Assembly: GCA_017618075.1 (NCBI GenBank) | Contig: JAFZUY010000051.1 | Span: 1 to 50,389 of the forward strand | Origin: Lachnospiraceae bacterium | Lineage (GTDB): Bacteria > Bacillota > Clostridia > Lachnospirales > Lachnospiraceae | Direction of reading: 5' to 3' | Length of the DNA stretch: 50,389 nucleotides | Shown here: in pieces, positions 1 through 50,389 of the stretch | Layout: every line of letters starts with the position of its first letter | Numbering within the stretch: the first letter of the stretch is position 1 | The notes under the pieces: model-generated | Database searches by the model: none | Told to the model about the DNA's origin: nothing | Seen by the model: only the letters and a program-made list of their open reading frames with translations | Position numbers and translations under genes: made by a program

Positions 1-320
1 GCAAGTGTTTTTTTCTGAACCAGTCTTTTCTTTTGCTCTGTCAATTCTCCTTCTGATAATTCTGAATAGTATTCATTACAATCTTCGTCCTCATCATAGT
101 CCACTGTTTGCTCTGTTAAGTATTCATATTTTCCCATCAAGTATTTTGTTACTACAATATCCAAAGCACGATCCCCAACAAACTCAAGCACTTCATTATC
201 TGCTCCGCCATTTTCCATCGCATATGTTTTTCGGATAAATGCTTGCTGAAGAATATCTTCGTTTTTAAAGGAATAACCTAATTGCGATTGAATTTCGTCT
301 AGCCATTCTCTTTTTGACAT
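1..320 (-). CDS. RNase III-like protein, N-terminal part (runs off the window)
   Basis: The reading frame begins with ATG at 318-320 behind an AGGAGG site (328-333) and stays open to the left edge of the window, so only about 106 residues are seen. The N-terminal part looks like a ribonuclease III domain: an opening helix (REWLDEIQSQLGYSF) is followed near residues 43-57 by NEVLEFVGDRALDIV, which matches the family signature NExLEFLGDaxL that carries the metal-binding Glu/Asp residues for double-stranded RNA cleavage. It is followed by an acidic stretch (DYDEDEDCNEYY) that the housekeeping rnc product does not normally have, and the gene lies in an AT-rich accessory region. I infer an accessory RNase III-like protein rather than the housekeeping enzyme; the missing C-terminus prevents a decision. 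Confidence 0.7.
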   Translation of the reverse strand, partial: MSKREWLDEIQSQLGYSFKNEDILQQAFIRKTYAMENGGADNEVLEFVGDRALDIVVTKYLMGKYEYLTEQTVDYDEDEDCNEYYSELSEGELTEQKKRLVQKKTL

Positions 321-536
321 AAAAAAACCTCCTTATAATTTAATAAATTACCGGAGGGCATAATAATAGTCTGATCAATCAATATTTCCATACGAAAATA
401 AAGCTGTCAGACATGATAAATTAATTTCTATTCTTTGTTTTTCTATGTTTACCTGTTCCCACTTGCATAAAAACGGATAAACAAAAAATCACAATGATAC
501 AAAATTAAAGTATTACGCCTTTCAGTAAATTCATTC

Positions 537-580
537 TATCATTAAGGAAAAGATATTACAATATTTTTTCCTTAATGATA
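537..580 (-). terminator. Long hairpin after the Septu-like operon
   Basis: Perfect 15-bp inverted repeat: TATCATTAAGGAAAA at 537-551 and its reverse complement at 566-580. The 14-nt loop itself contains a further ATATT/AATAT pairing. It starts six bases after the stop codon of the HNH gene and so probably ends the leftward transcript. The poly-U tract expected of a classical intrinsic terminator is weak, so a role in mRNA stability is also possible. Confidence 0.6.
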
Positions 581-585
581 CAATT

Positions 586-1413
586 CTACGAATTAAGCCA
601 ATTGCAATAATTTGTAGCTTTCCTTAACAATTCCCGATATAAGGCTGAGCGCCATGAGTTTTTATCAACCTTTTCAAATTCAATTTTAAGTTCTACTAAA
701 CTTTTTATAACATCCTCTGAACCATTTTCGAGCAAGAGTTTTCTATTATAACCCCTAGAATTTTCTATCGCTTCTTCTGCTCTAGCACAAAAAGTTGCAT
801 TTAAATCATAAACCTTTAAATGTTTTTCGTACTTATGCCACATACTTTCATCCTTTGCTCTTTCAAATCCATTTATAAAAGATATTTCATATGTTCTGTC
901 TGCAAAAAAACTAATATCACACTCTAGCCAAGTATCTTCCATAATATCAAAGTAAGGATTGAACGGTATGGAATAATAATCCGTATTAAATTCGTCCTTT
1001 TTATCGAAATTACAATCCCTACATACCGGAATTAAGTTCGCAGGAGTTACGCAAAGAAGCGGATATTTACTTTTGGGCAAAAAATGATCAAGATTTTTCA
1101 GTTTACCACTTCCGCATATCGGACACCTGCCTTCTGCATTTGCCATAATAGCTTCGTAATATTTTTTTCCAATCGAACCATTTTTTGCAAATTTTTCAGA
1201 ATATACTTTTATAATCTTTTCATTATCCCCTTCTTTTATTGGGAATACTGGTAAATACGCTATATCCCTTGGAACGCACTCCTTATATCTTTCTGCGCTC
1301 AAGGTAACTTTATCAATATAGTTTAATGCGGTTTTATCTCTAAAATCACTTGCACACTCAAGGTATATTGTTTTTTCATCAACATTTTGCAAAGGGATTT
1401 TTAAATTTTTCAT
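586..1413 (-). CDS. ptuB: HNH endonuclease, PtuB-like (Septu defence)
   Basis: 275 residues. A zinc-supported HNH nuclease core lies in the middle: C97-x2-C100, the catalytic D109-H110 followed by FLPKS, N126 in the segment PANLIPVC, and C131-x2-C134-N. The pattern DHFLPKSxxPxL...NLxPxCxxCN is typical of the PtuB nuclease of Septu systems and of the Ec78-type retron effector. The C-terminal 130 residues have no motif I recognise. The start codon overlaps the last base of the ATPase stop codon (TAATG), so the two proteins are translationally coupled. Known role of the family: nucleolytic attack on nucleic acid, triggered and held in check by the partner ATPase, during phage infection. Inference here rests on the pairing and on the HNH motif; no biochemical specificity can be read from the sequence. 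Confidence 0.8.
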   Translation of the reverse strand: MKNLKIPLQNVDEKTIYLECASDFRDKTALNYIDKVTLSAERYKECVPRDIAYLPVFPIKEGDNEKIIKVYSEKFAKNGSIGKKYYEAIMANAEGRCPICGSGKLKNLDHFLPKSKYPLLCVTPANLIPVCRDCNFDKKDEFNTDYYSIPFNPYFDIMEDTWLECDISFFADRTYEISFINGFERAKDESMWHKYEKHLKVYDLNATFCARAEEAIENSRGYNRKLLLENGSEDVIKSLVELKIEFEKVDKNSWRSALYRELLRKATNYCNWLNS

Positions 1414-2924
1414 TACTGTTCTTTCTGTTTAAGCATAATTCTTACAATGCTTTTTGCTTCATCGCCTAACTGATAATTAAATTTGGCCAAAACATCCTCA
1501 TAATCACTATATTTGTTAACCACATTTTGAATCAGCGTGTTAAAACCAGTTCTTTGTACTTCATATCCAAAGATTTCATTTGTCAAAACACCAATGTTGG
1601 TTCCGAATGTCTCAATTTCAGGTCTTCTAACATTTATCGTTTTTTCAACTCTATTAAGAATCCAAACGCAAGACCTAGGAATTTCCTGTAAAACTATTGG
1701 TGAATGAGTAGAAATAATAGCAACTCCATTTCTTTTTATCAACATTTTCGATATACCTCGAATTAGCGATGACAAAAGTGGAGGATGTAAATGATTCTCC
1801 GGTTCATCAATAAACACCACAGATTTCTCAACAAGTTCATCTATACACCTAGTGATAATGGATAAAACTACCTTATGCCCTGCACTTAGCTGTTCAAATG
1901 TTTTCTCTGCAGAATAAAAATTTTCAGGTGTCAAATCATCCACATTTAAATCGTAATCGTAGTTTGCCGATAAAAAATTACACTCTGTCTCGAGCATCGA
2001 TAATACTTCTTTCAAATCATCTTTTTTTGTTACATCCCCAAGACAATTTTTAAGGCTCTTCAGATAATTATTTTTCGTATCATCAAGAAGACTCATTTCC
2101 CCATAACCATCTTCATAACCATCATTATCGTATACTTTCCTTATTCCTATATATTTGATATTATTTCCACAGTGCTCTATCTCGGAATAATCATCAAACG
2201 GACTAAACGATATACATATTATGTTTTCAAAGATACCTTCACCTTCTTCACACATTTCGGAGTAACTAAACTTTCCTTTGGAACTATCCCCTTCACAAAT
2301 GGATTTTATCATATGCTTAATTAATGTAGTTTTACCTGTTCCATTACTACCGATTAAAGCATGTACGTTTGTGGGCGGTAAGGAGTCGGGCTCGACAGAA
2401 AAATCCAAAAAACTATCACTTACAAATGGATTATCATTTTTAATAACATAAGAAAAATTATATGGCGTAAGAACAGCTTCACCTCGAGCTATTCTTCTAA
2501 ACTGTTTCATGTATAAAGTTTGTGACACGGATCTGAAAAGTGAATCCCTTAGTACACTTTCATCTTTATGTTTTTCATAAATATTTGGATCATATGCAAC
2601 ATCTCTTAATGCCCTCAGAACACTAAAATGGTATTCTTTTTCATATTCCATCACGCGCTTATAAGCCTCAGCAGTTTGCCATAACGAGTAATAATCATCC
2701 GATAGCTCATCAAACTCGCCTTTCAAACAATCATGTATAGAAAAAGAAGGCATTCCTGTTTTTGCTATTTTTACTGTGCCTAGTTCATGTTCAATACTGT
2801 CTTTATCACAATAACTTGCATTGAATGTAGTTTTAAACCCATAATCGTCCCAACTATTTCTTCTAAACAGTATTATATCTTTTCCATATCCAGTTCCAAG
2901 CCCCGATACAATTCTAAATTTCAT
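1413..2924 (-). CDS. ptuA: ABC/SMC-type ATPase, PtuA-like (Septu defence)
   Basis: 503 residues with all motifs of an ABC-class ATPase: Walker A GSNGTGKT at residues 192-199, ABC signature FEQLSAGHKVV at 343-353, Walker B SVVFIDEPENHLHP at 368-381 and the switch histidine in ISTHSP at 405-410. The first 180 residues form a family-specific N-terminal region without a recognised domain. The ATG at 2922-2924 is preceded by AAAGGTG. In Septu systems PtuA is the sensor/regulator that binds the HNH protein PtuB; the immediate downstream gene is exactly such an HNH protein and overlaps it by one base. Other two-gene AAA-HNH systems (retron-associated, or other OLD-like pairs) cannot be fully excluded, but I see no reverse transcriptase or msr/msd-like gene nearby. 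Confidence 0.8.
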   Translation of the reverse strand: MKFRIVSGLGTGYGKDIILFRRNSWDDYGFKTTFNASYCDKDSIEHELGTVKIAKTGMPSFSIHDCLKGEFDELSDDYYSLWQTAEAYKRVMEYEKEYHFSVLRALRDVAYDPNIYEKHKDESVLRDSLFRSVSQTLYMKQFRRIARGEAVLTPYNFSYVIKNDNPFVSDSFLDFSVEPDSLPPTNVHALIGSNGTGKTTLIKHMIKSICEGDSSKGKFSYSEMCEEGEGIFENIICISFSPFDDYSEIEHCGNNIKYIGIRKVYDNDGYEDGYGEMSLLDDTKNNYLKSLKNCLGDVTKKDDLKEVLSMLETECNFLSANYDYDLNVDDLTPENFYSAEKTFEQLSAGHKVVLSIITRCIDELVEKSVVFIDEPENHLHPPLLSSLIRGISKMLIKRNGVAIISTHSPIVLQEIPRSCVWILNRVEKTINVRRPEIETFGTNIGVLTNEIFGYEVQRTGFNTLIQNVVNKYSDYEDVLAKFNYQLGDEAKSIVRIMLKQKEQ

Positions 2925-2945
2925 TAGTTTTCACCTTTAAGTATA

Positions 2946-3044
2946 TTAATTTGCTATACATCGATTCAAAAATATATTTGTTCTTCCACAAAATCTTTGC
3001 ACTGCATTTGGTTTACCCATAATTTGAATTTTGTTCTTTGCCAT
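2946..3044 (-). CDS. Possible 32-residue peptide upstream of ptuA
   Basis: Short frame starting MAKNKIQIMGKPNAVQRF, with a GGAG site at 3051-3054 six bases before its ATG (3042-3044). It begins 18 bases after the stop codon of the upstream 108-residue gene and ends 21 bases before the ATG of the ATPase gene. Spacing and ribosome site suggest it may be translated as part of the operon. It is basic and holds two cysteines. It could equally be the start of a gene truncated when the defence pair was acquired. No homologue is recognised. Confidence 0.25.
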   Translation of the reverse strand: MAKNKIQIMGKPNAVQRFCGRTNIFLNRCIAN

Positions 3045-3061
3045 ATTTTTCTCCGTATTAT

Positions 3062-3388
3062 TCACCTAATAAGAAATAATTGTTCTTTTAAATAAGGAAT
3101 CCCAACAGTTAACCACCATTCCCCGGTTATCCTTCCTGAACTCATTCCTCCATAATCGAATTCTTCAACAAAAACATCGCTGTCAGCAGTTAATTCTGTC
3201 CCCGTAAGTTTTAAATGAACAGCCTTTATCCATTTTTCAAGTTCATCAGCATCAATGGTATAATCTATTTCCGATGCTAGTTTTTCTAGATAATCCCAAA
3301 AAAACGGATTACCTCGAGATCCCCATCCTTTGTTAGGCTTATTCTCAAATAAGATTGAATAATTCATAGTATCAATACGTTCTTTCAC
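3062..3388 (-). CDS. Uncharacterised small protein with GGMSSG motif
   Basis: Up to 108 residues from a GTG at 3386-3388, or 101 residues from an ATG at 3365-3367; neither start has a convincing Shine-Dalgarno site. The protein has the features GNPFFWDYLEKL near the N-terminus and FDYGGMSSGRITGEWW near the C-terminus, ending IPYLKEQ. I recall similar GGMSSG-containing small proteins as unannotated conserved hypotheticals, but know no function. No signal peptide, membrane segment or DNA-binding motif is visible. It lies directly upstream of the Septu-like pair in the same orientation, separated by 18 bases from a possible short peptide, so it may be part of the same accessory operon. Confidence 0.6.
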   Translation of the reverse strand: MKERIDTMNYSILFENKPNKGWGSRGNPFFWDYLEKLASEIDYTIDADELEKWIKAVHLKLTGTELTADSDVFVEEFDYGGMSSGRITGEWWLTVGIPYLKEQLFLIR

Positions 3389-3475
3389 TTCTAATCAAAA
3401 TATTCTTCATTCAGGCATCTATTTAATGCAATTTTACCACATATATCATTTGCCAGAAAAGAAAATAGTCTCAAT

Positions 3476-3760
3476 TTATATATCTCTGAATTTTTCAAGG
3501 AGAGATCCTGTCACCTCTTGAAACAAAACAAGCAAAAGCATACTACCTATAATGCCTCCACCAGTCAGGACGAATATAAACAATTCCTGCCATCTTTGAC
3601 TTATCACACAATAGACAATACTTGCCGCAGTCAAAATCAATGACAACCCTACTATGCTTGCCGTAAATCTCATAAAAAGTTCTATAAGCCACTTTATCAC
3701 AACAAGCAGTAAAACTATCGGCATTAATATAATCTTCGCAAATATCCTCAATATAGCCAT
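3476..3760 (-). CDS. Small membrane protein of a mobile element (CD1845-like)
   Basis: The frame is open from 3778, but GGAGG stands nine bases before the ATG at 3758-3760, which also follows the parB-like stop codon (TAG-G-ATG); I therefore choose 3760 and 94 residues. Two hydrophobic segments, about residues 8-30 and 38-58 of this product, and a third near 66-82 make it an integral membrane protein. Small proteins of this size and hydropathy (for example CD1845-type) are common in Clostridia conjugative elements next to ParB-like and DUF6462 genes. The name is by context and general shape; the function is unknown. Confidence 0.55.
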   Translation of the reverse strand: MAILRIFAKIILMPIVLLLVVIKWLIELFMRFTASIVGLSLILTAASIVYCVISQRWQELFIFVLTGGGIIGSMLLLVLFQEVTGSLLEKFRDI

Positions 3761-3761
3761 C

Positions 3762-4622
3762 CTAATCATCCTCCACATTTTCCTTATGCCATTCTTCCAA
3801 CAACTTGAAAATCACGTTCTCCATTTGACTCTTAGTGTAGAACGGTGGGAAGTATTTTCTAAGTGTCGGCTTGGTTAATTCAATTCTTTGAAATCTGTTA
3901 CTTAAATCCTTGGGAGCATTCTCGTTAAGTATTCTTATCATCTCCATCCTTGTAATCTTATCGTTAACTTTCAGGTAATTACGGATGGCAAATATCTGAT
4001 AGGATAAAACTGCGCCGTTTTCATTCATATATCCAGAGATCCATTTCTGCTGTTCTTTACTTAAAAAAGAAATCTCGACAGCAGTAGCCAAAGCTACGAC
4101 GTTAGTATCTACAAGGTCTAAAATCTCCGAGATTACATATTTCAGTCGAAAATAACGATGTAAATCGCCTCGGCTTTTTCCGACGATGTCCGCCAAAGCA
4201 TAATCGAGTGCCTGCCTCTTGCCCTTCTTCATCGGTCTCTTCCCGGTTCGTTCTACCTGTTCATGCAATGCATCATAACCCATTGAATATAGAATTGCCT
4301 GCTGACTAATAGATAAATCTTTGGATATATTGGCTTTAACAAAAGCTATAACTGCTTCATCATCATGCATACGGCTAACTATCGCAGGAACTGAATCAAA
4401 TAATCCTATTCGCCTGATTGCATAGAATCTTCGATGCCCGTCTATTATCTCGTATCTGTCTTTTTCGAGCATTCGAACCTTCAAAGGAGTTTGAATGCCT
4501 TTTGTAAGGATACTTTCCTCAAGCAGGTACATTTCTTCATCATCGGTCAATCGGAAAGGATACCCCGCGAACGGGGTAACCTCCGATATCTTCAATTCCA
4601 CAATCTTGATACCGTCTTTCAT
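3762..4622 (-). CDS. ParB/RepB/Spo0J-like DNA-binding protein
   Basis: 286 residues from the ATG at 4620-4622, which has AAGGAG seven bases upstream; the longer frame to 4652 would start inside the preceding gene and lacks a ribosome site. The N-terminal half shows a ParB/sulfiredoxin fold: an opening ISEVTPF, then LEESILTKGIQTPLKV, then DGHRRFYAIRRIG, the GHRR box of the ParB nuclease/CTPase domain. A helix-turn-helix region follows (DYALADIVGKSRGDLHRYFRL). Such proteins occur on Tn1549-like and related integrative elements, where they serve element maintenance or gene control. It sits third in a leftward operon after two DUF6462 genes and precedes a small membrane protein, which supports a mobile-element origin. 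Confidence 0.8.
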   Translation of the reverse strand: MKDGIKIVELKISEVTPFAGYPFRLTDDEEMYLLEESILTKGIQTPLKVRMLEKDRYEIIDGHRRFYAIRRIGLFDSVPAIVSRMHDDEAVIAFVKANISKDLSISQQAILYSMGYDALHEQVERTGKRPMKKGKRQALDYALADIVGKSRGDLHRYFRLKYVISEILDLVDTNVVALATAVEISFLSKEQQKWISGYMNENGAVLSYQIFAIRNYLKVNDKITRMEMIRILNENAPKDLSNRFQRIELTKPTLRKYFPPFYTKSQMENVIFKLLEEWHKENVEDD

Positions 4623-4632
4623 TACTTTCTCC

Positions 4633-4890
4633 TTATTCCGGATTATCAGCACACATAAGTTCTATGTACTCGTCAACCCTTTCAGTATTTACAAGAACAA
4701 TTCCCTTTACACGGTATGTAGCCTTTGCTGCTTTGGCTAAATCCATAAAGGAATGAATCCCCATTGAATACATAACAGCTCCTTCGCTGTACCTTACCCA
4801 TTTCTTTCTCATACCGTTTGCTAAAAACTGTTTAACTTCATCAACCTGATTTTGTTTTTCCGGATCCTGCGGAACACCTCTTTTATACAT
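4633..4890 (-). CDS. DUF6462 family protein (copy 2)
   Basis: 85 residues from the ATG at 4888-4890, preceded by GGAGGTG; the frame upstream to 4950 lies inside the previous gene. The core WVRYSEGAVMYSMGIHSF...LAKAAKATYRVKGIVLVNTERVDEYIEL matches the DUF6462 pattern of a short winged-helix/excisionase-like protein: a YS(M)G segment, a small helical block ending in KA, and a final LVNT...YIE strand-helix. Genes of this family are frequent on Clostridia integrative elements. It overlaps the first copy by eight bases and precedes the parB-like gene by ten. A DNA-binding or excision role is inferred only from size and fold resemblance. Confidence 0.65.
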   Translation of the reverse strand: MYKRGVPQDPEKQNQVDEVKQFLANGMRKKWVRYSEGAVMYSMGIHSFMDLAKAAKATYRVKGIVLVNTERVDEYIELMCADNPE

Positions 4891-5167
4891 TTTTTTCACC
4901 TCCGTCTTTACAATTCTTTTCAAGATATTCTTCCAGAATATCCAAATCAATCAACACATTTTTCCTAATCTTGATATTCGCCCCAGCCATCCTTACAAGT
5001 TTTCTGAATGTGTAATAATTCAAAGAATACTGACTCGCTCCCAACTCATAAGTGGTATATCTTTTCCTTGGTCCTTTAACATACTTATCAAGATCAGGAC
5101 CTTTTCTTAAAGATGCTATCTTAGCTTTTCTTTTTTCTTCATCTGACTCTTCTTTTGATTTAGCCAT
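4883..5167 (-). CDS. DUF6462 family protein (copy 1)
   Basis: 94 residues from the ATG at 5165-5167, which has AAGGAG six bases upstream; the longer frame to 5182 begins upstream of that site and is unlikely. The N-terminus is highly charged (KEESDEEKRKAKIASLRKG), then follows the same pattern as the next gene: YTTYELGASQYSLNYYTFRKLVRMAGANIKIRKNVLIDLDILEEYLE. It is therefore a diverged tandem paralogue, first gene of the operon that continues into copy 2, the parB-like gene and the small membrane protein. Function unknown; likely a small DNA-binding protein of the mobile element. Confidence 0.65.
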   Translation of the reverse strand: MAKSKEESDEEKRKAKIASLRKGPDLDKYVKGPRKRYTTYELGASQYSLNYYTFRKLVRMAGANIKIRKNVLIDLDILEEYLEKNCKDGGEKNV

Positions 5168-5583
5168 GTGAACTCCTTTCAAAATTCAAAACCAATGTTA
5201 CTTTCACAATCTCAAATAAAAAAACACCTACTCTAGATAATCTAAAGTAAGTGCCTGTTTCATGCCGTTTGAAGAATTGTTTCTTCCCGAACTTAAACTT
5301 CACCTGTATTTTGCTGGCAGCAAAACGTGGTCTACAACAAATTCCGTCGCGTTCCACAAGCAATTTTCTTGCTTTTACATGAGTCTTCATCAGCCTTCGA
5401 CAAACTTCTCAGAAAATGCTCAAAAACGTGTCATTTGAAACATCTTCCTGATTTAGTCCATCCTTGTCCATCGTGTGTCGAATCAGTCCGTCCTGAAATT
5501 TTGACCCTTCGATTTTAACATCCTTGTCCAAATCTTTCCGAATCGTGTCGGAATACGTCAAATCGTGTCGAATCAGTCCGTCC
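5168..5583. other. 416-bp gap between the island operon and lysS
   Basis: No convincing gene. It holds a leftward terminator (5225-5253), a 17-bp palindrome TTTTGCTG-G-CAGCAAAA at 5309-5325, and the direct-repeat cluster listed separately up to the lysS stop codon. A leftward frame over 5160-5390 is open but has no ribosome site and an unusual composition, so I do not call it. The gap is the likely boundary between mobile and core DNA. Confidence 0.6.
5225..5253 (-). terminator. Intrinsic terminator upstream of the island operon
   Basis: Read leftward, a 13-bp stem (5241-5253 with 5225-5237, two G-U pairs, loop of three) is followed at once by seven U residues (5218-5224). It would stop transcripts that come from greA-lysS before they enter the DUF6462 operon, or act as a leader attenuator of that operon. 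Confidence 0.7.
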
Positions 5584-5584
5584 T
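5459..5584. repeat. Direct-repeat cluster at the lysS 3' end
   Basis: A 12-bp repeat CATCCTTGTCCA occurs at 5459-5470 and 5519-5530, exactly 60 bp apart. A 20-bp repeat GTGTCGAATCAGTCCGTCCT occurs at 5475-5494 and 5565-5584; the second copy ends in the lysS stop codon. A third partial motif (AATCGTGTCGGAAT) lies at 5541-5554, where TTCCGA and TCGGAA flank it as a small inverted repeat. The cluster sits where island-like DNA meets core DNA and may be an attachment or recombinase site, or relics of repeated insertion. Confidence 0.6.
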
Positions 5585-7206
5585 TATAACTGTTTTAACG
5601 TCGGGAAGAGCAAAACGTCGCGGATTGCGGGGCTGTTGGTAAGAAGCATTGTAAGTCTGTCGATACCGTAGCCGATGCCGCCTGTAGGTGCCATACCTAC
5701 TTCAAGTGCGTTTAAGAAGTCCTCATCTGTGTGCTCGGCTTCTTCGTCACCTGCTGCCGCATTTGCATCCTGAAGTGCGAAACGCTCTCTCTGGTCGATG
5801 GGATCGTTAAGCTCTGAATAAGCGTTACACATTTCCCAACCGTTGATAAAGAGCTCGAAACGCTCTACCTTTGAAGGATCTGAAGGTTTCTTCTTGGTAA
5901 GAGGTGAAATCTCGATGGGATGGTCCATGATGAATGTGGGCTGTACCATCTTGTCTTCACAGTACTCCTCGAAGAAGAGGTTTAATATATGTCCCTTGGT
6001 GTGGAAGTCTTCGAATTCGATATGATGCTCTTTAGCAAGCTTCTTTGCTGCTTCCGTATCGGGAACCTGTGCGGGATCGTCGAAATCGATACCTGCGTAC
6101 TTTTTAACAGCTTCAGTCATGGTAAGTCTTTCGAAAGGCTTGCCAAAATCAAGTTCGATATCACCGTACTTGAATGTGGTTGTACCGAGTACTTCTTTAG
6201 CTACATGACGGAACATGTTCTCTGTTAAATCCATCATTCCGTGATAATCTGTGTAAGCCTGGTAAAGTTCCATCAAAGTGAACTCGGGATTGTGTCTTGT
6301 ATCAAGACCTTCGTTACGGAATACTCGGCCGATTTCATAAACTCTTTCAAGTCCGCCTACGATAAGTCTCTTTAAGTAAAGCTCAAGTGATATACGAAGC
6401 TTAAGGTCCTCATCAAGTGCATTGAAGTGAGTCTCGAAAGGTCTTGCAGCTGCACCGCCGGGGTTTGCAACAAGCATGGGTGTCTCTACTTCCATGAATC
6501 CCTGGTCGTCTAAGTAACGACGAATGGATGAAATGATTTTGGATCTCTTGATAAATGTATCTTTTGCTTCCTCATTCATGATGAGGTCTACATATCTCTG
6601 ACGATATCTGATATCTGTATTAGTTAAACCATGGTATTTTTCGGGCAGAATCTGAAGTGACTTGGTAAGGAGTGTAACCTTTTCAGCATGGATGGAAATC
6701 TCACCCATCATTGTACGGAATACATATCCTTCGACACCGATGATATCACCTACGTCATACTTCTTAAAATCAGCATAAGACTCTTCACCGATAGCATCTC
6801 TTGCAACATAAACCTGGATATTTCCGGGCTTATCCTGTACATTGCAGAATGATGCCTTGCCCATTACACGCTTTGACATCATACGACCTGCGATGCTTAC
6901 GTGGATGGGGTTAGCGTCCATAATGGCGCGTTTTTCGTTGTAATCATTCTTCTTTGCTTCTTTGGCTGCTTCTTCATCGAGGCCTTCTACATTAAGTTCA
7001 GGTCTTCCTGCCAAAAGTTTTTCTTCGAGTGCTGTGTACTCTGCCTTAGCATCTGTTGAATGATGAGTCTGATTGTATTTTGTAATCACAAAAGGATCTT
7101 TGCCTGCATCCTGAAGTGCCGCAAGTTTCTCACGACGAACCTTGAGTAACTGGTTTATATCCTGTGATGCCTGATTTTCATTTACATTAGTATTGTTATC
7201 TGCCAC
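5584..7206 (-). CDS. lysS: Lysyl-tRNA synthetase, class II
   Basis: 540 residues; charges tRNA-Lys with lysine in the cytoplasm. The N-terminal OB-fold anticodon-binding region spans about residues 100-205 (VSIAGRMMSKRVMGKASF onward). The class II catalytic domain shows motif 1 at RYLDDQGFMEVETPML, motif 2 at YEIGRVFRNEGLDTRHNPEF, and motif 3 at GIGYGIDRLTML close to the C-terminus. Length is slightly above the usual 490-500 because of a roughly 35-residue insertion after the first helix (residues 50-90). It follows greA by 20 bases and shares its promoter, the same order as in many Firmicutes. The 3' end touches a repeat cluster. Confidence 0.98.
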   Translation of the reverse strand: MADNNTNVNENQASQDINQLLKVRREKLAALQDAGKDPFVITKYNQTHHSTDAKAEYTALEEKLLAGRPELNVEGLDEEAAKEAKKNDYNEKRAIMDANPIHVSIAGRMMSKRVMGKASFCNVQDKPGNIQVYVARDAIGEESYADFKKYDVGDIIGVEGYVFRTMMGEISIHAEKVTLLTKSLQILPEKYHGLTNTDIRYRQRYVDLIMNEEAKDTFIKRSKIISSIRRYLDDQGFMEVETPMLVANPGGAAARPFETHFNALDEDLKLRISLELYLKRLIVGGLERVYEIGRVFRNEGLDTRHNPEFTLMELYQAYTDYHGMMDLTENMFRHVAKEVLGTTTFKYGDIELDFGKPFERLTMTEAVKKYAGIDFDDPAQVPDTEAAKKLAKEHHIEFEDFHTKGHILNLFFEEYCEDKMVQPTFIMDHPIEISPLTKKKPSDPSKVERFELFINGWEMCNAYSELNDPIDQRERFALQDANAAAGDEEAEHTDEDFLNALEVGMAPTGGIGYGIDRLTMLLTNSPAIRDVLLFPTLKQL

Positions 7207-7226
7207 TTTAAATTTATCTCCTAAAA

Positions 7227-7724
7227 TTACTTCTTTGAACTCTTTTCTTTTACGATCTCAAGAACCTTGTATTTGAGTTCTCCGCAAGGTGCTTCAACTG
7301 TAATAGTATCGTTCTTCTTGGCACCGATTAATGCTCTGCCTAAAGGTGATTCGTCTGAAATACTTCCTTCGAGGCACTTAGCTTCTGATGCACCAACGAT
7401 TCTGTATGTGAGCTCTTCTTTTAATTCCTTGTCAAGAATCTTAACTGTGGAACCGAACTTAACTCTCTTGTCGTCTGTTCCGTCGCTGTCAACAACTTCT
7501 ACGTTCTTTAAGAGTTTTTCGAGTTCTTCGATTCTTGCTTCAACGTTTCTCTGCTCATCCTTTGCAGCATCGTATTCTGCGTTTTCCGATAAGTCGCCCT
7601 GTGCTCTGGCTTCTTTTAATTTCTGAGCAATTTCTTCACGCTTTGTGACTTTTAAATAATGTAATTCTTCTTCGTATTGTTCAAGACCTTCACGGGTCAA
7701 GAGATTCTTTTTTTCTTCTGCCAT
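7227..7724 (-). CDS. greA: Transcription elongation factor GreA
   Basis: 165 residues, the usual size. The N-terminal coiled coil that enters the RNA polymerase secondary channel contains the acidic tip region ARAQGDLSENAEYDAAKDEQ, and the C-terminal FKBP-like domain contains SPLGRALIGAKKNDTITVEAP. GreA rescues backtracked polymerase by stimulating transcript cleavage. The ATG follows an AAAGGAG site. First gene of a two-gene operon with lysS, driven by the promoter at 7778-7807. The basic tail KSSKK is short and ordinary. Confidence 0.97.
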   Translation of the reverse strand: MAEEKKNLLTREGLEQYEEELHYLKVTKREEIAQKLKEARAQGDLSENAEYDAAKDEQRNVEARIEELEKLLKNVEVVDSDGTDDKRVKFGSTVKILDKELKEELTYRIVGASEAKCLEGSISDESPLGRALIGAKKNDTITVEAPCGELKYKVLEIVKEKSSKK

Positions 7725-7777
7725 GGTTAATCTCCTTTTAAACTAAATATGCAATGGTCAAACTACTGCAAATTCAT

Positions 7778-7807
7778 ATTATACCTTATTCTTGTAAATC
7801 GTGTCAA
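7778..7807 (-). promoter_or_regulatory. Promoter of greA-lysS
   Basis: Read leftward: TTGACA (7802-7807), 18-base spacer, TATAAT (7778-7783), both consensus. Transcription would start near 7770, about 45 bases before the greA ATG, just beyond the dusB stop codon at 7824. Confidence 0.8.
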
Positions 7808-7823
7808 CCGATATAAAAATGCC

Positions 7824-8768
7824 TTACAGGAGTCTGATTTCGTTCACTTTTGCCACGAATTCATCGAGCGTCTGGGTGAAGTTAATTTCCCTCCTAAAAG
7901 AAGCGGAATTCTTCATTCCGGCCGTATAAAATGCCGCGTGGGTGCGCATCTCTCTAAGCGCTCTGTACTCGTCCTTGGCCTCTATTAAAAGACGTAAGTG
8001 CTCGAGTATCATGTCGGCTATCTCGTCCTTGGAGGGCTTATACTCCTTACCCTCTGCGAGGCTTTTAAATATCCAGGGATTTCCTCTGGCCGCACGTCCT
8101 ATCATGACTCCGTCGACATTGGTTTCCGCTTTCATCTTTGCGGAACTTATAATGTCTTTGGCATCACCGCTTCCGATGACGGGAATGGGGATGCTTTCTT
8201 TTACTTCTTTTATGATGTTCCAGTCGGCTTCGCCCTCGTAAAACTTCTCTCTCGTCCTGCCGTGCACCGCTACGGCACTCGCTCCGCTCTCGTATGCCAC
8301 TTGGGCCATCTCTAAGGCGTTTATATGGTCTTTATCAAAGCCCGAGCGTATTTTTACCGTTACAGGCTTTTTCGTAGCCCCTACGAGCGCCTCAATGATT
8401 TTACCTGCGAGTACGGGGTCTTTCATGAGTGCTGAACCTTCGCCGTTGTCGACTATCTTTTTAACCGGACAGCCCATGTTCACATCGAGGATATCAAAAG
8501 GATATTCGTCAATCTTCTTTGCGGCTTCCGCCATTATCGCGGGATCTTTGCCGAAGAGCTGAAGTGAGACTGCGGATTCTTCAGGCGATATTTTTAACAT
8601 TTCAAATGTCTTTTCGTTTTTGTAGGTTATGGCCATCGCGGATATCATTTCCATGCAGACCATTCCGGCGCCCATTTTAGAGCAAATAAGACGAAAAGGC
8701 AGGTCTGTAAAACCTGCCATCGGAGCCAATATATATTCGTTTTTTAAACTGACATTTCCTATGTTCAT
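7824..8768 (-). CDS. dusB: tRNA-dihydrouridine synthase, DusB type
   Basis: 314 residues; FMN-dependent reduction of uridine in the tRNA D-loop. TIM-barrel opening LAPMAGFTDLPFRLIC, the catalytic cysteine in NMGCPVKKIVDNGEGSAL, the FMN/phosphate segment VHGRTREKFYEGEADW, and GVMIGRAARGNPW near residue 220 are all in place, followed by the helical tRNA-binding domain. It is the last gene of the leftward argF-DUF6145-coaX-8773-dusB run, four bases after the preceding stop codon, so probably co-transcribed. Confidence 0.95.
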   Translation of the reverse strand: MNIGNVSLKNEYILAPMAGFTDLPFRLICSKMGAGMVCMEMISAMAITYKNEKTFEMLKISPEESAVSLQLFGKDPAIMAEAAKKIDEYPFDILDVNMGCPVKKIVDNGEGSALMKDPVLAGKIIEALVGATKKPVTVKIRSGFDKDHINALEMAQVAYESGASAVAVHGRTREKFYEGEADWNIIKEVKESIPIPVIGSGDAKDIISSAKMKAETNVDGVMIGRAARGNPWIFKSLAEGKEYKPSKDEIADMILEHLRLLIEAKDEYRALREMRTHAAFYTAGMKNSASFRREINFTQTLDEFVAKVNEIRLL

Positions 8769-8772
8769 CTGA

Positions 8773-9186
8773 TTACTTCGAAATAACTTCCACTACGGTT
8801 TCGCCGCCGGTAAACTCATGGTTTTTACCCCATGCGGTAACATATACGCGAAGCTTTCCCGTGCCTTCGCTGACCGTAATCGAATGTCTGCTCTCATCGT
8901 CGGGACCCAGGCCTTTGATGTCAGGCACGCCTGTCGCCTGTGTGCTTTCTACCCATTCCGCTCCTAAAAGATATCCTTTTATGTTGTCTGCTTTTTCCAC
9001 TACATCGGAGAGCATGATGGTGTCGCCTTCTTTTATGGTGACGTTCTGCTTCATAATGATGCGAGGTGTGTTGGCGCGGTAAATCATGATCGAGAGTCCC
9101 GATGAGATAACCGCTACCGCGAGTAATACGCAGATGGCTGCGATTGTAATGACGATTGTTTTTGTGATTTTTTTAGTCTTATCCAT
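8773..9186 (-). CDS. Hypothetical single-pass membrane protein
   Basis: 137 residues. A lysine-rich start (MDKTKKITKT) leads into one hydrophobic segment at about residues 11-33, after which about 100 residues would face outside. The external part has a repeated beta-like character (KQNVTIKEGDTIML, SEGTGKLRVYVTAWGK, GGETVVEV) that might form a small Ig-like fold. No catalytic motif. It lies between coaX (10 bases) and dusB (4 bases) in one operon. Function unknown. Confidence 0.75.
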   Translation of the reverse strand: MDKTKKITKTIVITIAAICVLLAVAVISSGLSIMIYRANTPRIIMKQNVTIKEGDTIMLSDVVEKADNIKGYLLGAEWVESTQATGVPDIKGLGPDDESRHSITVSEGTGKLRVYVTAWGKNHEFTGGETVVEVISK

Positions 9187-9195
9187 ATTGTGCCT

Positions 9196-9966
9196 TTATT
9201 TTCTGTTTTTCTCGTATATTAATCTGAGGCCGTGCATTGTAAGGTTTCTGTCATAAACCTGAATCATATCTGTTTCTTCGCTGACGATTGATCCGAGGCC
9301 GCCCGTTGCGACTACCTTAAGATCGTCGAAGCCTGATTCTTCTTTGACCTTTTTTATGATGTATTCGGTCTGTCCGATCTGTCCGTACACAAGGCCTGCC
9401 TGCATACTGGTGATGGTCTCCTGTGCGAGGATGGATGCGGGCTTTTTAATCTCTATCTCAGGAAGCTTTGCGGTGTCTTCCCAGAGTGCCTTCGCGGAGA
9501 TTTTGATGCCGGGTGCCGTGATACCTGCAGCGAATTCGCCGTCCCCTGTGATAAGGTCGTAAGTAGTCGCGGTACCAAAGTCGATTACGAGTATGGGACC
9601 GCCGTAAATATCGTATGCCGCAACAGCATCAACGATTCTGTCGGCACCGATTTCCTTGGGTGCTTCGGTAATGATTTTGATGCCTGTCTTAATTCCCGGG
9701 CCTACGATAAGAGGTTTTTTCTTAAGATATCTTTCCATTGCATTTACAAGCGAATGCATTACATTGGGAACTACGGATGCAATAATGCAGCCGTCGATAT
9801 CCTCGAGCTTTATATTGTTATGCTCGAGCAATTCGCAGATAATGGCGCCGAATTCGTCAGAGGTTCTTGACATCTTTGACATTATTTTGAATTTAACGAG
9901 CAGTTCCTCGCCCTTGTAAACACCGAAGTTAATATTGGTATTGCCTACGTCGCAAACAAGTAACAT
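9196..9966 (-). CDS. coaX: Type III pantothenate kinase
   Basis: 256 residues, normal length. First step of coenzyme A synthesis from pantothenate. ASKHA-fold motifs are clear: phosphate-1 loop [12 protein letters not shown] at the N-terminus, the pantothenate pocket [12 protein letters not shown], phosphate-2 loop [11 protein letters not shown], and the adenosine segment [11 protein letters not shown] near residue 222. The family needs a monovalent cation and is not inhibited by CoA. Sits between the DUF6145 gene and a small membrane protein gene. Confidence 0.96.
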
Positions 9967-9978
9967 TTCATCCCTCCG

Positions 9979-10359
9979 TTATTCGTCTCTTGTGCCTTCG
10001 ACTTCCGCGAGAATTTTCGCGGGGTCTTCTTTTAAGATAAATACCCTGTAGTAAAGTGTGAGTGCTTCGAAGAGTTCTCTCTTGTTTTTCTGAACTTCTT
10101 TGACAAGCAGACCTGCACTTACTTCGTCATAGTAGAAATCGTTTTCGTCCGAATCGGTCTGAATAATCGGTATACCGTCTTCGTCAAATGCGATGAGGAA
10201 GATACCGCCGACTTCCTCGGTGAAAAGCACGCACATGATGTGCAAATCTTCTTTGACCTGTTCGGGAATTTTGTCGAATTCTTTGTTGAAATAATATTTT
10301 TTCTCATAGGCGTTTGAGCCGCAGAGAACTATTTTGTCGACTATTTTTTTATTATCCAT
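9979..10359 (-). CDS. DUF6145 family protein
   Basis: 126 residues, acidic, with no signal or membrane segment. The pattern VLCGSNAYEKKYYFNKEF, then IMCVLFTEEVGGIFLIAFDEDG and a C-terminal helical block (LFEALTLYYRVFIL) matches what I know as DUF6145, a short cytoplasmic family of Lachnospiraceae. Function unknown. Its position between argF and coaX with short gaps (30 and 12 bases) indicates co-expression with them. Confidence 0.7.
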   Translation of the reverse strand: MDNKKIVDKIVLCGSNAYEKKYYFNKEFDKIPEQVKEDLHIMCVLFTEEVGGIFLIAFDEDGIPIIQTDSDENDFYYDEVSAGLLVKEVQKNKRELFEALTLYYRVFILKEDPAKILAEVEGTRDE

Positions 10360-10389
10360 TTTTTTCTCTCTGTTTTCTTTTATGAGCTT

Positions 10390-11400
10390 TTACTGCTCGT
10401 TTTCGAATGCGCCGAGTGTAGCTGCCATAACAGCTTTGATGGTGTGCATTCTGTTTTCGGCTTCGTCGAATACTCTGGAGTATGACGACTCGAATACTTC
10501 GTCGGTAACTTCCATTTCTTCGAGTCCGAATTTCTCGCCGATTTCTGCGCCGATCTTCGTCTTAAGGTCGTGATATGAAGGCAGGCAGTGAAGGAAGATT
10601 GCGCCTTCGCCGGCATTCTTCATGACATCCATTGTGACTCTGTAGGGAGTTAAATCTTCGATACGCTCTTTCCATACTTCGTCGGGCTCGCCCATTGAAA
10701 CCCATACGTCGGTACAGATGATGTCTGCGCCCTTGGTGCCTTCGTCAACATCCTCTGTTAAAGTGATGCTGCCGCCTGAGAGCTTGCAGAATTCTTCGCA
10801 CTCAGCCACGAGTTCTTTGGAAGGGAAATATTTTGCGGGAGCGCATGCTGTGAAATGCATACCCATCTTGGAGCATGCAATCATGTATGAGTTGCCCATG
10901 TTGTATCTTGCATCACCCATGTAGGTGAGTTTCTTGCCCTCAAGTCCTCCTAAATGTTCGCGAATGGTAAGCATGTCTGCGAGCATCTGTGTGGGATGAT
11001 ATTCGTTGGTAAGACCGTTCCATACGGGAACATCTGAACACTTTGCAAGTTCTTCAACGATAGCCTGTTCAAAACCGCGGTATTCGATACCGTCGTAAAT
11101 TCTTGAGAGTACGCGTGCCGTATCTGCGATGCTTTCCTTTTTGCCGATCTGAGAGCAGCTCGGATCAAGGTATGTTGCATGCATACCAAGGTCATAAGCA
11201 CCTACTTCAAATGAGCATCGTGTTCTGGTACTGGTTTTCTCAAAAATCAATACTACATTTTTTCCCTTGAGTTCATCCATGGGAATGCCGTTTTTCTTCT
11301 TGTACTTAAGCTTGGCAGATAAATCGAGCATGTACTCAATTTCTTCCTTCGTAAAATCCTTTAATGTAAGGAAATCCCTGCCCTTTAAAGAGATACTCAT
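10390..11400 (-). CDS. argF: Ornithine carbamoyltransferase
   Basis: 336 residues. Converts ornithine and carbamoyl phosphate into citrulline in arginine synthesis (or the reverse catabolic reaction). The carbamoyl-phosphate site [16 protein letters not shown] lies near residue 56, [12 protein letters not shown] is the second phosphate-site motif near residue 136, the ornithine loop [13 protein letters not shown] is near 230, and the catalytic HCLPSYHD near 272 (the usual text is HCLPAFHD). A GGAGG site precedes the ATG. It heads the operon with DUF6145, coaX and dusB; no other arginine gene is in view, so anabolic versus catabolic use cannot be told. Confidence 0.96.
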
Positions 11401-11434
11401 TTTAAATCCTCCAATATTATTTAAATAACTACAA

Positions 11435-11460
11435 AAGCCATATGATTGGACATATGGCTT
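11435..11460 (-). terminator. Hairpin after the SleB-like gene
   Basis: Ten-base arms AAGCCATATG (11435-11444) and CATATGGCTT (11451-11460) with a six-base loop, followed leftward by a short U-rich stretch. It separates the hydrolase gene from argF. Confidence 0.6.
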
Positions 11461-11477
11461 AATTACATATTTATTGC

Positions 11478-11508
11478 GGAGCCAGGCACGCTTCGCGAGC
11501 CGGGCACC
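11478..11508. repeat. 31-bp hairpin repeat, copy 1
   Basis: Reads GGAGCCAGGCACG...CGAGCCGGGCACC on the plus strand. The RNA made leftward folds into a stem with a GAA loop and mismatches at positions 3/29, 7/25 and 11/21. Lies between the SleB-like gene and argF. Other copies at 17730, 23632, 24623 and 43697. Confidence 0.85.
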
Positions 11509-11534
11509 TTGACTGTTATTAATGCCGCATTGCT

Positions 11535-12677
11535 TTAGTAGAATACGTGAGCTCCGATAACGACACCACTCTCGCCGGATCCTGCTCTGTGGAAGTTCTT
11601 TGCATCGCCGACTGTGGTGGCACCTTCAAGTGCTTCTCTTGCAGCCTGCATACATTCTTCGTTAACACCGTTTGCAAGAACTACGTCGAGTGAACCGTTA
11701 GTAGCGGGACCGAACTGACCCGGTGCATAGATAACTTCTCTGATGCTGTTGGGATATCTGTCGGACTTAACTCGGTTAAGAACTACAGCACCAACTGCGA
11801 GTTTACCGTCGTAGCACTGGTTGCCTGCCTCTGCCTGAATGATGGCACCAAGAAGTGTAGTGTCATCGGCATTTGCCGCATACGCACCCTGGTTAGCGGT
11901 AAGCTTGGCTTTTTCCAAAGCGGCTATTGCTTCACGGGCTTTTATTTCTTCCATTGTTTCGCCGTCTTCGATGAAGTATTCAACATCCACATAGTCTGCT
12001 GATACGTATCTCTCGGCACCTTTGTAATCTACCTTAACCCAGTCTTCAAGTTCTTCGAGAACTTCCCACTCGGAATTGATTTCAAACAAACCGTCGGTCT
12101 CTGCATCTGTGCTCGGACCTTTTCTGATTCTTAAGCACTCTACGTTTACGCGTGCGATTCTATCGCAGACCTGCTCAGCATATGCTTTGGCGTCTTCCCC
12201 GAAATAAAGGAAGTCGTTTCTTACCCATCCTACGAGTTCGCCTGACTGAATCTTGGTCCAGCCGTCACCCTCTTCAAGAATGGTACCGCCGCATTTGTTG
12301 TAGAGCATGCCGACTACTTCGCAGTCGGTGTTTGCTTCTTCGCGAACGTTAACGGAGTTCTGAACATTGGCCATAACGAAGTTGATTTCTTCTTCCTCGG
12401 GAACTTCTTCCACGATTGTCTCAACCTCGGCTTCTTCTTCGGCAGCCTTTTTCGCAGTCTTTTCTACCGCTTCGACATAAATGTCTCTCTCGGTAATTCC
12501 CGCAACACCGCCGTCAAGATTAAACGAATCCATTTCAACTTCGGGTACGTTTAATGTAACTTTGCCGTTTACATTCAGCATGTCACTTATTTTAAAAGGT
12601 GACGCTCCGATGCTTATTATTGATAATACTGATGCGCATGTTAAAGCAGTAATGCGCATTTTACATTTTCCTAACAT
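11535..12677 (-). CDS. Secreted SH3-domain cell wall hydrolase, SleB family
   Basis: 380 residues. A hydrophobic signal segment ([20 protein letters not shown] from the internal Met 7) is followed by a Glu-rich linker, two bacterial SH3 domains (about residues 105-160 and 175-235, each with the [12 protein letters not shown] opening and a WTKI/WVKV strand) and a C-terminal Hydrolase_2 domain from about residue 273: [13 protein letters not shown] with the catalytic Glu, [17 protein letters not shown], and the final FHRAGSG...HVF. Known role of the family: cleavage of peptidoglycan (spore-cortex lytic type, also vegetative wall turnover). The second start at 12659 has AGGA eight bases upstream and may be the true one. 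Single gene with its own promoter and terminator. Confidence 0.9.
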
Positions 12678-12775
12678 AAAATAACCAATTTTGTAATCTG
12701 TATCTTCGACTTAAGTCAAAAACCCACCGTTCCTAAATCGTAAACCTGGATGTCCAAAAATGTTGCTTAGGTGAA

Positions 12776-12804
12776 ATATTATCAAAAAATCGCGCAAATG
12801 TCAA
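12776..12804 (-). promoter_or_regulatory. Promoter of the SleB-like gene
   Basis: Leftward TTGACA (12799-12804), 17-base spacer, TAATAT (12776-12781). It implies a leader of about 90 bases before the hydrolase ATG. A small GGGCA/TGCCC hairpin just upstream (12811-12836) may end the PHP-gene transcript. Confidence 0.65.
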
Positions 12805-12850
12805 ATTTTAGGGCACTTTGTCCCATTTTTATGCCCGATGTTTCCTACGT

Positions 12851-13624
12851 TTATCTTATTTCGATACTCTCTAAAATCGTTCCTTTTTTATCTCTCCAGT
12901 AGAGACCGTCGGAGACGATATAGTCTTCGTTATTTTTTATTGCGTCGACGAATTCTTTAGCGGTTCTAAGCCTCTTTTTAAAGGCCATTCCACCGCCGAA
13001 GAGGCGCGTTGAATGAGTGTCGGAACCTGCTGTAATAGGCTTGTTATGTTTAAGCGCAAGTTCGATTGCCTGATCGTTCCACTCTGCGACATTGTGCGCT
13101 TTGCTTAAAGGGCTTGAGTGCGTCGCATTGTAAGCTTCGATTGCATCCGCGTATTCGGGGAATGTACGTACTTCAGGAATGTACGGCTCCACTCTGTAGG
13201 GATGCGCCTGCGATACAAGGCCGTTTCTTTCTTTTATGAGTTCGTACTGTCTTTCGATGGAGCATGTCCTGAATTCAGGCATTTTGATGAAGTCTTCGGG
13301 AGTGAGTCCGTAGATTAAAAACTCGGTTCCGGTAAAGCCTGTTTCCATTCCGAAGAAAACGTCAAAGTCGTTTGCATCGCCATATCTTTTGGCGTCGCGA
13401 TAACCGGTTGCATACTTGGTCATCCAGTCTTCCCAGGGAAGTTCTCTGGATACGCATGTGTTGCCGCCCCAGTTGTGGTCGGTGATAAATGCGCCGGTGT
13501 AGCCAAAGTTTTTGCAGGCTTCGGCCATTTCGTAACCTGTGTTGTTGCCGCATGCGCTGCCCTGATTGGTGTGCATGTGCGTCTCATAAAAATAAGGATA
13601 ATCTTCTCGTAAAATAATTTTCAT
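12851..13624 (-). CDS. PHP-domain metal-dependent phosphoesterase
   Basis: 257 residues. The metal ligands of a polymerase/histidinol-phosphatase domain are visible in order: ETHMHT (residues 14-19), FITDHNWG near 46, a Glu in GMETGF near 93, QAHPYR near 138 and GSDTHSTR near 200. These proteins hydrolyse phosphate monoesters or small phosphodiesters; the substrate is not evident. The start overlaps the stop of the DUF368 gene by four bases (ATGA), so the two are translated together. No DNA polymerase domain is attached. Confidence 0.88.
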   Translation of the reverse strand: MKIILREDYPYFYETHMHTNQGSACGNNTGYEMAEACKNFGYTGAFITDHNWGGNTCVSRELPWEDWMTKYATGYRDAKRYGDANDFDVFFGMETGFTGTEFLIYGLTPEDFIKMPEFRTCSIERQYELIKERNGLVSQAHPYRVEPYIPEVRTFPEYADAIEAYNATHSSPLSKAHNVAEWNDQAIELALKHNKPITAGSDTHSTRLFGGGMAFKKRLRTAKEFVDAIKNNEDYIVSDGLYWRDKKGTILESIEIR

Positions 13625-14526
13625 GTCGTTTCCTGTTCTGTCTGTTCTTCTATTTTAAAGTTGCTTAAGAAATAAGCGACTATAAATCCGATGATTACGC
13701 ATGCTGCGGAGATGAAAATATCCGACAATTTGTACGGATGGAAAATCGGAAAAATCATAATAGTGGATGAAACTACTATTCCGATAACCGCATGGAATGC
13801 TTCGGAATAATGCTTCTTAAATATGTATTCGACGAGCCTTGCAAGCGCTGCTGCCGTAAGAATCATACCGACTACCCAGGGAATGATTACTATCGGTTTA
13901 AAGCCCGCGAGACCAGCGTTAAACGATTCGTAGATGCCGAGGCTCATCATAATAGACGAGCTGGTAAGTCCCGGAATGATGATGCTTAATCCCCACATAA
14001 AACCGGAGAAAAGATACCACCATACATTCGGTGTGATGTTTAAATCCGGCAGCATTGCAACCGAGAAAAGAATTGCAAACATCACGACAAAAGCAACTGC
14101 CATCGATACAAATGAGCTTGCTTTACGGCCCTTTTTGCCCGCCTGTTTATAAAGAGACGGAATGTTTCCGAATATCATTCCGACGAAAGCCCAGACAGTG
14201 AATACCTCGTATCGCGCATACATAAACTTGATGACGTTTGACACCGCAAAAAAGCCTACTGCCCAGCCGATGCCGATAAACATGTATACCTTCCAGTGCT
14301 TTTTAAACGCTCTGATTGGGTGCGAAAAAAGTTCCATGACAAGCGGATACATTCCGAGCACAACGCACAAAACTCCGCCGGAAAAACCGGGGAGTATCGC
14401 ACCTGCTCCGACTGCCACACCGCACAAAAGATCAATGATTATTTTTTCTGCCTTCGTTCTCTCACGTTTCTTTGGCTGCTCTTTGGAAGTCTCCTCTATT
14501 TGATTTTCTAATCCCTCTTTATCCAT
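13621..14526 (-). CDS. DUF368 family polytopic membrane protein
   Basis: 301 residues. The first 25 are charged and cytoplasmic, then about eight hydrophobic segments follow. Family hallmarks are the two similar glycine-rich repeats GAGAILPGFSGGVLCVVLGMY near residue 40 and GLSIIIPGLTSSSIMMSLGIYE near residue 180, an inverted-repeat transporter layout. DUF368 members have been linked to undecaprenyl-phosphate recycling across the membrane (PopT); whether this one does so is inference from family. It is coupled to the PHP gene and follows deoC by a 27-base gap. Confidence 0.85.
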   Translation of the reverse strand: MDKEGLENQIEETSKEQPKKRERTKAEKIIIDLLCGVAVGAGAILPGFSGGVLCVVLGMYPLVMELFSHPIRAFKKHWKVYMFIGIGWAVGFFAVSNVIKFMYARYEVFTVWAFVGMIFGNIPSLYKQAGKKGRKASSFVSMAVAFVVMFAILFSVAMLPDLNITPNVWWYLFSGFMWGLSIIIPGLTSSSIMMSLGIYESFNAGLAGFKPIVIIPWVVGMILTAAALARLVEYIFKKHYSEAFHAVIGIVVSSTIMIFPIFHPYKLSDIFISAACVIIGFIVAYFLSNFKIEEQTEQETT

Positions 14527-14553
14527 TAAATATCCGTTCCGAAGAAGGAAAGA

Positions 14554-15237
14554 TTATTTTTCTTCCATGCTCTTTACGATTTTTACGATTCGGCTCGTAC
14601 CGAGTCTGTCGGCACCAAGCTTGATGAAATCCTCTGCATCTTCAAGTGATGCGATTCCGCCTGCTGCCTTTATCTTAACGGGCGCTTTTACATATTTTGC
14701 AAAAAGTGCAACGTCTTCCTTCGTGGCACCGCCCTTTGAGAATCCTGTTGAAGTCTTGATATAATCTGCGCCCGATTCATTTACGATCTCGCACATTTTT
14801 ATCTTTTCTTCATCTGTTAAAAGACATGTCTCGATGATGACTTTAAGTACCTTGTCTTCGCATGCTGTTTTTACGGACTTTATGTCTTTTAGGATGTCGT
14901 CGTATTTCTTATCTTTAAGTGCGCCGACATGAATGACCATATCGATTTCATCAGCCCCGTTTTCGATGGCTTCTCTTGCTTCCATGCATTTAACCGCGGT
15001 GGTTGAATAGCCGTTGGGGAAGCCGATGACCGTGCAGACTTTTACATTGGGAAGATGCTGTTCTGCGGCTTCTTCCCTGATGTATTCGCTCGCTCTTTTA
15101 ACATATACCGCGGGAATGCAGACCGAAGCAGTCTGGTATTTAACCGCATCGTCACAGATGGTTTTAATCTGATCCCAGGTTGCATCAACCGCAAGAAGTG
15201 TATGGTCAACTTTTGAAAGTATTTCTTTGATATCCAT
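14554..15237 (-). CDS. deoC: Deoxyribose-phosphate aldolase
   Basis: 227 residues from the ATG at 15235-15237, which has AGGAG seven bases upstream; the frame to 15276 begins inside lysA without a site. Cleaves 2-deoxyribose 5-phosphate to glyceraldehyde 3-phosphate and acetaldehyde. The class I aldolase barrel shows VDHTLL at the start, [38 protein letters not shown] with the Schiff-base region, and [18 protein letters not shown] and VKIKAAGGI with the active lysines. It lies downstream of lysA, 10 bases away; the pairing with lysA is probably only positional. Confidence 0.95.
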
Positions 15238-15247
15238 ATGGATTCTC

Positions 15248-16498
15248 CTATTCTGTGAAGAGTGCGAAGAGATCATCGTATGTCTCTCTTCTTCTTATAA
15301 GCTTGTCTGTGCCTTCCTTGGTAATAAGAACTTCTGCTGCACGAGGACGTGTGTTGTAGGATGAGCTCATTGAATAGCCGTAAGCACCTGCATCGAGTAC
15401 GCATACAAGATCGCCTGTCTCGATATGAGCCAAAGGTCTTTCCTTACAAAGAAGGTCGCCCGATTCACAGATATTGCCCGATACGCTTACTTCTTCGAGT
15501 ACGTCTCTGCTTACAGCCTTGCCGTCATGAAGCACTTCGATTTCATGATATGAATCATAAAGTGTGGGACGTGCAAGAACATTCATACCGATGTCGGTAC
15601 CTGCGTATCTTTTACCTGCGTTCTGCTTTGTTGCATGTACTCTGCCGAGGATAACGCCGCCTTCTGCAACGCAGTATCTGCCGGGCTCGCTCTTAAATAA
15701 AGGCAGATTGTCTTTGTGCTTTTCTGCATATGCATCAAGGAGTGCTGTGAATCTTTCTGTGAATGAAGCCATGTCAAACTTTGCTTCGTCGTCTAATTTA
15801 TGATAAGGAATACCGTATCCGCCGCCGAAGTCGATGTACTCGAGGCTGTCAAACTTCTCGGCGATTCGAAGGAAGTTCTCAACTGCCTGAAGGAAGGGTT
15901 CGGGATCAAGATACTGTGAACCTACATGCTGGTTGATTTCAGCGATTGTAAGGTTGTATTTATTGGCAATTTCAAAGATTTTATCAACGTCTTCTTCAGC
16001 TACACCGAATTTGGTTTTCTTGCCCGCTGTAACAACTTTTTCATGATGTCCTGCGCCTACGCCGGGGTTGATTCTGACGGAACATTTTCCGCCGGGGTTA
16101 AGCTGTCCGAATAAATCGAGCTGATCAAGGCTGTCGAGACTTACCATGATGTTATTGTCGATTGCAAACTGAAGTTCTGACTTATCTACATTGTTGGGTA
16201 CGAAAAAAATTCGCTCCGAAGGGAACCCTGCCTTGATAAGAAGTCTCATCTCGCCTTCCGACATTGCGTCTGCATTAAGTCCTTCTTCAAGAGCCATCTT
16301 AAGGATAGTTAAGTTGCTGTTTGCCTTCATCGAGTAGTTCGCACGATAAGGATATTTGGTGATAACGTTAGCAACATCTCGCATGTGCTCTCTGATGTTT
16401 TCCTCGTTGTATACGTATACGGGTGTTCCGTATTTTTTCGCAATTTCTTCGGGATTGATACCTTTAAAAAAGTTGGTTTCTTCGATGTAAGATCTCAT
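15248..16498 (-). CDS. lysA: Diaminopimelate decarboxylase
   Basis: 416 residues from the second ATG (16496-16498), chosen because GGAG is seven bases upstream of it and only two from the first ATG at 16504. Final step of lysine synthesis: PLP-dependent decarboxylation of meso-diaminopimelate. The PLP lysine is in [12 protein letters not shown] (about residue 58), the phosphate-binding glycines in [10 protein letters not shown], and the C-terminal domain has NICESGDLL with the active-site Cys and [21 protein letters not shown] for substrate. The last is typical of LysA. Upstream lies only a short leader, with no lysine riboswitch. Confidence 0.95.
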
Positions 16499-16542
16499 AT
16501 TCATTCTCCGTTTATATTTATTTCTTCCTTAAATACTTTACT

Positions 16543-16551
16543 ATTATAACA
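16543..16551 (-). promoter_or_regulatory. Extended -10 element of lysA
   Basis: Leftward TGTTATAAT, an extended -10, about 45 bases before the lysA start. No good -35 is found at 16566-16571, as is common for extended -10 promoters. Confidence 0.45.
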
Positions 16552-16649
16552 TCCTTGGCAAGAGGCTGCGATTTTCTTTATTACCCGGCGTTCTCTTCCC
16601 CATTTAATCTAATGGAATCCATATATTTAGCGTTTTATCCTTTCATTGT

Positions 16650-18125
16650 TCAGGTAAAAAGAGACGTCTTGCGATTAATCATTTCATCAATCTGGTTTAG
16701 ATACAGATCTATGTCTTTTACATTGTCACACCTTTCGATGAGACCGTCCGCATGTACGCACTTTGAGACACTTCCCGCGCCCATGGCTACTATGGACTGA
16801 ATCTCTTCCATGATGAGAATGTTGTAAAGTCCTTCTTTGCCGGGCTTCGAATAGCCTGTATTTTCAAGGTTTCCGGCCATCTGCTTCTGGCGGTAGAGGT
16901 AGTAGGGATTAAGTCCCATTGCCTTTGCGCCGTCTGCACAGATTCTCATAGCTTCCTCATAATCCATCGTGATTTCAAGTTCGTTTTCATCCATCCATCT
17001 TTTAAGGCGTGATGCTCTCTTGATGGCCAGTGAATGAACCGTGAGTGAATCGGGGCCAAGCTTTTTTAACTCTTCTATAGTGTGTCTAACATCTTCCACG
17101 GTCTCGCCCGGAAGTCCTAAGATAATGTCCGAATTGATATTGTCAAATCCCGCTTCCCTGACCAAATTGAAAGCGTCGACAAACTGTTTGACCGTATGAT
17201 TACGACCGATTGTCTTAAGTGTTTTGTCGCTCATGGTCTGCGGATTAACAGAGATTCTTGTGATAGGATATTTTTTTATCACATCGAGTTTTTCTTTGGT
17301 AATGCTGTCCGCTCTGCCCGCCTCGATTGTAAACTCTCTGACATTTTCCATCGGAAGAATGTTTGTAATATATCCTAAAAGTTCATCGAGTTCTTCGGGG
17401 CTTAAAGTGGTAGGCGTACCTCCGCCTATGTATATTGTATCAAGATATCTGTCCGATAAATGGGACACATCCCATTCGAGTTCTTTTTTGATTGCAAGAA
17501 GATAGTTCTTGATTTTGTCTTTGTATTTGAATATCGGATTGGATGTAAAAGAACAGTAAAGACATGTCGAAGGGCAGAAAGGAATACCCACGTACACACT
17601 GTATCCGTCGGTTCCGTGAAGCCTCGACATGATTTCGATTTCACGCTTTGCAATGTCTATTCCAAGGTCCAGTTTCTCACCGCGAAGACGACGTTCCGCG
17701 TAGGCGCGTTCTTTGATTTTGTCGATGACGGAGCCGGGCACGCAAAGCGAGCCGGGCACCGAGTCAAGTTCTTCTTCAAGCATGGTTCTTATTAACTTTG
17801 TCGGGCGAATGCCGGTTAAATTCCCCCAGGGAAGTTCTTTGCCCGTGCATTCGCATAAAAAATCATAGAGTGCAAGCCCGAATTCTTTTTTGGCCGCATC
17901 TTTTTCTGCAGACTTTATTTCAAAATCTTTTGATTTTTTAATGTCATCAAAACAAAGAGATATCTTTACATTCGCGCCGTCTTCTTTTATTTCAAACAGA
18001 CCTTCAAATTCTCCTTCGGCATCTGCTGCCGTAACAACTTCAACTCCCGGAAAGAACGATGTAAGCATTGCATATACATCGTATTCTCTCTCGCCTTTAT
18101 TAATCTGAACCCTGATTCTTTTCAT
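16650..18125 (-). CDS. hemZ: Radical SAM coproporphyrinogen dehydrogenase-like protein HemZ
   Basis: 491 residues. The radical SAM cluster motif CPSTCLYCSFTS is near residues 178-189 behind VYVGIPF; further HemN/HemZ features are YIGGGTPTTLSPEEL, RISVNPQTM and DIILGLPGE. The N-terminal 170 residues match HemZ rather than HemN. The family is linked to oxygen-independent coproporphyrinogen III oxidation, but many anaerobes use relatives for other chemistry, so the substrate is uncertain. Oddity: residues 123-132 (VPGSLCVPGS) are encoded by a dispersed hairpin repeat (17730-17760) inserted in frame in a variable helix region. ATG at 18125. Confidence 0.85.
   Translation of the reverse strand: MKRIRVQINKGEREYDVYAMLTSFFPGVEVVTAADAEGEFEGLFEIKEDGANVKISLCFDDIKKSKDFEIKSAEKDAAKKEFGLALYDFLCECTGKELPWGNLTGIRPTKLIRTMLEEELDSVPGSLCVPGSVIDKIKERAYAERRLRGEKLDLGIDIAKREIEIMSRLHGTDGYSVYVGIPFCPSTCLYCSFTSNPIFKYKDKIKNYLLAIKKELEWDVSHLSDRYLDTIYIGGGTPTTLSPEELDELLGYITNILPMENVREFTIEAGRADSITKEKLDVIKKYPITRISVNPQTMSDKTLKTIGRNHTVKQFVDAFNLVREAGFDNINSDIILGLPGETVEDVRHTIEELKKLGPDSLTVHSLAIKRASRLKRWMDENELEITMDYEEAMRICADGAKAMGLNPYYLYRQKQMAGNLENTGYSKPGKEGLYNILIMEEIQSIVAMGAGSVSKCVHADGLIERCDNVKDIDLYLNQIDEMINRKTSLFT
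17730..17760. repeat. 31-bp hairpin repeat, copy 2, inside hemZ
   Basis: GGAGCCGGGCACG then CAAAG then CGAGCCGGGCACC. It differs from copy 1 mainly in the loop (UUU for GAA in the RNA). It keeps the hemZ frame open and encodes a doubled VPGS. Confidence 0.85.
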
Positions 18126-18201
18126 TGTGTTTCTCTTTTCAAATTACGCCATGTTTCTGCTTTCTTTATTCACCCATGGCAAATTCAATTTTTTTATGAA
18201 T

Positions 18202-19476
18202 TTATTTTATGGAATCGATTACCCAGTCGGCATCTTCCATTTTGTATGCATTGCCACATGCGGGGCAGTTTTTATGCTTATAGGCGTTAAAGCTTACACC
18301 GCAGGTCGGACACATAAACTTGGAAATCGAGAATGCAAGATCGTTTTTCTTCGAAATATTTTTTCTCATATTCACATGGAATATTCTCTCGCTTTCCCTC
18401 GCTTTTCCGTTTGATTCCCTTAAAACTTCGGTATAAACATCTGCAGATACGTACGCTACATCGTTTTTAACATCAACCGATTTAAAGTCCATCGCTCCCC
18501 TGAAGAATACATCGACGATATCCTTCATTTCCGCAGGCAACGCCTCGCCCTCATAGAAAGGAAGTTCCCTTGCGTCTTCGCTGTAGATTGCGGACTTCAT
18601 CTTCGCAACGGTCTGGCTCATGAAATATTCCTGCATATAATCCTGACCGTATTTTTTCAGTTCTTCTTCGAATTTTTTATGCGATGCGAATGTCGCAAGA
18701 AGCGGAGCGGACTTGGCTGCACCTATTAAAAGTTTACCAAAAAGTATTAATCCGCCGATTATAAATCCCATAATGGGCGCGGTGAAAATTCCCTGTCCCA
18801 AAGCTCCCAGGGGAAGCATAAGCATCTGCATAATCTTTGACGGATCTACCTTCATCATGGCCATTATAACGACCGCGATAACTGCGATAACAAGTGCTGC
18901 GACGGGAACCGCAACAATTAATACACCCGCGGTAATTGCAGAAACGATTAAATAGAATTTAATCATTTCTTTGCTCTCTTTGGAATAATCCTCAACGATA
19001 TTGTACGCCGTTACCTTCGGATACAGTTCATCCATCTTAAAAGAAGTACCGCAGTATGGACAGCCTTCCGTGAGGGCTTTGATTTTCTCGGGATTACCGC
19101 AGTTTGGACAGTTGTATATTTCATCTCCCATGTTCTGACCGTTTAAGTAATTAATTACAACCGACCAGACATTTGCATTCATTTTCTTTTTATTTATTCT
19201 TTTACCGTTCTTTTGAAGAAGGCGCGTATATTTCGTGGTGCTGGTCCACATCTTCGCAACGTAATGTTCATCCTTTGCTTCGCGTCCCATCTCTCTTCCT
19301 TCGGGATTATGACCTCTCGGAGTAAATTCATAATCAAGAAGAAGACCTTTTTTTCTAAGACGGTCTTTTTGAATATCAACGTAATTCTGAACTTCCCTGT
19401 CACAGGTATATAGCTTTCTGTCAGTGCTTAACGCATCTGAGAGTTCGGATAAAAATTGCTGTTGGATATTGGCCAT
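18202..19476 (-). CDS. Zinc-ribbon membrane protein of unknown function
   Basis: 424 residues with an AAAGGAG site before the ATG. Two zinc ribbons frame the protein: CPNCGN...CPYCG near residues 123-142 and CPTCG...CPACG near residues 392-412. Between them are two or three hydrophobic segments (about 175-215 and 220-260) and then a cytoplasmic region with the pattern FFRGAMDFKSVDVKNDVAYVSADVYTEVLRE that resembles Tim44/DUF-like cone folds. The N-terminal third is basic. Such proteins are common and uncharacterised in Clostridia. Single gene, downstream of the response-regulator relic. Confidence 0.75.
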   Translation of the reverse strand: MANIQQQFLSELSDALSTDRKLYTCDREVQNYVDIQKDRLRKKGLLLDYEFTPRGHNPEGREMGREAKDEHYVAKMWTSTTKYTRLLQKNGKRINKKKMNANVWSVVINYLNGQNMGDEIYNCPNCGNPEKIKALTEGCPYCGTSFKMDELYPKVTAYNIVEDYSKESKEMIKFYLIVSAITAGVLIVAVPVAALVIAVIAVVIMAMMKVDPSKIMQMLMLPLGALGQGIFTAPIMGFIIGGLILFGKLLIGAAKSAPLLATFASHKKFEEELKKYGQDYMQEYFMSQTVAKMKSAIYSEDARELPFYEGEALPAEMKDIVDVFFRGAMDFKSVDVKNDVAYVSADVYTEVLRESNGKARESERIFHVNMRKNISKKNDLAFSISKFMCPTCGVSFNAYKHKNCPACGNAYKMEDADWVIDSIK

Positions 19477-19492
19477 GATATTCTCCTTTCTT

Positions 19493-19617
19493 TTACTATT
19501 CTCATTATAGATGACGACGAAAACATAGGCAATATGCTTAATGAAGCTCTCATAAAAGAGGGCTATGAAGTTCTTCGTGCTTATTCGGGCACCGAGGCTT
19601 TAATGGTGCTTGAATTT
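19493..19617 (+). pseudogene. Relic of a response-regulator receiver domain
   Basis: On the plus strand 19495-19614 translates to a stretch that opens ILIIDDDENIGNMLNEALIK and continues EGYEVLRAYSGTEALMVLE, i.e. the first 40 residues of an OmpR-type receiver domain with the acidic Asp pocket and the first two helices. The phospho-acceptor Asp, the rest of the receiver domain and the output domain are gone, and no start codon with ribosome site is present: the fragment runs straight into the terminator of the lipid kinase gene. All neighbours are on the other strand. Confidence 0.75.
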
Positions 19618-19640
19618 TCAAAAATATTTAAATTAAATAA

Positions 19641-19663
19641 CCGGACGTGCACTGCACGCCCGG
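19641..19663 (-). terminator. GC-rich terminator after the lipid kinase gene
   Basis: CCGG-a-CGTGCA / TGCACG-c-CCGG hairpin with U-rich sequence on both sides (TTATTTAATTT leftward, CTTATTCTTATTTTTT rightward). It can end the leftward dgk transcript. Confidence 0.65.
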
Positions 19664-19672
19664 CTCTTATTC

Positions 19673-20572
19673 TTATTTTTTAACAGGTTTGAAAATCGTT
19701 ACGGCCTGCTTTAAGTTCTTGATCGTTACCTCTGTATGACTGCCGCCGTTTTCGCCGTCCCTGGTCCATGCAACAGGCTCATCGCTTGAAAAATTGATTT
19801 CGCTTGCCTTGAAGTAATACATGTATTCGGGATCCGGTTCACCCGCGATGAGTGAAGCCAGCACAGCGTTTAAATCGGTCGGGTCCTCGGGATATCTTAC
19901 AAAGATGCCTTCGAACTTGCCGTCGTTTAACTGAGCTTCCTTAAAGAGAGGACTCTTAACGCCGCCGACGGATGTGGAATTGCTTATCATGCCGTAGATA
20001 AACGAATCTTTTATGACTCTGTCGCCGACTGTGATTGTCATTTCAATCGGCTTGAAATTGCCCATTCCGACAGAACGCACGCCTTCGAGTACGTAAGCCA
20101 TGTGACCGAACACATTTTTGAATTCCTGCTTGGTTTCGTACGAAACTTCCGTCAGGATTCCGAATGCCGCAATGTATACAAAGTATGAATCGTTAAATGT
20201 TCCGATATCGCACGGAAACTGCTCTCCGTATATGACCGTTTCCGCAGCCTTGGCCATATCCGAAGATATACCGATAGTTTTGGCAAAGTCGTTTGTGCTT
20301 CCCGCAGGAATATAGCCTAAAGGAATATCTTTTTTAAGACTTAACATTCCTTTTACGGCTTCATCAAGCGTTCCGTCGCCGCCGGAAACAACTATGGTGT
20401 CATAGCGCTCACCGTCGGCTATGATTGTATTGGTCGCGTCATCCTTTGCCTGCGTGGGATGAACCGTGATTTCATAACCGGCTTTGGCAAAAATATCGAT
20501 TATTTTAACTAATTTACTTTTAATTTTTTCTCTGCCCGAATGAGCATTGTACAAAAACAAAAGTTTTTTCAT
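19673..20572 (-). CDS. Diacylglycerol kinase family lipid kinase
   Basis: 299 residues, typical length. The DAGK catalytic domain opens with FLYNAHSGREKIKSKL, followed by the ATP/lipid-binding VVSGGDGTLDEAVKGML near residue 60, and IPLGYIPAGSTNDFAKTIGI near residue 103. The C-terminal half is the YegS/DgkB-like sandwich, ending with FSSDEPVAWTRDGENGG. It likely phosphorylates diacylglycerol or a related membrane lipid. Begins six bases after the crh stop codon, so probably the last gene of the murB-rapZ-whiA-crh run; a strong hairpin follows its stop. Confidence 0.9.
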   Translation of the reverse strand: MKKLLFLYNAHSGREKIKSKLVKIIDIFAKAGYEITVHPTQAKDDATNTIIADGERYDTIVVSGGDGTLDEAVKGMLSLKKDIPLGYIPAGSTNDFAKTIGISSDMAKAAETVIYGEQFPCDIGTFNDSYFVYIAAFGILTEVSYETKQEFKNVFGHMAYVLEGVRSVGMGNFKPIEMTITVGDRVIKDSFIYGMISNSTSVGGVKSPLFKEAQLNDGKFEGIFVRYPEDPTDLNAVLASLIAGEPDPEYMYYFKASEINFSSDEPVAWTRDGENGGSHTEVTIKNLKQAVTIFKPVKK

Positions 20573-20578
20573 TTTGAA

Positions 20579-20839
20579 TTAGTTTTCGCCGCTTAAATAT
20601 TTTTCGATATGATTGATTGCTGCTTCCTCATCGGAGCCGTCAGCTTCAACTACAACCTTTTCACCGGCATTAAGACCGAGACTCATCATGCCCATGATAC
20701 TCTTGGCATTGACTCTCTTGTTTGCATCTGTCTGGATATAAACGCTGCTCTCGTACTGGCTTGCAACCTGAACGAGCATGGCAACGGGTCTTGCTTCCAA
20801 ACCACCGGCTAACTTGATTTCGATTTCTCTCTCAACCAT
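20579..20839 (-). CDS. crh: Crh-like HPr (catabolite repression HPr, no phospho-His)
   Basis: 86 residues with an HPr fold. The position of the phosphotransferase histidine is Glu15 (GLEARPVA instead of GIHARPAT), so it cannot take phosphate from enzyme I. The regulatory serine is kept: Ser47 in NAKSIMGMMSLG corresponds to Ser46 of Bacillus HPr. This is the Crh plan, where Gln replaces His15. It follows whiA directly as crh does in Bacillus, and its kinase HprK is encoded 4 kb away in the same cluster. Expected role: Ser-phosphorylated co-effector for CcpA-type control, not sugar transport. A different, transport-active HPr should exist elsewhere in the genome. Confidence 0.85.
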   Translation of the reverse strand: MVEREIEIKLAGGLEARPVAMLVQVASQYESSVYIQTDANKRVNAKSIMGMMSLGLNAGEKVVVEADGSDEEAAINHIEKYLSGEN

Positions 20840-20854
20840 AAATTCCTCCTTAAA

Positions 20855-21793
20855 CTATGCATCTTTCGCACGCTGTTTCTGTGCCAGCTCGGAAATCTTA
20901 CGCAGTCTGTGATTGACTCCTGATTTGCCGAGAGGCGGCTTCATTAACTCCCCAAGTTCTTGCAGCCCCACGTCGGGATTTTCCAGCCTTGCTATTGCAA
21001 CACCCTGCAGTGTTTCAGGCAGATTGGAAAGTCCAATACATTCGTTTAAATAGTTGATATCTTCGATCTGTTTTAAAGCAGCATCAATTTTTTTCTGACT
21101 GTTCGCAACTTCGCAGTTATTCGTTCTGTTGATATGATTTGCGATTTCTCTGTAAATAAGCTTGTCTTCATATTTCATCGTTGCCACATTTGCTTCGACT
21201 ACTCTTAGAAAATCAGCTATCTGTTCGCCGTCTTTTAGGTATACCAAATGGTATTTGCCTTCACGACGTGTAGACCTTCTGGCCTTGATATTAAAGTATT
21301 CAAGCGTTCTTTCTATCTGGTTTGCATGCTCTTCGCACGAGCAGGTAAACTCAAGATGCATGCCTTTTTCGGGATCGGTTATCGTACCGAAAAAAACGAA
21401 CGCGCACTTTAAAAACTCTCTTTTGCAGCAACTTGCTTTTATGAGGACATCGGGAATTATTCCTTTATAATAATTGGGCATTCCCTTTGCATCGAGAATT
21501 TTTACGGCCTGTAAAATCTCGAGAACCTTGTCTTTTTCAGTAACAGGTAGCGCAAAAAAGCCTTTTTCTTCAAAGGCGTCGACATTTATATTAAATGTTT
21601 TCTTCAATAAAGTAAAGTATTTTTCTTTAATTCGTATATTATCGGTCTCGACAATAAGCGAATCGGGGGTAATTCGGCCTGCTCCCGCGATAATTACGGC
21701 CGTCTGGGTGATGGCGCAGTGTCTCGCGCGGGGAGTGTTTTTTAGGAGTTCGTCCTTTACTTCCATTGAGAAAGAAGATACATTACCCGACAT
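20855..21793 (-). CDS. whiA: DNA-binding protein WhiA
   Basis: 312 residues. N-terminal LAGLIDADG-like fold degenerate for nuclease action (FSMEVKDELLKNTP, GRITPDSLIVETDN), then a C-terminal helix-turn-helix with NRTNNCEVANSQKKIDAA and LPETLQGVAIARLENPDVGLQELGELM and the closing KSGVNHRLRKISELA. In Firmicutes WhiA influences cell division and chromosome segregation. The start codon is one base after the rapZ stop (TAAAATG). Upstream rapZ and downstream crh repeat the Bacillus order, except for the missing yvcK. Confidence 0.95.
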   Translation of the reverse strand: MSGNVSSFSMEVKDELLKNTPRARHCAITQTAVIIAGAGRITPDSLIVETDNIRIKEKYFTLLKKTFNINVDAFEEKGFFALPVTEKDKVLEILQAVKILDAKGMPNYYKGIIPDVLIKASCCKREFLKCAFVFFGTITDPEKGMHLEFTCSCEEHANQIERTLEYFNIKARRSTRREGKYHLVYLKDGEQIADFLRVVEANVATMKYEDKLIYREIANHINRTNNCEVANSQKKIDAALKQIEDINYLNECIGLSNLPETLQGVAIARLENPDVGLQELGELMKPPLGKSGVNHRLRKISELAQKQRAKDA

Positions 21794-21794
21794 T

Positions 21795-22649
21795 TTAATT
21801 TCCTATATCCCTGTGATTGATAGTCACTCCGTACTCTTTGTCGTCATCGTTTAATGCTTTGTAGATTTCGTTGGCGAGCGTCACGCTCCTGTGCTTTCCG
21901 CCCGTGCAGCCGATGCCGATCACGAGCTGATTTTTGCCTTCCTTTATATAATTGGGAATTAAGAAATCCAGGAGGTCTTTGACTTTGTCAAGGAAGATGT
22001 GGGCCTCGTCGTACTGCATGAGGAAATCCTGAACTTCCTTGTCGTTGCCTGTTTTATGCTTTAATTCCTCTACGTAGTAGGGGTTCGGAAGGAAGCGCAC
22101 GTCGAACACCAAGTCTGCGTCCTGAAGTATTCCGTGCTTGAAACCGAACGAGGAAATGTTTACCATGAGGGATTTGTAGTTTTCGTTTTTTACGAAGATG
22201 TTTTCAAGTTCTTCGCGAAGCTCTCTGGTTAAAAGATGTGATGTGTCGATGACGTAATCTGCGGACTTCTTGGTCTTCGCAAGAATCTTGCGTTCACGGT
22301 CGATTCCGTCCTCAACTCTGCCGTCCATTGCGAGAGGATGGTTACGGCGGCTCTCTTTGTATCTTTTAAGAAGTGTCTGCTTGGAGGCGTCAAGGAAGAG
22401 CATTTCGTACGAATAGCCCTTGTCTTTCATGTCTTTTAAGGCCTGCATGATTTCGTCGAAAGACTGGTCCGCACGCACGTCGATGCCGAGTACGACTTTG
22501 TCGCGTTCCGACTCGTAAATCAGTTCTGCAAACTTAACTATAAAAGGCACGGGAAGATTATCTACACAATAATATCCCATGTCTTCAAGCATCTTCTGCG
22601 CGGTAAGTTTGCCTGCACCGCTCATTCCTGTAACTACTACAAATCTCAT
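21795..22649 (-). CDS. rapZ: RNase adapter RapZ / nucleotide-binding YvcJ
   Basis: 284 residues, the usual length. N-terminal P-loop ATPase domain: VVVTGMSGAGKLTAQKML, with Leu15 where the Walker A motif carries Ser or Thr, then MGYYCVDNLPVPF and VVLGIDVRADQ. The C-terminal half has FGFKHGILQDADLVFDVRFLPNPYY and the strongly conserved IGCTGGKHRSVTLANEI that binds amino-sugar ligand in RapZ. In Bacillus YvcJ binds and hydrolyses GTP; the altered Walker A may weaken nucleotide or magnesium binding. Co-transcribed with murB (52-base gap upstream) and whiA. Confidence 0.93.
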   Translation of the reverse strand: MRFVVVTGMSGAGKLTAQKMLEDMGYYCVDNLPVPFIVKFAELIYESERDKVVLGIDVRADQSFDEIMQALKDMKDKGYSYEMLFLDASKQTLLKRYKESRRNHPLAMDGRVEDGIDRERKILAKTKKSADYVIDTSHLLTRELREELENIFVKNENYKSLMVNISSFGFKHGILQDADLVFDVRFLPNPYYVEELKHKTGNDKEVQDFLMQYDEAHIFLDKVKDLLDFLIPNYIKEGKNQLVIGIGCTGGKHRSVTLANEIYKALNDDDKEYGVTINHRDIGN

Positions 22650-22701
22650 TTTTCCCCCTTGTTGTTTGGTGCCATTACACCTTTGGGTGACTGGCTCCGT
22701 T

Positions 22702-23604
22702 TCAGAATTCGCCTAAGAAGAGCACCTCGGGCTCAAGCGTAACTCCGTCATTTTCTTCTACTGTTTTTATAACGTGATCGATAAGGTCTTTGACGTCTTT
22801 GGCTGTGGCGCCGCCTTTGTTAATAACGAAGCCTTTGTGCTTTTCGCTAACCTGCGCACCGCCTACGGTATATCCGCCAAGGCCTGCATCCTCGATGAGC
22901 TTGCCTGCAAAATAACCTTCAGGTCTTTTAAAGGTCGAGCCTGCTGAAGGATATTCGAGCGGCTGTTTTTCTTTTCTTCTTTTATTAAGATCAAGCATCG
23001 TTTCGCGAATCGTGGTCGCGTCCGATGTGCTTAATTTCATCTCGCAGGATAAAGCGATACAGCCGTTTTCTTTAAGCGCACTGTGTCGATAGCCGAAGTC
23101 CATTTCTTCGTTCGTAAAAGATTTGATGCTGCCGTCGGCTTTGTCTAAAATCTTTACGCTCGTTACAACCTGGCACATTTCTCCGCCGTATGCGCCCGCA
23201 TTCATAAAGAGTGCGCCGCCGAGTGTTCCGGGAATTCCCGAAGCAAATTCAAGGCCTGTGAGTGATGCATTCATTGCAACGTTTGCGAGCTTCGTAAGAG
23301 TAATGCCTGCGCCTGCTTTTATGATCTCGCCGTCAACTGTGGCCTCATTGAAATCTCCGGTAAGTTTTATGATGATGCCTCTGAAGCCTTCGTCCGATGC
23401 AAGAACATTGCTTCCGTTGCCGAGGAGGAAATAGTTGACGTTTTCCTCTTTTGCGAAGGCAATCACTTTGGAGAGTTCGTCTGCGTTTTCAACACTTACG
23501 AAAACATCTGCAGGACCGCCGATGTTAAACGAAGTGTGACTTGAAAGCGGCTCGTTGTATTTAATTCTTTCGTCAGATATTATTTCTGATAACTTACTGT
23601 ACAT
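22702..23604 (-). CDS. murB: UDP-N-acetylmuramate dehydrogenase
   Basis: 300 residues from the ATG at 23602-23604 (MYSKLSEII). The frame is open to 23667, but the added residues come from a dispersed hairpin repeat (23632-23663), so that longer start is artificial; no strong ribosome site is seen at either. FAD-linked reduction of UDP-GlcNAc-enolpyruvate to UDP-MurNAc in peptidoglycan synthesis. Motifs: HTSFNIGGPADVF, FLLGNGSNVLASDEGFRG for FAD, ASGIPGTLGGALFMNAGAYGG, and type II features: EYPSAGSTFKRPEGYFAGKLIEDAGL with the catalytic Ser, and FVINKGGATAKDV. Confidence 0.95.
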   Translation of the reverse strand: MYSKLSEIISDERIKYNEPLSSHTSFNIGGPADVFVSVENADELSKVIAFAKEENVNYFLLGNGSNVLASDEGFRGIIIKLTGDFNEATVDGEIIKAGAGITLTKLANVAMNASLTGLEFASGIPGTLGGALFMNAGAYGGEMCQVVTSVKILDKADGSIKSFTNEEMDFGYRHSALKENGCIALSCEMKLSTSDATTIRETMLDLNKRRKEKQPLEYPSAGSTFKRPEGYFAGKLIEDAGLGGYTVGGAQVSEKHKGFVINKGGATAKDVKDLIDHVIKTVEENDGVTLEPEVLFLGEF

Positions 23605-23631
23605 ATTAATTGATATGCTCTGTATCTCTTC

Positions 23632-23663
23632 GGAGCCGGGCACCCTGTCGGGAGCCGGGCACC
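23632..23663. repeat. 32-bp hairpin repeat, copy 3
   Basis: GGAGCCGGGCACCCTG then TCGGGAGCCGGGCACC. One base longer in the loop. Lies between the ROK kinase gene and murB. At stem positions 13 and 20 it has C-G where other copies have G-C, a compensatory change. Confidence 0.85.
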
Positions 23664-23668
23664 TCATA

Positions 23669-24601
23669 TTAATCGATTACTAACTTTGCAGCACCATAAA
23701 TTCCTGCATCGTTTCCGAGAGTTGCAAGCTTGAAGTCTGTATCCTTGCAGCCGCGGAAAGTGGTTTCCTTGAAATTGTCTACGATGTAGTCAAGGATGAT
23801 GTCGCCTGCTTTGCTGACACCGCCGCCGATAACGAAGGCCTGAGGGTTAACAACGCATGCGATGATGCCAAGACCTCTGCCGAGGATTTTGCCGAATTCA
23901 TTGGCGATTTCGATAGCTACTTCATCGCCTTCTTTTACTGCGTCCCAGACTACCTTGCAGTTGATGTCTTTGTTACGAAGGATGCTGGGCTTGTTGTCTT
24001 TAGCCAGTCTTCTTTTTGTAAGCATTACCACACCCGTAGCAGATGCATACTGTTCAAGACAGCCTTTTTTGCCGCATCCGCAGGTTTCGGTTTCGTTCTC
24101 GTTCATGAAGATATGTCCGATTTCTCCGCCTGCGCCCTTTGCGCCTGCAACGATTTTACCATCGATAATTACACCGCCGCCGACACCGGTTCCGAGCGTA
24201 ACCATTACGATTGAGTTATAGCCTTTTCCGCCGCCCATCCACATTTCGCCGAGGGCTGCAACGTTGGCATCGTTTCCTGTCTTTACTTTAAAGCCTGTAA
24301 GGTTTGATAAAGTATCGCTTACATTAAACACATCCCATCCGAGATTGGCTGCTTTGTATATAACTCCGTCTGAATCAACAGGACCGGGAACACCGATACC
24401 TACACCGATTACGTCTTCTTTTATGAGGTTTTTCTCTGCAACTTTTTTATTAATGCTTGCTGCGATATCGGGTAAAATCTGTGAGCCGTTGTTATCTTTT
24501 ACGGTCTTAATTTCCCATTTTTCAAGCACTTCTCCGCTCTCGTTGAATAAGCCCATTTTGACGGTTGTTCCGCCAAGATCGACACCAAAAATGTATTTCA
24601 T
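23669..24601 (-). CDS. ROK family sugar kinase (glucokinase-like)
   Basis: 310 residues from ATG 24599-24601 (MKYIFGVD); the frame continues to 24652 only through a hairpin repeat. N-terminal ATP-binding GVDLGGTTVKMG, then VGIGVPGPVDSDGVI, substrate region TGNDANVAALGEMW with the catalytic Asp, VTLGTGVGGGVIIDG, EIGHIF and the ROK zinc motif CGCGKKGCLEQYAS near residues 177-190. These match ROK glucokinases, which phosphorylate glucose with ATP in cells that take up sugars without PTS. The location next to hprK and murB suggests a role at the junction of sugar use and cell-wall precursor supply; N-acetylmannosamine or another sugar remains possible. Confidence 0.9.
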   Translation of the reverse strand: MKYIFGVDLGGTTVKMGLFNESGEVLEKWEIKTVKDNNGSQILPDIAASINKKVAEKNLIKEDVIGVGIGVPGPVDSDGVIYKAANLGWDVFNVSDTLSNLTGFKVKTGNDANVAALGEMWMGGGKGYNSIVMVTLGTGVGGGVIIDGKIVAGAKGAGGEIGHIFMNENETETCGCGKKGCLEQYASATGVVMLTKRRLAKDNKPSILRNKDINCKVVWDAVKEGDEVAIEIANEFGKILGRGLGIIACVVNPQAFVIGGGVSKAGDIILDYIVDNFKETTFRGCKDTDFKLATLGNDAGIYGAAKLVID

Positions 24602-24622
24602 ATCCTTCTCTCTTTCTTTTAT

Positions 24623-24653
24623 GGAGCCAGACACGCTGTGCGAGTCAGGCACC
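24623..24653. repeat. 31-bp hairpin repeat, copy 4
   Basis: GGAGCCAGACACG then CTGTG then CGAGTCAGGCACC. Most diverged copy; stem pair 9/23 is A-U where others have G-C, so pairing is kept. Lies between hprK and the ROK kinase gene and creates a false upstream extension of the latter. Confidence 0.8.
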
Positions 24654-24679
24654 GGATTTTTTTCTTTTATGAGTTTTAT

Positions 24680-25630
24680 TTAGAAGTTCTCTTCTTCGTC
24701 TTCTTCACGCTTCTTCGCGAGGTTGCTCTGAACTCTGTTGTAAAGAACAACTGCTGCGTTGTAGCCCATCTTCTTCTGACGGTGGTTAACGGCTGCGGTC
24801 TCGCAAATAATGGCGAGGTTACGGCCGGGACGGATGGGGATGTTGTGGCAGACAACTTTGTTGCCAAGGTACTCCGTGTATTCCTCTTCGAGGCCGAGGC
24901 GGTCGTATTCTGTGTCTTTGTTCCACTCAGCGAGTTTGATGACGAGGTCGATGGTCTGCGTCTCTTTTACGCTCGATACACCGAACAGGGTTTTTACGTC
25001 CACGATACCGATACCGCGAAGCTCAATGAAGTGCTTGGTGGTCTCGGGTGCGGTTCCGATTAACGTGTCTTCGGAAACTTTTCTGATTTCTACTACGTCA
25101 TCGGTTACGAGACGATGGCCTCTCTTGATGAGTTCGAGAGCGGCTTCGGATTTACCGATACCGGACTCGCCGACGATAAGTACGCCTTCGCCGTAAACAT
25201 CGACCAATACGCCGTGTACGGAAATGCAGGGTGCAAGTTTAACATTCAACCATCTGATGAGTTCAGCCATGAATACGGATGTTGTCTTCTTGGTCATGTA
25301 AAGAGGAACGCCGTTTTCAAGGGCTTTTTTCATGAAGAGTTCATCGGGAACAAGTTCACGACAGAAAACGATACAGGGAATCGGGAAGCTTAAGAGCTTG
25401 CTGTAAATCTCTTCCTTACGCTCGTCCGAAAGTTCCATCATGTATTTATATTCGACGAAACCGATTACCTGAAGTCTGGTAGCTTCGTAGTGATCAAAGA
25501 AGCCTGCCAGCTGAAGTGCGGGACGGTTAATATCGGGCTGTTTGATCTTAATTCCCGTGACATCAATCTCGGGTGTAAGCGGCTCCAATTTCATTTTTTC
25601 AATGATTTTTGTTAAACTGACACTTGCCAT
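24680..25630 (-). CDS. hprK: HPr kinase/phosphorylase
   Basis: 316 residues. Phosphorylates the regulatory serine of HPr and Crh and removes it again, driving catabolite control. N-terminal domain residues 1-130; then SVHGVLVDVYGEGVLIVG with the catalytic His139, P-loop GESGIGKS at 154-161, DD at 177-178, and the signature ELRGIGIVDVKTLFG at 203-217. The C-terminal IPIRPGRNLAIICETAA is the HPr-contact region. Likely target in this cluster is the Crh-like protein with Ser47. Own promoter upstream (25691-25719). Confidence 0.96.
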   Translation of the reverse strand: MASVSLTKIIEKMKLEPLTPEIDVTGIKIKQPDINRPALQLAGFFDHYEATRLQVIGFVEYKYMMELSDERKEEIYSKLLSFPIPCIVFCRELVPDELFMKKALENGVPLYMTKKTTSVFMAELIRWLNVKLAPCISVHGVLVDVYGEGVLIVGESGIGKSEAALELIKRGHRLVTDDVVEIRKVSEDTLIGTAPETTKHFIELRGIGIVDVKTLFGVSSVKETQTIDLVIKLAEWNKDTEYDRLGLEEEYTEYLGNKVVCHNIPIRPGRNLAIICETAAVNHRQKKMGYNAAVVLYNRVQSNLAKKREEDEEENF

Positions 25631-25690
25631 AACAAATACCTCTCTTCTGCATAATTTTTTCCGTAACAGATTATCTTACGCGTATCTTTT

Positions 25691-25719
25691 ATTATATACC
25701 ATTTACTATGATTTGTCTT
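25691..25719 (-). promoter_or_regulatory. Probable promoter of the hprK cluster
   Basis: Leftward AAGACA (25714-25719), 17-base spacer, TATAAT (25691-25696). The -35 lies in the last codons of uvrC. Start near 25684, leaving a leader of about 55 bases. Confidence 0.55.
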
Positions 25720-27559
25720 TGTGGAAAAATTCATAAATGTCGTTTGCGACATTAAGCGGAATTCCGTCGACCTCCGCGATTTTCTCGGGCTCCGCGCTCT
25801 TTAAATCGTCGATGGTCGGAAAATGCTTTATCAGCGCTTTTCTTCGCTTCGGTCCGATGCCCGGAATATCGTCTAAAATCGAATGAACCTGCGCTTTGGT
25901 ACGAAGTGACCTGTGATACTCTATCGCGAATCTGTGGACCTCATCCTGCACTCTGGTGACGAATTTGAAGCACTCTGAATGAAGATCCATCGGGATTTCC
26001 TGTTCGTTGAATAAAAGTCCTCGCGTCCTGTGGTGATCGTCCTTTACCATACCGCAGACAGGGATATCTACGCCGAGTTCTTCAAGCACTTTTTCCGCGA
26101 TATGAATCTGTCCCAAGCCGCCGTCCATTAGGATTAAATCCGGGAAAATCGAAAAGCTTGTTTCGTTGTCCTCCGCTCTTTCGTTGATGCCGTGCGAAAA
26201 CCTTCTGTATAAAACTTCATACATTGAAGCGTAATCGTCAGGACCTTCGACGGTTTTAAGTCTGAACTTTCTGTAGTCGCTCTTCTTGGGTTTGCCGTTT
26301 TCATATACAATCATCGAACCTACGCTGTTAAAGCCCTGAGTGTTTGAAATATCGTAGGATTCGATGCGGTCTGCCTTTTGTATGTTAAGAAGTCTGGCGA
26401 GCTCTTCGACTGCGCCGCGCGTTCTGGCTTCTTCGCTTTTATGCTTTTCTTCATCGCGTCTGATGAGCATCTCTGCGTTCTGATGGGCGAGTTCAAGCAT
26501 CTTTTCTTTCTGGCCTTTTACGGGCGATTTGAGGGATACTTTGCCGCCTCTTTTATCGGACAGCCACTTCTCCAAAAGCTCTGTTTCTTCAAGCTGTATG
26601 GGAACGAAGATTTCTTTGGGAAGGAAGGGAGTGCCTGCGTAATAGAGTTTGATGAAACTGGAAATTGTTTCTTCGTCACTCTCTTCAAGTGCGCCTTTCA
26701 TATAGAAATGTTCGCGGCCGATAAGCTTTCCTTCTCTGACGAAAAATACCTGAATAAGCACGTCGCTTTCGCTTCTTGCAATGCCGATGTAGTCTTTGTT
26801 TTCACCGTCAAATTCGGTGATTTTCTGCTTTTGAGCAATGTCGTATGCGCTCTTTAAAAGCTCTCTGTATTTTGCTGCCTCTTCGAACTCAAGCTTCTCT
26901 GCGTGGTCGTTCATTTTGGCTTCTATTTCTTTTAGGAGCGGGTCGAAATTTCCTCCTAAAAAAACCAGTGCTTTCTTAATATTCTCACCGTACTCCTCGG
27001 GCGAAAGTCCACCCATGCAGGGTGCGTCGCACTGCTTCATATGGTAATTAAGGCACGGTCTGTCTGCTGCTTTTTCGCCGTTTAAGGCCTTATTGCAGGT
27101 ACGGATATGATAAATCTTGCTTAAGAATTCTATCATGTCGTGAACGCTGCCCGCGGTCGCGTAAGGACCGAAGTACTTTGATTTGTCTTTTTTCATGGTT
27201 CGTGAAAAAACAAGCCTCGGATACATTTCGCCGAGCGTGACTTTTATGTAGGGGTAGGTTTTGTCGTCTTTTAGGAGCGTGTTATATTTGGGGGAGTACT
27301 CTTTTATGAGGTTATTCTCGAGCACGAGGGCCTCGAGTTCGGTATCTGTTAAGATGTAGTCGAAGTGGTCGATGAGGCTGACCATCCTTTGAATTTTGAG
27401 CGTTTTCTTGGTCGAAATACGAAAATAAGACCGCACCCGATTTCTCAGGTTTACGGCCTTACCTACATATATAACTCCGCCTTTTGAGTCGTGCATCAGA
27501 TAAACGCCCGGGCTCTTCGGAAGTTTGTCGAGTTCTTTTTTGATCTGCTCGCTGTTCAT
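25706..27559 (-). CDS. uvrC: Excinuclease ABC subunit C
   Basis: 617 residues. Makes both incisions in nucleotide excision repair. N-terminal GIY-YIG nuclease (SPGVYLMHDSKGGVIYVGKAV with the arginine in LRNRVRSYF), a cysteine cluster CNKALN...CLNYHMKQCDAPC near 155-180, the UvrB-binding UVR helix near 205-225, the RNase H-like C-terminal nuclease (ESYDISNTQGFNSVGSMIVYENG, LILMDGGLGQI), and a closing helix-hairpin-helix DDIPGIGPKRRKALIKHF. Starts 13 bases after the ftsH stop codon. Confidence 0.97.
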   Translation of the reverse strand: MNSEQIKKELDKLPKSPGVYLMHDSKGGVIYVGKAVNLRNRVRSYFRISTKKTLKIQRMVSLIDHFDYILTDTELEALVLENNLIKEYSPKYNTLLKDDKTYPYIKVTLGEMYPRLVFSRTMKKDKSKYFGPYATAGSVHDMIEFLSKIYHIRTCNKALNGEKAADRPCLNYHMKQCDAPCMGGLSPEEYGENIKKALVFLGGNFDPLLKEIEAKMNDHAEKLEFEEAAKYRELLKSAYDIAQKQKITEFDGENKDYIGIARSESDVLIQVFFVREGKLIGREHFYMKGALEESDEETISSFIKLYYAGTPFLPKEIFVPIQLEETELLEKWLSDKRGGKVSLKSPVKGQKEKMLELAHQNAEMLIRRDEEKHKSEEARTRGAVEELARLLNIQKADRIESYDISNTQGFNSVGSMIVYENGKPKKSDYRKFRLKTVEGPDDYASMYEVLYRRFSHGINERAEDNETSFSIFPDLILMDGGLGQIHIAEKVLEELGVDIPVCGMVKDDHHRTRGLLFNEQEIPMDLHSECFKFVTRVQDEVHRFAIEYHRSLRTKAQVHSILDDIPGIGPKRRKALIKHFPTIDDLKSAEPEKIAEVDGIPLNVANDIYEFFHKDKS

Positions 27560-27572
27560 TCAGACTCCCGGA

Positions 27573-29957
27573 TTATTTTTCTTCTTCGTCATCTTCGAAT
27601 TTGAATGCTCTGTTCTTGATGCGCTTGAAAACTTCGTTGCTAATCTCTTCCTTAGCCTTTTCCATCTCTTCGATTTCAGCTTTTTCTTCTGCTGAAAGCC
27701 TGTCTTCGAGGTCCTTCTTTATCTCTTCGAAATCTTCCTTGTCGTCAGCAGGTTCTTCTTTCTTTTCATCAAACTTTTTATATGATTCAAGAATGCTGTC
27801 TTCGGGTCTTGTATCTTCTTCTGTTTCTTCTTCGCCTTCGAAGGGAAGGTCTTCATCAGTCTCTTTTGATTCAGACTTTTCTTCTTTATCTTCAGTCTTA
27901 TCTTCGGCTTTTACATCTTCTTCAACTTTTACATCGTCATCTGCTTTTGCTTCAGAATTCTCAGAAGTTTCTTCTTTCTTTTCTGACTCTGCTTTCTCGG
28001 AATCTTCCTTCTTTTCAGCCTTTTTCTCGTCCTTAGACTTACCTAAAGGATTCTTGGGCTCGGGAACGGGAATACCTTTTTCCGCGCAGTAAATTTCCAT
28101 GAATTCGCGGCCGGTGATTGTTTCTTTTTCAATCAGGTGAGCAGCGATTTTATCCATGATGTCGCGGTTTTCGGAAAGGAGTTTCTTGGCCTCTTCGTAG
28201 CAGCCTGCGATGATGGCGATTACTTCGCTGTCTACCTCTGCAGCGGTCTTGTCTGCACAGTTCATAACCGTTCTGCCGTCAAGATATCTGCTCTCCACGG
28301 TTTCAAGTCCGACGAGGCCGAATTTATCGCTCATACCGTACTGTGTAACCATGCTTCTGGCGATGCTTGTGGCCTTTTCGATATCGTTTGAAGCGCCTGT
28401 TGTAACGGAGCCGAAAACGATTTCTTCTGCAGCACGTCCGCCTAAGAAACCGACGATCATGTCGTGTAATTCTTCTTTTGTATTAAGATATTTTTCTTCC
28501 TCGGGAACCTGCATTACGTAGCCGAGCGCACCCATTGTACGGGGCACGATAGTGATTTTCTGAACAGGCTCTGAGTTCTTCTGAAGTGCGGAAAGAAGCG
28601 CATGTCCGACCTCGTGATAGGACACGATTTTTCTTTCCTGTTCGGATAAAATTCTGTCTTTCTTTTCTTTGCCGACAAGCACAACTTCTACGGCATTGAA
28701 AAGGTCTTTCTGAGATACGAATTCTCTCTTGTTCTTAACCGCGTTGATGGCAGCTTCGTTGATCATGTTTGCAAGATCGGAACCTACTGCGCCGCTGGTT
28801 GCAAGAGCGATTTCTTCAAAGTCTACGGTTTCGTCTAATTTAACGTCTTTTGCATGAACTTTTAAGATCTCTACTCTGCCCTTAAGATCGGGCTTTTCAA
28901 CGATAATTCTTCTGTCGAAACGGCCGGGACGAAGGAGTGCTTTATCGAGGATTTCAGGTCTGTTGGTAGCGGCTAAAATGATGATACCTTTCTTGCCGTC
29001 GAAACCGTCCATCTCCGAAAGAAGCTGGTTTAATGTCTGCTCTCTTTCTTCGTTTCCGCCGCCGTATTTTGAATCACGGCTGCGGCCAATTGCATCGATT
29101 TCATCTATGAAAATAATGCAGGGAGCGTTTTTCTCCGCTTCCTTAAATAAGTCTCTGACTCTGGATGCGCCGACACCGACATAGAGTTCCACGAAATCGG
29201 AACCTGTGAGTGAGAAGAACGGCACATGTGCTTCACCTGCAACTGCTTTTGCAAGGAGTGTTTTACCTGTTCCGGGAGGGCCTACAAGAAGCGCACCTTT
29301 AGGTAATTTCGCACCGATTTTAACGTATTTGTCGGGATTGTGAAGGAAATCAACCACTTCCTGAAGTGACTCGATAGCCTCATCCTCGCCCGCTACATCC
29401 TTGAAGGTTTTGCCGGTCTCTTTCTGCACGTAAACCTTGGCGTTTGACTTGCCGACATTCATAATTCCGCCGACTCCGTCCGAACCGCCGAGACGTCTGA
29501 AAATAAGGAAACCGATGCCAAGGAAAATGACAACAGGCAGAATGTACGAGAATATAAAATACCAAACCTGCATTGAATTATCAGGTATCTCACCTTCGAC
29601 TGTGATGCCCTTTTCAAGCAGTCTCTGTGTAAGCGTATCGTCCTCTTCAACCTTGCCTGTGTAAAGCGACGGTTTTGATGAGCCGAAGAAGAGGGAACTT
29701 ATGTTGTTTTCGTCGCCTGCTTCTTTTATCTCAATCGTCTCTGAGTGGATGATGACCTTTTCGATTTTCTGCTGTTCAACCATCTGCAAAAATTCATTGT
29801 AAGTAATCTCGGTTGAATTGTCTTTTCTGAAAAATCTGAAAACCCAGATTGCAAGAAGAATTAACAGCATAAAAAAGATCAGGTACGTAAAAAATCCGCC
29901 GGATCTTCTGTTGTTGTTATTGTTGTTTTTATTTGAATTGTTCTGATTGTTTTCCAT
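27573..29957 (-). CDS. ftsH: ATP-dependent zinc metalloprotease FtsH
   Basis: 794 residues. Membrane-bound AAA+ protease that degrades misfolded membrane and some regulatory proteins. Two membrane segments (about 23-41 and 132-152) flank the external region; then Walker A GPPGTGKT, Walker [10 protein letters not shown], the second region of homology [20 protein letters not shown], and the zinc site HEVGH (commonly HEAGH) with the third ligand Asp in the [10 protein letters not shown] segment. A Lys/Glu-rich low-complexity tail of about 150 residues follows [19 protein letters not shown], making it longer than the usual 600-650. An Asn-rich start ([15 protein letters not shown]) is also odd. 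Confidence 0.97.
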
Positions 29958-30016
29958 ATCTACCTCTGTTGCCGAAGTATTTTTTCTTTCAAGTAAAGAT
30001 TTTATCTCAACTTTAT

Positions 30017-30045
30017 ATTATAAATTGTCTGAGGAAGTTAATCAA
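30017..30045 (-). promoter_or_regulatory. Promoter of ftsH
   Basis: Leftward TTGATT (30040-30045), 17-base spacer, TATAAT (30017-30022), about 60 bases before the ftsH ATG. Confidence 0.65.
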
Positions 30046-30068
30046 CCTTTCCAATCTTGTGAAACCAA

Positions 30069-30096
30069 TTGACTTTTATGGTGGATTAAGTATAAT
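30069..30096 (+). promoter_or_regulatory. Strong rightward promoter of a short transcript
   Basis: TTGACT (30069-30074), 16-base spacer, TATAAT (30091-30096). Divergent from the ftsH promoter; no rightward gene follows. Confidence 0.6.
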
Positions 30097-30102
30097 GCAA
30101 TT

Positions 30103-30170
30103 AACAGAGTTGCTCGGTGCGAATAACACTGAGGACCAAGCTGAACTTTAAGGTTCGGCTTTTCTATTTT
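30103..30170 (+). ncRNA. Candidate small RNA of about 68 nt
   Basis: Bounded by the promoter at 30069-30096 and by an intrinsic terminator: stem AGCTGAAC (30139-30146) with GTTCGGCT (30153-30160), six-base loop, then TTTCTATTTTTC. Only an 18-codon frame without a ribosome site lies within it. The 3' end overlaps the last codons of the nitrilase gene on the other strand by about seven bases. The family is unknown. Confidence 0.45.
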
Positions 30171-30943
30171 TCTAAGGTAGATAAAATATAATCTGATTCC
30201 TTTTTTCTACCCAATTCTCCAAAGTTTAATTCAGCCTTTTCAAAATCTACTATAAGCAATTCTTCTGTATTTCTCGTTGTTTCAGCTAATACTCTTCCGG
30301 AAGCATTGATAAATGCCGTAGGGCAACTCTGAAAAGGCGTGATTGCATTTACTGCAAATATCGGTGTTACATTCTCCGCAGCCCTTGAAATTAAGTGGCT
30401 TCGCAAAACATTATATTTTTCGGTATCGTCGAAATCCGAAACCGCGTAAAAGATTACTACATTTAAGTCTGTGTTTTCTTTATAAAGTTCTCTGAAATAC
30501 TCGGGAAATCTGGCTTCAAAGCATATTCTTACACCGACTTTTAAGCCGTTAATTTCGAATATTCCGTCATCATTTCCGCGGGCAAAATTCTCTGAATCCC
30601 AACCGTATAAAGCGCGTTTGTCGTAGTGTTCAATGTCTCTTTTAGGAGCGATTAAAAACGCTCTGTTTACGTACTTTTCATCGAATGCAATACTGCCGAC
30701 GAGAATGGTTATTTTATGAGCATCAGACAGCTCCTGCAGTTCGCTTAAAACTGCAGGAAGCGCCTCTAAATCAAAGTCCTTTGAGCTTGGTAAATCAGTG
30801 GGCGGATAGCCCGAAATCGCGCACTCGGGGAAGGCGATAAAATCAGCCTCATTTTCTGCTGCTTTTAGCACCGCTTGCTTGATTTTTTCGGTATTCTTTT
30901 TTATATCGCCTGTCACGGCAAACTGAAAGAGAGCTGCTCTCAT
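30164..30943 (-). CDS. Carbon-nitrogen hydrolase (nitrilase superfamily)
   Basis: 259 residues, with the catalytic triad visible: Glu40 in FPECAISGYPP, Lys109 in YDKRALYG, Cys141 in GVRICFEARFPEYF. The alpha-beta-beta-alpha fold members hydrolyse amides such as omega-amidase or N-carbamoyl substrates. The residue after the catalytic Cys (Phe) and the preceding Ile fit the Nit/omega-amidase branch loosely, but the substrate is not evident. Monocistronic; its stop codon meets the terminator of the candidate small RNA coming from the other side. Confidence 0.85.
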   Translation of the reverse strand: MRAALFQFAVTGDIKKNTEKIKQAVLKAAENEADFIAFPECAISGYPPTDLPSSKDFDLEALPAVLSELQELSDAHKITILVGSIAFDEKYVNRAFLIAPKRDIEHYDKRALYGWDSENFARGNDDGIFEINGLKVGVRICFEARFPEYFRELYKENTDLNVVIFYAVSDFDDTEKYNVLRSHLISRAAENVTPIFAVNAITPFQSCPTAFINASGRVLAETTRNTEELLIVDFEKAELNFGELGRKKESDYILSTLEK

Positions 30944-31027
30944 TTTAGATCCGCTCCATTTTTATAAAACTACTCTTCGTCAGAATCACATGTATTTCAG
31001 GTTTTTTCGTTCTTTGATTTACCACTT

Positions 31028-31786
31028 TTACAACGGTTTTTTCGTCAGATACAGTACATATGTATCATTGAAAACAACCTTGTTTCCGCACTCTAAAACT
31101 GCATTTCTTAAGCCTTCGAAAAACTGTGTGTTATAGGGCTCGGGAATCACCATGTGATCGCAGTGTGTGCCACAGAAAAGCACATACTCATCCGCGGTCA
31201 TTTCACGCTTTCCAAAGAACTCTCTTCTCTCAAAATCCACATAGCCGTACGCGGGTGCATTGTCGTATTTAAAGCCACCGTGAGTATACTTTGTTTCGGG
31301 CTTAAAATAATTGTCATATATGCTCTGAATCTTCGCGTAAAGTTCTTCGTTGCTAGACTTGTAATCGCCTAAAACAAGCATCATTGCAAGCGTTCCGCCG
31401 GGCTTTAAAAGTTCGAAAGTTTTCGAGAAAGCAATTTCTTCGGGAATCCACTGAATCGTGGCTGCCGAATAAATCATATCAAACTTCTGATCCTTAAAAT
31501 CGTGTGTGATGAAATCATCGTTCACGATGCTGAAATTGTCGAATTTTCCGTACTTTTCCTTCATCTTCGCATACAGATGCTCGCCCAATTCTATCGCATT
31601 GTAATTGCATCCTGTGTTAAGAATCGGATCGGTCGCCTGGCCCGTGCCGGGGCCGATTTCAAGAACGTCTTTACCCGGACCGACCTTCGCATAATCAATC
31701 AGATAGTCAAAAAGCTCTTGGCTGTAGCGTGGTCTGAATTTGTCAAACTTCTCGGGTATCGTGTCAAATATTTCTCTAAACTCCAT
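31028..31786 (-). CDS. Class I SAM-dependent methyltransferase
   Basis: 252 residues from the ATG at 31784-31786, which has AAGGAGG four bases upstream; the ATG at 31801 lies upstream of that site and is not used. SAM-binding motif I is VLEIGPGTGQATDPIL, with the acidic post-I residue in YNAIELGEHL and motif II-like FDMIYSAATIQWIPEE. The C-terminal third (VDFERREFFGKREMTADEYVLFCGTHCDHM) resembles small-molecule methyltransferases of the UbiE/Methyltransf_11 group. Substrate unknown. Confidence 0.85.
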   Translation of the reverse strand: MEFREIFDTIPEKFDKFRPRYSQELFDYLIDYAKVGPGKDVLEIGPGTGQATDPILNTGCNYNAIELGEHLYAKMKEKYGKFDNFSIVNDDFITHDFKDQKFDMIYSAATIQWIPEEIAFSKTFELLKPGGTLAMMLVLGDYKSSNEELYAKIQSIYDNYFKPETKYTHGGFKYDNAPAYGYVDFERREFFGKREMTADEYVLFCGTHCDHMVIPEPYNTQFFEGLRNAVLECGNKVVFNDTYVLYLTKKPL

Positions 31787-31914
31787 AAATCCTCCTTGCA
31801 TAGTAGTTCAACGTTATCTGTTCCTGAGGGTGAGTTTTTTAATAATACTTCATTCAGCTTTTAAAATCAACAATTATTTACTGCAACTTGTTTGTACAGG
31901 TTGGACAAACAAGT

Positions 31915-32763
31915 TTAAAAATCGATTACAACAATCTCAGGGTGATTAAAAAACCTCGGAGCGGGCGTGCTTTCTCGCGCAAGACCACGGCTCACAATGA
32001 GTCTGCTGCCGTTTTCAAGCGTGTAGACTCCGCTCACATATTTTGAGAACAGGCCCTGATTCGGCGCATAAACCCCAATATTTATAAAAGGTATTCTCAT
32101 CTGTCCTGCATGCGCATGTCCTGATAAAATCAAATCAAAATCATACTTTGCATAAAGGTCCGTTCTCTCAGGTCTGTGTGATAAAAGGATTTTAAAATGG
32201 TCGTCGCTCGTCTTCGCATAGGCATTGTCAAGCTGCTCTATGAACTGTCGCTCATACAGTCTCGTCGGGTCATCGACGCCGCAGACATCTATCAGTCTTC
32301 CGTTAACTTCGATTGTCTCGCAGTCACCTTCAAGCACCGTGATTCCAAGGCTTTTAACCTTTTCTTTCATCTCTTCGCAGCGCTCACTCCAGTATTCGTG
32401 ATTGCCCGAAACATAAAAGCATTTATACTTTTTTGAAATGTCTTCAAGAAAAATCATGGCGTTGTCATCATCGATTTTATCATCGAAAATGTCACCGCCT
32501 AAAAAAACAATGTCAGGGTTTTCTTTATCTATTTTTTTTATGAGGTTTTTCTGATTTTTGCCGTAGTAACATGAATGAAGATCTGTTACGAGGACGCATC
32601 TTACAGCGCTCGTTTCGTCTCCGTTTGTAAAATCAAAATGCTCAGTCACAGGCACGAAAAACCAGACTGTAAGAAGGAGCAGCAAACCCACCGCAGGCCA
32701 AAATATAATTCGTATTATATTTATTATTTTATTGGATTTCTTTTTATCTTTTGTTTTAGTCAC
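31915..32763 (-). CDS. Membrane-anchored metallophosphoesterase (YkuE/YaeI-like)
   Basis: 282 residues. A basic N-terminus and one membrane helix (about residues 14-34) place the enzyme outside the cell membrane. Metal ligands of the calcineurin-type fold are in LVTDLHSCYYG, FLGGDIFDDKID, YVSGNHEYW, LLSHRPER and LILSGHAHAGQMRIPF. Relatives act on phosphodiesters or lipid precursors such as UDP-diacylglucosamine, but the substrate here is open. Overlaps the end of the upstream gene by eight bases, so they form an operon. Confidence 0.88.
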   Translation of the reverse strand: MTKTKDKKKSNKIINIIRIIFWPAVGLLLLLTVWFFVPVTEHFDFTNGDETSAVRCVLVTDLHSCYYGKNQKNLIKKIDKENPDIVFLGGDIFDDKIDDDNAMIFLEDISKKYKCFYVSGNHEYWSERCEEMKEKVKSLGITVLEGDCETIEVNGRLIDVCGVDDPTRLYERQFIEQLDNAYAKTSDDHFKILLSHRPERTDLYAKYDFDLILSGHAHAGQMRIPFINIGVYAPNQGLFSKYVSGVYTLENGSRLIVSRGLARESTPAPRFFNHPEIVVIDF

Positions 32764-33565
32764 TTTTTATCCTGTTTTGATACTTCTTAAATGCCTCATT
32801 TATATGTCCCTTGAACGCATCGTAGTCCTCCCAGGTAAAAGGAAAACCAAGTATCGGTGCATTTAAGCGTTCTTTTGCAAAAGTTTCAACCTCGACGAAA
32901 TATGCGCCAATGGTATCTCCTGCTTTTGCTAAATTTTGACCGTTTACATATACCGAATTGCTTATATATTCATCGACGAAGTCCTGCACTTCCGGCTTGA
33001 CATTTCGCTCATAAAACGGTGCTTCATAGTTCATATAATCCGACGGAATTGCCTTTCGGTGCCTGATGTCTTTTGCAAGGTCAACCAATCCTTCATCCTC
33101 ATCTTCGGGATTATAATAATCATTTTCAAAGATCCAAGCCATCAAGTAAGAAATCTCATCATATGTCCAGTCCCAGATGATATTTTTATCATCGTCGTTT
33201 AGTTCGTCAGCGGATTTGCCATACTTCTCACAGTACAGTTTCGTTGCCACCTCGCACGCAGATCCGTCATCAATTCCAAACAAAACCGCGTTCGGATTTT
33301 TTTGCGGCTTTTGCATCGCAATTTGCTGCTCCAGTCGTTCTGCCTCTTTCTTTTTCTGCACTCCATAAAAGATAGCCGCCGGTCCAAGAAGCACCAAAAA
33401 TGCTCCTAAAGCAAGACAAACCCCAAGGTCTTTAACCTGTGCCACAATCGGAAAAATAATAAATATACCAAAGCTGATCGGAGTATAAATCGAGCCAAAT
33501 ATAATCCAGGCTTTGGCATCTTTTAATGCTTTTTCATCGATATATGAATTGTTGTTTTCTTTCAT
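32756..33565 (-). CDS. Hypothetical two-helix membrane protein
   Basis: 269 residues. Two adjacent membrane helices at about residues 17-40 and 47-68, then a charged stretch and a 190-residue soluble domain rich in aromatic and acidic residues (DDKNIIWDWTYDEISYLMAWIFENDYYNPEDEDEG), ending FTWEDYDAFKGHINEAFKKYQ. I recognise no family. Overlaps the metallophosphoesterase gene by eight bases. Confidence 0.7.
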   Translation of the reverse strand: MKENNNSYIDEKALKDAKAWIIFGSIYTPISFGIFIIFPIVAQVKDLGVCLALGAFLVLLGPAAIFYGVQKKKEAERLEQQIAMQKPQKNPNAVLFGIDDGSACEVATKLYCEKYGKSADELNDDDKNIIWDWTYDEISYLMAWIFENDYYNPEDEDEGLVDLAKDIRHRKAIPSDYMNYEAPFYERNVKPEVQDFVDEYISNSVYVNGQNLAKAGDTIGAYFVEVETFAKERLNAPILGFPFTWEDYDAFKGHINEAFKKYQNRIKSD

Positions 33566-33653
33566 ATTTCACCCTCATCCCAACCATCGCTCTTACCTTT
33601 CAAATTATAACACACAAGAAGTGTTTTCACAAAAACAGCCACCTCAATTAAAT

Positions 33654-33706
33654 TCTCACATTTTATGAGGCACTTTTGTGGTTTCTCTCACATTTTATGA
33701 GGCACT
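33654..33706. repeat. Pair of 21-bp direct repeats
   Basis: TCTCACATTTTATGAGGCACT followed by an 11-base spacer and repeated exactly: copies at 33654-33674 and 33686-33706. Each holds a CTCA/TGAG pairing. Lies in the 249-bp gap before the DUF2442 gene, upstream of its promoter. Confidence 0.7.
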
Positions 33707-33764
33707 CTTAATGAAATATAAATTTATTTCACCTGGTTACAAAGACTTTTACCGTTTTATCTGC

Positions 33765-33793
33765 TTGCAAACATCACGGTATCGTGATATAAC
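33765..33793 (+). promoter_or_regulatory. Promoter with embedded operator for the DUF2442 gene
   Basis: TTGCAA (33765-33770), 17-base spacer, TATAAC (33788-33793). The spacer holds the inverted repeat ATCACG-gtat-CGTGAT at 33773-33788, reaching into the -10, a typical place for a repressor to sit. The DUF2442-HTH protein itself is the obvious candidate. Confidence 0.6.
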
Positions 33794-33814
33794 TTTTTTA
33801 AAAGGAGAATAGTT

Positions 33815-34246
33815 ATGTTTCACAAAATAAAAAATGTAACACCATTAGAAAACTATAAATTAAGAGTACAATTTTCCGAAGGTGTCACAAAAATATATGA
33901 TATGAATCAGCTTTTTGATAAATATAAAATGTTTGTTGATTTAAAGTATCATTCAGAACTATATTACTCCGCCAGAGTAGATATCGGCGGATATGGCGTA
34001 ATATGGAACGACGATATTGACATATCCTGCGATGAATTGTTCTTCAATGGTGAAACAATTCAAACTCCGTTTGACGGACTCATTGCTTTTAGCGATGCTA
34101 CTCAAATTTGGGGATTGAACGAAAGCACTCTGAGAAAAGCTATCGCCTACGGAAAGTTAATCAATGGTCAGGACGTTTGCAAATATGGAAAACAGTGGGT
34201 CATTTCTTATGAATCGATGAAAAGAGAATATGGTATACCCCAATAG
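33815..34246 (+). CDS. DUF2442 domain protein with helix-turn-helix
   Basis: 143 residues, one of very few rightward genes here; AAAGGAG site before the ATG. The N-terminal 85 residues are a DUF2442 domain (VTPLENYKLRVQFSEGVTKIYD ... GGYGVIWNDDIDISCDELF), the C-terminal 50 hold ATQIWGLNESTLRKAIAYGKL, a helix-turn-helix that resembles MerR/excisionase wings, then WVISYESMKREYG. DUF2442 genes often accompany toxin-like partners, but no DUF4160-type partner is next to it. Autoregulation is suggested by the palindrome in its promoter. It faces the abiE pair tail to tail with 14 bases between stops. Confidence 0.8.
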   Translation: MFHKIKNVTPLENYKLRVQFSEGVTKIYDMNQLFDKYKMFVDLKYHSELYYSARVDIGGYGVIWNDDIDISCDELFFNGETIQTPFDGLIAFSDATQIWGLNESTLRKAIAYGKLINGQDVCKYGKQWVISYESMKREYGIPQ

Positions 34247-34260
34247 TATCCACATCCTTA

Positions 34261-35172
34261 TCATTTTCTCTTATATTTGAAAATATCCATGTCTGCCACA
34301 ACTGCTATCCCATTATTGATTGCCTCATCGTATGAGACATCTTCATACAAAAGTTTCTTTGTTATGCTGTTATAATCAGGCTCATAAAAACGACTGATTA
34401 TAATTTCCTTAAGCATCTTAGGAATATCGTACTCAAGCTGAGCAGAAGGATTGTTCTTTGACTGCATTCTATCCTCCCGTACCTCGTCAATCAAATCATC
34501 AAGTTCTGATGAAATCTTAATCTCCGGGAGTATTTTTGCAATATCATACAGATGCCTCGAATCCCTGTCCTGCATATCCTGAATCCTATAATCACATATT
34601 GCAAAAATCTTATCAATAAAAGTTCTCTCCAATGACTGCACCTTCATATCTACTATTGCTGCATCAAATGGTATCGGAAGTTTTATTCCTCTGTCCTTAC
34701 AAAATCTTCCAACATAACCGTCTACTGAATGAATATCGACCGGATAAACTTCCTGATAAAAACTTGTCTCTATTATAAGTTCGAGGGGATTATCACTGAA
34801 AAGTGACTCATACTCAAAAACATACTTGTTATAATTGTTTCTCGACTTAATATCATCAGGATTTGCAAGTGAAAAATCCATCCTTTCTCCAATCTCCATA
34901 ATGATATTCTTTATCTTTTTCTTTTCGGATTCAGTAAGTTTACGATTCATTGACAAATCAATATCTTCAGAAAACCTATCAATCAGACCATATGCTTTCG
35001 ATAGAGATGTTCCGCCCTTAAACACAAAAGGAAATTCACATTTAGAGAGTTCAAGAAGTATCATTGATTGAATTGTATCCTTTTCGACAACCTGCGTCAT
35101 GCGGTGTTCTTCGGAAGCAACCGTTTCAATAATCTCTTTCCATTGCTCCCTATAATCGCTATACCAACTCAC
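34261..35172 (-). CDS. AbiEii/AbiGii-type nucleotidyltransferase toxin
   Basis: 303 residues. The nucleotidyltransferase core reads FKGGTSLSKAYGLIDRFSEDIDLSM (residues 51-75): GGTSL-x-K and the DxD metal site at 70-72 are intact. The family blocks growth by adding nucleotides to tRNA or by binding NTP, and acts in abortive infection. Overlaps the upstream antitoxin gene by 14 bases. Members with this GGTSLSKAY opening form a separate branch from the Streptococcus AbiEii type. Looks full length and functional. Confidence 0.88.
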   Translation of the reverse strand: MSWYSDYREQWKEIIETVASEEHRMTQVVEKDTIQSMILLELSKCEFPFVFKGGTSLSKAYGLIDRFSEDIDLSMNRKLTESEKKKIKNIIMEIGERMDFSLANPDDIKSRNNYNKYVFEYESLFSDNPLELIIETSFYQEVYPVDIHSVDGYVGRFCKDRGIKLPIPFDAAIVDMKVQSLERTFIDKIFAICDYRIQDMQDRDSRHLYDIAKILPEIKISSELDDLIDEVREDRMQSKNNPSAQLEYDIPKMLKEIIISRFYEPDYNSITKKLLYEDVSYDEAINNGIAVVADMDIFKYKRK

Positions 35173-35776
35173 CCATTAAGCCCCCATCATAAATATTTCT
35201 ATATACCTTATCAGGATAAAATGGCAGATATTCCTTTACTACCGTAAAATCTAGTTTGACTGATGCAACATATTTTTTAAGTTTTACTGCCAACTCTGAT
35301 TGGGATATTTCACTATATTTATCAATTGCTGACATCAGATCCAAAAACTGCAATGCAGATTTATTAGTATCCGTAACATCCGCCACCGGCTTGTATACAA
35401 CTATAGTATTTCCATCTATCTCCTGTTTTCTCTGTTTCGTAGTCGCTTCATTACTGCAAATCTCATAACAAGACGGATTTTGCGTAGTAAATCCATACTT
35501 ATTGGCTAGCTGTAATCCCGTAATATATCCAACAGTTTTTCCATCGACAATCAGGTACTTTTTTTCAATGTACTTATCTATCGAAATTTTTCCTTTTGTA
35601 CCAAGAATTGTAACATAAGAAAGATAATATACGCCGTTATATAAACGCTCCAATCTTCCTTCATCCACTAGCCTCTTCATCTCCTGTCTAAGATAATCCT
35701 TGGAATCACCCGGCAGTTCGCTTAAGAAGATGGGTTCGCCATTTTTATAGTTATCGATGATATAATCGTATACCAT
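35159..35776 (-). CDS. AbiEi-type antitoxin (DUF6088-like)
   Basis: 205 residues. N-terminal winged helix: FLSELPGDSKDYLRQEMKRL, then LVDEGRLERLYNGVYYL, which is the antitoxin/transcription repressor opening; then the DUF6088-like segment VGYITGLQLANKYGFTTQNPS. Known role of the family: neutralises the AbiEii toxin (type IV) and represses the operon. Upstream partner of the nucleotidyltransferase gene; own promoter at 35818-35846. Confidence 0.85.
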   Translation of the reverse strand: MVYDYIIDNYKNGEPIFLSELPGDSKDYLRQEMKRLVDEGRLERLYNGVYYLSYVTILGTKGKISIDKYIEKKYLIVDGKTVGYITGLQLANKYGFTTQNPSCYEICSNEATTKQRKQEIDGNTIVVYKPVADVTDTNKSALQFLDLMSAIDKYSEISQSELAVKLKKYVASVKLDFTVVKEYLPFYPDKVYRNIYDGGLMGELV

Positions 35777-35817
35777 TTCCTATACCTCACATTTTTGAAA
35801 TCTCTCGTTTCAGTTTT

Positions 35818-35846
35818 ATAATACAGCCTATTCTTTCCTTTTTCAA
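35818..35846 (-). promoter_or_regulatory. Promoter of the abiE-type operon
   Basis: Leftward TTGAAA (35841-35846), 17-base spacer, TATTAT (35818-35823). Confidence 0.55.
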
Positions 35847-35864
35847 GTAATTTATTCAAAAAAA

Positions 35865-35890
35865 TAAAGTGTTCAAATCTGAACACTTTA
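35865..35890 (-). terminator. Terminator after the PEBP lipoprotein gene
   Basis: Perfect 11-base arms TAAAGTGTTCA / TGAACACTTTA (35865-35875, 35880-35890), four-base loop, followed leftward by TTTTTTT. Confidence 0.75.
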
Positions 35891-35968
35891 AATTAAATTT
35901 CACTGTATATTCCATGTCGAGCATCATTTTTTCTTTAATACATCATTGATGTACTTTTGTAAATAATC

Positions 35969-36562
35969 TTATTTTTTCTTCTTATAATTCCCATCCAGTC
36001 TTCCGTATGCGATTACATTTCCGGTATTGCCGTCTGCATCGGTATTTAAGCCTTTGTAAATATCATTGATACTGTTTCCGCCGCCGTCAAATCCCATATA
36101 AAACTTACCCGGCTCGTTTTTAAGAGCAAACACAAATACGGAGTAAGTATGCGTCGCACCCAAGGGCGGATACGGTCCGACATATCTTGAACCTTTGGCG
36201 CCTTTCCCTGCGATTGCTCCCTCTGCCAGAGAAGTATCACTCGTGGAAACATCCATATGAAGCCAGTTGCCGTCTATCATAATAACCTGATACTGCGTGG
36301 CACCATCAACCGCTTCCCACGATAAATCAGGCGAGATATTTTCGCCGTGATCCGTATTGGAAATCTTATCCATCCATTTGCCGTTCTTCACGCATTTTGA
36401 AGTAACCTTAAAAGTCGTAACATCCTCAAAAAAGATCGTATCAATGTAGTTGTCAGACTTCTTCATAATCGACGCCTGAGAACCGCAGCCGATAAAAAAT
36501 GATAAAACAAGCAACGCCGAAATAAGTGTAATTAGTTTCTTCCTCAAAATTGTTCCCCTCAT
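35969..36562 (-). CDS. YbhB/YbcL-type PEBP lipoprotein
   Basis: 197 residues. Lipoprotein signal with lipobox at FFIGC (Cys26) after a Leu/Ile-rich helix, so lipid-anchored outside the cell. The phosphatidylethanolamine-binding-like domain shows ENISPDLSWEAVDGATQYQVIMID, WLHMDV and GYxGP-like SRYVGPYPPLGATHTYSVFVFAL. Bacterial members bind small ligands but their role is unclear. Single gene between a terminator and the surface-protein operon. Confidence 0.9.
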   Translation of the reverse strand: MRGTILRKKLITLISALLVLSFFIGCGSQASIMKKSDNYIDTIFFEDVTTFKVTSKCVKNGKWMDKISNTDHGENISPDLSWEAVDGATQYQVIMIDGNWLHMDVSTSDTSLAEGAIAGKGAKGSRYVGPYPPLGATHTYSVFVFALKNEPGKFYMGFDGGGNSINDIYKGLNTDADGNTGNVIAYGRLDGNYKKKK

Positions 36563-36581
36563 AAAAGATACATTTTATAAA

Positions 36582-36620
36582 AAGCACTCCGCGCCGGGTA
36601 ACTCCATGCACGAAGTGCTT
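36582..36620 (-). terminator. Terminator of the pilus operon
   Basis: Read leftward: AAGCACTTCG (36611-36620) pairs with CGGAGTGCTT (36582-36591) with one G-U, loop of 19, then TTTATAAAA. It follows the surface-protein stop codon by 37 bases. Confidence 0.65.
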
Positions 36621-36656
36621 TTGCTTTTGATTAAGTTATTTAGTTTGTCAGACTGA

Positions 36657-39600
36657 TTACTCTTCCTCTTCCCTGCGACGTCTGAACATAATGACCGGAG
36701 GTACTATCAGTCCAACCAATATCGCACCGAAACCAAACATCATAAAGAACGGTTTGTAGTTGGTGGTATAGCTGGTGGGCGCAGGAAGAAATCTTCCTTC
36801 ATTTGTAAATACTACCGTCATACTATTTGAACCCGGATTATACGCATTTTCTTCTGGAAATTGGCTTTCCCATTTCGACATACCTGACTCGCAGGATGTA
36901 AATGTGAAAGAACGTTCCTGGTTATTAGTTTCAGCTTCTATAGTTCCTTCTGTGATTTGTTTATCAACCGTTGTGTCATAACCGGATTTTTCAGTCTGCG
37001 TAATCTTTAATGTGTATTTGTAATCCGAAGTAAAATACTTTTGAGTATTACCTGAACAGAAAAAAACAGAACCAGTATTAACAATCACTCCATTACTATC
37101 TATTACATCAATTATAACATTATATACAGGAGGACTATAAACAGTAGATTTTACTACTTTAACCGCAACCGTATACTCTTGATTATTCTTCAACGAAATA
37201 GGGAAACTTCCCCATTTCTCATTTGGTGCCCATGGATAGTTTTCGTTTGGCTTCGGACTACCTGAAATCTTACCAACGCATAATTCATCTAATACTTCTA
37301 TGGTATATTCAAATTCATCTTCCGGATTTCCTCCCACCACTTGATTTAAAACAGTGAAAGTAAAATACTGTGGCAGATTTTGATTATCACCCCAAGAGGT
37401 AACCAATGTCACGTTACTTAAAATGCGTTGAGTAAAATCAAATGTATTATTTTTTATAACATTATCCGTCGCTTTTTTCGAGTTACTTCGACAAGTCTGT
37501 GTATCACCATTTAAATACAGCCAACTCAAGAAACCCCATGAGGATTTGTCCGTATGCGGAGAAGGGTCTGCAGGCTTGGGAACATATTCTCCCTTCGCCA
37601 TAGAATACGATATTATACCTGTCGCACTTTCATAGAAACAATATAATGCCTGCTGTTCAAGACCCGGTCCTTTCCATGTATGTAGTTTAGAACCATTATA
37701 TTTAATATCAAAAGAAACAGTTACTGTATCACTCCATACAGCATACAAAGTCCGTCCATATGGAGGATTATCCTCAAAGTCCCACAAGTAATCACTCTTA
37801 ATCTTATTAAGTATGATATCCCCAGAATCAGGAGCAACAGAAGTGCTTCCCAAAGTCACAGGAACCTCAGAACTGAAATCGGTCTGTGCTGCGATATCAG
37901 CATTGGTTGTCCATCCTAAGAATATTTTTCCGTTTCGTTGCGGATCTGCCGGTTTATATCGGTTAAGTGCAGCTATCCCATCCTCTTGAATAATATAAAT
38001 ATCTTCATCGGTTTGAGAATGAGAAAACCAAGTACTTTGCTCGTTCCAAACGTCAGCGCCGTTTTTATCAAATATAACAGAAGGAATTTCCTCCTCAGTA
38101 TATGTAATAATAATTCCATCAGGATCTGTATTTAATGTTCCTGTATAATGTGAAAGATCACCATATTGAACATTCTGATCACCCATACCATACGGATTTT
38201 CCGTTTTAAATACACCATTGACACTCAGTTTATAACCTGGATGATTATTTGTCGTCTCTGCTGTAATTAAATCTATTCCCGGGGTAGCTCCAGGGAGTAC
38301 AACTTTGACTATTCCGTTTTCACCATTTTCTTTTTTGGGAACTGTAATATGTGTCGTTATAGCCTTACGATCAAAGCCCTTCGCCTCATTTATAATGCTT
38401 ATGGTACCGCCTGTTCCAGAAAGATCTATTTCCAAGTCTTCGTCAGTAGTGTTTATAAAGGTTGCATAGACCATTGGCTCCCACATAGCATATAATATAT
38501 CATCGCTTTCTCTGGTAACACCTGCAACAGAATCCAAAGCAAATGTCGGAATATATGCTTTACCAGTTTTAGGGCTGGTAGGATCAGTATTTTCATCAAA
38601 ACCAATCAACAAATACTTATCATCATTTGAGAAGAAGTCTGCATATCCATTCAAATGCAGAGCAAGGTTTGACTGAACATCGCCGATTAAAATTTGTACA
38701 GGATTTCCTGATTCATATTTGATATCTTGATTCCCGGGGCCTCCAAGTGAAGGGAATGAATTACCAACATTTACAATGCTTCCGCCGTATAACTGATTGG
38801 GATCTAAAGTCAAATTGGTAACCTCAGGGCGACGATGAGATGTATCTTCGCGTTCATAAAATGCCTGCATATGTATTACATTCCCAACTGAATTAGACTC
38901 TGAAGAAAGTTCTGAATCTATAATAAAATTTTCTCCCGGTTGATAATAATTTAAATCCTTATACGGAACCCAGTTAATGTAAGTATGCGTTCCTGAATTA
39001 TCCGTAAATGTCTTCGTTGGCTCTGTTTCATCTTGTTTAACTACACGCCAACCACGAAAAACCCAACCGGAAGTAACATTGGTTGGAGCATGAAGAATCA
39101 ACATAGGCGCCTGATCGGCATAAAGCTGTATAGAAGGATCTTCGGGATCAAACCAAGATCTTGTATTTAACTGACCTATTACCGCCGTAACATTTCCATT
39201 TTCCTCATCAAAATAATACGGATTATATTGTACATAATATCCGCCTTCCAAACGCCACATAGCACGCAGTTCCAAAGGACCCGTTAATGGATCGTTAAAG
39301 TTGTATGGCATAGAAGCTACAGATCCATTGGGCTGAACCTTATACCATCCCATAAATGTGTAATGTTCACCATTAACAGGACGATAATAATAATCTGCAT
39401 AGGTATCAATAAAATCTTGTTTACTGAGTTTCTGTACGCCCTCCCAATAATTCCAATCAAAATTCGGATCGTCAAAGATGCTGCTATACCAATTATAATA
39501 AGTATCTATTTCCGACTCTTTAACGTACACCGCATTACGCAGTTCAGCCGGAAGACCCCAGTTTCCTTCTGATTCAACACCCTTTCGCTGAGTATTAATA

Positions 39601-42600
39601 TAATAATACTTATCTCCACTATATGTGGGCAGTTCTTTATCTGTGATTTTTATAAACTCTCTATCTGTTGTATATTCACCCACAGGAGTTCCATAGTCTC
39701 CCGTGAAATATGTTGAAACGGAAGTATTCTCTCTATGATCGAGCACACCACCATTCGGGTCTATTTTAACAGTATATTGAAGAACCTTAAGGACTGGATA
39801 CAATACAACATTCTGACTAGGCATTTTTTCGTTTTCAAAATCAAAACGTTGTCCAATACCTTCAGCATTTGTATACCAACCAGCAAAATAATATCCATTA
39901 GGGACAACTACTTCGTTTGTATATTTATTCGCATCTGCAAGAGACTGGGTATAATAATATGAATCTTCTTTCATATTGTTTTCAATATTGAAAGTAAGTG
40001 TATACTGCTTAGGTCTGTAAAAGAAATGAATATTATACTCTAAATGCTGCGGATTATTAAAGCCCGATGGTTGATCATTGTCATAACAACTGTATACCAG
40101 TTCATATCCGTCTATTGTATCCGACAACTGGAACTGTGGTTCTACGTTGGATAGAACCATATCGGAAGAAATCTTTATAAAATGATTTCCTAATATAGCA
40201 CTCTTATCCCCTTTAGTTTTTTCCGCACACCATGTTGTTTGCTTATAATCCTCAAAATCATCACCATCCTTTATATTCAGGTTTGTATCTGTAGGATCAT
40301 ATGTACCATCAATTGCTTCATAATAAACATGATAATTCTTAAATCTGTTTTGATTCGTTGCCTCACCAAAATAAGCCACAAGATGATGAACCTGGTTATT
40401 TACAACGCCGTCACCTGCTCTGTTTGTACAAAGTTCAGCAGACATATACTCATAAACGCCATTAACATCGGGGTTATTTCCGTTAGGATTTCCTGCAGTT
40501 GAACGTCCATTGGCTATTTTAGTATAAAGGGTATCGTAATAGGCCGTCCAAATATATAAGGTCTTGGCTTTATTGCTATCGTTTGATGCTCTCCAAGTTT
40601 CAGTGAAACTAAAATACTCAGTATTTGAAGGCGAAGGCCATTTGTTTCCAATATAAGCTCCGTATTTTGCCTCAATTATGTACAATTTTTGATCGTTTGA
40701 ATCACTCGTATCAGGAACGTAGCTTCCACTTATATTCGCTAGAGTTGTCTCATAACTCGAATCGTACTCTTCATAATTTCCCGGGGCATCGGTTTTACCC
40801 AAAGGATAATACCTCATTACAAAATCATTATATTCGTCACCAGTTTTTGAATAGTATGATGTTCCGCCTCTTCCATCACGATTCAATAGTTGCGTAACTT
40901 TTGCATCATTATACATATACTCAATCCAGTTAGGATATGCCAACCAGTTTGACGTTGTCTCTTTTTGGTTTCCTCTGTTTTTTAAATAATGATCTCGACC
41001 GATATGAAATACGAGTTTAAAAGTTTTGCGCTCATAATAAACATTATAAGTCGTACTACCATCACCTTTTATGATTACGGATGCATCAGATAAAGTTGTA
41101 TTTAAATCATAAAATTTCTCTTCACCGGAAAGAACTGCTCCTATATCATTAAGGTATTCCGTTTCAAGAATTCCACTAGGTCTGTTTCCATCAGCGTAAC
41201 TTCTTAAGGTATCTAAGAAGAGTTCAGAACCCGAGCCCAAAGAAGTTCCCAGTTGAGAGTTTAAGTCAGTTGTATGAACAACTTCCACTGCAGCTGCTGT
41301 ATAATTATTTTTTGGATCTGCAGGCGCAATATATCCTTCTTCCTGCGCATTTTCTGTCCAATAAACAACTGTAATCTGTGAATCGGAAGAAGCCCATTTC
41401 GCACTGAGTTTTAAGCGGTCAAGTGGATCAAAGAAACGCAATTTACCATTAGATGCTTCAAATAGTTTATACCCTGAGTCATCATTGTGAAGCACTCCAG
41501 TACCGTCACCATTATCTGTAACGCTCCATATTCCTGAATTATATACAGAAACACTCTCATCATCAGGATTGATTACAGGATTTGAAATCTGTACAGCTGT
41601 TGTATTAACTGTAAGTTTATGCGTAATATATTTTTCACCTTCAGTTGTGCTCTCGATTGTAACATAACTTACTTCCACATCAGCCGGAGTATCAAGGTTA
41701 GTTATCTCTCCTGTAACTGGATGTATTTGGGCGAACGCATACCATCCGTCAAAGGTGTATCCTGTTCTCTTTGAACTGGAAAGAGTCGTAAAAACATTCT
41801 GATTAACCACATCTGATGTCTCCGGTGTAGTTGCTCGGCCCCATGCTTCTAGGAAACGAGAAGGAACGTAGGAAGCTCCGCTTCCACTGATGCCCGCAAA
41901 AAAATCTACCCATCTTGCCTCTGTAAAGAGCGGATACAAATCTATAGAATCCGTATTAGTCATATCGGCTTGCAAGTATATACCATCTCTTGGAGGATCT
42001 ATCAAAGTTGCCCCCGAACTATCTACTGTCTGTTTCTGAACCCACTGTCCAAGGGTATTATCGTAATATTCCCAACCTACAAACACTAGATGAACAGGAT
42101 CTGTACTGCTGGAGCGAATATCACTGATTTTTACATCAGTTGAAGTAGCACTACCCAAAGCAATCATTTTACGTGTCATCAAATTATTTGGAGTTTCACC
42201 TCTAGGGCGTAACATAAAGTTAATAAAATGATAATTCTCAAAAATAGGAGCAAGGAAGACATTAACATTGCCATCCTTATCCACTGTTCCAGATCCGGAA
42301 ACACCATTTAATTCCCAACCAACAATATCTCCTACTTTGACGTTGCTTCCTGCGGTAATAGAAATCGGAGACTCAAAAATAATATGGTCAGGATTACCTG
42401 GCCAGGTATAATACAATTTCTGATCAGATGTACCAATTCCATAATCATCCGTTATTCCGCTAATCACCTTAGGGTCAACAACATACCAACCATAAAAATA
42501 CTTGTCATTCTGATTTTCGGGGTCTGCAAATAATTCCAAACTTTCACCATCTTTTAAGATTTGGGTCGTTTGGTCATCTTCGTTCTTGTTTTTGAAAATA

Positions 42601-43682
42601 TAGGGATTACCTTTATAATAAACAGTTGAATCTGTAATTTCTTCAACGCCTATATTACTTATAAAATGAAACTTAACTCTGGGATTCTCAACAATATCAT
42701 TCTCATGACCGATAACTACATAAACAGAGAAACTATCCGTACTAAACTCAACAGTTTCTTCGTTTACGATTGTATCAACATCGTAAACCAAATAGTTTTC
42801 GTCGTTTTTGTCTTCAACGAAATGGAGAACGTTTAAGTTCGCAATTTCGTCTAAGGGCACGCCAACAACGCGGATGCTGACATCCACGTTTCCTGTAGGT
42901 TCATATTCGATATTTTCATCATTTTCATCGACGATCTTTATGTCGAATACTTTTGAGAAAACAATATCTTTAGTATCAACTCCGACTTTGCTTGCAGACT
43001 CTTCAATATATTCATCATATCCTTCGTCTTCGGATACTAGTTCAGTAACCTGAAGTTTCGTTCCCTCCATCGGAATGCCGGATTCATTGGTGTATTTTAC
43101 GTTAGTCTCGTATGTGTTGCCATCTGAAGCAACTATGCTTGCAGTCAAATTCGTTTCTGTTATCAGAGATATTTCCTCGATAAACTCAGGAATTTCTTCC
43201 TGAACAGTCTGGATTTCGGGAGCTTCGGCTGTTGTGTCTTCCGTTGTCTGTGCATTAGGAGTTTCGGCTGTTACATCTTCCTGAACTGTCTGAGCATCGG
43301 GAGTATCTACAGTTGCATCTTCATGAACTGTCTGATCATCAGGGGTTTCAACTGTAACATCTTCCTGAACTGTCTGATTTTCAGGGTTTTCTACTGTAGC
43401 ATCTTCCTGTGTCTGAACATCGGGAGTTTCTGCTGTAGCATTTTCGCCTTGAGCTTCGCCTATAGCGTCTTCACCCTGGACTTCGTTTGTATCTTCAATT
43501 GTATCTTCTGTCTCAACAGTCTGGATTTCAGGAGTCTCATTAATCAGCACCTCCTGCAGTCCTTCGGGCACGGAAATAACTCGTGTGTCATCTCCCTCTG
43601 CCAAAGCAGTAATCGGGGTCTGACCTACGAGGCATATAAACATACATGCAATTATCCAGGCTGTCAGTAAACGTTTCTTCAT
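36657..43682 (-). CDS. Giant sortase-type surface protein, likely pilus tip adhesin
   Basis: 2341 residues. Signal peptide to TALAEG (about residue 30), then an acidic region with 14-residue tandem repeats (about 90-161). From 165 a domain with TVxFGPEAGIP-like text (NVKYTNESGIPMEGTKLQV) is followed by many InlB-type beta repeats, each closing on FxGWY (GYTFDGWYAFA, YYFAGWYTN, HYTFMGWYKV, KIFLGWTTN). The C-terminal stalk (about 2100-2300) resembles DUF7601/FctA isopeptide domains. The end has LPAPTSY, a membrane helix and RRRREEEE, i.e. a non-standard sorting signal. Last gene of the operon after the sortase. Its size and position suggest the adhesive tip or a side subunit; no ligand can be named. 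Confidence 0.85.
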   Translation of the reverse strand: MKKRLLTAWIIACMFICLVGQTPITALAEGDDTRVISVPEGLQEVLINETPEIQTVETEDTIEDTNEVQGEDAIGEAQGENATAETPDVQTQEDATVENPENQTVQEDVTVETPDDQTVHEDATVDTPDAQTVQEDVTAETPNAQTTEDTTAEAPEIQTVQEEIPEFIEEISLITETNLTASIVASDGNTYETNVKYTNESGIPMEGTKLQVTELVSEDEGYDEYIEESASKVGVDTKDIVFSKVFDIKIVDENDENIEYEPTGNVDVSIRVVGVPLDEIANLNVLHFVEDKNDENYLVYDVDTIVNEETVEFSTDSFSVYVVIGHENDIVENPRVKFHFISNIGVEEITDSTVYYKGNPYIFKNKNEDDQTTQILKDGESLELFADPENQNDKYFYGWYVVDPKVISGITDDYGIGTSDQKLYYTWPGNPDHIIFESPISITAGSNVKVGDIVGWELNGVSGSGTVDKDGNVNVFLAPIFENYHFINFMLRPRGETPNNLMTRKMIALGSATSTDVKISDIRSSSTDPVHLVFVGWEYYDNTLGQWVQKQTVDSSGATLIDPPRDGIYLQADMTNTDSIDLYPLFTEARWVDFFAGISGSGASYVPSRFLEAWGRATTPETSDVVNQNVFTTLSSSKRTGYTFDGWYAFAQIHPVTGEITNLDTPADVEVSYVTIESTTEGEKYITHKLTVNTTAVQISNPVINPDDESVSVYNSGIWSVTDNGDGTGVLHNDDSGYKLFEASNGKLRFFDPLDRLKLSAKWASSDSQITVVYWTENAQEEGYIAPADPKNNYTAAAVEVVHTTDLNSQLGTSLGSGSELFLDTLRSYADGNRPSGILETEYLNDIGAVLSGEEKFYDLNTTLSDASVIIKGDGSTTYNVYYERKTFKLVFHIGRDHYLKNRGNQKETTSNWLAYPNWIEYMYNDAKVTQLLNRDGRGGTSYYSKTGDEYNDFVMRYYPLGKTDAPGNYEEYDSSYETTLANISGSYVPDTSDSNDQKLYIIEAKYGAYIGNKWPSPSNTEYFSFTETWRASNDSNKAKTLYIWTAYYDTLYTKIANGRSTAGNPNGNNPDVNGVYEYMSAELCTNRAGDGVVNNQVHHLVAYFGEATNQNRFKNYHVYYEAIDGTYDPTDTNLNIKDGDDFEDYKQTTWCAEKTKGDKSAILGNHFIKISSDMVLSNVEPQFQLSDTIDGYELVYSCYDNDQPSGFNNPQHLEYNIHFFYRPKQYTLTFNIENNMKEDSYYYTQSLADANKYTNEVVVPNGYYFAGWYTNAEGIGQRFDFENEKMPSQNVVLYPVLKVLQYTVKIDPNGGVLDHRENTSVSTYFTGDYGTPVGEYTTDREFIKITDKELPTYSGDKYYYINTQRKGVESEGNWGLPAELRNAVYVKESEIDTYYNWYSSIFDDPNFDWNYWEGVQKLSKQDFIDTYADYYYRPVNGEHYTFMGWYKVQPNGSVASMPYNFNDPLTGPLELRAMWRLEGGYYVQYNPYYFDEENGNVTAVIGQLNTRSWFDPEDPSIQLYADQAPMLILHAPTNVTSGWVFRGWRVVKQDETEPTKTFTDNSGTHTYINWVPYKDLNYYQPGENFIIDSELSSESNSVGNVIHMQAFYEREDTSHRRPEVTNLTLDPNQLYGGSIVNVGNSFPSLGGPGNQDIKYESGNPVQILIGDVQSNLALHLNGYADFFSNDDKYLLIGFDENTDPTSPKTGKAYIPTFALDSVAGVTRESDDILYAMWEPMVYATFINTTDEDLEIDLSGTGGTISIINEAKGFDRKAITTHITVPKKENGENGIVKVVLPGATPGIDLITAETTNNHPGYKLSVNGVFKTENPYGMGDQNVQYGDLSHYTGTLNTDPDGIIITYTEEEIPSVIFDKNGADVWNEQSTWFSHSQTDEDIYIIQEDGIAALNRYKPADPQRNGKIFLGWTTNADIAAQTDFSSEVPVTLGSTSVAPDSGDIILNKIKSDYLWDFEDNPPYGRTLYAVWSDTVTVSFDIKYNGSKLHTWKGPGLEQQALYCFYESATGIISYSMAKGEYVPKPADPSPHTDKSSWGFLSWLYLNGDTQTCRSNSKKATDNVIKNNTFDFTQRILSNVTLVTSWGDNQNLPQYFTFTVLNQVVGGNPEDEFEYTIEVLDELCVGKISGSPKPNENYPWAPNEKWGSFPISLKNNQEYTVAVKVVKSTVYSPPVYNVIIDVIDSNGVIVNTGSVFFCSGNTQKYFTSDYKYTLKITQTEKSGYDTTVDKQITEGTIEAETNNQERSFTFTSCESGMSKWESQFPEENAYNPGSNSMTVVFTNEGRFLPAPTSYTTNYKPFFMMFGFGAILVGLIVPPVIMFRRRREEEE
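43199..43420 (-). repeat. 42-bp tandem repeats in the surface protein
   Basis: Five to six imperfect copies of a 14-residue unit QTVQEDVTVETPDD (42 bases each) near residues 89-161. Some copies are one residue shorter (QTQEDATVENPEN, QTTEDTTAEAPEI). Confidence 0.8.
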
Positions 43683-43696
43683 AGTTTCCTTTTGAC

Positions 43697-43727
43697 GGTG
43701 CCAGGCACGCTTCGCAAGCCAGGCATC
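43697..43727. repeat. 31-bp hairpin repeat, copy 5
   Basis: GGTGCCAGGCACG then CTTCG then CAAGCCAGGCATC. Same fold as the core copies with GAA loop; sits between the sortase and surface-protein genes, inside the pilus operon. Confidence 0.8.
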
Positions 43728-43745
43728 ATCCTTTATCTTTTACGA

Positions 43746-45215
43746 TTATTCGTCTAATCTAATTCCGTTATTTTTTTCTTCGTCTTTTTTACTCTTTTTA
43801 TATCTTGTAAGAATAAAATCTACGAGCAGGCTGCCAATCATCAGAAGCAGCATAAGAGGCGTCCATTTGTCGATTAAAACCATCGGCAGACGCATATCTT
43901 CTGTCAGAATGAATGCAATAATCGAGGCAATCGAAAGCAGGACTTCAATTATAATACCTGCGATAAATTTGCGGGTAAATACTTTCAGCCTGTAGAACAA
44001 TTCCTCTACTGCTTCGCAGAATTTGTCTTTTGAAACATATCCGTTCTCGCTCTTTTGAGTAGCAACTCTCATGATTCTTTCACGTTCTGTCCAGTCTTCG
44101 GGAGTCATATCCTGTGCTTCGAAGAGCGATTCTTTTGATTTATTAACTTTACGCATTTTATGAATGCGTCCGTATTTCTTTCTTAAGAAAAAGATCGGTA
44201 CCAGTATGTAAACTGTGATGATGAGGCAGATAAGGTTTACCAGCGCCCATGCTTCACGGCCATATGAACTTCCACCGGGAACAAAGGGATCGGTAATATC
44301 GACTTTGCCGTCCTCGTCCTTGTCTTTTTCATCAGGAGTAACAGGATTGTCGGGCTTTGTTACATCAGGCTTGTCGGGGTTATCGGGCGTAATTTCTTCG
44401 CCTGTGGAAGTGCCGGGTTTGCCGATGGTAATGCCTGTATTATCATCGGGGTTGGATGATGTGTCTGTCTGGGACGAGGGTATTTCTTTTAGGGTAAAGA
44501 AAACAACCAGACGTCCGTTGGTAGTTGCATCTCGACATGTTGAAAGAGCAATGATTTTTTTAGCATTGTTCAATGCCGAAGGCTTGATGTAACGTGAATA
44601 TCTGTTAACATATTCAACAACATCGTTGAAACTAAGGCTTCCGACATTGTAAACGCTGTCTTCGTAAGCATCTGTATTAACTACGGCCCAAAGTTCCAAT
44701 TTATATGTACCGGAGAGACACGAAAATGTGCCGCCGGTATGATTGTCAAAGAAATCTTTATCGAGGAATTTATCCAGATCGCCGAACATGGCGCCGTTAT
44801 CCATATGATGTCCGTAGATCATGATGTAGTCGTCGCTTAGATCGGATTTGTTGTATGCGGACATATAGATGGAGCCTGTCAGGCTGTGGTTGCCTTCCGT
44901 ATCATGGTACGCATAATAAAGTTCATCGCCATCCTGCATCAAAGGATAGTCTATATGCGTGCCGTCAATCTGAAGCCATCCTCTGTAGTCCTTGTTCTGA
45001 AGCGCCAGGTTTTCCTGTACCTCAACCGACTGGACTTCCTCGGATTTAAGTCCTCCTGAGGAGAATGCTCTGGTCTGCGTATACAACTGTTCGTAGATTG
45101 AGTATCCGCTGAATATTACAAGCAAAAACCCTAAAAGAAGGGAAACTGTAACGAGAACACGGATGCCGATTGCGCTAAGCTTATCTATCAGGTCTTTTTT
45201 ACTTTTTGATTGCAT
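43746..45215 (-). CDS. Class B-type pilus sortase with C-terminal membrane extension
   Basis: 489 residues. N-terminal membrane helix at about 20-42, then the sortase barrel with catalytic His136 (MIYGHHMDNG), Cys227 (IALSTCRDATT) and Arg235 (NGRLVV), all in the class B spacing. After residue 245 comes a Pro/Asp/Thr-rich linker of about 75 residues, then three or four membrane helices (about 325-346, 415-437, 450-475) with a cytoplasmic stretch between. Class B enzymes are usually about 250 residues, so the extension is unusual. It would polymerise the pilin and attach the giant protein. RBS AAAGGAG before the ATG; follows the SipA-like gene by 36 bases. Confidence 0.88.
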   Translation of the reverse strand: MQSKSKKDLIDKLSAIGIRVLVTVSLLLGFLLVIFSGYSIYEQLYTQTRAFSSGGLKSEEVQSVEVQENLALQNKDYRGWLQIDGTHIDYPLMQDGDELYYAYHDTEGNHSLTGSIYMSAYNKSDLSDDYIMIYGHHMDNGAMFGDLDKFLDKDFFDNHTGGTFSCLSGTYKLELWAVVNTDAYEDSVYNVGSLSFNDVVEYVNRYSRYIKPSALNNAKKIIALSTCRDATTNGRLVVFFTLKEIPSSQTDTSSNPDDNTGITIGKPGTSTGEEITPDNPDKPDVTKPDNPVTPDEKDKDEDGKVDITDPFVPGGSSYGREAWALVNLICLIITVYILVPIFFLRKKYGRIHKMRKVNKSKESLFEAQDMTPEDWTERERIMRVATQKSENGYVSKDKFCEAVEELFYRLKVFTRKFIAGIIIEVLLSIASIIAFILTEDMRLPMVLIDKWTPLMLLLMIGSLLVDFILTRYKKSKKDEEKNNGIRLDE

Positions 45216-45251
45216 CCGCCTTCTCCTTTCTGTTTATTTTATGATCTTAAA

Positions 45252-45857
45252 TCATAACTTGCTTCGTCTGATTACGTTGATGACTGTTCCAAGCAGTTCT
45301 TTCTTTTTCACCGGCCCGAAATACCGGCTGTCCAATCCTTCTTTTCTTCCGTCCACCAGAATGAAGTATTCATCTTCTCCCAGCGTTAACGGGTAAGTCA
45401 CCATATCATCCCTCTTGGGTGTCTCGGAATAAATCATATCTTCAATAATTGAGTTTCCGTTTACGATAGGGTGATTTGATTCACTTATTTCAATCGTGTC
45501 TCCCGGAGCGCCTATTACTCGGCCTACCAGCAGCCGCTTTTTCTGCTCGCCGGGAATTACCTTTTCAAAAATCACAAGTTCCCTAAAAGAAGCATCTCGG
45601 TCCAAACGATAGAAAATCAGCAAATCTCCTGCGTCCACACGTGGCGACATATCCATATTCGGCATATGCGTGATTCCGATTATCTTAAAAAACAATACCC
45701 AGATCACCAGCAGGAATATTGCAAGATAAATCAAAAACCAATGAAAATTCTTAAAGCCTTTTTCGTCTCTGGCTATTTTTTTCATCAGCTTTTCGGTATC
45801 ATTTCTGTTCTGTTCATTTGTATTTTCCAGTCTGTTTTCTTCGTTTAAGCCCGTCAT
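45252..45857 (-). CDS. sipA: SipA-like inactive signal peptidase of the pilus locus
   Basis: 201 residues. Signal-peptidase-I fold with one N-terminal membrane helix (about 39-61). The normal SMxPTL..GD box is DMSPRVDAGD: Asp69 takes the place of the catalytic Ser. The Lys of the KRVIGxPGD box is Gly112 (VGRVIGAPGD). The third box VDGRKEGLDSRYFGPV is kept. The same Asp/Gly pair is known from SipA of the Streptococcus pyogenes pilus locus, a protein without peptidase residues that is needed for pilus assembly. Position between pilin and sortase genes supports the same job. The internal Ser71 is not aligned with the catalytic one. Confidence 0.85.
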   Translation of the reverse strand: MTGLNEENRLENTNEQNRNDTEKLMKKIARDEKGFKNFHWFLIYLAIFLLVIWVLFFKIIGITHMPNMDMSPRVDAGDLLIFYRLDRDASFRELVIFEKVIPGEQKKRLLVGRVIGAPGDTIEISESNHPIVNGNSIIEDMIYSETPKRDDMVTYPLTLGEDEYFILVDGRKEGLDSRYFGPVKKKELLGTVINVIRRSKL

Positions 45858-45886
45858 TTTGCGTCCTCTAACCCATTTTTAAGGTA

Positions 45887-45930
45887 AAAGACCCGATAGC
45901 TGTAAAAAACTTTATAGCCACCGGATCTTT
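45887..45930 (-). terminator. Internal terminator between pilin and sipA
   Basis: Leftward 15-bp stem (45916-45930 with 45887-45901, three G-U pairs), 14-base loop, then TTTT. No promoter is evident before sipA, so partial read-through would set a high pilin to sortase ratio. Confidence 0.65.
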
Positions 45931-45972
45931 TTTCTCAACTAATCATATTAGCTGCCCTAATCAGCATTTGCA

Positions 45973-47355
45973 TTATGCTGTTTCCTTTTTGTTTGTTTTA
46001 TTGTATATAACTAAACCAATTGTAATTAAGAGGATGCCACCTAAAAGTACTAATGCATAAGGAGCAAATCTTACAACGAAACCAGTAGGTGAAACAACGG
46101 ACAAAGTGTTGGTCCATGCAGTGGTTGTATCAGCTGAGCCTACTGCAGCAACTGTAGTTGCATTATCAAGATTGGAAATAATAGTTGCATTATCTCCGGC
46201 CTGAACCTGAACATCTGTATAACTCTGAGCTGTGGCTGCTGTTATTGTAGCACTTACAGTATAAACATCATAAGTATCATTATTCTCCTGTACAGTTGCT
46301 GTTACACCTGCAGGAATTCCATAGAAAGTAACTGAACCATCATCAGTCAGTTTAAGTGAAGAAGAATTACTCAAAGCACCAATTGTAGTTGTATCTGCAC
46401 TTGAAAGAGAAGCTGTTGTTGCAGTAGCAGGAATTCCATTAGTTGCAGTGTAATGGATTGTTGCTGCTGTAGCATTCGGGCTTGTAAATACAATTTGGAA
46501 CGGGAACTGATGACCTATTTCAGCCAATGTTCCTTCAATATCCTTTGTTACAACAAGATTGTATGTATTATATTCATCACCACCTGTTGCTCCAACCCAA
46601 CCATTTGTTTTTGCAACATTAGGAGTATTGTCGATTGAAGTGTCTTCATTCTGTGAATCAGGACTCCACAAAACATAGCCATATATTACTCTATCTCCAA
46701 CAGCTGTTGCATCACCAGCTGTTACATCTGCTTGAACTGCCTGACGAACATATACATCAAGATAACGAACCGATTCATATGTTGTATCCTGATGAGAAAC
46801 ACCAGCCTTTGCAAGTGTATTGGTTGTATCCTCAGCTTCAGTAATCTTATAACGATAAATACCTGCGTGAGTAAATGTGTTTGGAGTAAAGGTAATCTGG
46901 AATCCACCATAATAAGAAGTTCCTGTAGTTGCGGCAGCTGTAGGCTGTGTAATAGTCACAGCAGTATCTGTTCCATCGTTGTTATAGCCAGAAGTTGTAG
47001 CTGAACTGAAACTTACGGTCTTACTTGTCGCATCCAGAGCACTAGTATCTCCAGTATATACAATACCTACATGATTTCCACTATCGGTAACAGTTGTTCC
47101 GGCAGCAACGGCTTCCGCAGTAATGGTGTAATTATACCCTACTGTCGGCAAGTAAATGTTTCCACCAGTGGTGTTATACACTTTAAGTTCTTTCACAATA
47201 GTAACCACATTACCCTGGGCTGTAGCAGAATCATCAATATCGCCTTTAATACCATTAGAAAGACCCGTGGGAGCTGCGAATACAGTTGCATTCATTGCCA
47301 GCGCCATCGCGAATGTCAGCAGGACAGCGCCAATTTTTCGAAATCCTTTTTTCAT
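45973..47355 (-). CDS. Major pilin, FctA/Spy0128-like
   Basis: 460 residues from the ATG at 47353-47355, which has GGAGG eight bases upstream (the ATG at 47370 overlaps that site). Signal peptide to about ATVFAAPTG. First domain: VVTIVKELKVYN holds the likely isopeptide Lys, and GGFQITFTPNTFTHAGIYRYKITEAED the partner Glu, the layout of the streptococcal pilin isopeptide domain. A second domain (about 260-400) starts LVVTKDIEGTLAEIGHQFPFQIVF, DUF7601-like. The end is VVSPTGF, a 20-residue helix and NKTNKKETA: a sorting signal like the EVPTG of Spy0128, not LPXTG. Ala/Thr-rich. First gene of the operon, strong promoter. Confidence 0.9.
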   Translation of the reverse strand: MKKGFRKIGAVLLTFAMALAMNATVFAAPTGLSNGIKGDIDDSATAQGNVVTIVKELKVYNTTGGNIYLPTVGYNYTITAEAVAAGTTVTDSGNHVGIVYTGDTSALDATSKTVSFSSATTSGYNNDGTDTAVTITQPTAAATTGTSYYGGFQITFTPNTFTHAGIYRYKITEAEDTTNTLAKAGVSHQDTTYESVRYLDVYVRQAVQADVTAGDATAVGDRVIYGYVLWSPDSQNEDTSIDNTPNVAKTNGWVGATGGDEYNTYNLVVTKDIEGTLAEIGHQFPFQIVFTSPNATAATIHYTATNGIPATATTASLSSADTTTIGALSNSSSLKLTDDGSVTFYGIPAGVTATVQENNDTYDVYTVSATITAATAQSYTDVQVQAGDNATIISNLDNATTVAAVGSADTTTAWTNTLSVVSPTGFVVRFAPYALVLLGGILLITIGLVIYNKTNKKETA

Positions 47356-47454
47356 AATTCCATCCTCCAATTGAATTTCTTTTACAATTAGTTATTTTTC
47401 AATTAATAAACAATTCTGGTAATAGTAACCCCAATTATTTTTTAATGATAGTTG

Positions 47455-47483
47455 ATTGTAGCATTATTTTTATTTTATGTCAA
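47455..47483 (-). promoter_or_regulatory. Promoter of the pilus operon
   Basis: Leftward TTGACA (47478-47483), 17-base spacer, TACAAT (47455-47460). Leader of about 93 bases to the pilin ATG. Confidence 0.7.
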
Positions 47484-47765
47484 CCCTTTTTTGATGTGCC
47501 AAATCGTCTCAAAGTCCCTATTTATCGGCTTTTGGGACAATTTGTGGACTAACTTGTCCGTTTGGTTTGTCCATCATTATTTTAACCATTAATCAACTAA
47601 TTTTTTATAATTTTTTTATCGGTTACAAATTATATATACTTAACCAAAAGTGCCGATAAATAAAGGTTTTGGCATAAAATATGAATAAATTGTCATCAAC
47701 AAAAATTTTCTTTTAAAGTTTTACGGGCAAGAAAAGGGCAAAAATAAGATAAAATAAGCTTTTTC
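47484..47765. other. AT-rich control region upstream of the pilin promoter
   Basis: No gene. Contains GGACAA (near 47535) with two TTGTCC copies within 35 bases, a GTCCC/GGGAC pair around 47515-47540, and three TTTATCGG motifs: 47521-47528 and 47616-47623 in one direction, 47654-47661 in the other. The outer ones form an 11-bp inverted repeat TATTTATCGGC / GCCGATAAATA at 47519-47529 and 47652-47662. These look like operator sites for the pilus operon or the divergent epimerase gene. Confidence 0.4.
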
Positions 47766-47795
47766 TTCACAAAAAAACTGTTTTAATATTATAAT
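47766..47795 (+). promoter_or_regulatory. Promoter of nnrE
   Basis: TTCACA (47766-47771), 18-base spacer, TATAAT (47790-47795), then a leader of about 20 bases and GGAGG before ATG 47821. Confidence 0.5.
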
Positions 47796-47820
47796 TTACT
47801 TATAAATTGAGGAGGCAAAG

Positions 47821-48438
47821 ATGGACAAAATTATAGTCAGTGTCGACCGGATGCGACGAAGCGATGCATATACAATTGAAAATTTTATTCCGTCCAAAGA
47901 ACTCATGTACAGAGCGGCAAACGGAGTTTTTGAATCTTTTATGAGCTGGGAAAACAAAAAAATTGCGATTGTTGTCGGCGGAGGCAACAACGGCGGAGAT
48001 GGTTATGCGCTCGCAGGGATCCTGAAAAAGAACAATATTGATTCCACTATCATAAAAGTATCGGAAAAGATGTCCGAGGACGGAAAATATTACAGCGATA
48101 TCGCAGCAGAGCTCGGCGTAAAGGCAGAAATGTTTACGGAAAGCACGGATTTAACTTCCTATGATGTAATCGTGGACTGCATTCTCGGAACAGGTTTTAC
48201 GGGCGAAGTCAGAGGCCTCGCGAAAGACGCAATCGAAGCAATAAACAAAAGTAACGCATATGTAATAAGCGTGGATATAAACAGCGGAATGAACGGCGAC
48301 ACGGGCGAAGCTTCCATGGCCGTTAGGTCTGATTTGACTGTATCGATTGGATATTATAAGCAGGGACTTTTCACCGAAGCGGCTAAAGAATACATTAAAG
48401 AACTTGTGAATATTGATATAGGGATAGTTCTTGTTTAG
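47821..48438 (+). CDS. nnrE: NAD(P)H-hydrate epimerase
   Basis: 205 residues, YjeF N-terminal domain only. Repairs damaged cofactors by epimerising NAD(P)HX so that a dehydratase can restore them. Conserved text: VDRMRRSDAYTIEN, LMYRAANGVFES, IAIVVGGGNNGGDGYALAGIL (the nucleotide-binding loop), VIVDCILGTGFTGEVRG with the catalytic Asp, VISVDINSGMNGDTG. The C-terminal ADP-dependent dehydratase domain often fused to it is absent and must be encoded elsewhere. Rightward gene facing the broken abiE locus. Confidence 0.92.
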   Translation: MDKIIVSVDRMRRSDAYTIENFIPSKELMYRAANGVFESFMSWENKKIAIVVGGGNNGGDGYALAGILKKNNIDSTIIKVSEKMSEDGKYYSDIAAELGVKAEMFTESTDLTSYDVIVDCILGTGFTGEVRGLAKDAIEAINKSNAYVISVDINSGMNGDTGEASMAVRSDLTVSIGYYKQGLFTEAAKEYIKELVNIDIGIVLV

Positions 48439-48454
48439 AGTTGCTGAGTGTATT

Positions 48455-48985
48455 TTAAATGTGGTTTAGTGATTTCAAATACATAATTAATTTCTCAGTA
48501 ACAGCCGGTATTTCCTCTCCTATCCAATTCTTCTTTGAATCATTCAATTTATCGATATATCTTTTAGAAGAGAAAGTTCTTGTAATCCTGCGTACTACCG
48601 CATTCATATCATTCTCTTTCATACCCGGATTAAAAATTATAAGTGTATCTAAGTATCTCGATAGTTTTTTATTATCAATCTTGTCCGAAAGGTAATACAT
48701 ATCAAAGATATCCTTGTATCTTGTAGAATTCGGCCCGAACTTTAAAAGAGATTTAAGCTTTTCGGTGAACATCTGCTCCTTGGAGTTGATAAGCAATGTT
48801 GCGCTGCGTGCATCATTGGATATGCTTCGCATCACTACCCCTCCTTTTATTGTAATGTTCTTATTAAGAGAACTTTCAGATATTGCTTTTAAAACAACAT
48901 CCTGGCAAACCTTCGCTTCCGCATTATCGTCGGCATAGCCGTCTAAGTTGGCCCGTAGTATCATTTCCTTTAATGTGGGCATCAA
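48455..48985 (-). pseudogene. AbiEii-type toxin with its catalytic middle deleted
   Basis: 176 residues in one open frame. The start is intact (LKEMILRANLDGYADDNAEA, then KGGVVMRSISNDAR at 47-60) and so is the end (INSKEQMFTEKLKSLLKFGP..STRYKDIFDMYYL). In the family these parts are separated by the DxD metal site and a nucleotide-binding region of roughly 60-100 residues; here the text jumps from DARSAT to LLINSKEQ at about 48795-48802. The deletion kept the frame. The product lacks metal ligands and is presumably inactive as a toxin. Starts four bases inside the antitoxin stop region, as in intact operons. Confidence 0.75.
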
Positions 48986-49524
48986 AAAACCTCCATCTCG
49001 AGTGCATCGTTAATCATTTTGCTTTTCGGAAAGCTATCGGCGTAATCCTGAATCCTCTCAATATCCAAATCATAAATAATGTTTCTGTAACTACTTATTA
49101 TCTCTTTATAATAATCAAAAGGAAATTTATTCTTAAACCGAAGCAGTTCTATCAGCATTCTTTCTTTATCATATATTCTGATTGTTGCATCCCTTCGTTC
49201 CATAGTCGTCACTCCAAGATTTAATATATCCGAGAGAACATAGTATTGATGAATTCTCGCATCGTTAATATAAATAGCGTGTTTATCCGTTGCGATATGA
49301 AATCTATCCGGAACAACATCTGTCAGACCATGATAATAAAATGCACTGTCCATAGTCATTATCCCCTTGGGATATTTAAAAGTAATAACTGCAAGCGATG
49401 AAACTTCAGGAATATCAGAATATACACCTTTTTCGATTTGATACAACTTTCCATCAGATATTTGCTTTTTTATCTGATAATCAGATTTCCACCTGTTAAG
49501 GCAATCAGAATAAGACAAAAGCAT
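48982..49524 (-). CDS. AbiEi-type antitoxin/repressor
   Basis: 180 residues, full length. N-terminal winged helix in YSDCLNRWKSDYQIKKQISDGKLYQIEKGVYSD, then the AbiEi_4 domain: FKYPKGIMTMDSAFYYHGLTDVVPDRFHIATDKHA, and ERRDATIRIYDKERMLIELLRFKNKFPFDYYKEII. Binds an operator to repress the operon and counters the toxin. Ribosome site AAAAGGAGG. Retained next to a toxin that has lost its core, with an intact promoter and operator. Confidence 0.88.
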   Translation of the reverse strand: MLLSYSDCLNRWKSDYQIKKQISDGKLYQIEKGVYSDIPEVSSLAVITFKYPKGIMTMDSAFYYHGLTDVVPDRFHIATDKHAIYINDARIHQYYVLSDILNLGVTTMERRDATIRIYDKERMLIELLRFKNKFPFDYYKEIISSYRNIIYDLDIERIQDYADSFPKSKMINDALEMEVF

Positions 49525-49535
49525 AACAAACCTCC

Positions 49536-49584
49536 TTTTAGTAAATATAGGCTAAGTTTGAATAAAAGCCTATAATTACTAAAA
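49536..49584 (-). promoter_or_regulatory. Operator: 18-bp inverted repeat in the abiE leader
   Basis: Arms 49536-49553 (TTTTAGTAAATATAGGCT) and 49567-49584 (AGCCTATAATTACTAAAA), complementary at 17 of 18 bases, with a 13-base centre. It spans from the -10 to the ribosome site. Fits the two inverted repeats bound by AbiEi-type repressors. Confidence 0.75.
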
Positions 49585-49612
49585 TTATATGGTTTGAAAA
49601 ATATATTGTCAA
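49584..49612 (-). promoter_or_regulatory. Promoter of the second abiE locus
   Basis: Leftward TTGACA (49607-49612), 17-base spacer, TATAAT (49584-49589); a full consensus promoter that would need a repressor. Confidence 0.8.
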
Positions 49613-49680
49613 CGTAAAAGAATATAATCAGAAATTATTAAATTATTTAAAGGAAAAAAATAAAAGAATAAGAGACAACA

Positions 49681-49704
49681 AAAACCCTCGGAAACAAGGG
49701 TTTT
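49681..49704 (-). terminator. Terminator of the rRNA/tRNA transcript
   Basis: AAAACCCT / AGGGTTTT arms at 49681-49688 and 49697-49704, then TTGTTG leftward. First hairpin after tRNA-Cys. Confidence 0.7.
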
Positions 49705-49726
49705 GAAGTGTTTAAAAAATTTTTAG

Positions 49727-49797
49727 AGGCGCGAACCGGATTTGAACCGGTGATCAGGGTGTTGCAGACCCACGCCTTACCGCTTGGCTATCGCGCC
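49727..49797 (-). tRNA. tRNA-Cys (anticodon GCA)
   Basis: 71 bases. Acceptor GGCGCGA with TCGCGCC and discriminator U, D-arm GCC-AAGCGGTAA-GGC, anticodon loop CTGCAAC, T-loop GGTTCAAATCC. CCA is not encoded. Last of three tRNAs behind the 23S gene. Confidence 0.95.
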
Positions 49798-49852
49798 GCA
49801 ACAAAGTAATTATATAAAAAAATGCTCCTAAAAGCAATAAAAATCTTTTGGA

Positions 49853-49924
49853 TGACTCCGACGAGAATCGAACTCGTGTTACCGCCGTGAAAGGGCGATG
49901 TCTTAACCGCTTGACCACGGAGCC
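49853..49924 (-). tRNA. tRNA-Glu (anticodon TTC)
   Basis: 72 bases. Acceptor GGCTCCG with CGGAGTC and discriminator A, anticodon loop CTTTCAC, T-loop AGTTCGATTCT. CCA not encoded. Middle gene of the tRNA trio. Confidence 0.95.
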
Positions 49925-49959
49925 GTATACTGTTTAGTTCGCCTCTGTCGAAAACTAAC

Positions 49960-50032
49960 CTCCCCAAGTTGGACTCGAACCAACGACATCATGATTAACA
50001 GTCATGCGCTCTACCAACTGAGCTATTGAGGA
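49960..50032 (-). tRNA. tRNA-Asn (anticodon GTT)
   Basis: 73 bases. Acceptor TCCTCAA with TTGGGGA and discriminator G, D-loop AGCTCAGTTGGTAGAGC, anticodon loop CTGTTAA, T-loop GGTTCGAGTCC. CCA not encoded. First tRNA after the 23S gene, about 60 bases from its end. Confidence 0.95.
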
Positions 50033-50092
50033 TTATTCTCAAACCTTCAAAACCGAACACAGAATTCTTTAAACTAGATTTTAACCTAAACC

Positions 50093-50389
50093 TGGATAAG
50101 CTTTCGACCTATTAGTGACCATCAGCTGAACACATTACTGTGCTTACACCTTGGACCTATCTACCTCGTCGTCTTCGAGGGGTCTTATAAATGGGAGATC
50201 TCATCTTGAGGGGGGCTTCACGCTTAGATGCCTTCAGCGTTTATCCCTGCCGGACTTGGCTACTCGGCCATAGGATTGGTTCCTAACCGATACACCAGTG
50301 GTCCGTCCACCCCGGTCCTCTCGTACTAAGGGCAGCTCCTCTCAAATCTCCTACGCCCACGCCGGATAGGGACCGAACTGTCTCACGAC
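50093..50389 (-). rRNA. 23S ribosomal RNA, 3' end (partial)
   Basis: Reverse complement holds the conserved 3' domain: TCGTGAGACAGTTCGGTCCC at the window edge (domain VI, after the sarcin-ricin region), GTCGTCCTCTCGTACTAAG-type segment nearby, then the closing CACTAATAGGTCGAAAGC. The gene continues beyond the window. The exact 3' end is estimated from the last conserved stem. Confidence 0.93.

Follow-up and report, generated by a model that had tools for sequence, protein, structure and literature searches.

A clostridial locus with a SipA-like protein and a class B sortase, predicted to build a covalent pilus

The locus is found on the minus strand (47483 to 36582) of the window, that is, the whole stretch of 50,389 nucleotides analyzed here, from a Lachnospiraceae bacterium. 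It is a single operon-like unit of four genes, coding for a pilin, a SipA-like protein, a class B sortase and an adhesin, as shown in Table 1. The gaps between them, in this order, are 115, 36 and 63 nt. The pilin reading frame has 465 codons counted from its TTG, the likelier start is an ATG at 47355, five codons downstream, with GGAGG ahead of it. The promoter-like site contains TTGACA, a 17 nt spacer and TACAAT, with TG ahead of the second hexamer. Together with the terminator-like hairpin, it coincides with the outer limits (47483 and 36582) given in the first-pass annotation. The consensus scan yields 56 promoter-like matches (39.5 in shuffled sequences) and 12 terminator-like ones (7.6 in shuffled sequences), so any single site is weak evidence. 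No FctB-like base pilin was detected: The same strand from 36583 to 47370 contains no additional open reading frame of at least 80 amino acids with a sorting signal. The host lives in the gut or rumen and is a distant relation of the streptococci.

Table 1. Features of the putative pilus locus, in the direction of transcription.
Feature	Position	Strand	Basis
Promoter-like site, 5' of the pilin gene (candidate function)	47455..47483	-	Consensus scan, 11/12 positions
Major pilin resembling FctA and T-antigens; signal peptide, pair of isopeptide-type domains, VSPTG sorting signal at the C-terminus	45973..47370	-	
SipA-like pseudo-signal peptidase; single N-terminal membrane helix; Asp69/Gly112 replace Ser/Lys	45252..45857	-	
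Class B sortase, C-terminal multi-span membrane tail (FILTED domain)	43746..45215	-	TIGR03064 163.3 bits, NF052597 72 bits
Giant surface adhesin, 2341 aa; Listeria-Bacteroides repeats, C-terminal PAPTS sorting signal	36657..43682	-	PF09479 37.7 bits
Terminator-like hairpin, 3' of the adhesin gene (weak)	36583..36595	-	Consensus scan, 5 pairs

The C-terminal half of the pilin matches DUF7601 (49.9 bits, cut-off 27), catalogued as a CnaB-like isopeptide domain in PMC12617251. Alignment A4 takes in 36 of the 48 pilin matches. Lys276, Glu362 and Asn421 are invariant in all 36 aligned relatives, and Lys254, a candidate acceptor, is retained in 33 of them. The VSPTG signal is followed by a hydrophobic stretch and a basic tail. 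S. pyogenes T-antigens rank first in both profile and fold searches. Pneumococcal PI-2 PitB comes next in the fold search, where the rmsd is large (5.6); among the profiles, the Cpa C-domain separates it from the T-antigens. NCBIfam assigns no name to the protein. Its sequence is that of a major pilin of the FctA kind, in which both isopeptide-type domains would be expected to form their bonds. The pilin with isopeptide domains and an xPTG signal described in the first-pass annotation is thus found at the locus, as are the class B sortase and the giant adhesin.

The sortase scores above the TIGR03064 cut-off (153.75), which places it in class B, its polymerase activity being predicted. It has His136, Cys227 and Arg235, and the hydrophobic spans of its tail are found at 325-343, 412-441 and 446-464. 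The adhesin ends in LPAPTSY, a hydrophobic stretch and an RRRR tail. PF09479 is the only family detected in its 2341 amino acids by a Pfam scan, which is also the only means by which a Cpa-like thioester tip was judged. It is probably the pilus tip or a co-displayed adhesin. A giant gene is likewise found 3' of the sortase gene in five relatives (L025, L032, L033, L034 and L035).

The SipA-like protein has a signal-peptidase fold (S26). Its top match, in profiles and folds alike, is S. pyogenes SipA: The profile of 4N31 gives 132.2 bits vs. 61.8 for the best true signal peptidase. In the alignment, Asp69 and Gly112 occupy the positions of the catalytic Ser and Lys, as first annotated; the Ser-Lys dyad is missing. 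In a quick tree of 101 rows, a constrained version which ties S. pyogenes SipA to true signal peptidases scored higher. Since the quick tree failed its own topology test, a thinned, more careful tree was built. S. pyogenes SipA falls inside the SipA group in this tree, but the alternative grouping with true signal peptidases is not rejected (p-AU 0.177). Alignment A3 takes in 67 of 95 SipA sequences. The trees omit L014, L015, L019 and L020, which are the same loci as L027, L069, L099 and L104, and also L011, a repeat of L021. The S. pyogenes SipA segment has a single match in the plasmid collection (1e-8), a Geobacillus signal peptidase, so no more streptococcal-type SipA sequences could be added. 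The relative L111, which the tree places on the SipA side, retains both Ser and Lys.

A phylum-wide search for SipA-like proteins gives matches in 7 of 398 genomes, including our own. Two of the others are SipA-type (G492 and G350), and four (G341, G180, G468 and G346) correspond to ordinary Ser/Lys signal peptidases. No close copy of the SipA-like gene appears among the matches listed from plasmid and phage collections (15 of 181 plasmid and 10 of 14 phage records), all of them below 60% identity. The best phage match among those listed, H18, has 35.6% identity (1e-15).

The association with sortases was analyzed in a named-genome set of 80 loci (not 80 genomes: a single assembly provides both members in each of the pairs L063/L087, L064/L068 and L088/L095) and in a class-wide sample of 12 relatives, picked without regard to the Asp/Gly pair. 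The HMM used to score class B-type sortases was trained on eight sortases from the set. In 77 of the 80 named-genome loci, the gene for such a sortase lies downstream in the same orientation, within 400 nt in 54 of them and after 1.15-2.9 kb in 23. All 12 class-wide loci have a linked one, seven in the short flanks and five in wider flanks. No such sortase was found within the flank examined next to the SipA-like genes L092, L099 and L100. His, Cys and Arg are retained in 84 of 87 sortase rows, which include repeated loci; two rows are unread and one (L016) has a replacement. Homology, together with linkage in 77 of 80 loci, excludes a chance origin of the locus. At the level of sequence, these results establish that the pilin is related to FctA, the SipA-like protein to SipA and the sortase to class B sortases, and that the three travel together.

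Three residues of the SipA-like protein are practically constant. Arg84 is found in 80, and Thr146 and Arg197 each in 79, of the 80 named loci; all three are present in the 12 class-wide loci and in S. pyogenes SipA. True signal peptidases have Arg84 in one of nine cases, Thr146 in none of ten and Arg197 in none of eight. These residues were chosen within the SipA-like family, and the retest covered only loci picked by similarity to it. The general-base Lys is absent in all named (80/80), class-wide (12/12) and same-family (11/11) loci. Such constraint across a wide family agrees with the first annotation that the protein is not a product of simple decay.

The closest known systems are the S. 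pyogenes FCT-2/3/4 pili (Cpa, SipA, FctA, the class B sortase SrtC and FctB). Both have a two-domain pilin of the FctA type, a SipA-type pseudo-peptidase, a class B sortase and a -PTG signal. The kinship between pilin and T-antigens, between the SipA-like protein and SipA, and between the class B sortases, together with their linkage, makes the relation to the SipA-dependent S. pyogenes pilus one of homology, beyond analogy. In this respect the first-pass annotation, which described the locus as mirroring the FCT pilus, stands. The layout, as read from the sequence, differs from FCT. The FCT order, tip-sipA-pilin-sortase-base, is replaced by pilin-SipA-sortase-adhesin, the sortase has a membrane-spanning tail, a 2341 amino acid adhesin with Listeria-Bacteroides repeats is encoded instead of Cpa, and there is no FctB-like base pilin. 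The relatives L018, L020, L023, L132, L133, L134 and L137 do have an FCT-like order, tip-SipA-pilin-SrtB, after which comes a small protein bearing a KTG or QTG signal. Another close system is pilus islet-2 (PitA, SipA and PitB) of S. pneumoniae and S. oralis. Class B sortase pili with a signal peptidase are already known in Clostridia, according to PMC8088525, from C. perfringens VR-10B (necrotic enteritis), which differs in having the pilins CnaA, FimA and FimB. A literature search, with few subscription papers, gave none on FILTED, on class B sortase pili in Lachnospiraceae or on clostridial FctA isopeptide pilins.

The first-pass annotation took the exact Asp/Gly pair as the sign of a mechanism shared with S. 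pyogenes SipA (SipA/LepA, PDB 4N31 and 4K8W), which we consider very unlikely. It is the commonest pair close to the window, found in 8 of the 11 members of the same-family sample (window included) and in 48 of the 80 named loci, a set whose scan pattern demanded Asp, so that the Asp count has no meaning there. In the remaining 32, Gly is swapped for Cys, Ser, Ala, Leu or Asp. The pair is not kept across the clostridial family: Only one of the 12 class-wide relatives has it, the others have T/R, D/L, S/G, S/R, G/A, A/G, G/G or E/G. Changes between Asp/Gly and other pairs number at least six in the careful tree or eight in the quick one, and those at the Lys position 10 or 17, respectively. The S. 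pyogenes mutants D61A, D61S and D61A/K98A still polymerize pili, so that Asp is dispensable there, as reported in PMC4049620. The pair was rejected as a mechanistic signature on the basis of the class-wide count, the changes in the trees and these mutants. There is equally little to recommend the idea that the protein is an active signal peptidase, its dyad being unusual, Asp-based or shifted, and that it processes the pilin or the adhesin. The fold is common to signal peptidases, and one pilus locus encodes a related protein whose Ser/Lys pair is intact (L137:8440-8997). Against this, the Ser position varies among D, E, T, S, G and A, and the Lys position among G, C, S, A, L, D and R, unlike a catalytic dyad, and S. 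pyogenes SipA displays no peptidase activity in PMC4049620. It is more likely, from the sequence comparisons, that the working surface of the protein is set by Arg84, Thr146 and Arg197 rather than by the drifting Asp69/Gly112.

A further alternative is that the sortase and the SipA-like protein merely anchor single surface proteins, the pilin-like protein and the adhesin, to the wall, without a polymer. The class B sortases studied in S. aureus and B. anthracis anchor and do not polymerize, according to PMC3019223, the operon has no base pilin and the pilin has no NCBIfam name. On the other hand, in profile and fold the pilin belongs with the polymerizing S. pyogenes T-antigens and PitB, its candidate acceptor Lys254 is conserved, and C. 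perfringens makes pili from a locus that combines a class B sortase and a signal peptidase (PMC8088525). We regard anchoring alone as improbable. Very probably, the locus builds a covalent pilus by the SipA-assisted class B sortase route, as in S. pyogenes FCT-2/3/4, with the non-catalytic SipA-like protein as a predicted assembly factor. The organism of the window and its near relatives are not known to make pili, and for them the reading is a prediction from sequence.

Assembly of such a pilus may be pictured as follows. The pilin would be exported, and its VSPTG signal would keep it membrane-bound. Its domains would be locked by isopeptide bonds, Lys276-Asn421 with Glu362 and probably Lys60-Asp265 with Glu178. 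Cys227 of the sortase would cleave after the Thr of SPTG and attach this Thr to a lysine in the following pilin subunit, where Lys254 is the best candidate; the adhesin would be loaded by the sortase through PAPTS. The SipA-like protein, without the Ser-Lys dyad, would cut nothing and might act as a membrane-bound factor which keeps pilin or sortase productively arranged. For this scaffold role, which we infer, the S. pyogenes protein is the reference: Deletion of sipA abolishes polymerization, pull-downs found no contact of SipA with pilin or sortase, and the cleft-blocking mutant V99R stayed functional, according to PMC4049620. The last two results make a simple peptide-holding role doubtful. 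In PMC11987632, SipA figures solely as an S. pyogenes cofactor.

The view of how SipA aids pilus building by class B sortases rests on few streptococcal sequences. The clostridial family is deep and provides natural variation: The former active site drifts, Lys is gone in nearly all members, while Arg84, Thr146 and Arg197 are held and become concrete candidate residues. In the branch of the window, the sortase gene adjoins the SipA gene. Tentatively, the SipA-assisted class B sortase pili of Clostridia might form a large branch, with one or two published cases, which is probably more ancient and more diverse than the streptococcal one. In the sub-branch of the window, SipA and the membrane-tailed sortase would then form one assembly unit, which has no base pilin and strings FctA-like pilins and a giant adhesin; SipA would have lost its general base before diversification and would scaffold through the surface of the three conserved residues. 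The predicted tailed-sortase pilus layout may influence the attachment of rumen and gut Clostridia to host or feed.

The pilus operon of the window consists of four genes. The gaps between pilin, SipA-like protein, sortase and adhesin genes are 115, 36 and 63 nt, in that order. The end points which the first-pass annotation had given to this locus agree well: They lie close to a promoter-like site and to a weak terminator-like hairpin. The genome has 2.44 Mb in 54 contigs and is 89% complete.

Features of the pilus operon
Feature	Position	Strand	Order
Promoter-like site	47483-47455	minus	
Pilin gene	47370-45973	minus	first of four consecutive genes
SipA-like protein gene	45857-45252	minus	second
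Class B sortase gene	45215-43746	minus	third
Giant adhesin gene	43682-36657	minus	fourth
Terminator-like hairpin (weak)	36595-36583	minus	

A phosphatidylethanolamine-binding protein (PEBP) with a lipoprotein-like start (35969-36562) is found on the same strand, 94 nt past the adhesin gene. AbiEii-type toxin genes (PF08843), each adjoining a possible partner gene without Pfam match, flank the operon on both sides (34261-35776 and 48455-49524); the right-hand one is short, 176 aa. Outside the window, the only sortases (Pfam sortase family) in this 89% complete assembly are found in contigs C37 (L114) and C43 (L116), both class B-like with scores below the class B cut-off. Contig C2 contains a second signal peptidase (L024:3996-4580), with the Lys kept and Gly at the catalytic Ser position, and a normal Ser/Lys signal peptidase (5468-6031) about 0.9 kb downstream, with one gene intervening.

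The distribution of SipA-like relatives is sporadic: They are found in 11 of 200 genomes of the same family (E 1e-25) and in 13 of 391 class-wide genomes (E 1e-32), the window's own genome included in both cases. A scan of named genomes, whose pattern required Asp at the catalytic Ser position, gave the 80 loci analyzed here (the best of 86), many of them in rumen and gut Clostridia assemblies. An HMM made from eight sortases detects a class B-type sortase in 77 of these 80 loci, located downstream of the SipA-like gene and in the same orientation, less than 400 nt away in 54 and at 1.15-2.9 kb in 23; none is detected in the flanks of L092, L099 and L100. All 12 class-wide loci, window excluded, also have a linked class B-type sortase. 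In the 87 sortase rows of the HMM analysis, outside the class-wide sample, the His, Cys and Arg are retained in 84, two rows are gapped there, and in L016 all three are replaced.

In this L016 locus (6812-8280), a D/G SipA-like protein with a long N-terminal extension adjoins the altered sortase homologue, and the residues mark the two as a putative pseudo-peptidase beside a putative pseudo-sortase. The SipA-like proteins of Oribacterium parvum (L099:7905-8468) and O. sinus (L100:7899-8468), whose flanks show no class B-type sortase over roughly 8 kb, possibly have a role outside pili. A small charged 102-aa gene precedes the SipA-like gene in L019, the same locus as L099. On the Finegoldia magna plasmid pFMC (L117), a very large gene (11498-14438) annotated as FctA domain-containing protein is separated by about 4 kb from a signal-peptidase gene (6959-7456).

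Two gene layouts are found. In layout 1 (23 of the 80 loci, plus L018, L020, L022, L023 and L132-L137), one gene, a pilin in the neighbourhoods listed, lies between SipA and sortase; 17 of the 23 encode a large protein upstream that bears a PTG-type signal. L018, L020, L023, L132, L133, L134 and L137 resemble the FCT pilus locus of Streptococcus pyogenes in that the sortase is followed by a small KTG/QTG protein, which was not seen in L022, L135 and L136. Sortase frames in the 23 loci are 252-326 aa, stop to stop. In layout 2 (54 loci and the window), SipA and sortase are adjacent, and uncut sortase frames have at least 387 aa. A C-terminal tail akin to that of the window's sortase is found in 38 of these 54 loci and in none of the 23 layout 1 loci; seven of the 16 layout 2 loci with no tail match run off the available sequence. 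The layout switches once on the quick tree, in which the states of eight rows, S. pyogenes among them, were assigned by hand.

The first-pass annotation took the exact Asp/Gly pair as a sign of a shared mechanism, a suggestion contradicted by residue counts and by published mutants, which both indicate that the pair is not the mechanism. The Lys column of the 80 loci, the only informative one since Asp was demanded by the scan, contains Gly (48), Cys (16), Ser (9), Ala (4), Leu (2), Asp (1) and no Lys. D/G is found in 8 of 11 sequences of the same-family sample, unselected for the pair (the others are D/D, E/G and T/R), and in just 1 of 12 of the class-wide sample, which also contains T/R, D/L, S/G (3), S/R, G/A (2), A/G, G/G and E/G. 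In Young et al. 2014 (PMC4049620), D61A, D61S, D61A/K98A and V99R SipA of S. pyogenes still polymerise pili, mutations which bear on the Asp61, Lys98 and Val99 positions, not on Gly; the study also reports that SipA proteins from other species conserve neither the Asp nor the nearby Lys.

The phylum search adds S/R and S/K relatives (L106, L111), both in one locus. The L137 pilus locus has two relatives (4899-5468 and 8440-8997), one Ser/Arg and one intact Ser/Lys, of which the first may be inactive and the second active.

Other residues separate the 80 loci and S. pyogenes SipA from ten true signal peptidases: Arg84 (80/80 loci, 1/9 peptidases), Thr146 (79/80, 0/10), Arg197 (79/80, 0/8) and Gly61 (80/80, 0/8), with weaker marks at Ala76, Tyr83, Leu85 and Thr at 194. 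Arg84, Thr146 and Arg197 are each present in 12 of 12 class-wide loci, Gly61 in 10 of 12. These three residues, Arg63, Thr119 and Arg169 when Asp69 is numbered as Asp48 (alignment, hand count), may be better candidates for the working surface of SipA.

The careful tree (45 rows) places all SipA-like proteins, including S. pyogenes SipA on a long branch, apart from true signal peptidases. Neither a transfer of S. pyogenes SipA to the peptidases (p-AU 0.177) nor its union with the window's branch (p-AU 0.317) is rejected; the case for common descent therefore rests on profile, fold and a common gene neighbourhood instead of the tree. In the quick tree (101 rows), the constrained version outscored the free one.

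In summary, homology, linkage and residue patterns are shown, and the locus is most likely a SipA-assisted covalent pilus with the class B sortase as polymerase. Its SipA-like protein is classed, from sequence, as SipA-type and would act as a scaffold; pull-downs in S. pyogenes (PMC4049620) detected neither pilin nor sortase as a partner of SipA. Polymerisation, bond positions and adhesin loading are likewise predicted. The same paper lists homologues of SipA from several streptococci, some of which retain the dyad. In Clostridia, a C. perfringens locus with a class B sortase and a signal peptidase is reported to make pili (PMC8088525); in the literature searched, no publication was found on such loci in Lachnospiraceae or on this tailed sortase. 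The window locus has neither the gene order nor the base pilin of FCT, so we have not included it among FCT pili: It is a close relative of the FCT pilus, predicted to work like one.
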